DNA of 46,695 nt, taken from positions 1-46,695 of the forward strand of contig JAGCGK010000193.1 of the NCBI GenBank assembly GCA_017649645.1. The letters run 5' to 3'. Every line of letters begins with the position of its first letter. Positions within the stretch are counted from its first letter, which is position 1. The position numbers and the translations under genes are program-made. A model generated the notes under the pieces. That model saw only the letters and a list, made by a program, of their open reading frames with translations. It was not told where the DNA came from and made no database searches. Source of the stretch: Clostridiales bacterium (lineage in GTDB: Bacteria > Bacillota > Clostridia > Saccharofermentanales > Saccharofermentanaceae). Positions 1 to 46,695 of this stretch are shown here, one piece after another.

Positions 1-204
1 GATCAGGTCAAAGGACAGGCTTATGTCACAAGTGCGATAACCGTCGGCGGAGTTTTCTCGAACCTTATAAGCGGTGTCATCCTTGATCATTTCGGGATTA
101 AAGTAATGCTGATAATCGGAACTGTTGTGTGTGCTGTAGGCGCTGTCACTGCTCTTATTGCTATGACCAGACTTAAGCATCATAATGTTTTGAAGGAGGA
201 ATAA
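1..204 (+). CDS. MFS transporter, C-terminal fragment
   Basis: The window opens inside this gene. Frame 1 reads without a stop to TAA at 202-204 and gives about 67 residues. The visible part contains GQAYVTSAITVGGVFSNLISG, then ILDHFGIKVMLIIGTVVCAVG and a final hydrophobic helix ending in a basic tail (RLKHHN). This is the usual look of the last two helices of a major facilitator superfamily carrier of the sugar or nucleoside proton-symporter type (MFS_1-like). The substrate cannot be told from the fragment. The Shine-Dalgarno of the next gene (AAGGAGG) overlaps the end of this one, so the two are probably co-transcribed. Confidence 0.7.
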   Translation, partial: DQVKGQAYVTSAITVGGVFSNLISGVILDHFGIKVMLIIGTVVCAVGAVTALIAMTRLKHHNVLKEE

Positions 205-207
205 CCC

Positions 208-504
208 ATGGCTGATAAAAAGGATATCTCGAAAAACATCAAAAGGATAACCGAGATGGAAGAAAAACTGGACAGGGCCCAAAGTGTTCTTGAAAAGTTA
301 AGTGAAGCTCTGGAAGAATACCAATCCGTCTCAAAAGACATAAAAGATCTCGAAAAGTATTACACAGGTAAGAACTGGAAGGAAGATCTGAAACTGGATG
401 AAGAAGGAAAACTTCCAAAAGACCTTAAAAGAGGTGTTTTATCAGAAGATGCGATCTATGATCTTTTGGATCTGAACAAAGATATCTCTTCAAAACTTAA
501 ATAA
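208..504 (+). CDS. DUF4298 family protein
   Basis: A 98-residue, highly charged cytoplasmic protein. The first 55 residues are a predicted coiled coil (ITEMEEKLDRAQSVLEKLSEA). The C-terminal part has the signature of DUF4298: YY near residue 52, a W near 57 followed by EDL, then LPKDLKRGVLSEDAIYDLL. The start at 208 has AAGGAGG seven bases upstream, lying over the stop of the MFS gene, which suggests translational coupling. The family has no established function as far as I know; it is common as a small orphan protein in Firmicutes. Nothing in the sequence indicates an enzyme or a membrane protein. Confidence 0.75.
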   Translation: MADKKDISKNIKRITEMEEKLDRAQSVLEKLSEALEEYQSVSKDIKDLEKYYTGKNWKEDLKLDEEGKLPKDLKRGVLSEDAIYDLLDLNKDISSKLK

Positions 505-568
505 GTACCGTACGATACGCCTGAAAGATTTATTGATGGCATAATTATCCACAGAACGGAGAATTAAG

Positions 569-1351
569 ATGAATCAGTATGTTGCCATAGGTTTGATAAT
601 ACCTTTCTTAGGAACGGCTTTGGGATCAGCCTGTGTATTCCTTATGAAAAAGGAACTCGGAAGATCCGTCCAAAGGGCACTTACCGGTTTTGCGGCCGGC
701 GTCATGGTCGCAGCATCCATATGGAGTTTGATAATCCCAGCTATGGAACAGTCGGAATCCATGGGGAAACTTTCATTTTTGCCGGCATTCATAGGATTTT
801 GGTTAGGAATCCTATTCCTTTTACTTCTGGATCACGTTATTCCTCACCTTCATCTTCACGTAGACAAAGCCGAGGGTCCGAAGAGCAAATTCCAAAAACT
901 AACGATGATGGTCCTGGCGGTAACGCTTCACAATATCCCTGAAGGAATGGCGGTTGGTGTCGTGCTCGCGGGATTTATGGCAGGGTCCTCAAATATAACC
1001 ATGGGAGCAGCTCTTGCTCTGGCAGTCGGCATTGCCATCCAAAATTTCCCTGAAGGAGCGATCATCTCCATGCCTCTTCGTGCGGAGGGGAAAAGTAAGG
1101 GGAAAGCTTTTGCTCTCGGAGTAGTGTCGGGAGCCGTAGAACCTGTCGGAGGAATTATAACGATCCTTGCGGCGAGCCTAGTCATTCCGTTTATGCCATA
1201 CCTTTTAAGTTTTGCGGCAGGTGCGATGATATATGTCGTAGTTGAAGAACTTATTCCTGAGATGTCAGAGGGCGAACATTCCGATATCGGAGTCGTTTCT
1301 TTTGCCGTAGGATTTACTCTGATGATGGTAATGGATGTTGCTTTAGGATAA
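569..1351 (+). CDS. ZIP family divalent metal transporter
   Basis: An integral membrane protein of 260 residues with about eight hydrophobic helices, the normal size for bacterial ZIP (ZupT-like) carriers that move Zn2+, Fe2+ or Mn2+ into the cytoplasm. The diagnostic metal-site motifs are present: HNIPEG (residues 121-126) in helix 4 and QNFPEG (158-163) in helix 5, with EPVGG (191-195) and EELIPE (226-231) in later helices. A short His-rich loop (HLHLH, 93-97) lies between helices 3 and 4, as expected for the variable metal-binding loop. ATG at 569 has GGAG nine bases upstream. Metal specificity cannot be read from the sequence; the iron/metal-type genes downstream make a role in metal homeostasis plausible. 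Confidence 0.9.
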   Translation: MNQYVAIGLIIPFLGTALGSACVFLMKKELGRSVQRALTGFAAGVMVAASIWSLIIPAMEQSESMGKLSFLPAFIGFWLGILFLLLLDHVIPHLHLHVDKAEGPKSKFQKLTMMVLAVTLHNIPEGMAVGVVLAGFMAGSSNITMGAALALAVGIAIQNFPEGAIISMPLRAEGKSKGKAFALGVVSGAVEPVGGIITILAASLVIPFMPYLLSFAAGAMIYVVVEELIPEMSEGEHSDIGVVSFAVGFTLMMVMDVALG

Positions 1352-1461
1352 AATATTCCATAGACAAATGATGTCCAAAGCGCTGATACACGGCGATTCT
1401 CGTTTTGTGTCGTGTTCCTTTTCGCTTAAAGTTGCTAGAGTTCTTGTGAAAGGAGGTCAAT

Positions 1462-2643
1462 ATGGATCAGAAAAAGATCGGAAGTTTTCTAAAAGAACTT
1501 AGAAAAGAAAAAGGCCTTACACAAGAACAGGTAGCAAACACATTCAACGTTACAAACAGAACAGTATCAAGATGGGAGACCGGAAGTAATATGCCGGACA
1601 TCTCATTGTTGGTCGCTATCGCTGAATTCTATGACGTTGATGTGCGCGAGATAATCGACGGCGAAAGGAAGAGCGATAATATGGACAAGGAAGTTAAAGA
1701 AGTAGCTGAGAAGATGGCGGATTATGCAGGCCAGGAAAAAAGAGGGCCGCTTAAATTCATCAGAGGGATAAGTATTGCATGCGTTGTTCTGTCAGGATTG
1801 TTACTGGCGGGACGTGTATTAGATCTGATCTCGGATGTTGCTTCCGGCATGGGAACCGGAAACCTTTTCGGAGTGATCCTGCTTACGGTCTTATTTGTCT
1901 TTTCAGCGATAATCGCACTTTATACAAATGGAAAACTCAAGGCAAACACCAAAAAAGACGTGGCTTTTACGGCAATAAAGATACTGGTGATATTCGCGAT
2001 CTGTATTCATACGCTTTTGTTGATAGCAGGATTCTTTGTAATCGGTTTAGTAATGATATTTGAGATGAATCCATTCAATAACTCGATCAAGAGAGATATA
2101 GAAGACTATGACAAAGCACTGATCCTGGAAAAATACGGCGGTGACATGAATTCGCGACTGTATGTATTTCCGGACAGTACAAACAAGATGATCGATCCGG
2201 AGTATAAAGCATATTTCCACTATGGTCTTCTGGATACGGATGCTTACATTATCTTAAATGCCAAATACTCGGAAGATGACTTTAGATCAGAAGTAGAAAG
2301 GCTCTCTTCAATAGAGTACACCACTGAATACAAAGGTGAGGAATATACGACAAGCATAAAGCTGGATAAGGAAAACTATTATCATCCTGCATATGTTGCT
2401 GTTGACGGAATGAGCAGTGTGTACGAATACGCACTCGTCGATGAAAACAGTTATGAGATAACGTACATGTACTTAAGCTATCCGAAATCTTTCCTGAAAG
2501 TGATCGATGATGATTACCTTAAAAAGGATCATAAGGCATATAAGAATGAAGGAGACTCTCTCGGGAAATTCAGTATCTACTATTATTATGACAGCGCGGA
2601 AGGACTGGCCGTCATGGGTGATGACAAACCGAAGGAACAGTGA
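1462..2643 (+). CDS. XRE-family regulator with membrane and extracytoplasmic domains
   Basis: A 393-residue protein. Residues 8-62 are a Cro/CI-type helix-turn-helix (LRKEKGLTQEQVANTFNV, then VSRWETG, then PDISLLVAIAEFYDV), very typical of Firmicutes XRE regulators. A charged linker leads to three hydrophobic helices (about 95-120, 132-155 and 165-195). The last ~190 residues are hydrophilic, rich in Tyr/Asp/Glu and unrecognised; they may be extracytoplasmic. This DNA-binding-plus-membrane layout suggests a one-component sensor responding to an envelope signal, but signal and targets are unknown. The start has an excellent AAAGGAGGT at 1449-1457. The promoter of the next gene appears to lie inside the 3' end of this gene. 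Confidence 0.8.
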   Translation: MDQKKIGSFLKELRKEKGLTQEQVANTFNVTNRTVSRWETGSNMPDISLLVAIAEFYDVDVREIIDGERKSDNMDKEVKEVAEKMADYAGQEKRGPLKFIRGISIACVVLSGLLLAGRVLDLISDVASGMGTGNLFGVILLTVLFVFSAIIALYTNGKLKANTKKDVAFTAIKILVIFAICIHTLLLIAGFFVIGLVMIFEMNPFNNSIKRDIEDYDKALILEKYGGDMNSRLYVFPDSTNKMIDPEYKAYFHYGLLDTDAYIILNAKYSEDDFRSEVERLSSIEYTTEYKGEEYTTSIKLDKENYYHPAYVAVDGMSSVYEYALVDENSYEITYMYLSYPKSFLKVIDDDYLKKDHKAYKNEGDSLGKFSIYYYYDSAEGLAVMGDDKPKEQ

Positions 2644-2666
2644 CATAATGTTAGCATATGCTAACA
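2621..2666 (+). promoter_or_regulatory. Promoter and palindromic operator ahead of the HMA gene (copy 1)
   Basis: ATGACA (2621-2626), a 17-bp spacer and CATAAT (2644-2649) form a sigma-A-like promoter inside the end of the regulator gene. It is directly followed by an 18-bp perfect palindrome at 2649-2666 (core GTTAGC-ATAT-GCTAAC, 2650-2665). The palindrome is one of four in the first 4.3 kb and sits where a bound repressor would block RNA polymerase. The arms recall the DtxR/IdeR class of metal-dependent operators; that assignment is inference. Confidence 0.7.
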
Positions 2667-2682
2667 CAAGGAGAAAAATGTA

Positions 2683-2934
2683 ATGCTGCTTGTTACAATG
2701 AAGATCGACGGAATGGCCTGCACAATGTGTGAGTCGCACATAAAGGATAAGATAAGAAATTCCTATCCTGAAGCAAAAAAGATAAAGGCTTCATACAAAA
2801 GCGGAGAAGTGAGCTTTGTTATCGATGGAAACGTCGATGAGAAGAGCATTGAAGCGAAGATTGAGGAAACCGGATATAAGGTCATAAATTACAATGAAGA
2901 ACCCTATGAGAAGAAACCTTTTTGGAAAAGGTAA
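2683..2934 (+). CDS. HMA-domain metal-binding protein (copper-chaperone-like)
   Basis: An 83-residue protein consisting of a single heavy-metal-associated domain. The metal loop is GMACTMC (residues 10-16, a GMxCxxC motif), followed by the expected alpha helix (ESHIKDKI) and a beta strand with YKVINY near residue 70. Such free-standing domains normally carry Cu(I) or Zn(II) to a P-type ATPase; no partner ATPase is visible here. The C-terminal tail (PYEKKPFWKR) is basic and aromatic. Start at 2683: AAGGAG lies at 2668-2673, and the closer ATG at 2678 is followed at once by TAA, so 2683 is the better start. A palindromic operator precedes it and a terminator follows directly. Confidence 0.85.
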   Translation: MLLVTMKIDGMACTMCESHIKDKIRNSYPEAKKIKASYKSGEVSFVIDGNVDEKSIEAKIEETGYKVINYNEEPYEKKPFWKR

Positions 2935-2957
2935 GACCCTCAGGGGTCTTCTTTTTT
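2933..2957 (+). terminator. Rho-independent terminator after the HMA gene
   Basis: A 7-bp stem AAGACCC/GGGTCTT with a TCAG tetraloop (2933-2950) followed by CTTTTTT. The stem begins within the stop codon of the HMA gene. Confidence 0.85.
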
Positions 2958-2973
2958 GTCCGGATCAGCATAC

Positions 2974-3026
2974 TTGACGAACCGATTATATTTTGGTATA
3001 ACCTTCATTGGTTAGCGTATGCTAAC
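2974..3026 (+). promoter_or_regulatory. Promoter and palindromic operator ahead of DUF3793-flavodoxin (copy 2)
   Basis: TTGACG (2974-2979), a 17-bp spacer and TATAAC (2997-3002) make a strong promoter. The palindrome GTTAGC-GTAT-GCTAAC at 3011-3026 starts eight bases after the -10 box, so it covers the expected transcription start. This is a classic repressor position and the clearest of the four copies. Confidence 0.8.
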
Positions 3027-3049
3027 TAGAAGGAAAACGAGGAGGAAGT

Positions 3050-3607
3050 ATGTCTGCCGAACAGCTGGTCAAGAATTGTGCACCTACGCTTGCAGGGATC
3101 AAGACGGGAAGTCTGTACAATCTCGGAAGTGATACATGGCAGGATGCTTATCCTGATATCAGGAAACTAAATCGTTTGTTATCACGTAAGGGTCTTCGTA
3201 TTATTCCGGTTAAAACGATGAGAGGAAATATCCTGATATATGTTTTCAGACCTCAGGATCTGAAGAAAGATCTGAACTGTCCGATTGCAAAAGCAATGCT
3301 GAATGAAAGAGGATATGATACCTCCAATGCGGATTGCTGCGTTGCAAGACTTGCGGACAGACTTCGTAAGGGAGAATCATTCCCGCATGAAATAGGTTTC
3401 TTTCTGGGATATCCCGCAAAAGATGTCAGATGTTTTATTGAAGATCCGAACAGAAATCTGAAGTGCGTCGGTTGCTGGAAAGTATATTCCAACGAAAAAC
3501 GTGCTAAAAGACTTTTCGAGAAGTACAGGCTTTGTACAAGGGAATTCGAGAAGAGATATAAAAACGGCAGTTCTTTGGAACAATTGGTAGTTTCAAACTG
3601 TAAATAA
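3050..3607 (+). CDS. DUF3793 family protein
   Basis: A 185-residue soluble protein matching the DUF3793 pattern: CAPTLAGIKTGSL near the N-terminus, a central RG-N-LIYVFRPQDL, then FPHEIGFFLGYPAKDV (about residues 111-126) and C-x2-C-WKVY (about 137-143). It has eight or more Cys residues, including DCC near residue 97, so metal or cluster binding is possible but unproven. GAGGAGG lies just upstream of ATG 3050. It shares a promoter and operator with the flavodoxin gene 23 bases downstream. Genes of this family are often found near flavodoxin or FeoB genes in Clostridia, which fits a role under iron limitation; no biochemical function is known to me. Confidence 0.85.
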   Translation: MSAEQLVKNCAPTLAGIKTGSLYNLGSDTWQDAYPDIRKLNRLLSRKGLRIIPVKTMRGNILIYVFRPQDLKKDLNCPIAKAMLNERGYDTSNADCCVARLADRLRKGESFPHEIGFFLGYPAKDVRCFIEDPNRNLKCVGCWKVYSNEKRAKRLFEKYRLCTREFEKRYKNGSSLEQLVVSNCK

Positions 3608-3630
3608 TAAAAGAAAGGTTATTTGAACAT

Positions 3631-4053
3631 ATGAGTAAAGTAGCAATTGTATATTGGAGCGGAACAGGAAACACAGAGGCAATGGCAAATGCCGTTGAAG
3701 AGGGCGTAAAGGGAGCAGGTTCCGAAGCAACAAAGCTGGCTGCTTCTGAATTTGATTCTTCCAAGATGGCAGAGTTTGATGCTGTTGCTTTCGGCTGTCC
3801 TGCTATGGGTGCAGAGGTTCTTGAAGAATCTGAATTTGATCCTATGTTTACGGCTCTTGAGAGTGCGCTTACAGGTAAAAAGATCGCTTTGTTCGGTTCA
3901 TACGGATGGGGTGACGGACAATGGATGCGCGACTGGGAAGACAGATGCAGAACTGCAGGTGCCCTTCTTGCTTGTGAAAGTGTAATGTGCAATGATGCTC
4001 CTGATGATGAAGGAATCGAAAACTGCAAAAAGCTTGGTGCAGCTTTGGCATAA
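3631..4053 (+). CDS. Flavodoxin (short-chain)
   Basis: A 140-residue flavodoxin. The FMN phosphate-binding loop is SGTGNTE (residues 10-16, in VYWSGTGNTEAMA). The FMN-flanking loops are recognisable: CPAMGAEVLEE after the third strand, and FGSYGWGDGQWMRDWE before the last helix. The length fits the short-chain group. Flavodoxins replace ferredoxin as low-potential electron carriers when iron is scarce. It lies 23 bases after the DUF3793 gene in one transcription unit behind a palindromic operator and is followed by a hairpin terminator, which supports an iron-responsive two-gene operon. Confidence 0.93.
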   Translation: MSKVAIVYWSGTGNTEAMANAVEEGVKGAGSEATKLAASEFDSSKMAEFDAVAFGCPAMGAEVLEESEFDPMFTALESALTGKKIALFGSYGWGDGQWMRDWEDRCRTAGALLACESVMCNDAPDDEGIENCKKLGAALA

Positions 4054-4071
4054 GATCTATCCAATTTAGCA

Positions 4072-4117
4072 GAAACTGCCTTGCAGATGCAGGGCAGTTT
4101 TCTATTGCTCGTTTTTT
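4072..4117 (+). terminator. Terminator after flavodoxin
   Basis: AAACTGCC (4073-4080) pairs with GGCAGTTT (4093-4100); an inner TGCA/TGCA pairing extends the stem to a GA loop. It is followed by TTCTATTGCTCG and then a run of seven T. Confidence 0.75.
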
Positions 4118-4122
4118 TGCCA

Positions 4123-4153
4123 TATAACTTTTATGAAGTTAGCTATGGCTAAC
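4123..4153 (+). promoter_or_regulatory. -10 box and palindromic operator (copy 3)
   Basis: TATAAC (4123-4128) followed nine bases later by GTTAGC-TATG-GCTAAC (4138-4153), the same -10/operator spacing as copy 2. The -35 box is poor (TTCTAT at 4100-4105, 17-bp spacer). No protein gene starts close downstream; the next is enolase at 4338. Confidence 0.6.
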
Positions 4154-4214
4154 AAATTATTAAGTATGAGACGAAAATGTAGCATGTGATACGCTTTTGA
4201 ACGTAAAGTTAGAG

Positions 4215-4243
4215 TATATTCATATCGGTTAGCAAATGCTAAC
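4215..4243 (+). promoter_or_regulatory. -10 box and palindromic operator (copy 4)
   Basis: TATATT (4215-4220), then seven bases and the palindrome GTTAGC-AAAT-GCTAAC (4228-4243). No convincing -35 box is seen. A transcript from here would reach the hairpin at 4266-4303 after about 80 nt. Confidence 0.55.
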
Positions 4244-4265
4244 TCGTGTTTTGATCAACTTAATT

Positions 4266-5633
<1,368 letters not shown>

Positions 5634-5661
5634 ATACCCGTAGATATAACGTCCACATCTC

Positions 5662-5697
5662 AAAAAGACAGAGGGAGAGATCCCTCTGTCTTTTTCT
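5662..5697 (+). terminator. Terminator after enolase
   Basis: A 15-bp perfect stem (5662-5676 with 5681-5695, core GACAGAGGGA/TCCCTCTGTC) with a GAGA tetraloop and a T-rich tail. A textbook intrinsic terminator. Confidence 0.95.
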
Positions 5698-5735
5698 GTG
5701 ATATAATATCGCCTGCATAAAGGGAAGTGAAAGAA

Positions 5736-6362
5736 ATGGACGAGAATAGGACAAAGAAGGATTTACTTATAACAGCGACTGCGATCTACATTATCGTATC
5801 ATCGATCGCTATCTTTTCGGCTTGGATCAGGGGGCTTGCTTCTCCGTTTTACATGGGTTATACGGTTTCCGTTTATGTCGGCCTTCAGAAGTGGACGGCA
5901 GCCGTTTATTTTGTCGGTATCGTGATCGATGCAGTTATTCTGGGGATCATTTTAGCTAAGACAAAACTCAACATCTTAACGAAGATCGCTTATTACGTTA
6001 CTATTGTTTTCTTAGTTGGTCTTGCATGGTTTCCGGTACAGCTCGGAAGACCTGAATCGCTTGCGTCGCGAGGTCATAACGTCTTTTCCTACGCATTTTT
6101 TACCGGCGTTATCGTAACACTTGGCCTTATGCTGTTGTTTTCGAGAAAGACCATTCAAAGGATCTATGCCGTATGCGGCGTTTTGTTTGGGACATATTAT
6201 ATTCTCGGATACATTTTTAAGCCTGCGTTCTTTACGCCGCTGGTGCTTTTTTGGGAGACGATGCTGATATATTTCTACATCGGAGAATATATGCTGATGA
6301 TAAGATCTGAGGAGCAACTGAAATCCAAGTCTGACCTTGTGATATTGCAGTATAAGGCGTAA
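5736..6362 (+). CDS. Hypothetical multi-pass membrane protein
   Basis: About 208 residues with six predicted membrane helices and short loops, ending in a hydrophilic tail (RSEEQLKSKSDLVILQ). No catalytic motif or known family was recognised. A TATAAT box at 5702-5707 follows the enolase terminator, so the gene probably has its own promoter. Start choice: ATG 5736 with AGGG at 5721-5724; an in-frame GTG at 5727 would add three residues but is too close to that ribosome site. It may be co-transcribed with the phosphoribosyltransferase 51 bases downstream, but nothing links their functions. Confidence 0.6.
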   Translation: MDENRTKKDLLITATAIYIIVSSIAIFSAWIRGLASPFYMGYTVSVYVGLQKWTAAVYFVGIVIDAVILGIILAKTKLNILTKIAYYVTIVFLVGLAWFPVQLGRPESLASRGHNVFSYAFFTGVIVTLGLMLLFSRKTIQRIYAVCGVLFGTYYILGYIFKPAFFTPLVLFWETMLIYFYIGEYMLMIRSEEQLKSKSDLVILQYKA

Positions 6363-6413
6363 AATTGTATTGATAAATTACGGACTTGGTCCTTTTCGAG
6401 AGGGAAAATTATT

Positions 6414-6974
6414 ATGGTATATCCGGTTGAGATTGCAGGTCTTAAGAGAGACTTGCCGCTTTGTAAGGTAACAGACGATCTTTATATTGCAGCTTTTATC
6501 TGCTTTGGCGATGCGGAGGTAACGGTTGCATGCGCCAGAGAACTTCTTAAGCTTGTTCCGGAGGACAGTTACGATTATATGTTTACGGCTGAGGCGAAGG
6601 GAATCCCTCTCATTCATGAGATGGCCCGTCAGTCAGGCGCTACGAAGTATTTTGTAGCACGTAAAGGCCATAAGAATTATATGCCTAACCCGATCCATGT
6701 TGAGGATCAGTCCATCACTACCAAAGGTGTACAGAAACTCTATCTGGGTGAAGATGATGCCGGACTTATTAAGGGCAAGAGGATCCTTCTTATCGATGAT
6801 GTTATCTCCACGGGAGGTTCTCTGAAAGCTATGGAAGAACTGGTTAATCTTGCAGGAGGCACCGTTACCGGTAAGGTCACGGTATTTGCAGAAGGTGATG
6901 CAGCCTTGAGAGATGACATCAAGTTCCTTTCTCAGCTTCCATTGTTTAACAGTGACGGTACGCCCAAGTCATAA
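6414..6974 (+). CDS. Phosphoribosyltransferase (adenine/orotate type I fold)
   Basis: A 186-residue type I phosphoribosyltransferase. The PRPP-binding loop is LLIDDVISTGGS (residues 125-136), with the two acidic residues and the TGGS turn expected of the family. A preceding TAEAKGIPLIHEMAR (about 58-72) resembles the adenine phosphoribosyltransferase region that binds pyrophosphate. Members add a base to PRPP to give a nucleotide, usually purine or orotate salvage; a few are regulators. Exact substrate is uncertain, with adenine or xanthine more likely than orotate. The start has GAGAGGG at 6399-6405. The next gene begins 12 bases later, so they are likely co-transcribed. Confidence 0.8.
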   Translation: MVYPVEIAGLKRDLPLCKVTDDLYIAAFICFGDAEVTVACARELLKLVPEDSYDYMFTAEAKGIPLIHEMARQSGATKYFVARKGHKNYMPNPIHVEDQSITTKGVQKLYLGEDDAGLIKGKRILLIDDVISTGGSLKAMEELVNLAGGTVTGKVTVFAEGDAALRDDIKFLSQLPLFNSDGTPKS

Positions 6975-6986
6975 GGGGGGATTCTT

Positions 6987-7793
6987 ATGCCGATACTAGG
7001 AGCTTATATTGTTCCTCATCCGCCGATGGCTATTACCGAGATCGGAGGCGGAAGCGAGATCCAGATCATCAATACTGTTGTCGGTTGCGCTCGCGTAGCT
7101 AAGGAAATATCTGAGATCGCGCCTGACACGATCATCTTTATAAGCCCTCATTCTCCTATGTATCATGACCGCTTCTACGTAGCAACGGGAGATTCCGCCA
7201 AGGGATCGTTTGCCCGTTTTAATGCTCCGCAGGTAAGGTTCAATGAGAAGATGGATTCCGAATTGGCCGGCAGGATCGTTGAGGAAGCGAGAGCTCTTAA
7301 TATCCCGACAGATCCGGATGGTGTCAACAATGATCTTGATCACGGGGTCATGGTCCCTCTCAGATTTATCAAGCTTCAGTATCAAGAGGCTAAGATAGTC
7401 AGGATCGGTATCTCGGGGCTTTCTTTCGAAGATCACTTTAAGTTCGGACAGGCTATCAGAAAAGCGATCGATGCTCTTGACCGCCGCGTAGTCGTCATTG
7501 CCAGCGGTGACCTTTCTCACAAACTTCAGGAATACGGTCCGTACGGATTTGCCGAGGAGGGCGTTGAGTACGATAAGAGGATCATCGATGTGATCTCAAA
7601 TAACGAACTTTCCAAGCTCATGGAGTTTGACTCTGATTTCCTCGACAAAGCTGCCATATGTGGTCACAACGGCTTTATCATGCTGTCGGGGATCATCGAC
7701 GGCCTGGGCTTTGAACCTGTTTTTGTTTCTCACGAAGACATAACCGGTGTGGGCTACGGAGTATTCTTATTCCATTGCTCCCCGCAATCCTGA
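6987..7793 (+). CDS. amrB: AmmeMemoRadiSam system protein B (MEMO-like, LigB superfamily)
   Basis: A 268-residue protein of the class III extradiol dioxygenase (LigB) superfamily, the MEMO-like member of the so-called AmmeMemoRadiSam system. It begins with GAYIVPHPP (H11) and has FISPHSPMYHDRF (H55 region), NNDLDHGVMVPLRF near residue 112 and VIASGDLSHKL near 170, matching the conserved His/Asp positions of the fold. The reaction is not established for bacteria. GGGGGG lies just ahead of ATG 6987. The AMMECR1 partner starts five bases after its stop. The third usual partner, a radical SAM protein (AmrS), is not adjacent and not in this window. Confidence 0.85.
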   Translation: MPILGAYIVPHPPMAITEIGGGSEIQIINTVVGCARVAKEISEIAPDTIIFISPHSPMYHDRFYVATGDSAKGSFARFNAPQVRFNEKMDSELAGRIVEEARALNIPTDPDGVNNDLDHGVMVPLRFIKLQYQEAKIVRIGISGLSFEDHFKFGQAIRKAIDALDRRVVVIASGDLSHKLQEYGPYGFAEEGVEYDKRIIDVISNNELSKLMEFDSDFLDKAAICGHNGFIMLSGIIDGLGFEPVFVSHEDITGVGYGVFLFHCSPQS

Positions 7794-7797
7794 TGAT

Positions 7798-8313
7798 ATG
7801 ACTAACGATCCTTATGTTGCTCTTGCTCGAAAATCATTGGAGACGTACATCACCACCCGTAAGGTGATCGATGTCCCTGATGACATCTGCCCGGAAATGA
7901 TCGAGAGGCAGGCGGGAGCATTTGTCTCCCTTCACAAAAACGACGACCTTCGAGGCTGTATAGGTACCATCGCTCCGACTACAGGCTCCGTAGCTGAGGA
8001 GATCATAAGAAATGCCATCAGAGCCGCAATAGCTGATCCGAGATTTCCCGAAGTAACGCCCGACGAACTTTCTGACCTTACGATCAATGTTGATGTATTA
8101 GGTGAGATCGAAGATATCTCATCTCCCTCTGAACTGGACATCAAAAGATACGGGGTCATCGTCAGAAAAGGCCACAGGATGGGGCTTTTGCTCCCTGATC
8201 TTGACGGTATAACGAGTATATCTCAGCAGATTCAAATAGCTAAGCTCAAGGCGGGCATAGCTCCTTCTGAAGACGTTGAACTGCAAAGATTTGAAGTCAT
8301 ACGACACTCATGA
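7798..8313 (+). CDS. amrA: AmmeMemoRadiSam system protein A (AMMECR1 domain)
   Basis: A 171-residue AMMECR1-domain protein. It starts MTNDPYVALARKSLETYI and contains the family hallmark LRGCIGTI (about residues 51-58), followed by two helices (RNAIRAAIADPRFPEVTPDEL) and the strand-rich half with GHRMGLLLPDL. The function is unknown; the family occurs together with MEMO-like and radical SAM proteins. I chose ATG 7798, since family members begin near DPYVxLAR. An in-frame GTG at 7747 would overlap gene B by 47 bases and add unrelated sequence. No clear ribosome site is seen, so translation is probably coupled to gene B. The 3' end overlaps the convergent reductase gene by six bases. Confidence 0.88.
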   Translation: MTNDPYVALARKSLETYITTRKVIDVPDDICPEMIERQAGAFVSLHKNDDLRGCIGTIAPTTGSVAEEIIRNAIRAAIADPRFPEVTPDELSDLTINVDVLGEIEDISSPSELDIKRYGVIVRKGHRMGLLLPDLDGITSISQQIQIAKLKAGIAPSEDVELQRFEVIRHS

Positions 8314-9495
8314 GTCCTTCTTGGACTTCTTCTTTCCGATCATGAAATGCTTTGCAACATTAGCCATTACTTTGTAGTGGACAGGTCTTAATGCCTTATC
8401 TGCTTCGACGAGTTTTTCTCTTATCGGTATATTCTGAGGGCAGTGCTGCTCGCACTTGCCGCACTTAACGCATAGCGATGCTTCAGCCGGCTCGAGCCTT
8501 AATGCCATCGCCTGGAAGTATTCTTTTCTTCCTGAGGATTTGCTCTCGGAATACATATGGTTGTAGCACGAGAAGATAGTCGGTATCTCGACTCCCTTAG
8601 GACATGGCATGCAGTATCTGCAGCCTGTGCAGTTGACCTTCGTGTTCTCGTTTATGTAGGTCTTGATCTTGTTGATCATCGCTCTTTCTTCATCTCCGAA
8701 GGAATGCGCCTCGGCCTGAGAAGCCACGCGGCAGTTTTCTTCGACCATCTCGATGGAGTTCATTCCCGACAATACGCAGGTGATCTCTTCCTGATCCCAG
8801 AGCCATCTGAACGCCCATTCAGCCGCTGACCATTTGTGAGGGTCATCCGCGATGAGTTTTTTAGCCTTTTCAGGAAGAAGGTCGACAAGCTTTCCTCCTC
8901 GAAGGGGCTCCATGATAAATACCGGAACGCCCCTTTTGTGGGCTTCCTGAATGCCCAGTTTTCCTGCCTGGGAGACCTCGTCCATGTAATTGTACTGAAC
9001 AAGACAAAGATCCCAGTCGTAAGCATTGAGGATCTTAAGGAACATTTCCGTGCTGCCGTGAAATGAGAATCCGATGTGCCTTATGACTCCGGCTTTCTTC
9101 TTTTCTTCTATCCACTCTTTGATGCCCAATGCTTCGAGCTTTTCCCACTGCGCGTAGTCTGTCATGTGATGGAGAAGATAATTATCCAGATAATCGGTGC
9201 GAAGTCTTTGAAGCTCCTCGTTGAGGTACTTGTCAAGACCGGCTCTGTTCTTTACAAAGTACTGAGGGAGCTTAGTTGTAAGGATGATCTTGTCGCGGAT
9301 GTTGTTTTTCTCGATGATCTTTCCCAGTGTCTCTTCGCTTCCCGGATAGATATATGCGGTGTCAAAGTAGTTGACTCCGAGTTCGTAAGCACGCATGAAT
9401 TCCGACTCTGCTTTGTCAAAGTCGATCTTATTGTTCTTGCCCGTAAAGCGCATGCATCCGTATCCCAGGATCGAAAAACCGTTTCTGTACTGCAT
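8308..9495 (-). CDS. Aldo/keto reductase with C-terminal ferredoxin-like domain
   Basis: A 395-residue fusion. Residues 1-270 are an aldo/keto reductase barrel: FDTAYIYPGSEE supplies the catalytic Asp and Tyr, KLPQ the Lys, and the HxD segment is YLLHHMTDY. Residues 285-365 carry two 4Fe-4S cysteine clusters, CTGCRYCMPCPKG and CVKCGKCEQHCPQNIP. This architecture is widespread in anaerobic Firmicutes; electrons may pass between NAD(P)H or ferredoxin and an organic carbonyl. The substrate is unknown. Upstream on the minus strand there is AGGGAGGGG before ATG 9495 and a TATAAT (plus-strand 9519-9524). It is transcribed alone, convergent with the AMMECR1 gene and divergent from the lipoprotein gene. 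Confidence 0.88.
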   Translation of the reverse strand: MQYRNGFSILGYGCMRFTGKNNKIDFDKAESEFMRAYELGVNYFDTAYIYPGSEETLGKIIEKNNIRDKIILTTKLPQYFVKNRAGLDKYLNEELQRLRTDYLDNYLLHHMTDYAQWEKLEALGIKEWIEEKKKAGVIRHIGFSFHGSTEMFLKILNAYDWDLCLVQYNYMDEVSQAGKLGIQEAHKRGVPVFIMEPLRGGKLVDLLPEKAKKLIADDPHKWSAAEWAFRWLWDQEEITCVLSGMNSIEMVEENCRVASQAEAHSFGDEERAMINKIKTYINENTKVNCTGCRYCMPCPKGVEIPTIFSCYNHMYSESKSSGRKEYFQAMALRLEPAEASLCVKCGKCEQHCPQNIPIREKLVEADKALRPVHYKVMANVAKHFMIGKKKSKKDS

Positions 9496-9584
9496 TTTGT
9501 CCCCTCCCTTTTTTATTCATTATATGTTGTAGATTTTCGAAAAGTATACGAAAAGTTAGTGAATAATCACTGATTCTTTTGTGT

Positions 9585-9613
9585 TTTCAAAGATGAATGC
9601 TTGAATGTATAAT
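9585..9613 (+). promoter_or_regulatory. Promoter of lipoprotein 1
   Basis: TTTTCA (9585-9590), a 17-bp spacer and TATAAT (9608-9613), 35 bases before ATG 9649 with a GGAGGG ribosome site. Confidence 0.65.
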
Positions 9614-9648
9614 ATTATTGATATTTTGTTTTTTCGTAGGAGGGAAAA

Positions 9649-11037
9649 ATGAAAAGGTTAAAATTTTGGACAGCGCTTATTCTTGTAGCTGCTATCTCTT
9701 TCTCGGCAGTCGGCTGTTCGGCTTTAGGGTCAAAGAGTAAGAGCAAGGGTAAGGACAAAGATGAGGATGGAGACTTTAAGGAGAAAGACGTTATCGCACT
9801 TGCCGAGGATTTCGGTAAGGCTCTTTTGAAGGGTGACTATGAGACACTGTGCGATATCTCTGACGCAGGCAATCCGGGCGATCTCCAGATCGATATCGAA
9901 ATGAATGAAGACACCTGGGAAGTAGTGAAAGCTTGGCACGATACCTTCACATATGAGGTAGATGAAGATTCTGTTGAGATCGATGATGACGAGGCTAAGG
10001 TATCTCTTAATATCATCTATGCAGATGTTGATTCTCTGGATATATCAGATAAGAGTGTCGAAGGCTGGAAAGAAGCTCTCTCGGATGCAGAGGACACAGA
10101 CTCTACGACATTGGAGCTCAGCATGAAGTACGATGATGACGATGAGAAGCTTATAGTTGAGGATGCGATCGACGTAGTAACGGATTACTACAGCATTTCT
10201 GCTTCTTTCGATATCGAGAGCGTAGATTATTCCATGGCTCTCAACGTTACTATCGATGCATACTATACCAATGAGGATATTGAGATCACTATATTATGTG
10301 ATTATCTTCCTGCTGCAGACGGCAAGACCGTTGAAGTCACCGTAACTGATCCTGATGATAATGAGATCCTTAGCGAGTCATTTGAATTTGAAAGTGGAGC
10401 AGAGAACACTTATACTATCGAAATCCCGACAAGCGGTGAGTTCGAGAGAGGATATTACAGTGTAACGACTGTTATCGGAGGCAGTATGTCGTTCTACTCC
10501 TTCATTCTTGAAGAGCCTGTTGCAGAGCCTACTCCAACTGATGATGGCGGCGATGATGAGATCATTTCCGGTTTGGATTCAACATTTAAGGCGCCACCGG
10601 ATGAAGCACGTGGCGTCTATGATGCAGCAGCTGACAAATACACTAACGAATACTTCGGATTTGCTGTTGAGTTCAATCAGAACTTCATGACCTTCGAAGG
10701 AGATATGTTCATGGGTGACGATACAAACGAGACCACAAAAGGAGTGGAGATTGCTTCTATGTACATGGGAAGCACGACAAGTTCCAACGGTGACATCAAC
10801 ATGGCGATCATCATGATCCTCCAGGCTGAGTCGGATACAACACAGGTATTCCAGATGCTGTCACTGACGGGCGAAGCTGAAAATGTCGACATCAACGGTG
10901 TTTCCATGATGCGTGCAGATAATAATGGTGCTCCGATCTACCTTATGACCAAGGATGACTGCGTATTGTTCATTGCATTCACATCCGACGATGCTGACAT
11001 GATCGATACATACCTTGAAGGCTTGAAGCCGGCATAA
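9649..11037 (+). CDS. Acidic lipoprotein (paralogue 1), unknown function
   Basis: A 462-residue predicted lipoprotein. The signal peptide runs from MKRLKFW to a lipobox ending SAVGC (Cys at residue 23). A basic linker (SKSKSKGKDKDEDGD) follows and then a strongly acidic body. The N-terminal ~150 residues (starting ALAEDFGKALLKGDYETLCD) look like a small alpha/beta domain of the DUF4878/SnoaL-like kind seen in Firmicutes lipoproteins. The middle (residues 190-290) is beta-rich and Ig-like, ending in PVAEPTPTDDGGDDE. The last ~130 residues include YTNEYFGFAVEFNQNFMTF, a pattern seen in PsbP/DUF-like C-terminal domains. It would be anchored on the outer face of the membrane. Its neighbour at 11146 is a paralogue. 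Function unknown. Confidence 0.75.
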   Translation: MKRLKFWTALILVAAISFSAVGCSALGSKSKSKGKDKDEDGDFKEKDVIALAEDFGKALLKGDYETLCDISDAGNPGDLQIDIEMNEDTWEVVKAWHDTFTYEVDEDSVEIDDDEAKVSLNIIYADVDSLDISDKSVEGWKEALSDAEDTDSTTLELSMKYDDDDEKLIVEDAIDVVTDYYSISASFDIESVDYSMALNVTIDAYYTNEDIEITILCDYLPAADGKTVEVTVTDPDDNEILSESFEFESGAENTYTIEIPTSGEFERGYYSVTTVIGGSMSFYSFILEEPVAEPTPTDDGGDDEIISGLDSTFKAPPDEARGVYDAAADKYTNEYFGFAVEFNQNFMTFEGDMFMGDDTNETTKGVEIASMYMGSTTSSNGDINMAIIMILQAESDTTQVFQMLSLTGEAENVDINGVSMMRADNNGAPIYLMTKDDCVLFIAFTSDDADMIDTYLEGLKPA

Positions 11038-11054
11038 TAATCTCAAGTCTTATC

Positions 11055-11089
11055 AAGACTGCTTCACTAATGTGGAGCAGTCTTTTTTT
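11055..11089 (+). terminator. Terminator after lipoprotein 1
   Basis: A 13-bp stem (11055-11067 with 11072-11084) with one G-U pair, a TAAT loop and a run of T. It separates the two lipoprotein genes into different transcripts. Confidence 0.92.
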
Positions 11090-11145
11090 GCTCGAAAACA
11101 AAAGTAGTATAATATTATCGGAAGCTAACTTACAGGAGTGAGAAA

Positions 11146-12468
11146 ATGAAAAAGAGCAAATTATTTATTTCGTTATTATTGTCAGTTGTTATTGCCGTTT
11201 CATCAGTCGGTTGTTCTTTTCTGCAAACGAAAACTGAAGATGAAGACGAAGATAAGGTGGAAATAACGGATTCAGATGTAACCGAACTTGCCGAGAAGAT
11301 CGGAACCGGTCTTCTAAGAAGAGATCTTACGGGATTTGAAGACATATCCGTTGATTTTGATCCTGACAGTGTGAATATGGAAGAGCCTGAAGGATCAGAT
11401 GATTATTTAGATGTCCTTTCTTCCTGGTACGATACATTTTCCTATGAGGTCAGCTCCATATACATTGGTGATGAATATGCTACAGCTGATCTGATATTCA
11501 GCTTTGCAGATACAAGGATCGGCGGAACTAAAGGTCTGCTTAAAGATGAATGGATCGAAGCTTTACAGGATCCTGAAGAAATTGTAACGACGACTCTCAT
11601 GCTCGAGATGGTATATGATGACGAATTATTAGTCAGTAACACGCAGGAGGTTGTTGAGGAATATTTGGGTATAGAAGATGGTATCACGATCAGGAAGATC
11701 GATTATGAGGATATCATCTCTTTTGAGATCATAGGCGGATATTCCAATAAGAATGCGGTAATCACTCTAAAGTTCGGAGACGAGCCTTCTGTTGACGGAG
11801 AAGAAATCGCCGTTGAAGTCGTGGCTCCTTCCGGAAACGCAATCTATAATACTACGGTTTATTTCGCATCAAACGGAGAGGAAACGCTGACATTATCTCC
11901 GGCAGAATACGGAAACTCCAATGGCCTGTTTGAAGAGGATTTCTACACTGTAAATGCCGAGATAAACGGTGTAACGATCTCAGGTTCGTTTAAGCCTAAC
12001 GCCCCTAAACCGGAACCTGTGTTGTCTGATTCTACATCTTTCTTGGCATATGCCAAAGAAGAAGGATTTAAGACTTGTTCTGATGAGGTTTTCGGAACCG
12101 TTCAGGACGGAGTATATACTAATGGATACTTTGGAATTGAGATTCCTTATGCGGACAAATATATTCCTTTGACTGATCAAAAACTTTCTAACAATGTTGA
12201 TCTGGAATTGGTTCTTTATGAGAATGATTATAATCTGGCATTGATACTTATCTATAAATTGGATGACGCTGAAGCTAAGGCTGAAAAATACTATGGCGAC
12301 TCTAAGATTGAAGCAAATGGTGTTACAATGTACACGGAATTTTATGTGGACGATTCCAGCGACACTACGTTATATTGCATTGTCAAAGAGGATAATGTTT
12401 TCATCCTGAGCATGTTATCTGGATCGGTAATCCAGGATGAAATACTGGCCGGAATCAAAGCCATCTAA
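11146..12468 (+). CDS. Acidic lipoprotein (paralogue 2), unknown function
   Basis: A 440-residue lipoprotein with the same plan as the gene at 9649: a signal peptide with lipobox SSVGC (Cys near residue 23), an acidic linker (TKTEDEDEDKVEI), an N-terminal domain beginning ELAEKIGTGLLRRDLTGFEDIS, a central beta-rich Ig-like part and a C-terminal domain beginning YTNGYFGIEIPYADKY. Shared landmarks such as SWYDTFSYEV (here) and AWHDTFTYEV (paralogue 1) show a tandem duplication. TATAAT at 11108-11113 sits 33 bases before the start, just after the terminator of paralogue 1. The nudC gene follows after 19 bases and is probably co-transcribed. No function can be assigned. Confidence 0.75.
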   Translation: MKKSKLFISLLLSVVIAVSSVGCSFLQTKTEDEDEDKVEITDSDVTELAEKIGTGLLRRDLTGFEDISVDFDPDSVNMEEPEGSDDYLDVLSSWYDTFSYEVSSIYIGDEYATADLIFSFADTRIGGTKGLLKDEWIEALQDPEEIVTTTLMLEMVYDDELLVSNTQEVVEEYLGIEDGITIRKIDYEDIISFEIIGGYSNKNAVITLKFGDEPSVDGEEIAVEVVAPSGNAIYNTTVYFASNGEETLTLSPAEYGNSNGLFEEDFYTVNAEINGVTISGSFKPNAPKPEPVLSDSTSFLAYAKEEGFKTCSDEVFGTVQDGVYTNGYFGIEIPYADKYIPLTDQKLSNNVDLELVLYENDYNLALILIYKLDDAEAKAEKYYGDSKIEANGVTMYTEFYVDDSSDTTLYCIVKEDNVFILSMLSGSVIQDEILAGIKAI

Positions 12469-12487
12469 GAAAAGAAAGCGGTTTAAG

Positions 12488-13315
12488 ATGATACAGGATA
12501 TATATCCGTCAAGGATAGACATCAGTTTTAAGAATAAGCTCCCTGCGGGAACTGACAGAGTGTTGTTTTTCAAAGACAACACATTGCTCATAAGATACGA
12601 AGACGAGAAGATCCTTTTTCCGGAAGCGGGCGAATTTCCTGAAGGAACGGAATTTCAGTATCTGTTCCTGGTCGATGACATAAGCTTTTTTATCTGCTTC
12701 GAATCGAAAACTATCCCGCAAAACTATGAGTTCAAACCTATGAGCGAAGTCAGAAGACTTAAACTCTCTTCTAACAAGAGATTGTTTGAAGCCTTTACGG
12801 GTTTTCATCTTTATCAGTGGTACAGATCGAGCAGATTCTGCGGCTGCTGCGGTAATCCTACTGAATTTGATACAGTGGAACGCGCCATGGTATGCCCTTC
12901 GTGCAAGAACAAGATCTATCCGAGGATCAATCCTGCAGTCATCATCGGTGTCATAAATAACGATAAGATCCTTCTTACAAAATACAAGACAGGCTTTGCT
13001 CATAATGCTCTTGTAGCAGGTTTTGTCGAGATCGGTGAATCTCTTGAGGATACGGTCAGAAGAGAAGTAATGGAAGAAGTCGGTCTTAATGTAAGGAACA
13101 TCAGATATTACAAATCTCAGCCGTGGGGCGTTGTCTCTGACCTTCTGGCGGGATTTTTCTGCTATGTTGACGGTGATGACAAGATCAAGATGGACGAGAA
13201 TGAACTTAAATATGCCGAGTGGGTAAAAAGGGAAGACATTGAGCTTCAGCCTTATGATATAAGCCTTACCAATGAGATGATGAAGATATTTAAGAATCAA
13301 AGTCTCAATCTGTAA
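12488..13315 (+). CDS. nudC: NAD(+)/NADH diphosphatase NudC (also RNA NAD-cap decapping)
   Basis: A 275-residue NudC. It hydrolyses NAD(H) to NMN(H) and AMP; in other bacteria NudC also removes NAD caps from RNA. The zinc ribbon is complete (C118, C121, C136, C139 in CGCCG and CPSC). The Nudix box starts at G178 and runs GxxxxxE...REVMEEVGL to residue 200, and the NudC-specific SQPWG is at 210-214. I chose ATG 12488; an in-frame upstream start at 12437 would overlap the lipoprotein gene by 32 bases and adds only a basic stretch. The ribosome site is weak (AAGAAAGCGG). It lies 19 bases after lipoprotein 2, presumably in one transcript. Confidence 0.93.
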   Translation: MIQDIYPSRIDISFKNKLPAGTDRVLFFKDNTLLIRYEDEKILFPEAGEFPEGTEFQYLFLVDDISFFICFESKTIPQNYEFKPMSEVRRLKLSSNKRLFEAFTGFHLYQWYRSSRFCGCCGNPTEFDTVERAMVCPSCKNKIYPRINPAVIIGVINNDKILLTKYKTGFAHNALVAGFVEIGESLEDTVRREVMEEVGLNVRNIRYYKSQPWGVVSDLLAGFFCYVDGDDKIKMDENELKYAEWVKREDIELQPYDISLTNEMMKIFKNQSLNL

Positions 13316-13334
13316 TTTTTCTCGGAATTCTGTT

Positions 13335-13362
13335 TTGCGTACCGGAATAAAAAGTTTATAAT
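13335..13362 (+). promoter_or_regulatory. Promoter of the GH5-GH27 operon
   Basis: TTGCGT (13335-13340), a 16-bp spacer and TATAAT (13357-13362), 28 bases before ATG 13391 with a GGGGG ribosome site at 13380. Confidence 0.6.
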
Positions 13363-13390
13363 CTAGACATCATTTATTTGGGGGCAAATT

Positions 13391-14419
13391 ATGAAAACTT
13401 GGAACGGTTACCAGAAAGGCATCAATCTCGGAGGCTGGTTATCCCAGTGCGATCACACAAAGGAAAGATATGATACCTTTATCACAAAGAAGGATTTCGA
13501 GACGATCAGAAGTTGGGGCGCAGATCATATCCGCCTTCCTATCGACTACGAACTGATCGAGACTGACGACGGAAACCCGATTGAAGAGGGCTATGACAGG
13601 CTCAGGTTTGTGCTTGACTGCTGCAAAGAACAGGGACTTAACATGATCCTCGATCTTCATAAGACATGCGGTTATTCCTTTTATGACGGATTTGGTGAAA
13701 AGGGCTTTTTCGATGATGAGGCTCTTCAGGAAAGATTCTATGTGCTTTGGGAAAGGCTTGCCCAAAAGTTTGGTAGCATCGGAGACAGCCTTGCTTTTGA
13801 ACTTCTTAACGAAGTGACGGATAAGGCATTCTGCGACGGATGGAACCGCATCTCGACTGAATGTATCAGAAGGATCCGTAAGATAGCACCGACTATTAAG
13901 ATCCTTGTTGGCGGATACTATAACAACAGCGTTGAAGCTGTTAAGGATCTGGCTATGCCATACGATGAGAACATCATCTATAATTTTCACTGTTACGAGC
14001 CGTTGATCTTTACTCATCAGGCTGCTTCCTGGATCCCTACGATGGACCAGAACTTAAGGATATCCATCGATGCTTCCTACGAAGAGATGGATAAAGCCGG
14101 AAGGGATAATCTCGAGCAGGTAACAACAGGCTTTGCGGGATTCTCGCCTGATGACAAGTTGAGCGAAGCATACTTTGAAAAGATCTTTGCAGAAGCTATA
14201 AAAGTTGCCGAAGAGCGTAATGTCGCTTTGTATTGCGGTGAGTATGGAGTAATCGATTTTGTTGATCCTGAGGACATCGTAAAGTGGTATAAGATAATCA
14301 ATACCGTTTTCAGAAAATACGGGATCGGAAGAGCTGCCTGGAGTTACAAGAGCATGAACTTCGGTATCTCGGATGCGAGAATGGACGGCGTAAGAAGCGA
14401 ATTAGTTAAATACATTTAA
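13391..14419 (+). CDS. Cytoplasmic glycoside hydrolase family 5 enzyme
   Basis: A 342-residue (beta/alpha)8 glycosidase. It starts KGINLGGWLSQCD, like the exo-1,3-beta-glucanase/cellulase branch of GH5. The catalytic acid/base is E141 in FELLNEV and the nucleophile is E284 in YCGEYGV; HIRLP (46-50) and DLHKT near residue 90 are further GH5 landmarks. There is no signal peptide, so it acts on imported oligosaccharides, probably beta-glucosides or beta-mannosides. Substrate is not predictable with confidence. It forms an operon with the GH27 gene 21 bases downstream; together they could take apart an imported galactosylated oligosaccharide, such as a galactomannan or xyloglucan fragment (inference). 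Confidence 0.85.
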   Translation: MKTWNGYQKGINLGGWLSQCDHTKERYDTFITKKDFETIRSWGADHIRLPIDYELIETDDGNPIEEGYDRLRFVLDCCKEQGLNMILDLHKTCGYSFYDGFGEKGFFDDEALQERFYVLWERLAQKFGSIGDSLAFELLNEVTDKAFCDGWNRISTECIRRIRKIAPTIKILVGGYYNNSVEAVKDLAMPYDENIIYNFHCYEPLIFTHQAASWIPTMDQNLRISIDASYEEMDKAGRDNLEQVTTGFAGFSPDDKLSEAYFEKIFAEAIKVAEERNVALYCGEYGVIDFVDPEDIVKWYKIINTVFRKYGIGRAAWSYKSMNFGISDARMDGVRSELVKYI

Positions 14420-14440
14420 GCGATAACTAGGAGATATATC

Positions 14441-16183
14441 ATGACTAAACCGATACCTGCAAGAGAAGATCTGCGCTTTGAATCTTTTTCGAATAATAAA
14501 GTCTTATCCTGTAAGAAGAACGGAAAGCTTCCTGTTATGGGATGGAACAGCTGGAATGCATTCGGAAGCGGTAATACCGAAGAACTTACAAAGCAGATGG
14601 CAGAAAAGCTTGTAGAGTTGGGTCTTGATAAACTCGGATATAAATATGTTGTTTTGGATGACGGCTGTTATGTACCGCATCGTGTTGACGGAAAGCTTTC
14701 AAATGAGCCTGGAAAGTTCCCGGGCGGATTTAAGGCGTTAGCTGATTTCCTTCATTCCAAGGGACTTAAGTTCGGAATGTATAATGACATCGGAGAAAAG
14801 CTCTGTGCCGGTTCTGAAGTCGGAACTTACGGATATGAGAAGGTCTATGCCAAGCAGTACCTTGATTGGGGAATCGACTTCATAAAGGTTGATAACTGCT
14901 ATAACATTTTCGATAATGCTACTTTTGCTGATCCTGAGAATGCCAGATTTACATTTGGCCCGAACATCAAATCAGTATTTATCGGTGACGATAAAATAAG
15001 TGCAGAGGATCTTACCATAACAGGCGAGTGTGCTAAGGTTAAGGATTCCTATGTGACATTCCTCGGGACGCTTGACGGAACGGGTCCTGAATATAGTCCT
15101 GTCGGTATGAAGAGCAGTGAGATCGTTATAGAGATCGAATCCGGTGAAGATAAGACGGTCGATCTTAAGATCGATTACGCTACAGGAAAAGAGGAAGGTA
15201 TCGGAGCATGGCTTCAGATAGACGTTAACGGTCGAAGGTTCTTTGACGATCTTCTTCCTGAGACAGCTTCGACTACTGATTTTACTGTATCTTCTCCTTT
15301 TGCTGTACAGCTTAAGACAGGAAAGAATACCATTAAACTCATGAATCACAGACGTCAGGAAAACACCTTGAGCTCCTACACAGCCATGATGGAAGCATTC
15401 GAAGAGATCGACAAGGATAATGATGTTATCCTTTCCGTATGCGAGTGGGGTAAGACAAATCCTCAGAACTGGGCCTATAAAGTAGGTAATTCATGGAGAA
15501 TACTTAACGATATAACCTTCGCTGTTGGCTCTGCAGAGGGAGATTACGGCACATGCGCATGGGAAAGCGACTACACGACAAATATCACGACGCAGTATAA
15601 CAAAGCAGTTATCATGGACGAGTTCGCAGGTCTTGATAAAGGCTGGAACGATCCTGATATGATGGTTATCGGAATGAACGGCTTGGATCAGACGATGAAT
15701 GAATCCCACATGGCTATGTGGTGTATGCTCAATTCGCCTCTGATGCTCGGCCTGGATCTAAGGCGCGTAACCAAGGGTGACGAGATATATAACATAATCG
15801 CCAACGAGGAATATATTGCTCTTAACCAGGATGCACTGGGCATTCAGGCAAAAAGAATATTCACCACCATCAATACGTCGGATCCTTCCAAGGATTATAT
15901 AAAAGACAATAAGAGAATAGATGTGCTTGTTAAGCCGCTTAGTGACGGTTCTATCGCGGTCGGATTCTTTAACCTTGATACGGAAGATCGAAGTGATGAT
16001 ATCTGCATCACTTTTGATGAGATCGCCGGCAAGATGAATATTCCTTCGGAACTTCTCAATTCTGATGAATATCAGATCAAGGATCTCAAGACTAAAGAGA
16101 TGTGGAACACATGTGAGAAGAGGATCAGACTTTCTTCCATAAAAGGATGCGCAAGTTACCTCGTTAAGATCACACCTGTATGA
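14441..16183 (+). CDS. GH27 alpha-galactosidase with an inserted beta-rich domain
   Basis: A 580-residue GH27 enzyme without a signal peptide, removing terminal alpha-galactose from oligosaccharides in the cytoplasm. Barrel landmarks: LPVMGWNSWNAFG (30-42), YVVLDDGCY (69-77), FGMYNDIG (111-118), then FIKVDNCYN with nucleophile D151. The usual next barrel segment (VILSVCEWG, 329-337) comes only after a ~150-residue insertion at about 160-308. The acid/base D357 is in SWRILND. The insertion looks like a beta-sandwich (GAWLQIDVNGRRFFDD, LKTGKNTIKLMNH), comparable to a carbohydrate-binding module of the CBM35/CBM6 type. A C-terminal beta domain ends the protein. The next gene overlaps its stop (ATGA). 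Confidence 0.9.
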   Translation: MTKPIPAREDLRFESFSNNKVLSCKKNGKLPVMGWNSWNAFGSGNTEELTKQMAEKLVELGLDKLGYKYVVLDDGCYVPHRVDGKLSNEPGKFPGGFKALADFLHSKGLKFGMYNDIGEKLCAGSEVGTYGYEKVYAKQYLDWGIDFIKVDNCYNIFDNATFADPENARFTFGPNIKSVFIGDDKISAEDLTITGECAKVKDSYVTFLGTLDGTGPEYSPVGMKSSEIVIEIESGEDKTVDLKIDYATGKEEGIGAWLQIDVNGRRFFDDLLPETASTTDFTVSSPFAVQLKTGKNTIKLMNHRRQENTLSSYTAMMEAFEEIDKDNDVILSVCEWGKTNPQNWAYKVGNSWRILNDITFAVGSAEGDYGTCAWESDYTTNITTQYNKAVIMDEFAGLDKGWNDPDMMVIGMNGLDQTMNESHMAMWCMLNSPLMLGLDLRRVTKGDEIYNIIANEEYIALNQDALGIQAKRIFTTINTSDPSKDYIKDNKRIDVLVKPLSDGSIAVGFFNLDTEDRSDDICITFDEIAGKMNIPSELLNSDEYQIKDLKTKEMWNTCEKRIRLSSIKGCASYLVKITPV

Positions 16184-16530
16184 CCAAAGTAATCGATCTT
16201 TTAAACCTTCTGGAAATCGACAGAAACGATGAGAAAAAAGATTCTGTCTTAACGCGCAAATCGTGCGCGAAGATAATACACGAATATCTTCAAAAATATA
16301 TGCATGAGCCGGATGAGATCGGTATCGAGAAGGCATACTTCATAAGAGATCTTTTCGACTGCAGAACATGCGCAAATCACATAGCTCAAGTCTATCTTAA
16401 GGGAATAATGGATGTCTTTGTCATTGATAAAGACCTCATCTTATTTATGCCCGAAAAAGAAGTTGACGAGAAAGAGCTTAGTGAATACATAAAAAGAGTA
16501 AAAGATCCCCAAACCCGAGAAAAGCGCTGA
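16180..16530 (+). CDS. Small hypothetical protein, SLH-like
   Basis: A 116-residue soluble, charged protein overlapping the stop of the GH27 gene by four bases (ATGA), so it is translationally coupled. No signal peptide or membrane helix. The stretch CRTCANHIAQVYLKGIMD (about residues 61-78) followed by LFMPEKEVDEKELSEYIKRV resembles the weak pattern of an S-layer-homology repeat, in which an Asn/His-Ala helix is followed by GIxD and later a Pro-Glu turn and a helix. The lack of a secretion signal argues against a wall-anchoring role. Similar small proteins next to glycosidase genes exist in Clostridia; I do not know a function. Confidence 0.55.
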   Translation: MTKVIDLLNLLEIDRNDEKKDSVLTRKSCAKIIHEYLQKYMHEPDEIGIEKAYFIRDLFDCRTCANHIAQVYLKGIMDVFVIDKDLILFMPEKEVDEKELSEYIKRVKDPQTREKR

Positions 16531-16540
16531 TATATAAGTG

Positions 16541-16569
16541 TTGTAATTATGCAATAATATGCATATAAT
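16541..16569 (+). promoter_or_regulatory. Promoter of the marR-like operon with overlapping palindromes
   Basis: TTGTAA (16541-16546), a 17-bp spacer and TATAAT (16564-16569). Two inverted repeats lie between and over these boxes: ATTAT-GCA-ATAAT (16546-16558) and ATATGCATAT (16557-16566). They could be an autoregulatory operator for the MarR protein encoded downstream (inference). Confidence 0.6.
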
Positions 16570-16611
16570 TGAAAAGAGCAATTTGTTGCGTATTTTGTAA
16601 AGGAGGGGCTT

Positions 16612-17043
16612 ATGGGTAGGATTGAAAAGGAAGAGTACATTATCGGATCAATTTCACTTCTGTCAAATAAATTCTCACAGTTTGGTGATTCGATTCACGA
16701 TGATATTACTTATAAGCAATGGTTTTTGTTGTTGATGATCTCCAAGATGGATGAAGGTGAAAAGAATCTTAATTCCATAGCTGAGTTTGTCGGAACAACA
16801 AGACAGAATGTTAAGAAGATAGTATCTCAATTGGAGGATAAGAAATATCTCAAAGTAAGACAATCAAGAACAGACGGAAGAGCTCTTGAAGTTGAACTTG
16901 CTCCTAAAGCAAAGAAATATTTTGAGAAGAATTATGAAATGACTTCAAAGAAGACAGATAAATTGTTTTCAAAGTTAGATGACAGCAAACTTGATGATCT
17001 TGTGGTTGATCTTACAAGATTGATGGAGTGCTTTGAAGACTGA
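16612..17043 (+). CDS. MarR family transcriptional regulator
   Basis: A 143-residue winged-helix regulator. The order matches MarR: an N-terminal dimerisation helix, then YKQWFLLLMISKMDE, the recognition region NSIAEFVGTTRQNVKKIVSQLEDK (about residues 53-76), and the wing KVRQSRTDGRALEVELAPKAKKYF (about 80-103) with the conserved D-x-R in TDGRA. A C-terminal helix pair completes the dimer interface. It has a strong GGAGGGG ribosome site and a good promoter with palindromes. The membrane protein 15 bases downstream is likely in the same operon and may be its main target. The ligand is unknown. Confidence 0.88.
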   Translation: MGRIEKEEYIIGSISLLSNKFSQFGDSIHDDITYKQWFLLLMISKMDEGEKNLNSIAEFVGTTRQNVKKIVSQLEDKKYLKVRQSRTDGRALEVELAPKAKKYFEKNYEMTSKKTDKLFSKLDDSKLDDLVVDLTRLMECFED

Positions 17044-17058
17044 TAATCGGGGGTTTTT

Positions 17059-17736
17059 ATGTTTTGGTTCTTTTTGGCCGGAAAAAAGAAAGCCGGTCTT
17101 TTATATGGTGCTATAGTAATGCTTATCTGTGCGGTGTTACTTTTGGGAGTTGGAATATCGTATCTGAAAGGTGATGCAAATACCATAGATATCAACGATC
17201 CTGATTGCGATTTTTCTGATATCGGAAATCGCACTCATGTTGTAGGAGACATAGACAGAAGCTGGGGTGTATGCGTTGTTGAAACAGGGGACAACGGTAA
17301 AGTTAATTACTATGCTGTTCCTCAATTTGACAGTAATAAACATCCGAGTGAGTTTGTAAATGTCGTTGTATTCAGAGCTGAGAAAAATGATGAGGTTACT
17401 CTTGATTCGATCACAGATGATACGATCGACTGGTTCTGTAACCGTTCCAAGGCTCCGACAGAGAAGGTTCATATTGACGGCTATGCTCAGAAGATGAGTG
17501 ACGATATGTATGAAGCAGCAGTTAAGTATCTCGTAAGTTGTGACTTCACGAGAGAAGAAAGCGAAGAAATGCTCGTGCCTTACTATCTTGTTAATAATGC
17601 AAGTGCCAAGCCGTTCCTTCTTATCTTCGGTGTTGTATTGGCAGTTGGCGGAACAGTCCTTTTGATCGTCTGGATCAAGAAGAGAAAGGATATAGTTGAC
17701 GATGACAGGCCGAAAGTATGGAATACTATCGAGTAA
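17059..17736 (+). CDS. Hypothetical membrane protein with extracytoplasmic domain
   Basis: A 225-residue protein with two membrane helices (about 12-34 and 183-206) enclosing a ~145-residue hydrophilic domain. The domain has YYAVPQFDSN and a Cys pair and is probably outside the cell. A basic cytoplasmic tail (WIKKRKD) follows. I do not recognise the family with certainty; it resembles unnamed Firmicutes two-helix proteins with a YYAVP motif. It starts 15 bases after the MarR gene with GGGGG as the ribosome site, so co-transcription and control by that regulator are likely. Confidence 0.6.
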   Translation: MFWFFLAGKKKAGLLYGAIVMLICAVLLLGVGISYLKGDANTIDINDPDCDFSDIGNRTHVVGDIDRSWGVCVVETGDNGKVNYYAVPQFDSNKHPSEFVNVVVFRAEKNDEVTLDSITDDTIDWFCNRSKAPTEKVHIDGYAQKMSDDMYEAAVKYLVSCDFTREESEEMLVPYYLVNNASAKPFLLIFGVVLAVGGTVLLIVWIKKRKDIVDDDRPKVWNTIE

Positions 17737-17798
17737 ACTTTTTAAATTATGATTCGGTTCGTCTAATAAGAGTCTAAAAGGATAATCAAGGAGTAATA

Positions 17799-19721
17799 AT
17801 GTTAGATAAGGTAAGATCTGTAACCGGTAACATCAAATGCGGATGGTTTTCAATTGTGATAACCGTGATCTTCGCATCTTTGTATATAAATATTTCCTCT
17901 TTTACGATACTCGGATTATTGGGTTTTATAGCTCTTAATCTTCTTTTCTTCATCCAGATCGAGAGCATCATTTCCAAGGACTACAAGATCGTCTTAAAAA
18001 GGAAATATACTGTCGTTTTAGCATGTGTTGGAATAGTCTATCTTGTATTATCGATAATCAGTGAGAAATTAGCTGATAATGTTATAACTCTCTCGATATT
18101 AGCTATAGCTGTTGTGGTCATAACAGGACTTGCCTTTGCAGACGGATTGAAAAGTAAGAATTCCAAGTTGTTTGTTGCGCTTGCATCCTTTGGTCTTTTA
18201 TTCTTCTCGATATATCTGATCTTTACTGTAGGCGTATTCTCTCCGGATTCTGCCATGTATTACGATATCTCGAAAACGACATTCGGAGATTACGGCAATA
18301 CGGGGATTATCAGACAATATGTAGTGGATTCAATATACAACTGCTCTTTCCCGTATTTTTACCCTTTGTGTATCTTTGTAGTTGATAAGCTTACCGGTTT
18401 AGGTCGTTATTCGGGCGTATTTATCGATGTATACGCTATGATCTTTACAATGTTTCTTACTATGAGACTCAGTAAGAGGATCACCGGAAATACTTATAGC
18501 GGAATAATTGCTTTTGTTGTAATGGCTACTTCTCCGTTTTATCTTGACGAAGTGTGCGGCGGAAGAACGATACCTGTTTCGTTGTTGTTTATAGTTATCA
18601 TATTGAGCTACTTCTATACGTTATTTACCAGTGAAGAAGATAAAGTAACAAGAGCTCCGGTTCTTGGTCTTGTAATAGGCCTTGCGGTTGTCACGAGATT
18701 TGATAATCTGCCGCTTACCGCTTATTGCTTGCTTGTCCTTCTTTTTATCAGCCGAAAAAAGATAAGAGATGTTATCCTTTACTGCGCAGGAATACTTGTA
18801 TCGGTTTCTCCATGGGTAATCTACTCGTTGGTGAGATTTCATAAGATATGGATCACTGATAACTCCGGAACGCTTTTCCTTGTTAAGTATGCGCTGCCGA
18901 CCAGAGTCGATCTTCCGGGTGAAAAGGCTCAGACACTATTCTCTGATCCGGGCCTATGGTTTACATCGCTTCTTACTACTAAGACTCTCATTATCTTCGG
19001 TCTTATCATCTGTTCGATAGCAGGATTCATTTGCTTCCTGTTCTGCTGTTTCTGGCTATTCAAATCCATTAAGGATAAGACGGCAACATTCAAAAATTCA
19101 CGCATGATGCTGATCGTTCTACTCTTTTATTTCCTTAAGTCCTGTATGTACGTTGTCGTAGGATATCCTGAGGAGAGATATCACCTTGAGACGATATTCG
19201 TTATGACATTTGTATTGCTGGCATTCTGTGTTAACAGAAGAAAGAAGATCAACTTAACTCCTGTATCGATATCAGTTGTTCCGGCTACGATACTGACACT
19301 TGTAGTTTACATTGCGTTTTACGGTTCCTTGGGATTTCCGGACAGAACTGCTGATATGGTTTCATCGATCAAGAACGGTGATCTTGGCTGTATCATGTCA
19401 AACTCTGTGTTAAGCAGGGTTGATGAACCTGAAGAAGAGATTGACGAGCTTAATATGGCACTTAAAGATCTTCTGAAAGATGATGAAGCGGTTCTTGTAG
19501 TTGAGAGTTATTTTGATCTGGAAGTATGGGCAGATTATAAGGTCTATGCACATCCGTATCCGAATAATTCCGATACCATTGAATACGTTGTTTCGACTCA
19601 TGATGATATCAGCTATGTTGTTGCAAAAGATGAAGATGCTGATATTGAGTTCTTTGCTTCGAAATATCCATGCAGGCCTGTTGGTGAGTATTATATCTTT
19701 GCTGTAAGAGCATCAAAGTGA
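17799..19721 (+). CDS. GT-C fold glycosyltransferase-like membrane protein
   Basis: A 640-residue protein with about 12-13 membrane helices. The first large extracytoplasmic loop has FSPDSAMYYDIS, an acidic motif placed as in GT39/GT83 (PMT/ArnT-like) lipid-linked sugar transferases. A later segment, VVTRFDNLPLTAYCLLV, also fits this group. The C-terminal ~140 residues are soluble (ALKDLLKDDEAVLVVESYFDLEVW) and probably external. Such enzymes move a sugar from a polyprenyl phosphate to a wall polymer or protein. Donor and acceptor are unknown; an unrelated polytopic transporter cannot be excluded. ATG 17799 has AAGGAG six bases upstream. There is no clear operon partner. Confidence 0.6.
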   Translation: MLDKVRSVTGNIKCGWFSIVITVIFASLYINISSFTILGLLGFIALNLLFFIQIESIISKDYKIVLKRKYTVVLACVGIVYLVLSIISEKLADNVITLSILAIAVVVITGLAFADGLKSKNSKLFVALASFGLLFFSIYLIFTVGVFSPDSAMYYDISKTTFGDYGNTGIIRQYVVDSIYNCSFPYFYPLCIFVVDKLTGLGRYSGVFIDVYAMIFTMFLTMRLSKRITGNTYSGIIAFVVMATSPFYLDEVCGGRTIPVSLLFIVIILSYFYTLFTSEEDKVTRAPVLGLVIGLAVVTRFDNLPLTAYCLLVLLFISRKKIRDVILYCAGILVSVSPWVIYSLVRFHKIWITDNSGTLFLVKYALPTRVDLPGEKAQTLFSDPGLWFTSLLTTKTLIIFGLIICSIAGFICFLFCCFWLFKSIKDKTATFKNSRMMLIVLLFYFLKSCMYVVVGYPEERYHLETIFVMTFVLLAFCVNRRKKINLTPVSISVVPATILTLVVYIAFYGSLGFPDRTADMVSSIKNGDLGCIMSNSVLSRVDEPEEEIDELNMALKDLLKDDEAVLVVESYFDLEVWADYKVYAHPYPNNSDTIEYVVSTHDDISYVVAKDEDADIEFFASKYPCRPVGEYYIFAVRASK

Positions 19722-19781
19722 CATGAAGATATTAATCTTGCAATAGGTGCTATAATATAACTTGGATTGGGGGAAAACACT

Positions 19782-20993
19782 ATGGATTCGAATAAAAAAG
19801 TTAAGGCATCGATAGGTCCGAGACTGCGTACTTTGGGAACGGGATGCACCTTGCTGATAATCTTTTTGATCACGACCGTGATCTGTGCGGGAATCTTTCT
19901 CGGAATGCTTATTGTCAACGGTATCGAAGAGACTTTCGTAAACTATTGGGTATATCCTGTTGCGGTAATCGTAGTAGAGAATATCATTTTCTGGACCGGA
20001 ATCATAATGGTCTATCTGTCATCGAGACAGCTTGGTGCCAAGGTAAGGATCGTGGGTGTCCTTGTTGGTATGATACCTGTTTTGCATTTGATCGCTTTGG
20101 GCATCATCCTTTATATCTGCTTGAACGAATACTTTTTCGAGACGAAAAAGATCAAGCTTGATGCTCAGCGTCATGATGAGCAGATATGTAAGACCAAGTA
20201 TCCGCTTTTCATGATACACGGTATCTTCTTCAGAGATTTTAAGCGTTTTAATTATTGGGGAAGAGTTCCTGCAGAGCTTAAAAAGAACGGAGCAACGATA
20301 TATTACGGTAATCACGAGTCAGCGGAGACGGTAGCTAAAAGTGCCGAGAAACTTGCTGAAAGACTCAGGGAAGTCATCAAGGAAAGCGGCGCTGAGAAAG
20401 TAAACATCATAGCACACTCCAAGGGCGGACTTGATATGAAATATGCTATCGCTCATACGGATATTGCAAAATACGTAGCTTCGATCACTACTATCAACAC
20501 TCCTCACAGAGGATGTGAATTTGCTGAATATATCCTTAACAAAGCTCCTGAGAAGAGTAAGAATGCTGTAGCAGCGGCTTACAATGCTACTCTTAGAGGT
20601 CTCGGAGATAAGTCTCCTGATTTTTTGGAGGCTGTCGGAGATCTCACGGCTACAAGATGCAGGGAGATATCGGAAGATACTGATAAGTTCGATTATAAGG
20701 CTCATGGTATCTATACTCAGAGCGTCGGTTCCGGAATGCGTCATGCTATAAGCGGAGCTTTTCCTCTTAACATGAGCTTCCATCTTGTTAAGTACTTTGA
20801 CGGTCCTAACGACGGACTAGTTGGCGAGCCTTCGTTCAGATGGGGTGAGAATTATCAGTTCCTTACCTGCCGCGGACGAAGGGGAATATCTCACGGAGAC
20901 ATGATCGACCTTAATCGTGAGAATCTCTCGGGTTTCGATGTCAGAGAATTCTATGTCCAGCTCGTAAGTGATCTGAAGAATCGCGGATTATAA
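19782..20993 (+). CDS. Membrane-anchored alpha/beta-hydrolase (lipase-like)
   Basis: About 403 residues. The N-terminal ~130 residues hold three membrane helices. The rest is an alpha/beta hydrolase starting YPLFMIHGIFFRDFKRFNYWG, with the oxyanion HG motif and the nucleophile elbow AHSKGG (Ala replacing the first Gly of GxSxG, as in many bacterial lipases). TTINTPHRG and, near the C-terminus, GPNDGLVGEPS (acid) and ISHGDM (His) fit the Asp and His of the triad. It probably hydrolyses lipid or fatty esters at the membrane. ATG 19782 follows a GGGGG site; the in-frame TTG at 19767 is less likely. TATAAT at 19751-19756 suggests its own promoter. Confidence 0.82.
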   Translation: MDSNKKVKASIGPRLRTLGTGCTLLIIFLITTVICAGIFLGMLIVNGIEETFVNYWVYPVAVIVVENIIFWTGIIMVYLSSRQLGAKVRIVGVLVGMIPVLHLIALGIILYICLNEYFFETKKIKLDAQRHDEQICKTKYPLFMIHGIFFRDFKRFNYWGRVPAELKKNGATIYYGNHESAETVAKSAEKLAERLREVIKESGAEKVNIIAHSKGGLDMKYAIAHTDIAKYVASITTINTPHRGCEFAEYILNKAPEKSKNAVAAAYNATLRGLGDKSPDFLEAVGDLTATRCREISEDTDKFDYKAHGIYTQSVGSGMRHAISGAFPLNMSFHLVKYFDGPNDGLVGEPSFRWGENYQFLTCRGRRGISHGDMIDLNRENLSGFDVREFYVQLVSDLKNRGL

Positions 20994-21056
20994 AATATTT
21001 GCGCATTTTATGGAAATTCCCCTAGGTGTATAATCTAAAGCCTGGGGGGATTTTTT

Positions 21057-22367
21057 ATGTGGTATGAATCATCTGTTTTCTATCAGATCTATCCGCTTGG
21101 TTTTTGCGGAGCTCCGTTCGAAAATGACGGAATACTGAAATCCAGGATCCTTAAGGTAATCGACTGGATCCCGCATCTTAAAAAACTCGGTATTAACGCG
21201 ATATACTTTTCACCTGTATTTGAATCTGATACTCACGGGTATAATACGAGAGATTATGGCCTTATAGATAAACGTCTTGGAACAAACGAAGACTTCAAAA
21301 AGGTTGTCGACGAACTTCACAAAAACGGCATCAAAGTCGTTTTAGACGGCGTCTTTAATCATGTTGGACGCGGTTTTTGGGCTTTCAAAGATGTTCAGGA
21401 GAAAAAATGGGATTCACCTTACAAAGATTGGTTCCACTTATCCTTCGAAGGTAATTCAAACTATAACGACGGATTCTGGTACGAAGGCTGGGAAGGTAAC
21501 TTCGATCTTGTTAAACTGAATCTTCGAAACGGGGAAGTTATAGATCATATCCTGGATAAGGTTAAGTATTGGACAGACTATTTTGATATCGACGGATTGA
21601 GACTTGATGTCGCATACTGTCTCGACAGGGATTTTCTGAAAAGACTTAGAAGGTTCACGGATGAACTTAAGCCGGAGTTCCTTCTGCTCGGCGAACTTTT
21701 GCACGGCGATTATAAGCAGTGGGTCAATGGCGAGATGCTTCATTCGTGTACGAACTATGCCTGCTACAAAGGACTTTTCAGTTCGTTCAACTGCATGAAT
21801 ATGTTCGAGATCATAAACACTTTGATCCAGCAGTTCGGACCTGAGAACTGGAGCTGGTTTAAAGGTCTTCACCTGATGAGTTTTGTTGATAATCATGACG
21901 TAACAAGGATCGCTTCTAATCTTAACGATCAGAACCATCTGCCTTTGATCTATACGCTTTCTTTCACGATGCCGGGATTTCCTTGTGTTTATTACGGTTC
22001 CGAGTGGGGCGCCACGGGAAGAAAAGAAGAGGGAGATCCTTCTTTGCGCTTAAGTTATGATAAGCCTTTGTGGAATGATCTTACGACTCATATCTCTAAG
22101 CTTTCGAAGATCAAGAAGGAGCATAGTGCCCTGAATTACGGTTCTTTCAGATCCGTTCTACTTACAAATCATCAGTGCGTTTTCGAGAGAAATGACGGCA
22201 ATGAGAGGATACTTGTCGCGATCAATGCAGGTAACTACGAATATACCGCTCACTTTGATGCCGGCTGCGGTCAGGCTCAGGAACTTCTTACGGATACTGT
22301 TCATGATTTCGGAGGCGGTTCAGTCCTGAAGCCTTATTCATGCGAGATCTGGAAGATGGAACATTAA
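21057..22367 (+). CDS. GH13 alpha-amylase family enzyme (cytoplasmic maltodextrin hydrolase-like)
   Basis: A 436-residue GH13 protein without signal peptide, so likely a maltodextrinase or alpha-glucosidase acting on imported maltodextrins. It starts SSVFYQIYPLGFCGAP. The four GH13 regions are DGVFNH (97-102), GLRLDVAY with nucleophile D184, LLGELLHG with acid/base E213, and FVDNHD with D281. The N-terminal beta domain of neopullulanases is missing, giving a compact enzyme. A TATAAT at 21029-21034 and a GGGGGGA ribosome site precede the start. The HAD phosphatase gene begins one base after the stop, so the two are co-transcribed. Confidence 0.9.
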   Translation: MWYESSVFYQIYPLGFCGAPFENDGILKSRILKVIDWIPHLKKLGINAIYFSPVFESDTHGYNTRDYGLIDKRLGTNEDFKKVVDELHKNGIKVVLDGVFNHVGRGFWAFKDVQEKKWDSPYKDWFHLSFEGNSNYNDGFWYEGWEGNFDLVKLNLRNGEVIDHILDKVKYWTDYFDIDGLRLDVAYCLDRDFLKRLRRFTDELKPEFLLLGELLHGDYKQWVNGEMLHSCTNYACYKGLFSSFNCMNMFEIINTLIQQFGPENWSWFKGLHLMSFVDNHDVTRIASNLNDQNHLPLIYTLSFTMPGFPCVYYGSEWGATGRKEEGDPSLRLSYDKPLWNDLTTHISKLSKIKKEHSALNYGSFRSVLLTNHQCVFERNDGNERILVAINAGNYEYTAHFDAGCGQAQELLTDTVHDFGGGSVLKPYSCEIWKMEH

Positions 22368-22368
22368 G

Positions 22369-23019
22369 ATGAAATACGAACTTGTAATCTTTGACCTGGA
22401 CGGCACGATACTTGATACACTCGGCGAGCTTACGATCGCGTTTAATCATGCGCTCTCGAAGTCCGGCATTAGTCCTGTCACAAGGGATATCATGAGATCT
22501 CGCGTCGGAAACGGTGCCAGAAATCTCGTTAAGAAAAGCATCATAGATCATCCTGAAGCTGACGAGGAAAAGATCCTTTCTGATTACAGGGAATACTATA
22601 ATTTGCACTGCACCGAGAACACCGATCCTTACCCCGGGATCCCTGAACTTTTTTTGGACCTCAAAGCGCATGGTATCAAGATTGCGGTTGCAACAAACAA
22701 GTCTGATGCTGCTGCTCGAAAACTCTGTGAGCACTGTTTCCCTGATACCATCGATATAGTTCAGGGGCATGTGGAAGGACTTCCTCATAAACCGGATCCT
22801 GCGATCATCAATAACATGCTCAAAACTTTTGGTATAAGCAGAGAAAAAACATTAATAGTCGGTGATTCGGATGTTGATATCTTAACAGCAGATAATGCAA
22901 AAACAGATCATATTAGTGTAGGATGGGGATATAAGGACAAAGAAGTGCTTATAAGAAACGGAGCAGACAGGATCATATCGTCTGCACAGGAACTGAAAAC
23001 AATAATCTTAGGTGACTGA
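22369..23019 (+). CDS. HAD phosphatase (phosphoglycolate phosphatase-like)
   Basis: A 216-residue haloacid dehalogenase superfamily hydrolase of the Gph/PGMB type. Motif I is FDLDGTILDT (nucleophile Asp9), followed by a four-helix cap. Motif II is VATNKS near residue 106, the conserved Lys is in HKPDP near 140, and motif IV is VGDSDVDILTADNA near 165. Candidates are phosphoglycolate phosphatase, beta-phosphoglucomutase or a sugar-phosphate phosphatase; adjacency to a GH13 enzyme slightly favours a sugar phosphate. It starts one base after the GH13 gene and ends one base before the next start, in a three-gene unit. Confidence 0.88.
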   Translation: MKYELVIFDLDGTILDTLGELTIAFNHALSKSGISPVTRDIMRSRVGNGARNLVKKSIIDHPEADEEKILSDYREYYNLHCTENTDPYPGIPELFLDLKAHGIKIAVATNKSDAAARKLCEHCFPDTIDIVQGHVEGLPHKPDPAIINNMLKTFGISREKTLIVGDSDVDILTADNAKTDHISVGWGYKDKEVLIRNGADRIISSAQELKTIILGD

Positions 23020-23020
23020 T

Positions 23021-23650
23021 ATGAAACAGAAGATAAGGATCGTTATTAATTTCATTTTGGCATTATCAGTATTATTGGTATGGGGATACATGTTCCTCGG
23101 CTCAGAAAGTTTCCTTTCTTCGCCGGGACTTACCAGTCTTAAGTATTTCACCGTACTTTCCAACATCTTTGCAGGCGTAACTTCCGCGTTGTGGGCGATA
23201 GTAGCGATAAAAGGCAAGGATACTAAAGCAGTGGATATTCTTAAGTTTGTTTCTACAGTAGCCGTAATGATAACTTTTTCAGTGGTCTTATTTTTCCTAA
23301 GACCCGTATATAAGGATGTTCCGATGTATAGCGGAGCGAACCTCGGATTTCATCTTCTTATACCGCTTGCGGAATTAATAGAATTCGTTATCTTCAACAA
23401 GACAAAGATCAGCATCAAAGAACGCCTTTTTGCGGGTATTCCGGCATTTTTGTACGGAGCGGTATATCTTTTGAATATCGGCATAAACGGTAAAGGTGAG
23501 TGGCCTGACACCAATGACTGGTACGGCTTTCTTAACTGGGGACTTCCGATCGGAATGGTAATCTTTTTTGGCATAGTCCTCGTATCGATCCTTTTGGGTT
23601 TTCTTATAATCGGAATTCTTAAGATCAGAGATAAGATAACGGGAAACTGA
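23021..23650 (+). CDS. Pr6Pr-like six-helix membrane protein
   Basis: About 209 residues with six membrane helices. The pattern LKYFTVLSNIFAG in helix 2, a conserved His before helix 4 (GFHLLIPLAELIEF), YLLNIGINGKGEWPDTNDWYGF in the fourth loop and LNWGLPIG fit the Pr6Pr family of bacterial six-helix proteins, distantly related to the AIG1/ADTRP hydrolases of animals. If the relation holds, the conserved Thr and His could be catalytic for lipid esters; this is not shown for bacteria. ATG 23021 has AGGTGA upstream. A longer start at 23012 would overlap the previous gene and is unnecessary. Confidence 0.6.
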   Translation: MKQKIRIVINFILALSVLLVWGYMFLGSESFLSSPGLTSLKYFTVLSNIFAGVTSALWAIVAIKGKDTKAVDILKFVSTVAVMITFSVVLFFLRPVYKDVPMYSGANLGFHLLIPLAELIEFVIFNKTKISIKERLFAGIPAFLYGAVYLLNIGINGKGEWPDTNDWYGFLNWGLPIGMVIFFGIVLVSILLGFLIIGILKIRDKITGN

Positions 23651-23654
23651 CTCG

Positions 23655-23683
23655 TTGTTATTTATATATTAATATTGTAAAAT
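23655..23683 (+). promoter_or_regulatory. Promoter of the lar/nickel operon
   Basis: TTGTTA (23655-23660), a 17-bp spacer and TAAAAT (23678-23683), just after the stop of the membrane protein gene. It would give a leader of about 140 nt before larB. Confidence 0.55.
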
Positions 23684-23689
23684 GATTCC

Positions 23690-23828
23690 GATGTCGGGAT
23701 CATGAGGTCCCATTTACAGAACTGAAGTTCTTTTTATTTTGAATTAATAAGTGTGCTATGGAGGCATGCATTCTTTCCTGTAGGAAAGATTGCGTGTTTT
23801 TTATTTGAAAAAAACAGAGGGTGAGAAG
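23690..23828 (+). promoter_or_regulatory. Structured leader ahead of larB (riboswitch or attenuator candidate)
   Basis: Roughly 140 nt between the predicted transcription start and larB. It holds a GGGA/TCCC pairing (about 23696-23711), a small hairpin AGAAC-TGAA-GTTCT followed by T5 (23718-23735), an AT-rich single-stranded stretch, and then the strong terminator-like stem at 23764-23797. The ribosome site of larB (GAGGGTGAG) follows. This is the layout of a transcription-attenuating leader. I do not recognise a known aptamer, including the NiCo class. The first hairpin could instead terminate the upstream gene. Confidence 0.45.
23764..23803 (+). terminator. Terminator-like hairpin in the larB leader
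   Basis: Positions 23764-23778 pair with 23783-23797 over about 14 bp with one mismatch and two G-U pairs (core CTTTCC/GGAAAG, loop TGTA), followed by six T. It lies 26 bases before larB. Confidence 0.8.
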
Positions 23829-24584
23829 ATGAACAGCGATATCAGAAAGATATTAGAGGATGTAAAGGACGGCAACGTCAGTGTTGACGATGCTCTTCTT
23901 GCTATCAAAAAGCAGCCGTTTGAAGATATAGGATTTGCAAAGGTGGATCTTCACAGAGCTATAAGACAGGGCGCTCCTGAGGTTGTTTACGGAGCAGGAA
24001 AGACCTCTTCTCAGATAAAAGGTATTCTCGACACCATGATAGGTAATGATATCAAGACGATACTTATCACCCGTCTTGATAAAGAAAAATACGAGAAAAT
24101 ATCGACAAGTATCGATATGAATTATTATGAAGATGCGCGTATCGGCATAGTCGGCAAAATGCCTGAAGCGGACGGCATTGGTAAGATCGTAGTAGCAACA
24201 GGAGGAACATCCGATATTCCTGTTGCAGAAGAAGCGGCATTGACTGCGGAAGCTCACGGAAATATAGTTGTTCGTCTATATGATGTGGGTGTAGCAGGAC
24301 TTCACAGACTTCTTTCGAATATGGATTCGATTATGGGTGCTTCAGTGATAATTGCGGTTGCCGGAATGGAAGGAGCACTTGCAAGTGTAGTAGGAGGTCT
24401 TTCAGACTGTCCTGTTATCGCTGTTCCGACAAGTGTTGGTTACGGAGCATCGTTTGGCGGTATCTCGGCACTTCTTTCAATGCTGAATTCATGTGCCAGC
24501 GGTGTATCTGTCGTAAACATAGACAATGGATTCGGTGCGGGATATCTCGCCAGCATGATAAATCATATGGAGGTTAAGAAATGA
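23829..24584 (+). CDS. larB: LarB, pyridinium-3,5-biscarboxylic acid mononucleotide synthase
   Basis: A 251-residue LarB. The enzyme carboxylates and hydrolyses nicotinic acid adenine dinucleotide in the first step towards the nickel-pincer nucleotide cofactor of lactate racemase. The PurE-like C-terminal half is clear: GGTSDIPVAEEAALTAEA, then AGMEGALASVVGGL, VIAVPTSVGYGASFGG and VNIDNGFGAGY. The N-terminal part (IRKILEDVKDGNVSVDDALL) is the usual helical leader with VYGAGKT, and LDKEKYE further on. ATG 23829 has GAGGGTGAG upstream; the in-frame upstream start at 23790 lies in the terminator stem and is rejected. larC overlaps by ATGA. Confidence 0.95.
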   Translation: MNSDIRKILEDVKDGNVSVDDALLAIKKQPFEDIGFAKVDLHRAIRQGAPEVVYGAGKTSSQIKGILDTMIGNDIKTILITRLDKEKYEKISTSIDMNYYEDARIGIVGKMPEADGIGKIVVATGGTSDIPVAEEAALTAEAHGNIVVRLYDVGVAGLHRLLSNMDSIMGASVIIAVAGMEGALASVVGGLSDCPVIAVPTSVGYGASFGGISALLSMLNSCASGVSVVNIDNGFGAGYLASMINHMEVKK

Positions 24585-25825
24585 GGACACTGTATTTTGA
24601 TTGTTCCATGGGTGCAGCGGGGGATATGCTCTCAGCTTCTCTTATAGATCTTTTTGATGATAAGGAAAAGATCGTTGAAGAACTCAATTCTCTCGGGATC
24701 ACTCATGTAAAATATGAGATATTTTCTGATACCAAGTGCGGAATAGTCGGAACTCATATGAGAGTTACCGTTGATGGCGTTGAAGAGAGTGAAGAAATGC
24801 ACGATCATCACCACGAACACCATCATGAACACGAACATGAACATGAACATGAGCACCATCATCATGATCATGAAGGACATCATCACCATCATACGTCTCT
24901 TCATGACATTGAGCACATCGTGTGCGATCATATGAAGGTTTGTAACAATGTTACACAGGATATCATGGGTATCTATAAGTTCATCGCTGAGGCTGAAAGT
25001 GCTGCTCACGGTAAACCAATTGAGGAAATCCACTTCCATGAGGTCGGAACTATGGATGCTGTGGCGGATATTACGGCTTTCTGCTATCTTCTCGATAAAC
25101 TTCAGGTAAAAAACGTTATATCTTCACCTGTTTGTGTCGGCAGCGGAACAGTTAAATGTTCACACGGAATCTTACCGGTTCCTGCTCCTGCGACTGCTTT
25201 TATCCTTAAAGGCGTTCCTACATATGCCGGTGAGATCAAGTCAGAGATGTGTACTCCGACCGGAGCTGCCATCCTTAAGTATTTTTCGAGCAAGTTTGAT
25301 GTCCAGCCGATGATGATCGTTGACAGGATCGGCTACGGAACAGGAAAAAAGGATTTTGAAAGTGCCAATGTGGTACGTGCGATGCTCGGAGAAACGAATT
25401 CCCAGGAATCTTCCATAGTTGAGCTTAATGCCAATGTTGATGATATGACGGGTGAAGAGATCGGATTTGCGATGGAAAGACTCTTTGATGCAGGCGCCAG
25501 AGAAGTTTTCACGGTTCCGGTGAATATGAAAAAATCCCGTCCGGGAACACTTTTAAGTGTTATCTGTGACAAAGAAAAAGAAGAGGAGATCGTTCGTGCG
25601 ATCTTTAAATACACATCCACTATCGGTGTAAGAGAAAAGCCCGTTAACAGGTTTACCCTGGACAGAAGAACGGAGACTTTGAATACACCGTACGGTGATG
25701 TCAGGGTCAAGATCTCGGAAGGCTACGGAGTCGTTCGCGAGAAGATCGAATATGATGATTTATCGAAGATTGCTATGACAAAGGGCGTTTCGATGAGTGA
25801 TATAAAAAAGGAAATCAGGAGGTAA
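24581..25825 (+). CDS. larC: LarC, nickel insertion protein (single reading frame)
   Basis: A 414-residue LarC, the CTP-dependent cyclometallase that inserts Ni into the pincer nucleotide made by LarB and LarE. It starts FDCSMGAAGDMLSASL and has IEEIHFHEVGTMDAVADI, SSPVCVGSGTVKCSHG and MCTPTGAAILKYF, all characteristic. The C-terminal LarC2-like part includes ELNANVDDMTGEEIGFAMERL and MKKSRPGTLLSVIC. In Lactiplantibacillus plantarum the two parts are joined by a programmed frameshift; here they are one continuous frame. Between the first domain and the His-x-Glu region lies a His-rich stretch (residues 74-104). The operon context with a nickel transporter fits fully. Confidence 0.95.
   Translation: MRTLYFDCSMGAAGDMLSASLIDLFDDKEKIVEELNSLGITHVKYEIFSDTKCGIVGTHMRVTVDGVEESEEMHDHHHEHHHEHEHEHEHEHHHHDHEGHHHHHTSLHDIEHIVCDHMKVCNNVTQDIMGIYKFIAEAESAAHGKPIEEIHFHEVGTMDAVADITAFCYLLDKLQVKNVISSPVCVGSGTVKCSHGILPVPAPATAFILKGVPTYAGEIKSEMCTPTGAAILKYFSSKFDVQPMMIVDRIGYGTGKKDFESANVVRAMLGETNSQESSIVELNANVDDMTGEEIGFAMERLFDAGAREVFTVPVNMKKSRPGTLLSVICDKEKEEEIVRAIFKYTSTIGVREKPVNRFTLDRRTETLNTPYGDVRVKISEGYGVVREKIEYDDLSKIAMTKGVSMSDIKKEIRR
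24800..24892 (+). repeat. His-rich low-complexity tract in larC
   Basis: Codons for residues 74-104 of LarC: 21 of 31 residues are His, the rest mainly Glu and Asp, built from short HE and HH units (CAT/CAC and GAA). It probably stores or captures Ni2+. Such tracts are common in nickel chaperones and some LarC proteins. Confidence 0.9.
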
Positions 25826-25831
25826 CGCATT

Positions 25832-26887
25832 ATGCATATGGCTGATGCTTTGTTGTCACCTGCAGTAGCAGGAACAATGTATGTCGCTTCCGCTGCGGTT
25901 GCGGGATTATCGATCTACAAATTGAAGAAAGAGGAGAAACTTACCAGTGAACCGACGTTCAAGAGATTGCCTACTATGGCTGTTATGTCGGCTCTCGTAT
26001 TTGCGGGACAGATGATCAACTACACTATCCCGGGAACAGGTTCATCCGGACATATCTGCGGTGGCATGCTCCTTACAGCACTTTTGGGACCTTACGCAGG
26101 CTTCCTTTCAATGATCACGGTGCTTCTTATCCAATGTCTGTTCTTCGCGGACGGCGGATTGATGGCCTTAGGTTCGAATATATGGAATATGGCGTTTTAC
26201 GGGTGCTTCGTGGGATACTTCCTTATCTATAGACCTATCATGAAGACCAAGATAAATACAAAAGTTAAGCTTATTCTTGCATCGGTATTAGGTTGTATTA
26301 TCACATTACAGATGGGCGCATTCTCGGTTGTCCTTGAGACATCTTTATCAGGCATCACGGAACTTCCTTTTAAGTCTTTCGTTATGCTTATGCAGCCTAT
26401 CCATCTTGCAATAGGTCTTGTTGAAGGTCTTGCAACTTCTGCAGTTCTCGTATTTGTTCACTCCACATCTCCTGATCTTATCAAGGGTACTGAGAAAGAA
26501 GAGAACAAGAAGAGTTCACTTAAAGTCACTATCGCAGTTCTTCTTGCCTGCGTCGTTGTTATCGGCGGTGGTTTCTCGCTTCTTGCAAGCGGCAATCCTG
26601 ACGGACTCGAGTGGGCTTTGTTCGGTAACACCGAATACAGTGAGAGCAGAACAAACATGGGACTTGATGAAGAAGATTACGGAACATCAAGTAAAGTAGC
26701 CGACACGGCAGGATCCATACAGGAGAAGACATCATTCCTTCCTGATTATGCTTTCTCTTCAGACAGCGAGAATCCTCTCGGAACAACAGTTTCAGGTGTT
26801 GTAGGTTCTGCGATCGTTGCTGTTATAGCGATCGGCATCTGTTTTGCAGGCGGTTTCTTCCGCAAGAAGAATAAGAAGACGACCTGA
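25832..26887 (+). CDS. nikMN: Nickel/cobalt ECF-type permease NikMN (CbiM with fused NikN/PDGLE domain)
   Basis: A 351-residue fusion. Residues 1-215 are CbiM/NikM with about seven helices; the N-terminus MHMADALLSPAVAG supplies the metal-binding amine, His2 and other ligands, and GTGSSGHICGGML and QCLFFADGGLMALGSNIWNM are strongly conserved. After a cytoplasmic linker (GTEKEENKKSS) comes the NikN-like part: a helix, then NPDGLEWALFGN (PDGLE motif), an extracytoplasmic loop and a final helix with a basic tail. The fusion is typical of nickel rather than cobalt transporters of the ECF family. It works with CbiQ and CbiO encoded next. AGGAGG precedes the start, seven bases after larC. Confidence 0.93.
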   Translation: MHMADALLSPAVAGTMYVASAAVAGLSIYKLKKEEKLTSEPTFKRLPTMAVMSALVFAGQMINYTIPGTGSSGHICGGMLLTALLGPYAGFLSMITVLLIQCLFFADGGLMALGSNIWNMAFYGCFVGYFLIYRPIMKTKINTKVKLILASVLGCIITLQMGAFSVVLETSLSGITELPFKSFVMLMQPIHLAIGLVEGLATSAVLVFVHSTSPDLIKGTEKEENKKSSLKVTIAVLLACVVVIGGGFSLLASGNPDGLEWALFGNTEYSESRTNMGLDEEDYGTSSKVADTAGSIQEKTSFLPDYAFSSDSENPLGTTVSGVVGSAIVAVIAIGICFAGGFFRKKNKKTT

Positions 26888-26898
26888 TAGGGTTAGAA

Positions 26899-27699
26899 AT
26901 GAACAGAGCAAGAGAGGCATCTTCCGAGATACGTTCTGTCGAGGACTTAAGTAAGCTTGAATCTCCGGTCCATGACCTGAGCCCACTATCCAAGCTTCTT
27001 TTGACCATCGTCTATATCGCGACGGTAGCATCATTTAATAAGTACGACATCGTCGGCTTGTTCGCGATGATACTGGTGCCTCTTTTGGGTTATATGTTAA
27101 GCGGGATTTCTGTAAGCACTTGTTTTCGAAAACTAAAGGTGGTGCTTCCGATCGTACTTTTGGTTGGCATAGTAAATCCTTTTTTGGATCGTGGGATCAT
27201 GTTTTCGATAGGGAGCTTTAAAGTAAGTTACGGCATCGTGTCCATGGTGACGCTGATGCTTAAAGGTGTATTCAGTCTGATGGCGTCGTTCCTTCTTGTG
27301 GCGACGACGCCTATAGACGACCTTTGTAAGAGCCTTCGTAAGATCCATATGCCTAAGATCATTGTGTCGTTACTTCTGTTGACATATAGATACGTTTCTA
27401 TGTTTTTGGATGAGGTCGCGACCATGACGGAGAGCTATTCTTTGAGGGCACCGGGGCAAAACGGTATAGCGTTTAAGTCTTGGGGATCTTTTCTGGGGCA
27501 GCTCATCATAAGGAGCATGAATAAAGCAGACCGTAATTACGGAAGCATGATGCTGCGCGGATTTAACGGTGAATTTTATTACTGTGACAGGGTATTTTCG
27601 AAGTTGTCGTGGCTTTGGATCCCGATACTTATCGCGGCTTGCGTTCTTATGAGATTATTTAACGTTCCGGCTTTGGTCGGTTCATTGTTCGTGAGGTAA
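26899..27699 (+). CDS. cbiQ: ECF transporter transmembrane component CbiQ/NikQ
   Basis: A 266-residue energy-coupling transmembrane protein with about six helices. The two coupling helices that bind the ATPase carry ATMTESYSLRAPGQNG (about residues 176-191) and YGSMMLRGFNG (about 214-224), matching the paired ARG-like motifs of CbiQ. The N-terminal hydrophilic segment ends DLSPLSKLLLT, the usual start of helix 1. It starts 11 bases after the NikMN gene, and the ATPase gene begins two bases after its stop. Role: links ATP hydrolysis to nickel uptake at the membrane. Confidence 0.92.
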   Translation: MNRAREASSEIRSVEDLSKLESPVHDLSPLSKLLLTIVYIATVASFNKYDIVGLFAMILVPLLGYMLSGISVSTCFRKLKVVLPIVLLVGIVNPFLDRGIMFSIGSFKVSYGIVSMVTLMLKGVFSLMASFLLVATTPIDDLCKSLRKIHMPKIIVSLLLLTYRYVSMFLDEVATMTESYSLRAPGQNGIAFKSWGSFLGQLIIRSMNKADRNYGSMMLRGFNGEFYYCDRVFSKLSWLWIPILIAACVLMRLFNVPALVGSLFVR

Positions 27700-27701
27700 A
27701 G

Positions 27702-28421
27702 ATGATAGACATCAGGGGTCTGACAGTTGAATATGAAGGCGGGATCAAGGCACTCGACGGTGTTGATCTTGTTATCTCCGAAGGAGATTCGTTAGGCCTT
27801 ATCGGAGCGAACGGAGCAGGTAAGAGCAGCCTTTTCAGATCGCTTACCGGACTTACGGCTTTTAAAGGTTCGATAATGTTTAACGGACTTGAAGTCATTA
27901 AGAAAAATATGCCTGAGATACGTAAGGATATCGGCTACGTTATCCAGGAATCCGATGATCAGATGTTTATGCCAAAGGTTATAGAGGATATGATCTTTGG
28001 ACCTGTGAACTACGGAATGGCAAAAGACGACGCCGTCAAAAAGGCAGATGAGATATTGGAACAATTGGAGATAAGCCATCTTAAGGATCGATATAATCAC
28101 AAGATCTCAGGCGGAGAGAAGAAGATGGCGGCAATAGCTACCATCCTCATGATGAAACCGAAGGTGATCCTTTTCGATGAGCCTACATCATCTCTGGATC
28201 CTCATAACAGGCGCACCGTTATTAATGCAATAATGGAAATTGAGGCTACGAAGATAGTAGCTTCACACGACCTTGATCTCATCTATGATATATGCGACAA
28301 AGTGGCTTTGTTAAACCGCGGATGTATCGTCAAGGTTGGAAGTAAGGATGAAATTTTAAGGGACAAAAAACTTTTGGAGGAAAACGGATTAGAATTACCT
28401 CTTTCTTTTTCTGGCAGGTAA
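27702..28421 (+). CDS. cbiO: ECF transporter ATPase CbiO/NikO
   Basis: A 239-residue ABC ATPase. Walker A is GANGAGKSS (35-43), the Q-loop YVIQESDDQMF, the signature ISGGEKKMA, Walker B VILFDEPTSSLDP and the switch His in VASHDLD. The QESDDQMF segment after the Q-loop is typical of ECF-type ATPases. It drives nickel uptake with NikMN and CbiQ and is the last gene of the six-member lar/nickel unit. No clear terminator follows; a new AT-rich promoter region and the glycan locus begin about 20 bases later. Confidence 0.93.
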   Translation: MIDIRGLTVEYEGGIKALDGVDLVISEGDSLGLIGANGAGKSSLFRSLTGLTAFKGSIMFNGLEVIKKNMPEIRKDIGYVIQESDDQMFMPKVIEDMIFGPVNYGMAKDDAVKKADEILEQLEISHLKDRYNHKISGGEKKMAAIATILMMKPKVILFDEPTSSLDPHNRRTVINAIMEIEATKIVASHDLDLIYDICDKVALLNRGCIVKVGSKDEILRDKKLLEENGLELPLSFSGR

Positions 28422-28441
28422 GACCCTAAGAGTAATCAATC

Positions 28442-28469
28442 TTTTATAATATTTTTATTAGTGTATAAT
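28442..28469 (+). promoter_or_regulatory. AT-rich promoter region ahead of rfbA
   Basis: Two TATAAT boxes (28445-28450 and 28464-28469) in a very AT-rich gap. For the second, TTTTAT at 28442-28447 is a poor -35 with a 16-bp spacer. A strong AGGAGGT ribosome site follows. This is the only promoter-like gap before the long run of glycan genes. Confidence 0.4.
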
Positions 28470-28495
28470 AAAATATATTTTATAGGAGGTCGATT

Positions 28496-29398
28496 ATGAA
28501 GGGGATTGTTTTGGCAGGAGGAGAAGGAACACGTCTTTATCCGTTGACGACTGTTACCAGTAAACAGCTTCTTCCTGTTTATGATAAACCTATGATCTAC
28601 TATCCGCTGTCCACTTTAATGCTGGCAGGGATCAAAGAGATATTGATAATAAGTACCCCACACGATATTGACAGATTCAAAAGTCTTTTGGGAGACGGAT
28701 CTCGATTTGGTATTTCTCTTTCGTATGAGATCCAGAAAGATCCGAATGGTCTTGCAGAGGCTTTTATCATTGGGGAAAAATTTATTGGCGATGACTCCTG
28801 TGCAATGATATTGGGTGACAATATCTTCTACGGAAGCGGTTTCAGAGGAATACTGAAAGAAGCTGTAAGACTTGCTGAAGAAGATAAAGTAGCGACTATT
28901 TTCGGATATTATGTTCAGGACCCTGAGAGGTTTGGTGTCGTAACCATAGATGAAGCAGGAAAACCTGTGCGTCTTGTAGAAAAACCTACAAAACCTGAAA
29001 GTAACTATGCAGTAACCGGATTGTACTTTTTCCCGTCAGGTGTTTCTGACAGGGCCCGTAAAGTCGAGCGTTCCGCGAGAGGTGAATTGGAGATAACAAC
29101 TCTTAATCAGATGTATCTTGATGAAGAAAAACTCCATGTAAAGATTTTCGGACGTGGTTTTGCCTGGATAGATGCAGGTACAATGGATAGTCTTATTGAT
29201 GCTGCTGACTTTGTCAGGATCATCGAAAACAGACAAGGTATCATGATAGCTTCTTTGGAGGAAATCGCATACATCAACAGGTGGATAGACAGAGAAAAAC
29301 TTTTGGAAGTGTCTGAAAAGTACGGAAAGAGTCCTTATGGCGAACACTTAAAGACAGTTGCTCAAGGAAGAATTCACTACGAGGGAAATCAATTATGA
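28496..29398 (+). CDS. rfbA: Glucose-1-phosphate thymidylyltransferase RmlA/RfbA
   Basis: Makes dTDP-glucose from dTTP and glucose 1-phosphate, the first step to dTDP-6-deoxy sugars. 300 residues; it starts MKGIVLAGGEGTRLYPLT with the nucleotide loop and then SKQLLPVYDKPMIYYPLS. ILGDNIFYGSGF (metal-binding Asp), FGVVTID, VEKPTKP, the substrate segment GLYFF and WIDAGTMDSL are all present. The length and motifs match RmlA closely. The next gene overlaps by four bases (ATGA). No rmlC or rmlD is seen in the window. Confidence 0.95.
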   Translation: MKGIVLAGGEGTRLYPLTTVTSKQLLPVYDKPMIYYPLSTLMLAGIKEILIISTPHDIDRFKSLLGDGSRFGISLSYEIQKDPNGLAEAFIIGEKFIGDDSCAMILGDNIFYGSGFRGILKEAVRLAEEDKVATIFGYYVQDPERFGVVTIDEAGKPVRLVEKPTKPESNYAVTGLYFFPSGVSDRARKVERSARGELEITTLNQMYLDEEKLHVKIFGRGFAWIDAGTMDSLIDAADFVRIIENRQGIMIASLEEIAYINRWIDREKLLEVSEKYGKSPYGEHLKTVAQGRIHYEGNQL

Positions 29399-30423
29399 GG
29401 ATGTTGGTAACAGGTGGTGCCGGTTTTATAGGTGCCAATTTTGTTTTTTATATGTTGAGAGAATATCAGGATATCTCTATCATCTGCGTTGATAAACTCA
29501 CATATGCGGGCAATCTTTCCACACTTGAGAGTGTAATGGATGATAACAGATTTGAGTTTGTCAAAATGGATATTTGCGATAGAGAAGGTATTTATGGACT
29601 GTTTGAAGAAAAAAAGCCGGATGTTGTTGTCAATTTTGCTGCTGAGACCCATGTAGACAGATCGATAACTGATCCGGATGTTTTTTTGAGAACAAACATT
29701 ATGGGAACCTGCGTTCTTATGGATGCATGCAGGGAATATGGAAATATCAGATTTCATCAGATAAGTACTGATGAGGTTTATGGTGACCTTCCTTTGGATC
29801 GTCCGGATCTTATGTTTACCGAAGAAACTCCGATTCATACGTCGTCACCATATAGCAGCAGTAAAGCATCTGCAGATCTTTTGGTTCTCGCATATTACAG
29901 AACATACAATCTGCCGGTTACGATATCCAGATGTTCAAATAATTACGGACCTTATCAGTTTCCTGAGAAATTGATTCCTCTCATGATAGCTAATGCTACG
30001 GCTGATAGACCTCTGCCTGTTTACGGTCAGGGATTGAACGTCAGGGATTGGCTTTATGTTGATGATCACTGCGCTGCGGTGGATCTCATAATCCGTGACG
30101 GAATGATAGGTGAAGTCTACAACATCGGCGGACATAATGAGATGAGAAATATCGACATAGTCAAGCTTATCCTTAAGAAGTTGGGAAAGTCCGAAGATCT
30201 GATCACCTACGTAACGGACAGAAAAGGTCACGATCTTCGATATGCCATCGATCCTGAAAAGATCCATAAGGAACTTGGTTGGTTACCGAGTGTGAGATTT
30301 GAAGATGGAATAGAAAAAACTATAGATTGGTATATCGATAATCGCGAATGGTGGGAAAAGATCATAAATGGCGAGTACAAGGAGTACTATAGAAAAATGT
30401 ATGGTTCGGTGGAGAATAAATGA
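29395..30423 (+). CDS. rfbB: dTDP-glucose 4,6-dehydratase RmlB/RfbB
   Basis: A 342-residue extended short-chain dehydrogenase converting dTDP-glucose to dTDP-4-keto-6-deoxyglucose with tightly bound NAD+. The glycine motif is GGAGFIGANF (about 6-15). The active-site STDEVYGDL and YSSSKASAD (YxxxK) are present, as are RCSNNYGPYQFPEKLIPL and the substrate segment RDWLYVDDHC. It overlaps rfbA by ATGA and the next gene by ATGA too, showing tight coupling. With no RmlC/D nearby, its product may be used by an aminotransferase or by enzymes encoded elsewhere. Confidence 0.95.
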   Translation: MRMLVTGGAGFIGANFVFYMLREYQDISIICVDKLTYAGNLSTLESVMDDNRFEFVKMDICDREGIYGLFEEKKPDVVVNFAAETHVDRSITDPDVFLRTNIMGTCVLMDACREYGNIRFHQISTDEVYGDLPLDRPDLMFTEETPIHTSSPYSSSKASADLLVLAYYRTYNLPVTISRCSNNYGPYQFPEKLIPLMIANATADRPLPVYGQGLNVRDWLYVDDHCAAVDLIIRDGMIGEVYNIGGHNEMRNIDIVKLILKKLGKSEDLITYVTDRKGHDLRYAIDPEKIHKELGWLPSVRFEDGIEKTIDWYIDNREWWEKIINGEYKEYYRKMYGSVENK

Positions 30424-32300
30424 GTAGCGCAGAAAACAGCATGAACGCAATTAAGCCTAATAGTAAGAGTGCTTTCTTGGAGTTTTTTAAGAAAAGACCG
30501 CTATTAACTGCGCTTACCATTAACTTCTTTTCATTTCTAATCAGGTTCCTGACTATGGATATTAAATACGAAGTATCCGATGATCATATGCAGGATGCTT
30601 TGCTTTCGGGAGCTTTCGGAAATGGATATGACCCGTATATGCTTTTTTCCAACCCGATTCTGGGTTTCTTTTTAAAGTTTTTCTATCAGCTGATACCAAC
30701 TGTGAGTTTCTATTTCCTGTTCATGGAAGTATTGGCTTTCATTTCAGTAACCGCGATCATTTATATCCTTCTCAAGAAAAACATGAATATTGCCGGAATA
30801 CTATTAAGTGTATTATTCCTGCTTGCGGGTTCTGATGACATTTATGTTCTTGTGCAATTTACGAAAATAGCTGCTGTAGCCGGTATGGCGGGCGGAGTAT
30901 TGGTCCTTTACGGAATCTTTGACGCTCCCAAAAGAAAACCGGTATACATAATCATCGGCACTTTGATTACGGTTTCGGGATCTCTTTTGAGATTTGCTTC
31001 CATATACATATCACTGATTTTTTTAGGTTTGGTTTTTCTTTACAATGCGTATGCAAGTCTTAAAGATTCGAAAGGGTTATCGAAGGAAACAATAAAGAAA
31101 ATAGTTATCGGCTTTTCTTTATGTGTAGTTCTCGTTGGAATGTTGTTTGGTTTGTTAAGATTCGGAGATTGGCTTAAGAATAGAAATCCTGAATATAAGA
31201 CCTTTTCTGATTTCCAACCATACAGATCTCACATTACGGATATTTGGGTGCCGAGTTATGACGCAGTCAGCGATACATATACAGAGTTGGGATATGACGA
31301 AACTGACTACTATATGTTAAACAGCTGGGAATTCGTGGATCAATCCATCTATCCTAATGAGGATTTGGAAAAAGTTGGTTCCATTAATATTGCAGTATCG
31401 GATGATCTTACAAATTCCGTCATTTTTTCTATTGGCGACTGGGTGATGAGAGGTACGATGTGGTATTGGTGTACGTTATGCCTTTATGCCATGATCATAG
31501 TCGCTGCTTTGAACGGTAAGAGACTTTTATGGCCTTTCCTGGTTTTGCTTTCGACTGTTTTATTGTTGGTATGTTTTATATACACGGGACGCACTGCATA
31601 CAGAGTTGAGTTTAGTACGATCATATGCGCAGAAATGCTTATCTTGGCTACGTTTGAATCCGACAATCAAAATTCTCTCAGCAAAAAGGTGATCGATGCC
31701 TTTGGAAAAAAGATACCTTACACAGAGCTTATTGCGACTGTGGTTACGTTGATAATGATATGTGTTCACTTGCCTCTTTTTATTCCGGACAGTAGTCAAT
31801 TAAGTATGTCTGATGAGGAATACCGTGAACTATTCAATAATACGATGTTGGCATCCGGAGACTTTGATAAAAACAAGTACAGATTCAGATCTGCGGATCG
31901 TAAACCGCTTCCTAACATCTTGAATTACATAAAGTCAGATGACTCTCACTATTACTACGTTGACCTTTATACAGCGATGCAGACATTTTATTTCAATTAT
32001 GATCCTTGGATTAGACCTGAAGAGGGAATGTTCAAAGATCAGTATGTGTATTTTGGAAGTGTTGCGTTGCATCACCCGGGAGAGAAGTATGCACTTCAGC
32101 AGCACGGAATTGATCCGGATAATCCATTTTCTGCATTGACTGATAACAGTGTCTTCGTTGTAGATACTAATTTTATTGACATTAAATTGGCATATGTAAG
32201 AAAGTATTACAATCCTGATGCAGAACTTGGATATGTCGATACGGTTGACGGATACGATATCTGGAAGATCTTTGTTCCTGAAACTGTTGATGAAGAATAA
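30420..32300 (+). CDS. Large polytopic membrane protein of the glycan locus (GT-C-like or polymerase candidate)
   Basis: A 626-residue protein with about 11-12 membrane helices and a soluble C-terminal ~160 residues. The first external loop contains YEVSDDHMQDALLSGAFGNG, an acidic Asp-Asp motif at the position of the metal or catalytic site in GT-C transferases. The C-terminal domain (FRSADRKPLPNIL, then YYYVDLYTAMQTFYFNYDPW) resembles the external domain of other Clostridia membrane transferases. It could transfer a lipid-linked sugar or act as the repeat-unit polymerase, which is otherwise missing. Family not recognised with certainty. It overlaps rfbB by four bases. Confidence 0.55.
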   Translation: MSSAENSMNAIKPNSKSAFLEFFKKRPLLTALTINFFSFLIRFLTMDIKYEVSDDHMQDALLSGAFGNGYDPYMLFSNPILGFFLKFFYQLIPTVSFYFLFMEVLAFISVTAIIYILLKKNMNIAGILLSVLFLLAGSDDIYVLVQFTKIAAVAGMAGGVLVLYGIFDAPKRKPVYIIIGTLITVSGSLLRFASIYISLIFLGLVFLYNAYASLKDSKGLSKETIKKIVIGFSLCVVLVGMLFGLLRFGDWLKNRNPEYKTFSDFQPYRSHITDIWVPSYDAVSDTYTELGYDETDYYMLNSWEFVDQSIYPNEDLEKVGSINIAVSDDLTNSVIFSIGDWVMRGTMWYWCTLCLYAMIIVAALNGKRLLWPFLVLLSTVLLLVCFIYTGRTAYRVEFSTIICAEMLILATFESDNQNSLSKKVIDAFGKKIPYTELIATVVTLIMICVHLPLFIPDSSQLSMSDEEYRELFNNTMLASGDFDKNKYRFRSADRKPLPNILNYIKSDDSHYYYVDLYTAMQTFYFNYDPWIRPEEGMFKDQYVYFGSVALHHPGEKYALQQHGIDPDNPFSALTDNSVFVVDTNFIDIKLAYVRKYYNPDAELGYVDTVDGYDIWKIFVPETVDEE

Positions 32301-32318
32301 GAACAAACGAGGTTTGAT

Positions 32319-33518
32319 ATGGCAAAGATAATGGTAGTCTGCGGCGGTGACTGGCAGATTGAACTGATCAAAAAAGCTAAGAGTATGGGACACTATGTTA
32401 TCTGTTCCAACCTTTATGAAAACTCGCCTGCATTTCCGTATGCGGATGTCGGTGAAGTTGCAGACGTTTTGGATAAGGAGACCAATCTTAAGATCGCTTT
32501 AAAACACAGACCTGATGCGGTCATTACAGACCAAAGTGATATTGCGGTGCCTACGGTAGCTTATCTTAATGAGAAGTTGGGACTTAGGGGCATTGGAACC
32601 GATAAAGCAGATCTTTTCACGGATAAGTCTCTTCAGAGAAAATTCTGCAAGGAACATGGAATACCGGTACCTGATTTTATACTGTGTTCAACCCCTGAGG
32701 AGGCATTACCTCTTCTCGAAAAACACGGCAAAATGATAATTAAGCCTATCGACAGTCAATCAAGCCGTGGAGTGTTTACCATTACAAGTAAGGAACAGCT
32801 TTTCGAAAAGTACCAGGAAACATTAGGCTGGTCAAACAGAGCTAAACTGTTCATGGCAGAAGAGTATATCGAAGGACGCGAATTTACCATAGACGGCCTT
32901 GTTATAAACGGTCATCATTATCCTCTTTGTATCTCGGTCAAGGAAATGTATCCTCATAATCCGAATATCTCAATGATGCAGAGTTACTCTTATCTTTCGG
33001 ATGAATTTGACTACGATCTTTTGCGTAAGACCAATAAGCAGTTTATTGAATCTACCGGTCTTCCTATGGGTCTTACGCATTCGGAATACAGATATCATGA
33101 TGGTCAGTTCTATATTGTTGAAGCAGGTGCACGGGGAGGCGGAAGCAATCTGTCCGGTAAGATAGTGCCGTTCGTTTCCGAGATCGATAATTGCGGTTAT
33201 CTTATCAAGGAAGCTTTGGGTGAGCCTGTTGATGAAGATGCAGTTAAGAATAAAGTATTCAACAGTTCAAAATATGTAGTTATGAGATTCTTCGACTTTG
33301 GAGAAGGAATAGTAGATAATGTAAAGGGAGAGGATTTCTTAAAGAATCATCCTATGCTCCTTGATTATCAGCTTAACTTCAAGGTGGGAGATGAACTTAA
33401 GAAACCGAAATACGGCCGATTGAGACCGGGACATTTCATTATTGGTTCTGACAATAAGGAAAGGGTTATCGAAGAGGCGAACAAGATACTTAATACTGTC
33501 AAGGTGGTATATAGATAA
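32319..33518 (+). CDS. ATP-grasp ligase
   Basis: A 399-residue ATP-grasp enzyme of the PurK/carbamoyl-phosphate-synthase-like branch. It has an N-terminal pre-ATP-grasp Rossmann part (MAKIMVVCGGDWQIELIKKAK), DVLDKETNLKIALKHRPDAV, then the ATP-binding part with KSLQRKFCKEHGIPVPDF, IIKPIDSQSSRGV (phosphate loop), EEYIEGREFTIDGLV (adenine/Mg region) and FYIVEAGARGGGSN (metal ligand region). Such enzymes join a carboxylate to an amine or thiol using ATP. In this setting it may attach an amino or hydroxy acid to an amino sugar (inference). GAGG precedes ATG 32319. The GT2 gene overlaps its last base. Confidence 0.85.
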   Translation: MAKIMVVCGGDWQIELIKKAKSMGHYVICSNLYENSPAFPYADVGEVADVLDKETNLKIALKHRPDAVITDQSDIAVPTVAYLNEKLGLRGIGTDKADLFTDKSLQRKFCKEHGIPVPDFILCSTPEEALPLLEKHGKMIIKPIDSQSSRGVFTITSKEQLFEKYQETLGWSNRAKLFMAEEYIEGREFTIDGLVINGHHYPLCISVKEMYPHNPNISMMQSYSYLSDEFDYDLLRKTNKQFIESTGLPMGLTHSEYRYHDGQFYIVEAGARGGGSNLSGKIVPFVSEIDNCGYLIKEALGEPVDEDAVKNKVFNSSKYVVMRFFDFGEGIVDNVKGEDFLKNHPMLLDYQLNFKVGDELKKPKYGRLRPGHFIIGSDNKERVIEEANKILNTVKVVYR

Positions 33519-34477
33519 TGGCTGATAATAAAAGAGAGAAGATTAGTTTTGTTATACCATGCTACAACTCGACTAATACTATCGGGACTGTAGTAGAGGA
33601 GATCAAGACAGTCATGACTCAGGAATTGAGTTCCTATGACTATGAGATCGTGCTTGTAAATGATGGTTCACCTGACGGAACTACTTATGGCGCCATCTTG
33701 GATATTGTTGCAAAAGAAAAACACATAAAGGGGATCAATCTTGCCAGAAATTTCGGTCAGCCTTCTGCTGTAATGGCTGCTCTTAATCACGCTACAGGTG
33801 ACTATGTTGTATGCGGTGACGATGACGGACAGACGCCGTTTTGTGAATTTCCTAAGCTTTTCGCTAAGATTCAGGAAGGATATGATCTTGTAGAAGCCCG
33901 ATATGCTACAAGAGAGAAAAGATCTCTTTTCAGACGCATGGGAACATTCATGAATGAAGGAATGTCCACATGGCTTATTTCCAAACCTAAGGATCTTGAA
34001 CTTACAACTTATTGGGTTGTAAAAAGATTCATCGTTGACCAGATGATCCAATATCCTAATACATACCCGTATTTGGGCGGACTTATGCTTCGTGCAACTC
34101 AAAATGCTTGTAATGTTGATGTATCTCACAGAGAAAGACTATCAGGCAAATCAGGATACAATTTCAGAAAGATGCTCGAGCTGTGGCTCAACGGATTTAC
34201 ATCATTTTCGGTTGAGCCGCTGAGATTAATGTCCAAGCTTGGAATATTGGTTTCTATTCTCGGATTTTTATTTGGTATATTCATTGTTGTTCGTAAGATC
34301 ATTGATCCTTCGATCAGTGCAGGATACAGTTCTATTATGGCTGTCATGGTCTTCTTCTTTGGTATTGTATTCTTTTTCTTGGGTGTTTTGGGTGAGTATG
34401 TCGGAAGGATATACATTTCTCTTAACAGAGCACCGCAGTTTGTTGTAAAGGATTATAAAGAGTCTGATGAGCTTTGA
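33518..34477 (+). CDS. GT2 glycosyltransferase (polyprenyl-phosphate type)
   Basis: A 319-residue GT-A enzyme with two C-terminal membrane helices (about 243-265 and 278-302), the GtrB/ArnC/DPM1-like layout that loads a sugar onto polyprenyl phosphate or extends a lipid-linked glycan. Motifs: ISFVIPCYNSTNTIGTVVEE, YEIVLVNDGSPDGT, NFGQPSAVMAALNHATGDYVV, and DDDGQTP (DXD). RERLSGKSGYNFRKML before the helices is typical of this group. The sugar is unknown. It overlaps the end of the ATP-grasp gene and the start of the PLP gene. Confidence 0.88.
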   Translation: MADNKREKISFVIPCYNSTNTIGTVVEEIKTVMTQELSSYDYEIVLVNDGSPDGTTYGAILDIVAKEKHIKGINLARNFGQPSAVMAALNHATGDYVVCGDDDGQTPFCEFPKLFAKIQEGYDLVEARYATREKRSLFRRMGTFMNEGMSTWLISKPKDLELTTYWVVKRFIVDQMIQYPNTYPYLGGLMLRATQNACNVDVSHRERLSGKSGYNFRKMLELWLNGFTSFSVEPLRLMSKLGILVSILGFLFGIFIVVRKIIDPSISAGYSSIMAVMVFFFGIVFFFLGVLGEYVGRIYISLNRAPQFVVKDYKESDEL

Positions 34478-35471
34478 GTTTGATAACATGATGAGAAGAA
34501 AAGAGGAATACGGAGGATTCTTGCCTTTGGAATTGAATTCAGGCAAGGAGTACTTTTCTGAGTATGAATCGCTGCTCAGCAGATTTAATTCGGTCAAAGC
34601 AGGATTGGAATTTATCATCAAAGAGACAAAGGCATCCAAATTGTTTTTGCCTTGTTATTATTGTCCTTCAACAACAGAAGCTATACTTAGAACCGGTATC
34701 GATGTGGTTTTTTATCACATAGACGAAGAGATGAAGCCGAAGGATATTCCGGATGAAGCCGGAAGTTTGGTTGTCCTGGTTGACTATTTCGGAGTTTTGG
34801 GAAAATGTATCGAAGATATCGCAATAGGATTTTCCTTCGCCCAGGTCATTCTTGACAGAGCCCATGCGTTTTTTGCTAAGCCTGTTCTTAAAGACAATAT
34901 CTATAACATCTATTCCGCTAAGAAGTTTTTCGGCGTGCCTGACGGAGCTTATCTGATAAGTTCACGTATAAGATCTGATGAAGCTCCATCTTACTCCAAT
35001 TCTTATGCATCGTATCTTTTGAAAACATACGAGGAGGGTACCAACAGCGCTTATGTCGAAAAGAAGGAAGTTGATAAATATCTTGATTCCAGTTATAAAG
35101 GCATGTCAAAACTGTCTATAGCAATCCTTGAAAATGTTGATTATGATTCGGTTTATGACAGAAGGAAAGAGAACTTTGCTTTTCTGAAGAAATCTTTTGA
35201 TGATGTTAATGAACTTGATATCTCTGATCATTACCCTGCATATATGTTTCCTCTTTTGTTGAAGAAGGGTGGAAATGATCTTAAGAAAAAACTGGTCGAA
35301 GAGAAGATATATGTTCCGACTTTGTGGTCAGGAAAATATGTTTCGGAAAACGGAAATGAATTCGAACTGAATATGAGAGACAATGCTGTGTTTCTGCCGA
35401 TTGATCAAAGATATGATACTGAGGATATGAAATATATTGCATATATCACGAGAAAGATGATGGAGGGATGA
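34467..35471 (+). CDS. Divergent DegT-like PLP-dependent enzyme
   Basis: A 334-residue protein that looks like a shortened, divergent fold-type I PLP enzyme of the DegT/DnrJ/EryC1 kind. The candidate PLP lysine lies in NIYSAKKFFGVPDGAYL (about residues 151-167). VDYFGV near residue 109 and ILDRAHAFF near 130, with the Asp that would contact the pyridine nitrogen, match the DegT pattern. The early region LPCYYCPSTTEAIL replaces the usual GTNA loop, so substrate use may differ. The function could be transamination of a keto sugar or keto acid. It overlaps the GT2 gene by 11 bases; the aldolase gene starts four bases after its stop. Confidence 0.65.
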   Translation: MSFEFDNMMRRKEEYGGFLPLELNSGKEYFSEYESLLSRFNSVKAGLEFIIKETKASKLFLPCYYCPSTTEAILRTGIDVVFYHIDEEMKPKDIPDEAGSLVVLVDYFGVLGKCIEDIAIGFSFAQVILDRAHAFFAKPVLKDNIYNIYSAKKFFGVPDGAYLISSRIRSDEAPSYSNSYASYLLKTYEEGTNSAYVEKKEVDKYLDSSYKGMSKLSIAILENVDYDSVYDRRKENFAFLKKSFDDVNELDISDHYPAYMFPLLLKKGGNDLKKKLVEEKIYVPTLWSGKYVSENGNEFELNMRDNAVFLPIDQRYDTEDMKYIAYITRKMMEG

Positions 35472-35475
35472 TAAG

Positions 35476-36513
35476 GTGAAGATTCTTGATACAACAATTC
35501 GAGACGGAAGTTATGCGATCGACTTCAGATTCAGTTGTAAAGATGTCCGAGATCTTGTTCAAAGATCCCGTAAGATCGGTATTGAATATATCGAGATAGG
35601 ACACGGCCAGGGATTAAACGCCAGTTCCTCTGAACACGGCTATGCTCTTCAGACAGATGAAGAATATATGGAAGCGGGAAGAGAAGTTGCAGGAGATTCA
35701 AAGTTGGGCTTTTTCTGTATTCCGGGTATAGCTGGTCTTGATGATATTACCAAAGCAAAAAATCATCATATGGATTTTATAAGGATCGGTGTTGCGGTAA
35801 AAGATTACGAAAAAGCCAAACCGTATATCGATGCTTGCAGGTCAGAAGGCCTTGAAGTGTTCGTGAATTTTATGAAGACATATTCGGTTGATCCTGTTAC
35901 TTTTGCAAAGGCTGCCGATGATGTCCATCGTTGCGGAGCTGACACGGTCTATATCGTAGATTCTGCAGGCAGTATGAGCGCTGAAGATATCGGAGGATAT
36001 ATAAGTGCGACCAGAGAAATGTCTGATGTAAAACTCGGTTTTCACGGCCACAATAATCTTGGACTTGCTGTCGAGAATACGGTGTTTTGTGTCAGCAAAG
36101 GCATAGACTTTATTGACTGTTCATTCCAGGGTATAGGAAGAAGCCTCGGTAATGCTTCGTTAGAGCAGGTCATCATGGTCCTTGAGAGAAGAGGTTACAG
36201 TACAGGATTTGATATTCCTCGAGTACTGGAATACGGCTTCGCAGGCTTAAGAAATATTGTTAATGAAGGTCTTGTTAATCCGCTGGATTATATGTGCGGA
36301 TTTGCAGGTTTTCATTCCAGTTATCTCAAGGATGTTTACAGATGCTGCAGTGAGAAGGATGTCGATCCTTTAAGACTTATCCTGGCATACAGTAAAGACG
36401 ATAAACTTACCATGGATTACGATAAACTCTGTAAGATCGCTGATTCCCTTCCGAAGGATACTGAGGATAATCCTTACAGTTTTGGAGAGTATTTCTCCGC
36501 CAAGTACAGATAA
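35476..36513 (+). CDS. DRE-TIM aldolase (4-hydroxy-2-oxovalerate aldolase / HMGL-like)
   Basis: A 345-residue HMGL-like TIM-barrel enzyme. LDTTIRDGSYAIDF (residues 4-17) has the DRE-TIM Arg-Asp and metal ligand; FHGHNNLGLAVENT holds the HxH metal motif; SFQGIGRSLGNASLEQV matches the Gly-rich segment of 4-hydroxy-2-oxoacid aldolases. These enzymes join or cleave pyruvate and an aldehyde, or use acyl-CoA. The typical catabolic partner, acetaldehyde dehydrogenase, is absent, so a biosynthetic role in making a glycan building block is more likely (inference). The start is GTG 35476 with GGAGGG eight bases upstream. Confidence 0.85.
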   Translation: MKILDTTIRDGSYAIDFRFSCKDVRDLVQRSRKIGIEYIEIGHGQGLNASSSEHGYALQTDEEYMEAGREVAGDSKLGFFCIPGIAGLDDITKAKNHHMDFIRIGVAVKDYEKAKPYIDACRSEGLEVFVNFMKTYSVDPVTFAKAADDVHRCGADTVYIVDSAGSMSAEDIGGYISATREMSDVKLGFHGHNNLGLAVENTVFCVSKGIDFIDCSFQGIGRSLGNASLEQVIMVLERRGYSTGFDIPRVLEYGFAGLRNIVNEGLVNPLDYMCGFAGFHSSYLKDVYRCCSEKDVDPLRLILAYSKDDKLTMDYDKLCKIADSLPKDTEDNPYSFGEYFSAKYR

Positions 36514-36533
36514 GGAGTTTTCGGCGTTTAGAT

Positions 36534-37931
36534 ATGGGAAAAAAGCACGTAAATCCATTTGTAAAATCATCGTTTCTTTACGTATTCGCATCGGGTCTGG
36601 GTCAGATCATGGTCCTTTTGGGCGTTTTTCTCTTTACGAGATTGATGTCTGAGAAAGATTACGGAAGATATGTAACCTATTATTCGTTTGTTTCGGTTTT
36701 CGCGGTCCTGATAGGAACCAATCTTTTTGAATCACTGAATAATGCCTACATAGACATAAAAGATGACATTATTGCTTTTCGAAAAAGCGTACTGGTATTA
36801 TCTTCGATAATTGCTTTATCTGTTACTGTAGTTACTTTGATGATCAGTGTGTTTATACTGCACCGTTTCTCGGCGTTTGAAGTCATAATGGCAGCGATCC
36901 ATTCTTATACATTTTTTGTGATCAACTATCGAATGTATTCAGCGAACATGGAAAATGATTACAAGAAGAAAATGCTGCTTCTTTCGTTGCCGAATATCCT
37001 TCAATTGGCAATATCTCTCATAACGGTCATCGTTCTTCCTGATATATCGTACGAAGCGAGGATCATTGGTAGTGTAGCAGGTCTTGGAATAATAGCGGTT
37101 CTTTCATACATCGACATTATCAAATGCCCTGGAAAACCGGTTATTACCAAATACTGGAAGTACGCTTTGAAGATATCGGTGCCATCGATCTTTATGTCGA
37201 TCTCCTACATGATAATGCAGCAGTGTGACAATATAATGGTTACCAATTATTGTGGAGAAGAAGTAACCTCGGCATATTCAGTTGTTTTTTATCTAGGTTA
37301 TGCAATGATCGCCGTAAATGCCGCCGTTATGCCTGTTCGTCAGGCTTGGCTTTATCGAAAACTCGATAAGAAAGATTACACGGGAATCAAAACATTGCAG
37401 AAATGGTACCTGATCTTGTTCGCATTCCTGGCTACTTTGGTAATTATGTTCGGAAAGCTTGTCCTGATGTTCCTTCCGAGTTCATATCGCCATTCGGAGT
37501 ACATACCTCCGTTTATACTGAGTGCCTGCATGATGGTATTGTACGGAATGTTTACGGAAGTGCTCCTGTTCCATAAAAAGACCGGTGTTCTTTCAGTAAT
37601 GGTTTCGGTTTCAGCGATCATAAATCTCATATTGAACGCCATTTTCATTCCGAAGTTTGGTGCTATAGCTGCAGGCTTTACAACGGTCTTTGCTTACTTT
37701 ATCCTCTTTATCCTTAATAAGATCGGTGCTGATCTTTGCATAAAAAGACTTTATTCTCTCTTGTATTCGGCCGCTTTTATTGCTTGGGCTTTGCTCCTGG
37801 CTGCAGTTTTCTATATGACAGAATCCCATGAAGTAATTCGATATATTATCTATTCGGCAATGCTTCTTATTTTTGCGATTATCGCACTCGTAAAGAGAAA
37901 GACGATCAAGGAAATGCTTGGCAGTAAGTGA
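36534..37931 (+). CDS. Polysaccharide flippase (Wzx/MOP superfamily)
   Basis: A 465-residue protein with about 12-14 membrane helices and almost no soluble domain, of the MOP superfamily that moves lipid-linked oligosaccharides across the membrane. The first helix region, SFLYVFASGLGQIMVLLGVFLF, and LMSEKDYGRYVTYYS are typical Wzx features, as is SYMIMQQCDNIMVTNY in the middle. AAGGAG lies at 36512-36517, 16 bases before the start, which is long; no better start was seen. It is the last gene of the first half of the locus; a new promoter follows. Confidence 0.88.
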   Translation: MGKKHVNPFVKSSFLYVFASGLGQIMVLLGVFLFTRLMSEKDYGRYVTYYSFVSVFAVLIGTNLFESLNNAYIDIKDDIIAFRKSVLVLSSIIALSVTVVTLMISVFILHRFSAFEVIMAAIHSYTFFVINYRMYSANMENDYKKKMLLLSLPNILQLAISLITVIVLPDISYEARIIGSVAGLGIIAVLSYIDIIKCPGKPVITKYWKYALKISVPSIFMSISYMIMQQCDNIMVTNYCGEEVTSAYSVVFYLGYAMIAVNAAVMPVRQAWLYRKLDKKDYTGIKTLQKWYLILFAFLATLVIMFGKLVLMFLPSSYRHSEYIPPFILSACMMVLYGMFTEVLLFHKKTGVLSVMVSVSAIINLILNAIFIPKFGAIAAGFTTVFAYFILFILNKIGADLCIKRLYSLLYSAAFIAWALLLAAVFYMTESHEVIRYIIYSAMLLIFAIIALVKRKTIKEMLGSK

Positions 37932-37932
37932 T

Positions 37933-37961
37933 TTGCAATATTATAATATAAATATTATAAT
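37933..37961 (+). promoter_or_regulatory. Promoter of the nonulosonate operon
   Basis: TTGCAA (37933-37938), a 17-bp spacer and TATAAT (37956-37961). The decamer ATATTATAAT occurs twice (37938-37947 and 37952-37961), giving two possible -10 boxes. The leader to ATG 38065 is about 100 nt and contains a small CTATG/CATAG hairpin. Confidence 0.7.
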
Positions 37962-38064
37962 TTTTGATAATCATTGATGTTTTTGAATGGATGACTATGC
38001 CTCATAGCAGGGATGGATTGAAATCGGCAAAGTGATAATCGGAATCATTAAGAGGGGTCATGAG

Positions 38065-39261
38065 ATGGAAAAGTTGGCTATTAACGGCGGAGAGCCGGTA
38101 AGAAAAGAGAAGATATTCTACGGTCGTCAGTGGATCGAAGAGGATGACGTTCAGGCAGTCTCTGACACGCTCAGGTCGAATTACATAACCTGTGGTCCTA
38201 AGGTTTCTGAATTTGAAAAAAGATTAGCAGAATATACCGGAGCAAAATATGCGGTTGCGTTAAGTAATGGAACAGCAGCTCTTCACTGTGCATGTATAGC
38301 AGCAGGCATTGGTCCCGGTGATGAGGTCATCACTACACCTATTACATTTGCAGCATCTGCCAACTGTGCTTTGTACTGCGGAGCAAGGCCGGTTTTTGCC
38401 GATATTAATCCTGAAACATACAATATAGACCCAAAGAGTATCAGAGAGAAGATTACCGATAAGACAAAGGCTATCGTGGCTGTCGATTTTACAGGTCAAG
38501 CAGTTGAGTATGATGAGATCCGTAAGATCTGTGATGAGTTTAATCTGATCCTTATCGAGGATGCTGCTCATTCTCTTGCTACTTCATACAATGGTAAGAA
38601 GATCGGATCCTTGGCTGATATGACGACGTTTTCTTTCCATCCGGTTAAGACGATTACCGGTGGTGAAGGCGGTGCGATCACAACAAACGATGACGAGCTT
38701 TACAAGAGACTTGTTCTCGCTCACATTCACGGTATCACTCACGATGAGAGCTTGATGGAAGGTGCTCCGCATGAGGGTATTTGGTATTACGAGCAGATCA
38801 GTTTGGGATTTAACTACCGTATAACTGATTTCCAGGCAGCACTTCTTTTGAGTCAGCTGAAAAAACTGGATTCATTTGCAGCAAGGCGTAAAGAGATAGT
38901 TAAAAGATATAATGAAGCTTTTAAAGATCTTGAAGGTATCATTATCCAGAAGGAGATTCCACAGTCTGACACTTGTCGACACCTTTATATTATCCGTTTG
39001 GATCTGGATAAACTTACCTGCACGAGAAGACAGTTCTTTGATGCCATGTCAGCTGAGAATGTCCAGTGCCAGATCCATTACATTCCAGTATACTGGTTCC
39101 CGTTCTATCAGCACATGGGATATGAGAAGGGTCTTTGCCCTAATGCAGAAGAGATTTACAAAGGCATAATGAGCATTCCGCTTTATCCTAGGATGACAGA
39201 TGAGGATGTTGAGGATGTAATTCATGCTGTGAAAAAAGTAGTAGAAAATTACAAGAGATAA
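38065..39261 (+). CDS. pseC: PseC/SpsC-type nucleotide-sugar aminotransferase
   Basis: About 398 residues, a DegT/DnrJ/EryC1 PLP aminotransferase close to PseC, which adds the C4 amino group to UDP-4-keto-6-deoxy-L-AltNAc in pseudaminic acid synthesis. Motifs: SNGTAALHCACIAAGIGPGDEVI, DFTGQ, LIEDAAHSLATSYNG, and the PLP lysine in FSFHPVKTITGGEGG. The N-terminus KLAINGGEPVRKEKIFYGRQWI is PseC-like. I chose ATG 38065 with AGAGGGG upstream, not the in-frame GTG at 38032. The dehydratase PseB is missing in the window, so the exact substrate is inferred from the PseG, PseI and SpsF neighbours. Confidence 0.85.
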   Translation: MEKLAINGGEPVRKEKIFYGRQWIEEDDVQAVSDTLRSNYITCGPKVSEFEKRLAEYTGAKYAVALSNGTAALHCACIAAGIGPGDEVITTPITFAASANCALYCGARPVFADINPETYNIDPKSIREKITDKTKAIVAVDFTGQAVEYDEIRKICDEFNLILIEDAAHSLATSYNGKKIGSLADMTTFSFHPVKTITGGEGGAITTNDDELYKRLVLAHIHGITHDESLMEGAPHEGIWYYEQISLGFNYRITDFQAALLLSQLKKLDSFAARRKEIVKRYNEAFKDLEGIIIQKEIPQSDTCRHLYIIRLDLDKLTCTRRQFFDAMSAENVQCQIHYIPVYWFPFYQHMGYEKGLCPNAEEIYKGIMSIPLYPRMTDEDVEDVIHAVKKVVENYKR

Positions 39262-39266
39262 TAAAC

Positions 39267-40163
39267 ATGAAGCTTTGTTTAGGAACTGTTCAGTTTGGTT
39301 TGGATTACGGTGTGTTTAATACACCTAAGAAAGATCCCGAGTATTGTATAAACTGTTTGGATTATGCTACTCAAAACGGTATCGATGCAATTGATACTGC
39401 GACGGCTTATGGAGATGCTGAGAATATTGTAGGTGATTTTTTATCTCGAAAAACGATCGGCAGAGATAAACTCTTTATCAGCACAAAACATCTTCCTAAC
39501 ATTCTCGATGATAGCAAGGCAGAGGATTATGTTGATGTAATCAGGGATAATCTTCAAAGATCGCTTAAAACACTTAATACCGATTATGTGGATGCATACT
39601 ATTTCCACAGTTCCAGATATGCTTTTCAACCGGAACTTTTGGAGGCCATAAGCGTAATGCAGAAGGAAGGCCTGGCAAAAAAAGTCGGTGTATCGGTATA
39701 TTATCCTGATGAAGCAATGGCTTGTTTTATCAATCCCAATATTAATTGCATTCAAGCGCCGTACAGCATCTTTGATCACAGGATGAAAGAGTCAGGCGTG
39801 TTTAAAACAGGAAGTGAAAAAGGTTTTGATATCGATGTAAGAACTGTGTTTGTCAAAGGTCTTATCCGTCTTAAAGATGATGAAATCCCGGAACATCTTA
39901 TCAAAGCAAAACCTATCCTGGCAAAACTTGATAAGTTTTGTGAAGAGACCGGATATTCTCGTATAGAACTTGCGATGGGATATGTTAAGAGGGAAAAAGA
40001 GATTAATCATCTTGTTTTCGGTATCAGATCCTTGGAACAGCTTAAAGAGGATGTAGCATCTTTTGAAAAAGACATACCTGAAAGTCTATATGAAGAGATT
40101 GACAGACAGTTTTCAGGTATTTCAGCTGATCTGGTTATACCTAGTCTTTGGGTGAAGGGGTGA
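39267..40163 (+). CDS. Aldo/keto reductase of the nonulosonate locus
   Basis: A 298-residue aldo/keto reductase-like barrel. It starts LCLGTVQFGLDYGV; AIDTATAYGDAENIVG has the catalytic Asp and Tyr, STKHLPN the Lys, and YFHSSRY the His region. NAD(P)H-dependent reduction of a sugar or keto intermediate is likely. Similar reductases occur beside SpsF-type transferases and class III aminotransferases in many surface-polysaccharide loci, but their exact step is not known to me. It starts five bases after pseC without a strong ribosome site, and the next gene follows after four bases. Confidence 0.8.
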   Translation: MKLCLGTVQFGLDYGVFNTPKKDPEYCINCLDYATQNGIDAIDTATAYGDAENIVGDFLSRKTIGRDKLFISTKHLPNILDDSKAEDYVDVIRDNLQRSLKTLNTDYVDAYYFHSSRYAFQPELLEAISVMQKEGLAKKVGVSVYYPDEAMACFINPNINCIQAPYSIFDHRMKESGVFKTGSEKGFDIDVRTVFVKGLIRLKDDEIPEHLIKAKPILAKLDKFCEETGYSRIELAMGYVKREKEINHLVFGIRSLEQLKEDVASFEKDIPESLYEEIDRQFSGISADLVIPSLWVKG

Positions 40164-40167
40164 TTAA

Positions 40168-40938
40168 ATGAAATACTTGGCAATGATTCAGGCTAGATGC
40201 GGTTCGACAAGATTGCCGAATAAAGTGCTTAAGGATTTGTGCGGTAAACCTGCACTTCAGCGCATGATCGAACGAGTAAGTTTAAGTAAGAAAGTTGATG
40301 AAGTAATGGTCGTTACTTCGATCGAGAAAAACAATCTTCCTATACTTAGTCTTTGTTCAAGTATCGGTGTCAGAGTAGGAATCGGTTCCGAAGATGATGT
40401 TCTCGACAGATTCTATCAGACGGCTAAGCTATTACGTCCTGAGTACGTAATCAGATTAACTGCAGATTGTCCGTGTTTTGATGCCGAACTTTTGGATCTG
40501 GCAATAGAGAATCTTCAAAGTGACGTTGATTATTGCGGAATGACGAGCGAATCTTTTGCTGACGGACTTGACTTGGAGATCATTAAGTTCTCGGCTTTGG
40601 AGAAGTCTTGGAAAGAAGCTGAGCACTCTTTTGAAAGAGAGCATGTAACACAGTATATCGTAAGACACCCGGAAATATTTAAAACTCAGAACTTTGAATC
40701 ACCTGTCGGATATTTCGGTGACCACAGGTGGACAGTTGATGAGCCTGAAGATTTTGAACTGGTTTCCCGTATCTATGAGCATTTTATTGGGGAACTTCAT
40801 ACTGAAGAATTCGGATATCGTGAGATACTGGCGTTCTTGAATGATCATCCCGAGATCAAAGCTATCAATCGGATGTATACTCGCAATGAAGGCTTGGAAA
40901 AATCGATCAAGAATGATCACATTGTTGAAAAGAATTAA
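40168..40938 (+). CDS. spsF: SpsF-type CMP-sugar synthetase (cytidylyltransferase)
   Basis: A 256-residue nucleotidyltransferase of the SpsF family. It starts MKYLAMIQARCGSTRLPNKV, the ARxGSxRLPxK nucleotide loop. EDDVLDRFYQTAK, VIRLTADCPCFD (metal-binding Asp), SFADGLDLEII and FGDHRWTVDEPEDFELV are diagnostic. In Bacillus sps clusters SpsF works with SpsC, D, E and G, and the homologous PseF activates pseudaminic acid with CTP. That role fits here because PseI and PseG are encoded in the same operon. The start has AAGGGG. Confidence 0.85.
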   Translation: MKYLAMIQARCGSTRLPNKVLKDLCGKPALQRMIERVSLSKKVDEVMVVTSIEKNNLPILSLCSSIGVRVGIGSEDDVLDRFYQTAKLLRPEYVIRLTADCPCFDAELLDLAIENLQSDVDYCGMTSESFADGLDLEIIKFSALEKSWKEAEHSFEREHVTQYIVRHPEIFKTQNFESPVGYFGDHRWTVDEPEDFELVSRIYEHFIGELHTEEFGYREILAFLNDHPEIKAINRMYTRNEGLEKSIKNDHIVEKN

Positions 40939-40956
40939 ACGGAGGAAAAGATAATA

Positions 40957-42243
40957 ATGCTGTTTGAAAAATCAGATGAGCTTTTGGAGAGAGAACTTAA
41001 GGTCTCTCCGCTTGCTGCTCAGACTTACAGTAAATCATACAGATATTTTTGCAAAGGTATGGCTCCTTCATATATGGATCATGGTGAAGGCTGTTATATT
41101 TTTGATGTTGACGGTAACAAGTTTATCGATTTCATATGTGCACTTGGACCGGTTACAGTCGGATACAATGAACCTGCTGTTAATAAGGCTGTAATAGATC
41201 AGGTAAACAAGTTTGCAAGCGGTACTCTTCAATCGGAACTCGAGGTCAGATTGGCAGAAAGACTTTGCGAGATCATTCCTTGTGCAGAAATGGTCAGGTT
41301 CGTTAAGAACGGTGGAGATGCAACTACTGCAGCGATCAGACTCGCGAGAGCATATACGGGACGTGATATAGTCCTGATGTCCGGATATCACGGAATGCAT
41401 GATTGGTCTATAGGTGCTTCCACAAATAATAAAGGAGTTCCGAAGGCAGTTTGTGAATTGACGATCAACTTTACTTATAACGATCTTGAAGATTTGGAAA
41501 ACAAGCTTAAGGCTAATGAAGTTGCAGCTGTTATTCTTGAGCCGATCCAAAGTAACGGACCTAAGGAAGGTTATCTTGAAGGTGTTAAGGAACTTGCTCA
41601 TAAGTACGGAGCGATCTTAATATTTGATGAGGTAGTGTCAGGTTTCCATTATGCATTGGGAGGAGCACAGGAGATGTTTGGAGTATCTCCTGATCTAGTT
41701 GCATTCGGTAAAGGACTTGGTAACGGTTATCCGATATCTGCCGTTGCAGGTCGTAAGGATCTTCTTGAACAGATAGAAAAAGGCGTTTTCATCTCAACTA
41801 CTTTTGGCGGAGACAGCATCGCTATGGCAGCTGCTCTTGCTACTCTCGATATTTTGTCACGCCCGGGATTTTATGATCATATAACAAAGATCGGAACAAT
41901 GATGCGTGACGGAATCCAAGAAAGGATCGACAAGTATGATCTTAATGATGTTCTCTCGGTAAGCGGTCTTCCTGCACATTGCGGAGTAGCTTTTGAAGGT
42001 CACGGATCACTTTCTTATCTTGATATTCAATCCGTTTATTCACAGACAATGCTTCAAAGCGGAATATTGATCTTTGCTATTTATTTTTTGAATTCATCAC
42101 ATACGGAAAAAGAGGCTCAGGCATATCTTGATGCGACTGACAAAGCGTTTTTCTTGATAAGGAAAGCGATCGACCATGATAGTTTGGAGGGAATCCTTAT
42201 TGGAGGAAAAGTAGATCCTGTTTTCAAGAGAAATATAAAATAA
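40957..42243 (+). CDS. Class III aminotransferase (glutamate-1-semialdehyde aminomutase-like)
   Basis: A 428-residue fold-type I PLP enzyme related to HemL. SNGPKEGYLEGV, LIFDEVVSGFHYALGG (PLP-binding Asp), VAFGKGLGNGYPISAVAG (catalytic Lys) and VRFVKNGGDATTAAIRLARAYTGRD fit class III enzymes. The segment GYHGMHDWSIGAS is close to glutamate-1-semialdehyde aminomutases. There are no other haem genes nearby, and the position in a nonulosonate operon makes a sugar or aldehyde substrate more likely, for example an amination or 1,2-amino shift. The start ATG 40957 has GGAGG 12 bases upstream. Confidence 0.82.
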   Translation: MLFEKSDELLERELKVSPLAAQTYSKSYRYFCKGMAPSYMDHGEGCYIFDVDGNKFIDFICALGPVTVGYNEPAVNKAVIDQVNKFASGTLQSELEVRLAERLCEIIPCAEMVRFVKNGGDATTAAIRLARAYTGRDIVLMSGYHGMHDWSIGASTNNKGVPKAVCELTINFTYNDLEDLENKLKANEVAAVILEPIQSNGPKEGYLEGVKELAHKYGAILIFDEVVSGFHYALGGAQEMFGVSPDLVAFGKGLGNGYPISAVAGRKDLLEQIEKGVFISTTFGGDSIAMAAALATLDILSRPGFYDHITKIGTMMRDGIQERIDKYDLNDVLSVSGLPAHCGVAFEGHGSLSYLDIQSVYSQTMLQSGILIFAIYFLNSSHTEKEAQAYLDATDKAFFLIRKAIDHDSLEGILIGGKVDPVFKRNIK

Positions 42244-42262
42244 CCGGACGGGGCTTAAGAGT

Positions 42263-43759
42263 ATGTTTCATTTATTCGAAAAGGTTAATAACGGTGGCGT
42301 ATACGTGATTGCCGAGATGAGTGCTAATCACGGAGGAAGTCTTGATAATGCTTTGGAAATCGTAAGGCAGGCTGCCTTAGCCGGCGCTGATTGCTTGAAG
42401 ATCCAGACATATACAGCTGATTCGATTACCATAGATTGTGATGAAGAACCTTTCCGCATCAAAGGCGGACTGTGGGACGGATACAATCTTTATGAGTTGT
42501 ACAAAGAAGCAGGAACACCTTACGAATGGCAGGCTCAGATAAAAGCAGAATGTGAAAGATGCGGAATTGATTTCTTGTCTACACCGTTTGACAATGACGC
42601 TGTTGATTTTCTTGAATCGATAGGTATTGAAGCATATAAGATTGCCAGCTTTGAAATGGTTGATATTCCTTTGATAGAATACACAGCTTCAAAAGGAAAA
42701 CCTATGATCATTTCATGTGGAATGGGAAGTATCGAAGAGATACAGGATTCCGTAAATGCATGCCGCAGAATGGGTAATGATCAAATAGTACTTCTTAAGT
42801 GTTGCAGTGAGTATCCTGCCAACTGGGATGATATGCATTTGGGAAACATTCCTGATATGAAGAAGAGATTTGGAACTTTGGTAGGATTATCTGACCACAG
42901 CATGGGAAGCATAGGCGCTGTTGTGGGTGTTTCCCTGGGTGCGAGTGTAGTTGAAAAACACATCAAACTGGATGATGTATCAAGCGTTGACAGTGAGTTC
43001 AGCATGAGCATCAAGGATTTCGCTTCAATGATAGATGACATCAAGGCTGCCAAAAAGATATCGCAGGGGCCGACATACGATCTGTCAGAAAAAGAAACTG
43101 CTTCCAAGGTTTTCAGGAGAAGTATATTTGCTGTAAAGGATATAAAGGAAGGAGAATTATTTTCGGAGGATAATATTCGTGTCATAAGACCGAGCAACGG
43201 AATCTCTCCTAAGTACTATAGTGAGATCCTGGGCACCGGATGCTGTAGGCACATCAAAAGAGGAGAGCCTCTTTTGACAGATGACATTAAAGACATTATC
43301 ACCGAGAAAAAAGAGAGCGGATTTGAATTAAGGACAGTAAAACCCGATGATATTGATCTGCTGTTTAACTGGGCTAATGAGCCGATAACAAGGAAAAATG
43401 CTTTCCATACGGAAAAGATCCCTTATGAAGATCATGAGAGATGGTTTTCCAAACTCCTGTCTGATCCTGATCAGCAGCAATATATCTTCTTGAAAAACGG
43501 AAAGCCGATAGGGCAGATCAGATTCTCGATGGATAAAGATGAGGCTTTGATCAGTTACAGCATATCTCCTGATGCCCGCGGATTGGGATACGGAGTGCTT
43601 ATGCTCGATATGGCAAAGAAAAAGATCCGTGAAGATCATCCTGAAGTCAAGAAATTGATAGGTCAGGTAAAAAAGGAAAATACAGCTTCTTTGAAGTGTT
43701 TCGAAAAGTGCGGTTTTGAAGAGGTCTTTCATCAGTTCGAGTATGATTATTCGAATTGA
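42263..43759 (+). CDS. pseI: Pseudaminic-acid-type synthase fused to a PseH-like acetyltransferase
   Basis: A 498-residue two-function protein. Residues 1-265 are the NeuB/PseI barrel: VIAEMSANHGGSLDNALEIV, CLKIQTYTADSIT, KIASFEMVDIPLI, LLKCCSEYPANWDDMHL and GLSDHSMGSIG, ending VEKHIKLDD. VDSEFSM favours PseI over NeuB, which has PDH there. Residues 285-343 are the SAF antifreeze-like domain. Residues 354-498 are a GNAT domain (FELRTVKPDDIDLLFNW, then ISYSISPDARGLGYGVLML and NTASLKCFEKCGFEEVF), similar to PseH, which acetylates the C4 amino group. The synthase condenses a 6-deoxy-2,4-diacetamido sugar with PEP. The fusion joins a late and an early step. Confidence 0.88.
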   Translation: MFHLFEKVNNGGVYVIAEMSANHGGSLDNALEIVRQAALAGADCLKIQTYTADSITIDCDEEPFRIKGGLWDGYNLYELYKEAGTPYEWQAQIKAECERCGIDFLSTPFDNDAVDFLESIGIEAYKIASFEMVDIPLIEYTASKGKPMIISCGMGSIEEIQDSVNACRRMGNDQIVLLKCCSEYPANWDDMHLGNIPDMKKRFGTLVGLSDHSMGSIGAVVGVSLGASVVEKHIKLDDVSSVDSEFSMSIKDFASMIDDIKAAKKISQGPTYDLSEKETASKVFRRSIFAVKDIKEGELFSEDNIRVIRPSNGISPKYYSEILGTGCCRHIKRGEPLLTDDIKDIITEKKESGFELRTVKPDDIDLLFNWANEPITRKNAFHTEKIPYEDHERWFSKLLSDPDQQQYIFLKNGKPIGQIRFSMDKDEALISYSISPDARGLGYGVLMLDMAKKKIREDHPEVKKLIGQVKKENTASLKCFEKCGFEEVFHQFEYDYSN

Positions 43760-43788
43760 TCGATATGGAAAGAATGAATGGTGCTGAT

Positions 43789-44838
43789 ATGAAAAGTATT
43801 GTTTTTCGAGCAGATGCAAACCCGGAAATAGGTATGGGCCACATCATGCGTTGTCTCTCGATCGCAGACGCTTTTTCAGGGGATTACAATGTGCTTTTCA
43901 TTCTTGCGGATAAGAGCCCGGCTAAGATCATATCAGACAGAGGATATGAGAGCATGGTGCTCGGATCAGATTACAGAAATCCTGATGATGAAGAAGCCTT
44001 TTGGCCTAAGGAAATCACCCCTGATCTCATAATTGTTGATTCGTATTTTGTTACCGATGATTATATGTCTTTTCTTCAAAAACGATGTGGGATATTGGTA
44101 TATGTTGATGATCTTATTGAACATCCGTTTAAGGTTGATGTCGTTATAAACTATAATGCCTATGCGGATGCAGAAAAGTATCAAAATCTATATGAAAAAG
44201 CGGGCATTGATGAGCCGAAATTAATGATCGGAACCGATTATGTGCCTCTCAGATCGGATTTTTATAATGTTCCGAACAAGATAACATCACCGGAAGTAAA
44301 AGATGTGTTGATCTCTACAGGTGGCGCTGATCCGATGCATCTGGCGATCGATATGGTAAAAGCTTTAAGTTCGGATGATGATAAGAAGTTCAATTTCCAT
44401 TTTCTGATCGGTGCGATGAATTCGGATAAGAAAGAGATATATTCCGCTTCTGAAGATAAGGCGAATGTTATCATTCATGAAAATGTAAGAGATATGAGAG
44501 CTTTGATCAGTAGTATGGATATTATTCTTTCAGCTTCCGGTTCAACTTTATATGAGGTCTGTGCATGCGGTATCCCGCTGATCACCTTTGTTATGGCGGA
44601 TAATCAGATATTAGGTGCGGATTCATTTGATAAGAGGGGACTTGCTGTATTTGCAGGTGATCTCAGAAATGAAAAGCGGGAAGATCGTGCAAATCTGTTG
44701 CTGGAAAAAATATATCACGTATCTGATGATTATCAGTTGCGGAAATCCATGGCCGAAACAATGCGAAAACTTGTTGATGGCCAAGGTGCCAGAAAGATCG
44801 TACAGGTATTATCCGATATTGAACGTTCTTCGAATTAG
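43789..44838 (+). CDS. pseG: PseG, UDP-sugar hydrolase of pseudaminic acid synthesis
   Basis: About 349 residues, a GT-B-like UDP-sugar hydrolase that releases UDP from UDP-2,4-diacetamido-2,4,6-trideoxy-L-altrose. FRADANPEIGMGHIMRCLSIA has the family's catalytic His and Gly loop; LIISTGGADPM and ILSASGSTLYEVCACGIPLI form the nucleotide-binding half. I chose ATG 43789, giving MKSIVFRADA, the usual family N-terminus; in-frame ATGs at 43765 and 43774 would add 5-8 residues and cannot be ruled out. Ribosome signals are weak at all three, so coupling to the upstream gene is likely. It follows the synthase by about 30 bases. Confidence 0.88.
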   Translation: MKSIVFRADANPEIGMGHIMRCLSIADAFSGDYNVLFILADKSPAKIISDRGYESMVLGSDYRNPDDEEAFWPKEITPDLIIVDSYFVTDDYMSFLQKRCGILVYVDDLIEHPFKVDVVINYNAYADAEKYQNLYEKAGIDEPKLMIGTDYVPLRSDFYNVPNKITSPEVKDVLISTGGADPMHLAIDMVKALSSDDDKKFNFHFLIGAMNSDKKEIYSASEDKANVIIHENVRDMRALISSMDIILSASGSTLYEVCACGIPLITFVMADNQILGADSFDKRGLAVFAGDLRNEKREDRANLLLEKIYHVSDDYQLRKSMAETMRKLVDGQGARKIVQVLSDIERSSN

Positions 44839-44884
44839 AGAGAGTAATATGTTAACATTTAAAAAAACGAGGTAAGAACAGTAA

Positions 44885-46009
44885 GTGAACGATAGCAAAA
44901 AGGGCTTGATCATAGTTTATGATCCTCACAATCTTTATCAGTTTATCTGGTACTATTGCCATGGCGGAAACGATCTGGAATGGGATGCGTTGTGTTTGCC
45001 TAATGACAGAAAAGGTGAATATATGCATTCTTATTGTGAGGCATCAGGTATATTCAAAAACGTAATTAAGGACGATAAGAATTTTAATACACTCCCTACC
45101 AAGGAAAAGCTTAAAGTATTTTTGGGAATGTTGGGTCACCTGATTATCGGAAAGAGAAGACAATACTGCAAGAAGATGCTGAACCAGTATGTTAACATTG
45201 ATGATTACGATAGGATCGTCGTGTTGACCGGCGTCGGAATCGTATCAGGTGCATGCATCGCGTTGAGCAAGGAAAAAGATATCGTAATCCTTGAAGACGG
45301 AGTCGGAGATTATTCGGAGCGAAAGAAGTGGATAAAACCCAAGAACCTTAAGTCGGTCTACCACTGGCAGGGCTTTATATTGTCACACATGGGATATAGC
45401 TGCCCGGGTTGGTATTATTTTGCTCATGAGAAGTATTGCCTGAAATTTAGTTCGAGACCAGATAAGATGCCCGCGAATATATATAGAGAGATCAGGCAGT
45501 TATATGAAGAAGAAGGAACAGATCAGGAACTATTAAAGACACTTATCGAACGGACATATCCTCAGATAGCTGAGATAGATTTTTCAAAGTATCAGACAAT
45601 ATTTCTTACATTGCCGTTGGTAGACTGTGTGCATAATACTGCTCCGTATCAGGAACGTCTGCAAAAGTTTTTCGCAGAGAGATATACGAGTATCATATTG
45701 AAAAAGCATCCTCGTGATCTCATGGAGTATGATTTCGGAGAGAAAGCCGAAGTATTTGAAATACCAAGTTCGATACCTGCCGAGGCTATCATGACTTACA
45801 TTAAGGATATGGATATCTATATGTGTGAATCCTGTTCTACGATCATGTATGCCAAACCATACGGATTAAAGTGTATGGTAATCATCCTTGACGGATACTA
45901 TGAGGAGAGCATTTCTGAAGGCGTTGAGTTTTCTGCGCCGTCTGAGGAGAGTATTCTTTCATATATCAGGGAATTCGGCAGTGAGGACTGCGTAACAGTA
46001 AAAGTATAA
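44885..46009 (+). CDS. Polysialyltransferase-like glycosyltransferase
   Basis: A 374-residue GT-B-like protein. It begins GLIIVYDPHNLYQFIWYY and has VVLTGVG, IVILEDGVGDYSER, then IILKKHPRDLMEYDF and IPSSIPAEAIMTYIKDMDIYMCESCSTIMY. The HPRD and the SST-like Ser/Thr segment resemble the CMP-sialic acid binding part of GT52 and other bacterial polysialyltransferases. As the last gene after the nonulosonate set it probably transfers the finished CMP-nonulosonate to a glycan or lipid acceptor. The start is GTG 44885 with GAGGT 12 bases upstream. The MutS-like gene starts 20 bases after its stop with a strong AAGGAG. Confidence 0.65.
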   Translation: MNDSKKGLIIVYDPHNLYQFIWYYCHGGNDLEWDALCLPNDRKGEYMHSYCEASGIFKNVIKDDKNFNTLPTKEKLKVFLGMLGHLIIGKRRQYCKKMLNQYVNIDDYDRIVVLTGVGIVSGACIALSKEKDIVILEDGVGDYSERKKWIKPKNLKSVYHWQGFILSHMGYSCPGWYYFAHEKYCLKFSSRPDKMPANIYREIRQLYEEEGTDQELLKTLIERTYPQIAEIDFSKYQTIFLTLPLVDCVHNTAPYQERLQKFFAERYTSIILKKHPRDLMEYDFGEKAEVFEIPSSIPAEAIMTYIKDMDIYMCESCSTIMYAKPYGLKCMVIILDGYYEESISEGVEFSAPSEESILSYIREFGSEDCVTVKV

Positions 46010-46029
46010 ATTCATAAGGAGTTGATGAC

Positions 46030-46695
46030 ATGGCAGTAGATATTAACAAGCCGATCAGTATCTTATATCCGAGGCAGGAGGAAGTAACCTACAGGCAGTT
46101 ATCCGGCCTTTCGTGCCATGATCTGGCTTTGGACGTATTGTGCCAGAAACTTGCAGGTGCTCCGAAGGAGGAAGCTCTTATCATGAGCATCCTTTCAAGG
46201 CTTACTACTGACCCTGAGGTCTCAAAATACCGACAGAAAGTCTTTGTCGATATCCTTAATCTTCCTGATCTTCGAAAAAAAATGATGGAGCTTCTCGACA
46301 AGATCCAGTACATCAAGGACTTTAAGACAATGAAACGTGGCTCCACCGAGCGCATGGGACTTTGGGATCTCCTTCATAAAATGGATGAGATCAACGATTA
46401 TATCGAATGCGTCGAAGCCATGCAGGAATGCCTTAAGAATGCCCCTATCAAGTCACAGGGACTTATAGACCTGCGTGAATATGTTAATGCCATCTATACT
46501 GAGTCTTTCTTCTCTGAGATGAAGAATGACATAAAAAAGATCAAGGCTGAGGCGTCCAGCGTCAAGAGCGTAACAGTCGGCATCAACGTAAACGAGCGTT
46601 TTGAAGCCAGCAGCCTCGGTCTCATCTCAATAAATAACGAGCCGTTTAAAAAGTCGAATATCGTAAGTAACTTCGCTGATGCTCTTAAGTCAAAA
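46030..46695 (+). CDS. MutS-family protein, N-terminal part (truncated by the window)
   Basis: An open frame from ATG 46030 to the window end (222 codons, no stop). The ribosome site AAGGAG lies at 46016-46021. The start PISILYPRQEEVTYRQLSG followed by LSCHDLALDVLC is typical of a Firmicutes MutS-related family lacking the mismatch-recognition domain. The rest (residues 60-222) is a helical lever or clamp region with LPDLRKKMMELLDKI, EYVNAIY and FFSEMKNDIKKIKAEA. The ATPase domain would follow beyond the window. It may be a MutS homologue with a role in DNA binding or repair; the link to the upstream glycan genes appears only positional. Confidence 0.7.
   Translation, partial: MAVDINKPISILYPRQEEVTYRQLSGLSCHDLALDVLCQKLAGAPKEEALIMSILSRLTTDPEVSKYRQKVFVDILNLPDLRKKMMELLDKIQYIKDFKTMKRGSTERMGLWDLLHKMDEINDYIECVEAMQECLKNAPIKSQGLIDLREYVNAIYTESFFSEMKNDIKKIKAEASSVKSVTVGINVNERFEASSLGLISINNEPFKKSNIVSNFADALKSK

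Follow-up and report, generated by a model that had tools for sequence, protein, structure and literature searches.

We found that a surface-sugar locus in the window (the whole stretch of DNA analyzed, 46,695 nucleotides from a Clostridiales bacterium) carries a gene set that we interpret as a sugar-decoration module, in which an acid would be built by an aldolase and attached through an amide bond to an amino sugar. As the explanation of the entire set, this reading has in our estimate a probability of about 45%. Its core, in which the aldolase and the ligase produce an acid and fix it to a sugar by an amide bond, is probable; the full chain, which includes a step by a PLP enzyme, is more tentative and falls somewhat short of even odds.

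The initial annotation had described an ATP-grasp ligase, a GT2 glycosyltransferase, a divergent DegT-like PLP enzyme and an aldolase between rfbAB and a flippase. These identities and positions were borne out by the open reading frames and by family matches (Table 1), all four genes lying on the plus strand. From rfbA through the flippase gene the run is unbroken, with every gap at most 20 bases; the next gap is 100 bases. Within this run, the ATP-grasp and GT2 genes overlap by 1 base and the GT2 and PLP genes by 11 bases, the PLP and aldolase genes are 4 bases apart, and 20 bases separate the aldolase gene from the flippase gene.

Table 1. Genes of the run from rfbA to the flippase, with window positions
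Gene product	Positions	Strand	Basis and remarks
rfbA, glucose-1-phosphate thymidylyltransferase	28496..29398	+	TIGR01207, 426 bits (cut-off 360.65)
rfbB, dTDP-glucose 4,6-dehydratase	29395..30423	+	TIGR01181, 493.7 bits (cut-off 365.1)
Large membrane protein, candidate GT-C-type transferase	30420..32300	+	Hydropathy, about 10 hydrophobic segments
ATP-grasp ligase with L-amino-acid-ligase C-terminal domain, 399 aa	32319..33518	+	ATP-grasp_4, LAL_C2; proposed acid-to-amino-sugar amide ligase
GT2, polyprenyl-phosphate glycosyltransferase type, 319 aa	33518..34477	+	PF00535; two C-terminal hydrophobic segments
Divergent DegT-fold PLP enzyme, 334 aa	34467..35471	+	Profile match to DegT; D130, K153, motif DQRY
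Class II pyruvate aldolase-like enzyme, 345 aa, GTG start	35476..36513	+	HMGL-like; glycan-locus clade; Y13, H280
Flippase (Wzx-type), last gene of the first run	36534..37931	+	Polysacc_synt, 25.2 bits, just under cut-off 28.2; 12 hydrophobic segments

The same set was present in five further genomes, and it is therefore not a chance cluster. In the co-occurrence search that the initial annotation had suggested, all six genomes found whose aldolase shares at least 52% identity with that of the window (the window, L044, L045 from Mediterraneibacter glycyrrhizinilyticus, L046, L059, and L060) also held the PLP enzyme and the orthologous ATP-grasp; the scattering of the three families over different genomes, which had been named as evidence against the scheme, was not what we observed. 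In G981, 27 kb separate the ligase from the aldolase; in the other five genomes the two lie within about 3 kb of each other. Gene trees of the aldolase, the ATP-grasp, and the PLP enzyme agree in a deep split between the window, L044, L045, and L046 on one side and G981 and G963 on the other, and the PLP enzymes of aldolase loci fall on one side of a branch with modest support (87/56). On this sequence evidence, we regard the association of the three genes in surface-sugar loci as real. More distant aldolases (42 to 43% identical) also were found: L051 carries an AMP-binding ligase and an Antibiotic_NAT acyltransferase, L052 carries relatives of both (45% and 55% identical, respectively), and L053 has an NAD_binding_2 dehydrogenase and a LAL_C2 ATP-grasp near the aldolase. 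An acid-activating ligase was thus present in all nine genomes of the aldolase clade (inside the stretch that was read in all but G981), which supports the attachment of the acid to an amino sugar.

The aldolase is HMGL-like and matched the PRK08195 4-hydroxy-2-oxovalerate aldolase subfamily model at 253 bits (cut-off, 229); its match to the equivalog TIGR03217, at 218.4 bits, was under the cut-off of 286. In a tree, the window enzyme and eight relatives formed one clade with support of 100/100. The metal ligands (Asp18, His200, and His202 of DmpG) were kept in all nine members of this glycan clade and in all 38 catabolic-type rows, and alignment revealed that Arg17 of DmpG also is kept in the glycan clade. 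The His21/Tyr291 pair of DmpG, in contrast, is reversed (Tyr, His) in every one of the nine and in none of the 38 catabolic-type sequences. Further pocket residues are exchanged throughout the clade (Phe139 to Asn, Met142 to Lys, and Leu88 to Phe), so that in the window aldolase Tyr13, His280, Asn131, Lys134, and Phe80 replace His, Tyr, Phe, Met, and Leu. The comparison indicates that this enzyme is a distinct branch outside the catabolic clade. The altered pocket suggests that the aldehyde used is not acetaldehyde, and the product may have the opposite configuration at C4. When loci were searched by tblastn for a relative of DmpF (acylating acetaldehyde dehydrogenase), one was found in 10 of 10 catabolic loci, in one case reduced to 38 residues where the contig ends, and in none of the nine glycan-clade loci. 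An aldolase-like match of 84 bits near a PLP gene in L157 was not counted, as it belongs to another HMGL-like class of 520 aa. Viral contigs scanned with the PLP enzyme, the window aldolase, and the L051 aldolase yielded no confirmed relatives.

The ligase exceeded the gathering scores for ATP-grasp_4 (38.4 bits; cut-off, 27) and LAL_C2 (37.5 bits; cut-off, 29.4). Among its solved relatives are 3vot and 4wd3, both L-amino acid ligases, and the best row of one search against solved proteins was 4dim, named phosphoribosylglycinamide synthetase. LAL_C2 ligases use amino acids; the domain and the solved relatives would fit an amino acid as the acyl donor of this putative ligase. The window ATP-grasp is 63 to 74% identical to the five other aldolase-linked copies and at most 29% identical, over at least 150 residues, to the outside rows that BLAST aligned (26 of 27). 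The six aldolase-linked copies form one clade (100/100), and within our comparison this subfamily was confined to the six aldolase genomes.

In L045 and L046, the gene immediately 5' of the ligase gene exceeded the cut-off of WecE models by a wide margin, and wecE was over cut-off in all six aldolase genomes compared with 80 of 250 in the background. For these reasons the acceptor is probably dTDP-Fuc4N. The genome of the window holds RfbA and RfbB in the window and WecE (472.5 bits; cut-off, 434.85) on contig C137, unlinked to the window. Contiguity of C137 with the window contig (C18) was considered but found no support: the contig ends share no sequence, and the open reading frame to the right of the window locus is MutS-like by eye. 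On C137, wecE adjoins a hexose 2,3-dehydratase gene, and the sugar could therefore be a 2-deoxy variant. Pseudaminic-type genes lie near several aldolases (window, L044, L059/L088, L060, and L051), so that a Pse precursor also could serve as acceptor. The initial annotation had named no amino sugar; wecE beside the ligase in two loci points to dTDP-Fuc4N.

At an E value of 0.001, the PLP gene alone matched nothing in Pfam or NCBIfam, and a PDB sequence search at an E value of 10 was likewise empty. A 12-row profile of the family reached DegT sugar aminotransferases (QdtB, 3frk, 2.8e-8, and others), and the label "divergent DegT-like" thus is right. The PLP-binding Asp (D130) and the Schiff-base Lys (K153) were aligned in every one of the 16 family members and 10 canonical DegT proteins compared, whereas a DQR(Y/L) motif close to the C terminus was present in all 16 of the former and none of the latter. 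Members of this PLP family occurred in 49 of the 319 genomes from one family, and no window-type aldolase was seen in any of the 40 PLP loci read (family of L045). Within 6 kb of the PLP gene, a canonical DegT was found in 27 of these 40 loci and an ATP-grasp, FemAB, or WbqC relative in 29; in 11 there was no amide former above 100 bits in that range, and 7 had a hexapeptide-type match near the gene, some of them weak. Partners in other loci include FemAB-like and WbqC proteins. FemAB proteins would bring their own amino acid, and such partners would need no home-made one. Six of the 40 loci combine DegT, ATP-grasp, GT2, and PLP genes without the aldolase, and there the PLP substrate must come from elsewhere than this aldolase. 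The notion that the PLP enzyme is the sole amino-sugar maker of the locus was weakened by the adjoining WecE in L045 and L046. DegT enzymes of known activity act on cyclic ketones. Given these substrates, the far wider spread of the PLP family, and the aldolase-free loci, we take it as no more than a possibility that the PLP enzyme aminates the aldolase product. The scheme put forward in the initial annotation (aldolase, amination, ligation to an amino sugar) therefore holds unevenly: the making and amide-linking of the acid appear likely, and the amination may or may not belong to it.

An explanation that we consider unlikely, if still a serious one, is that the PLP enzyme works on the sugar, as an aminotransferase that forms or alters the accepting amine of the nucleotide sugar, as it would in loci without the aldolase, the acid from the aldolase being ligated by the ATP-grasp without amination. 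The DegT-like character of the family with its retained D130 and K153, its aldolase-free loci with frequent amide-forming neighbors, the occasional hexapeptide-type matches, and FemAB partners that would supply their own amino acid all fit such a role. However, in L045 and L046 the ligase already has a canonical DegT (WecE) as its neighbor and a DegT accompanies most PLP loci, the PLP enzymes from aldolase loci cluster with one another, and for a LAL_C2 ligase a free 2-oxo acid would be an unusual donor. It is less probable again that the acceptor is a pseudaminic/legionaminic-type precursor (the PseC product or a finished nonulosonic acid), of which the module would make an N-acyl variant. 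PseC, PseI-PseH, and PseG homologues do lie downstream in the window, PseC relatives (64 to 71% identical) lie 5 to 10 kb from the aldolases of L051, L059 (L088), and L060, and L044 has a NeuB-like gene. Yet no NeuB-type gene is among the BLAST labels of the L045 and L046 stretches, where WecE adjoins the ligase; the Pse set of the window has its own PseH-like domain (under the PseH cut-off); and the conserved polyprenyl-phosphate-type GT2 would be more in keeping with a dTDP sugar than with a CMP sugar.

We give little credence to condensation of pyruvate with a sugar aldehyde to a 3-deoxy-2-ulosonic acid (Kdo/Kdn-like) in a route parallel to NeuB-type synthases. A PseF-like gene lies directly 3' of the aldolase in L044, and in L045 the 520-aa HMGL-like class is flanked by genes for a KdsB-like cytidylyltransferase and a KDN-9-phosphatase-like protein; that class, however, is distant from the window aldolase (22% over 237 residues), no cytidylyltransferase was labelled beside the aldolase in L046, L059, or L060, and the co-inherited ATP-grasp would be left without explanation. 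A catabolic 4-hydroxy-2-oxovalerate aldolase that lies by chance in a glycan locus is highly improbable; a catabolic aldolase was the other finding that the initial annotation had named as speaking against its scheme. The PRK08195 match over cut-off is what such an enzyme would give, but the separate clade, the reversed His/Tyr pair, the missing DmpF partner, and the repeated co-occurrence of the ligase led us to reject it at the sequence level.

The GT2 matched PF00535 with 82.5 bits and has hydrophobic segments at residues 240 to 258 and 273 to 291 by hydropathy; its best NCBIfam matches, both under cut-off, were ArnC-type (178.8 bits; equivalog cut-off, 529) and PgfS (168.7 bits). The membrane protein encoded upstream of the ligase had no Pfam or NCBIfam match at an E value of 0.001, and a 30%-identical relative adjoins the cluster in L045. 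In the sugar-decoration module, the aldolase would condense pyruvate with an aldehyde to a 4-hydroxy-2-oxo acid, whose 2-oxo group the PLP enzyme may convert to an amine; the result would be a 4-hydroxy amino acid of an unusual kind. Through its carboxylate, the acid would then be coupled by the ATP-grasp ligase to the amine of a nucleotide 4-amino-4,6-dideoxyhexose, for which dTDP-Fuc4N produced by RfbA, RfbB, and WecE is the most likely candidate. The GT2 then would load the acylated sugar onto undecaprenyl phosphate, from which the membrane protein would transfer it outside, as a side group. The sequences show the gene set and its co-inheritance, the family assignments, the distinct aldolase clade, and the retained metal ligands and PLP residues; we infer each of the chemical steps, the aldehyde, the amino sugar, and, most of all, the action of the PLP enzyme on the aldolase product.

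Amide-linked acids on amino sugars affect how phages and the immune system see bacteria, and to our knowledge the enzymes that make unusual sugar-linked acids are mostly unknown. The literature consulted, mostly abstract openings, contained no description of a pathway with a pyruvate aldolase, a DegT-like PLP enzyme, and an ATP-grasp. A bolder proposal, which we hold to be rather unlikely, is that rumen bacteria and Clostridia relatives have an undescribed pathway in which the reversed-pair pyruvate aldolase, perhaps with inverted C4 stereochemistry, leads to a new 4-hydroxy-2-amino acid that a dedicated ATP-grasp amide-links to dTDP-Fuc4N for display on the cell surface, possibly with a free amine. 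The signature Tyr13/His280/Lys134 can be used to find such loci, and the clade, with two key residues exchanged, offers a direct test of the class II pyruvate aldolase mechanism and of the C4 epimer.

Several known systems share parts with this locus. The nine clade members are like the DmpG/BphI/MhpE 4-hydroxy-2-oxovalerate aldolases in length and are 29 to 34% identical to DmpG; the solved DmpG-type enzymes (1nvm, 8ih7, 4jn6, and 4lrs) keep the His/Tyr order that the clade reverses, and catabolic loci hold the DmpF that the nine glycan loci do not. With the L-amino acid ligases (BL00235 [3vot], 4wd3, and BacD), the window ligase shares sequence matches and the ATP-grasp plus LAL_C2 arrangement, but it is a separate subfamily whose proposed acceptor is a nucleotide amino sugar rather than an amino acid. 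The PLP enzyme resembles DegT/DnrJ/EryC1/StrS aminotransferases (QdtB, WecE, and PseC) at the profile level and in its PLP Asp and Schiff-base Lys; it differs in giving no Pfam match alone, in its DQR(Y/L) motif, and in the frequent presence of a canonical DegT beside its family. Amino or hydroxy acids occur as N-acyl groups on 4-amino sugars such as N-acetylglycyl-Qui4N, 3-deoxytetronyl-perosamine, and the polyhydroxy-hexanoyl Pse of Treponema flagella, which have in common with our proposal the general principle of an acid bound to such a sugar by an amide. ArnC and ArnT handle undecaprenyl-phosphate sugars, and WecE and WecD belong to the dTDP-Fuc4NAc pathway; E. coli K-12 is one producer of dTDP-Fuc4N. 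The parts in common with these systems are rfbA, rfbB, WecE, a large membrane protein, and the polyprenyl-phosphate-type GT2. The place that the ATP-grasp/PLP/aldolase set takes in loci of the window type is filled, in the WecE loci L084 and L087, by a GNAT acetyltransferase next to WecE and the GT2.

The initial annotation placed an ATP-grasp ligase, a GT2 enzyme, a PLP enzyme and an aldolase within a glycan locus, and ORF calling recovered all four genes (table). The ATP-grasp and GT2 genes overlap by 1 base and the GT2 and PLP genes by 11, and 4 bases separate the PLP gene from the aldolase. They lie in an eight-gene run, ending in the flippase, in which every gap is at most 20 bases. A second run begins 100 bases after the flippase. 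The annotation also proposed that the aldolase builds a hydroxy-oxo acid, that the PLP enzyme aminates it and that the ATP-grasp enzyme links it to an amino sugar. We consider it likely (probability about 0.65) that the aldolase makes an acid, which the matched ATP-grasp ligase amide-links to a 4-amino sugar. Amination of the acid by the PLP enzyme is plausible, and we give the full chain somewhat less than even odds. No description of the gene set was found in the open-licence literature, to which the search was confined.

Features of the window and of other stretches discussed in the text
Stretch	Position	Strand	Feature
Window	24581-25825		ORF with long His/Glu-rich stretch; by eye, candidate LarC-like nickel protein
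Window	28496-37931		Eight-gene run: rfbA, rfbB, large membrane protein, ATP-grasp, GT2, PLP enzyme, aldolase, flippase
Window	32319-33518	+	ATP-grasp ligase
Window	33518-34477	+	GT2
Window	34467-35471	+	PLP enzyme
Window	35476-36513	+	Aldolase
Window	38032-44838		Second run, a pseudaminic-type operon: PseC, aldo-keto reductase, cytidylyltransferase, class-III aminotransferase, PseI-PseH fusion, PseG
Window	44885-46009		Next gene: alpha-2,8-polysialyltransferase-like (PF07388); candidate nonulosonic acid transferase
L045	13601-16419		KdsB-like cytidylyltransferase, 520-aa HMGL-like aldolase of another class, KDN-9-phosphatase-like gene, in a row
L083 (contig C137, window genome)	103-3650		wecE, Gfo/Idh/MocA oxidoreductase, NDP-hexose 2,3-dehydratase, in a row at contig end
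L090 (Proteus mirabilis)	9127-13969		DegT gene, WbqC, PLP family enzyme and SDR-like gene

The ligase carries ATP-grasp_4 and LAL_C2 domains, both above gathering scores, and L-amino acid ligases are among its solved relatives. The GT2 best matches the polyprenyl-phosphate type and has two C-terminal hydrophobic segments; its score falls under the ArnC cut-off. The aldolase is HMGL-like, passing the PRK08195 cut-off and missing that of TIGR03217. Elsewhere in the window, the LarC-like ORF adjoins genes that, by eye, resemble cobalt/nickel transport.

Six short aldolase peptides served as patterns for a scan of a genome collection (84,980 species), which was of low sensitivity because its queries were so short. 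The scan yielded 30 candidate stretches, including three aldolase relatives: L044 (Lachnospiraceae MAG, rumen), L045 (Mediterraneibacter glycyrrhizinilyticus) and L046 (Butyrivibrio MAG, rumen). At E 1e-70, an aldolase relative was present in 3 of 79 genomes of L046's genus (its own, plus the new G981 and G963) and in 4 of 397 of L045's family (its own, plus G578, G594 and G798, whose aldolases are more distant). Only L044's own genome carried it among the 35 of its genus. Matches also came from 11 of 391 genomes in the window's class (E 1e-40) and 28 of 319 in its phylum (E 1e-75). One in each set was the window genome itself; the other 10 and 27 were all of catabolic type.

The predicted co-occurrence was borne out: a PLP relative and the ATP-grasp ligase were present in all six genomes whose aldolase shares 52% identity or more with the window's. 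The ATP-grasps are 63 to 74% identical to the window's copy and the PLP relatives 34 to 54% (BLAST; the L060 copy, from G963, aligned over 262 residues). The three genes cluster in the window, L044, L045, L046 and L060; in G981 (L059/L089) the ATP-grasp lies 27 kb from the aldolase. All six also have a GT2 relative (42 to 79%) no more than about 4 kb from the aldolase. The nine glycan-locus aldolases form one clade in a 47-row tree, as do the six linked ATP-grasps in a tree of 33 rows, each with support 100/100. Over at least 150 residues, identity to outside rows reached at most 29% for the window ATP-grasp (26 of 27 outside rows aligned by BLAST) and 31% for the other five; short alignments (<70 residues) reached 35%. 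The six linked PLP enzymes fall on one side of a branch in their 53-row tree (87/56, 86% of bootstrap trees). All three trees show the same split, with the window, L044, L045 and L046 on one side and G981 and G963 on the other. From these trees and their supports, the ligase and aldolase look like a matched pair, which the PLP enzyme appears to follow with weaker support.

The glycan-locus aldolases have a distinct active site. At the positions of DmpG His21 and Tyr291, all nine have Tyr and His, and all 38 comparison aldolases (10 from the window's class, 27 from its phylum, and DmpG) have His and Tyr; His20/21 is the catalytic base. The metal ligands are conserved in all 47. DmpG Phe139, Met142 and Leu88 are replaced by Asn, Lys and Phe in 9/9 clade members, and Leu replaces Met142 in 3/38 others. 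Among five aligned solved structures, of 22 listed, four have His/Tyr, and 3dxi has Tyr at the first position, with the second unaligned. In BphI, Leu87 and Leu89 line the aldehyde pocket and Tyr290 sets C4 stereochemistry (PMC3962088, PMC4012138). A relative of DmpF occurs in 10 of 10 catabolic loci (once as a fragment at a contig end) and in none of the nine glycan loci; a Pfam scan of the ten catabolic-locus neighbors identified seven as the dehydrogenase. The clade offers a testable active-site exchange within a well-studied enzyme family.

As to the amino sugar, the gene immediately preceding the ligase in L045 and L046 encodes a transaminase that scores 632 to 640 bits on two dTDP-Fuc4N models (cut-offs 375 and 434.85). 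WecE scored above cut-off in 6/6 linked genomes, versus 80/250 in L045's family (including L045's own genome); of 14 control genomes, E. coli alone did so, as expected. Alternatively, Pse-type genes may supply the amine. The window genome has its own WecE, on contig C137. There its neighbors are a Gfo/Idh/MocA gene and one for a hexose 2,3-dehydratase, so the 4-amino sugar may be a 2-deoxy analogue in this genome; the row is a candidate 4-amino-2,4,6-trideoxyhexose pathway. At other loci (L084-L087, in G563, G963, G981 and G565), WecE lies near a GT2 48 to 49% identical to the window's, with a GNAT also nearby in L084 and L087.

No PseB was found among the scanned proteins of the window locus. 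The class-III aminotransferase that stands with the aldo-keto reductase in the pseudaminic-type operon is of the glutamate-1-semialdehyde type. Relatives of the polysialyltransferase-like protein adjoin the flippase in L044 and L045.

The three distant clade members (L051, L052 and L053; aldolases 42 to 43% identical) gave no PLP relative by tblastn in their stretches. Near the L051 aldolase lie an AMP-binding ligase and an Antibiotic_NAT acyltransferase; their relatives in L052 are 45% and 55% identical, respectively, and Pfam also recognizes the second. In L053 an LAL_C2 ATP-grasp follows the aldolase on the opposite strand, and an NAD_binding_2 dehydrogenase directly precedes it; in this one of nine, a reductase takes the place held elsewhere by the PLP enzyme. 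Counting the ATP-grasps of the six linked genomes, all nine genomes thus have a ligase potentially capable of acid activation. L051 and L052 also have a cyclase nearby and are candidates for a CoA-based version of acid decoration. Separately, the L045 row resembles a pathway in which an aldolase would build a 3-deoxy-2-ulosonic sugar; L157 encodes a protein of similar length to the 520-aa aldolase of that row, with an HMGL-like start.

The PLP family extends well beyond the aldolase. In L045's family it was found in 49 of 319 genomes at 51 places (E 1e-40), from which 40 stretches were taken, leaving out nine weaker places and L045's own locus (covered separately); one PLP gene was counted per stretch, G589's second copy lying inside a counted one. 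Within 6 kb, 29 of the 40 have an ATP-grasp, FemAB or WbqC relative (>100 bits), 27 a canonical DegT, 7 the GT2 and none a window-type aldolase. Six loci combine DegT, ATP-grasp, GT2 and PLP enzyme without the aldolase. Across the 188 genomes of the window's order, a PLP relative occurs in 10; of the nine non-window loci, three have window-type ATP-grasps nearby (L026, L030, L031) and six FemAB- or Acetyltransf_6-type genes (L027, L028, L029, L031, L032, L033). In L025 the PLP gene has a hexapeptide protein as its neighbor, and L026 contains one too. The PLP-carrying records of Acetoanaerobium noterae, Proteus mirabilis and Cupriavidus metallidurans gave no match to a window-type aldolase, and the L090 gene group extends the family to Proteobacteria without it. 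L093 (MT838042.1, filed as a phage clone) has a glycosyltransferase-like ORF, WbqC, a PLP family enzyme and an SDR-like ORF, and looks like a bacterial glycan locus. Since the family is frequent without the aldolase and near ATP-grasp, FemAB or WbqC genes, the PLP enzyme belongs to a wider amide-decoration kit and may draw its substrate from a source other than the aldolase.

As a single sequence, the PLP enzyme had no match in Pfam, NCBIfam or PDB sequences; a 12-row profile matched DegT sugar aminotransferases. The PLP aspartate and lysine are conserved in all 16 aligned relatives. A DQR(Y/L) motif, present in the same 16 of 16 and in none of 10 canonical DegT enzymes, sets the family apart from them.
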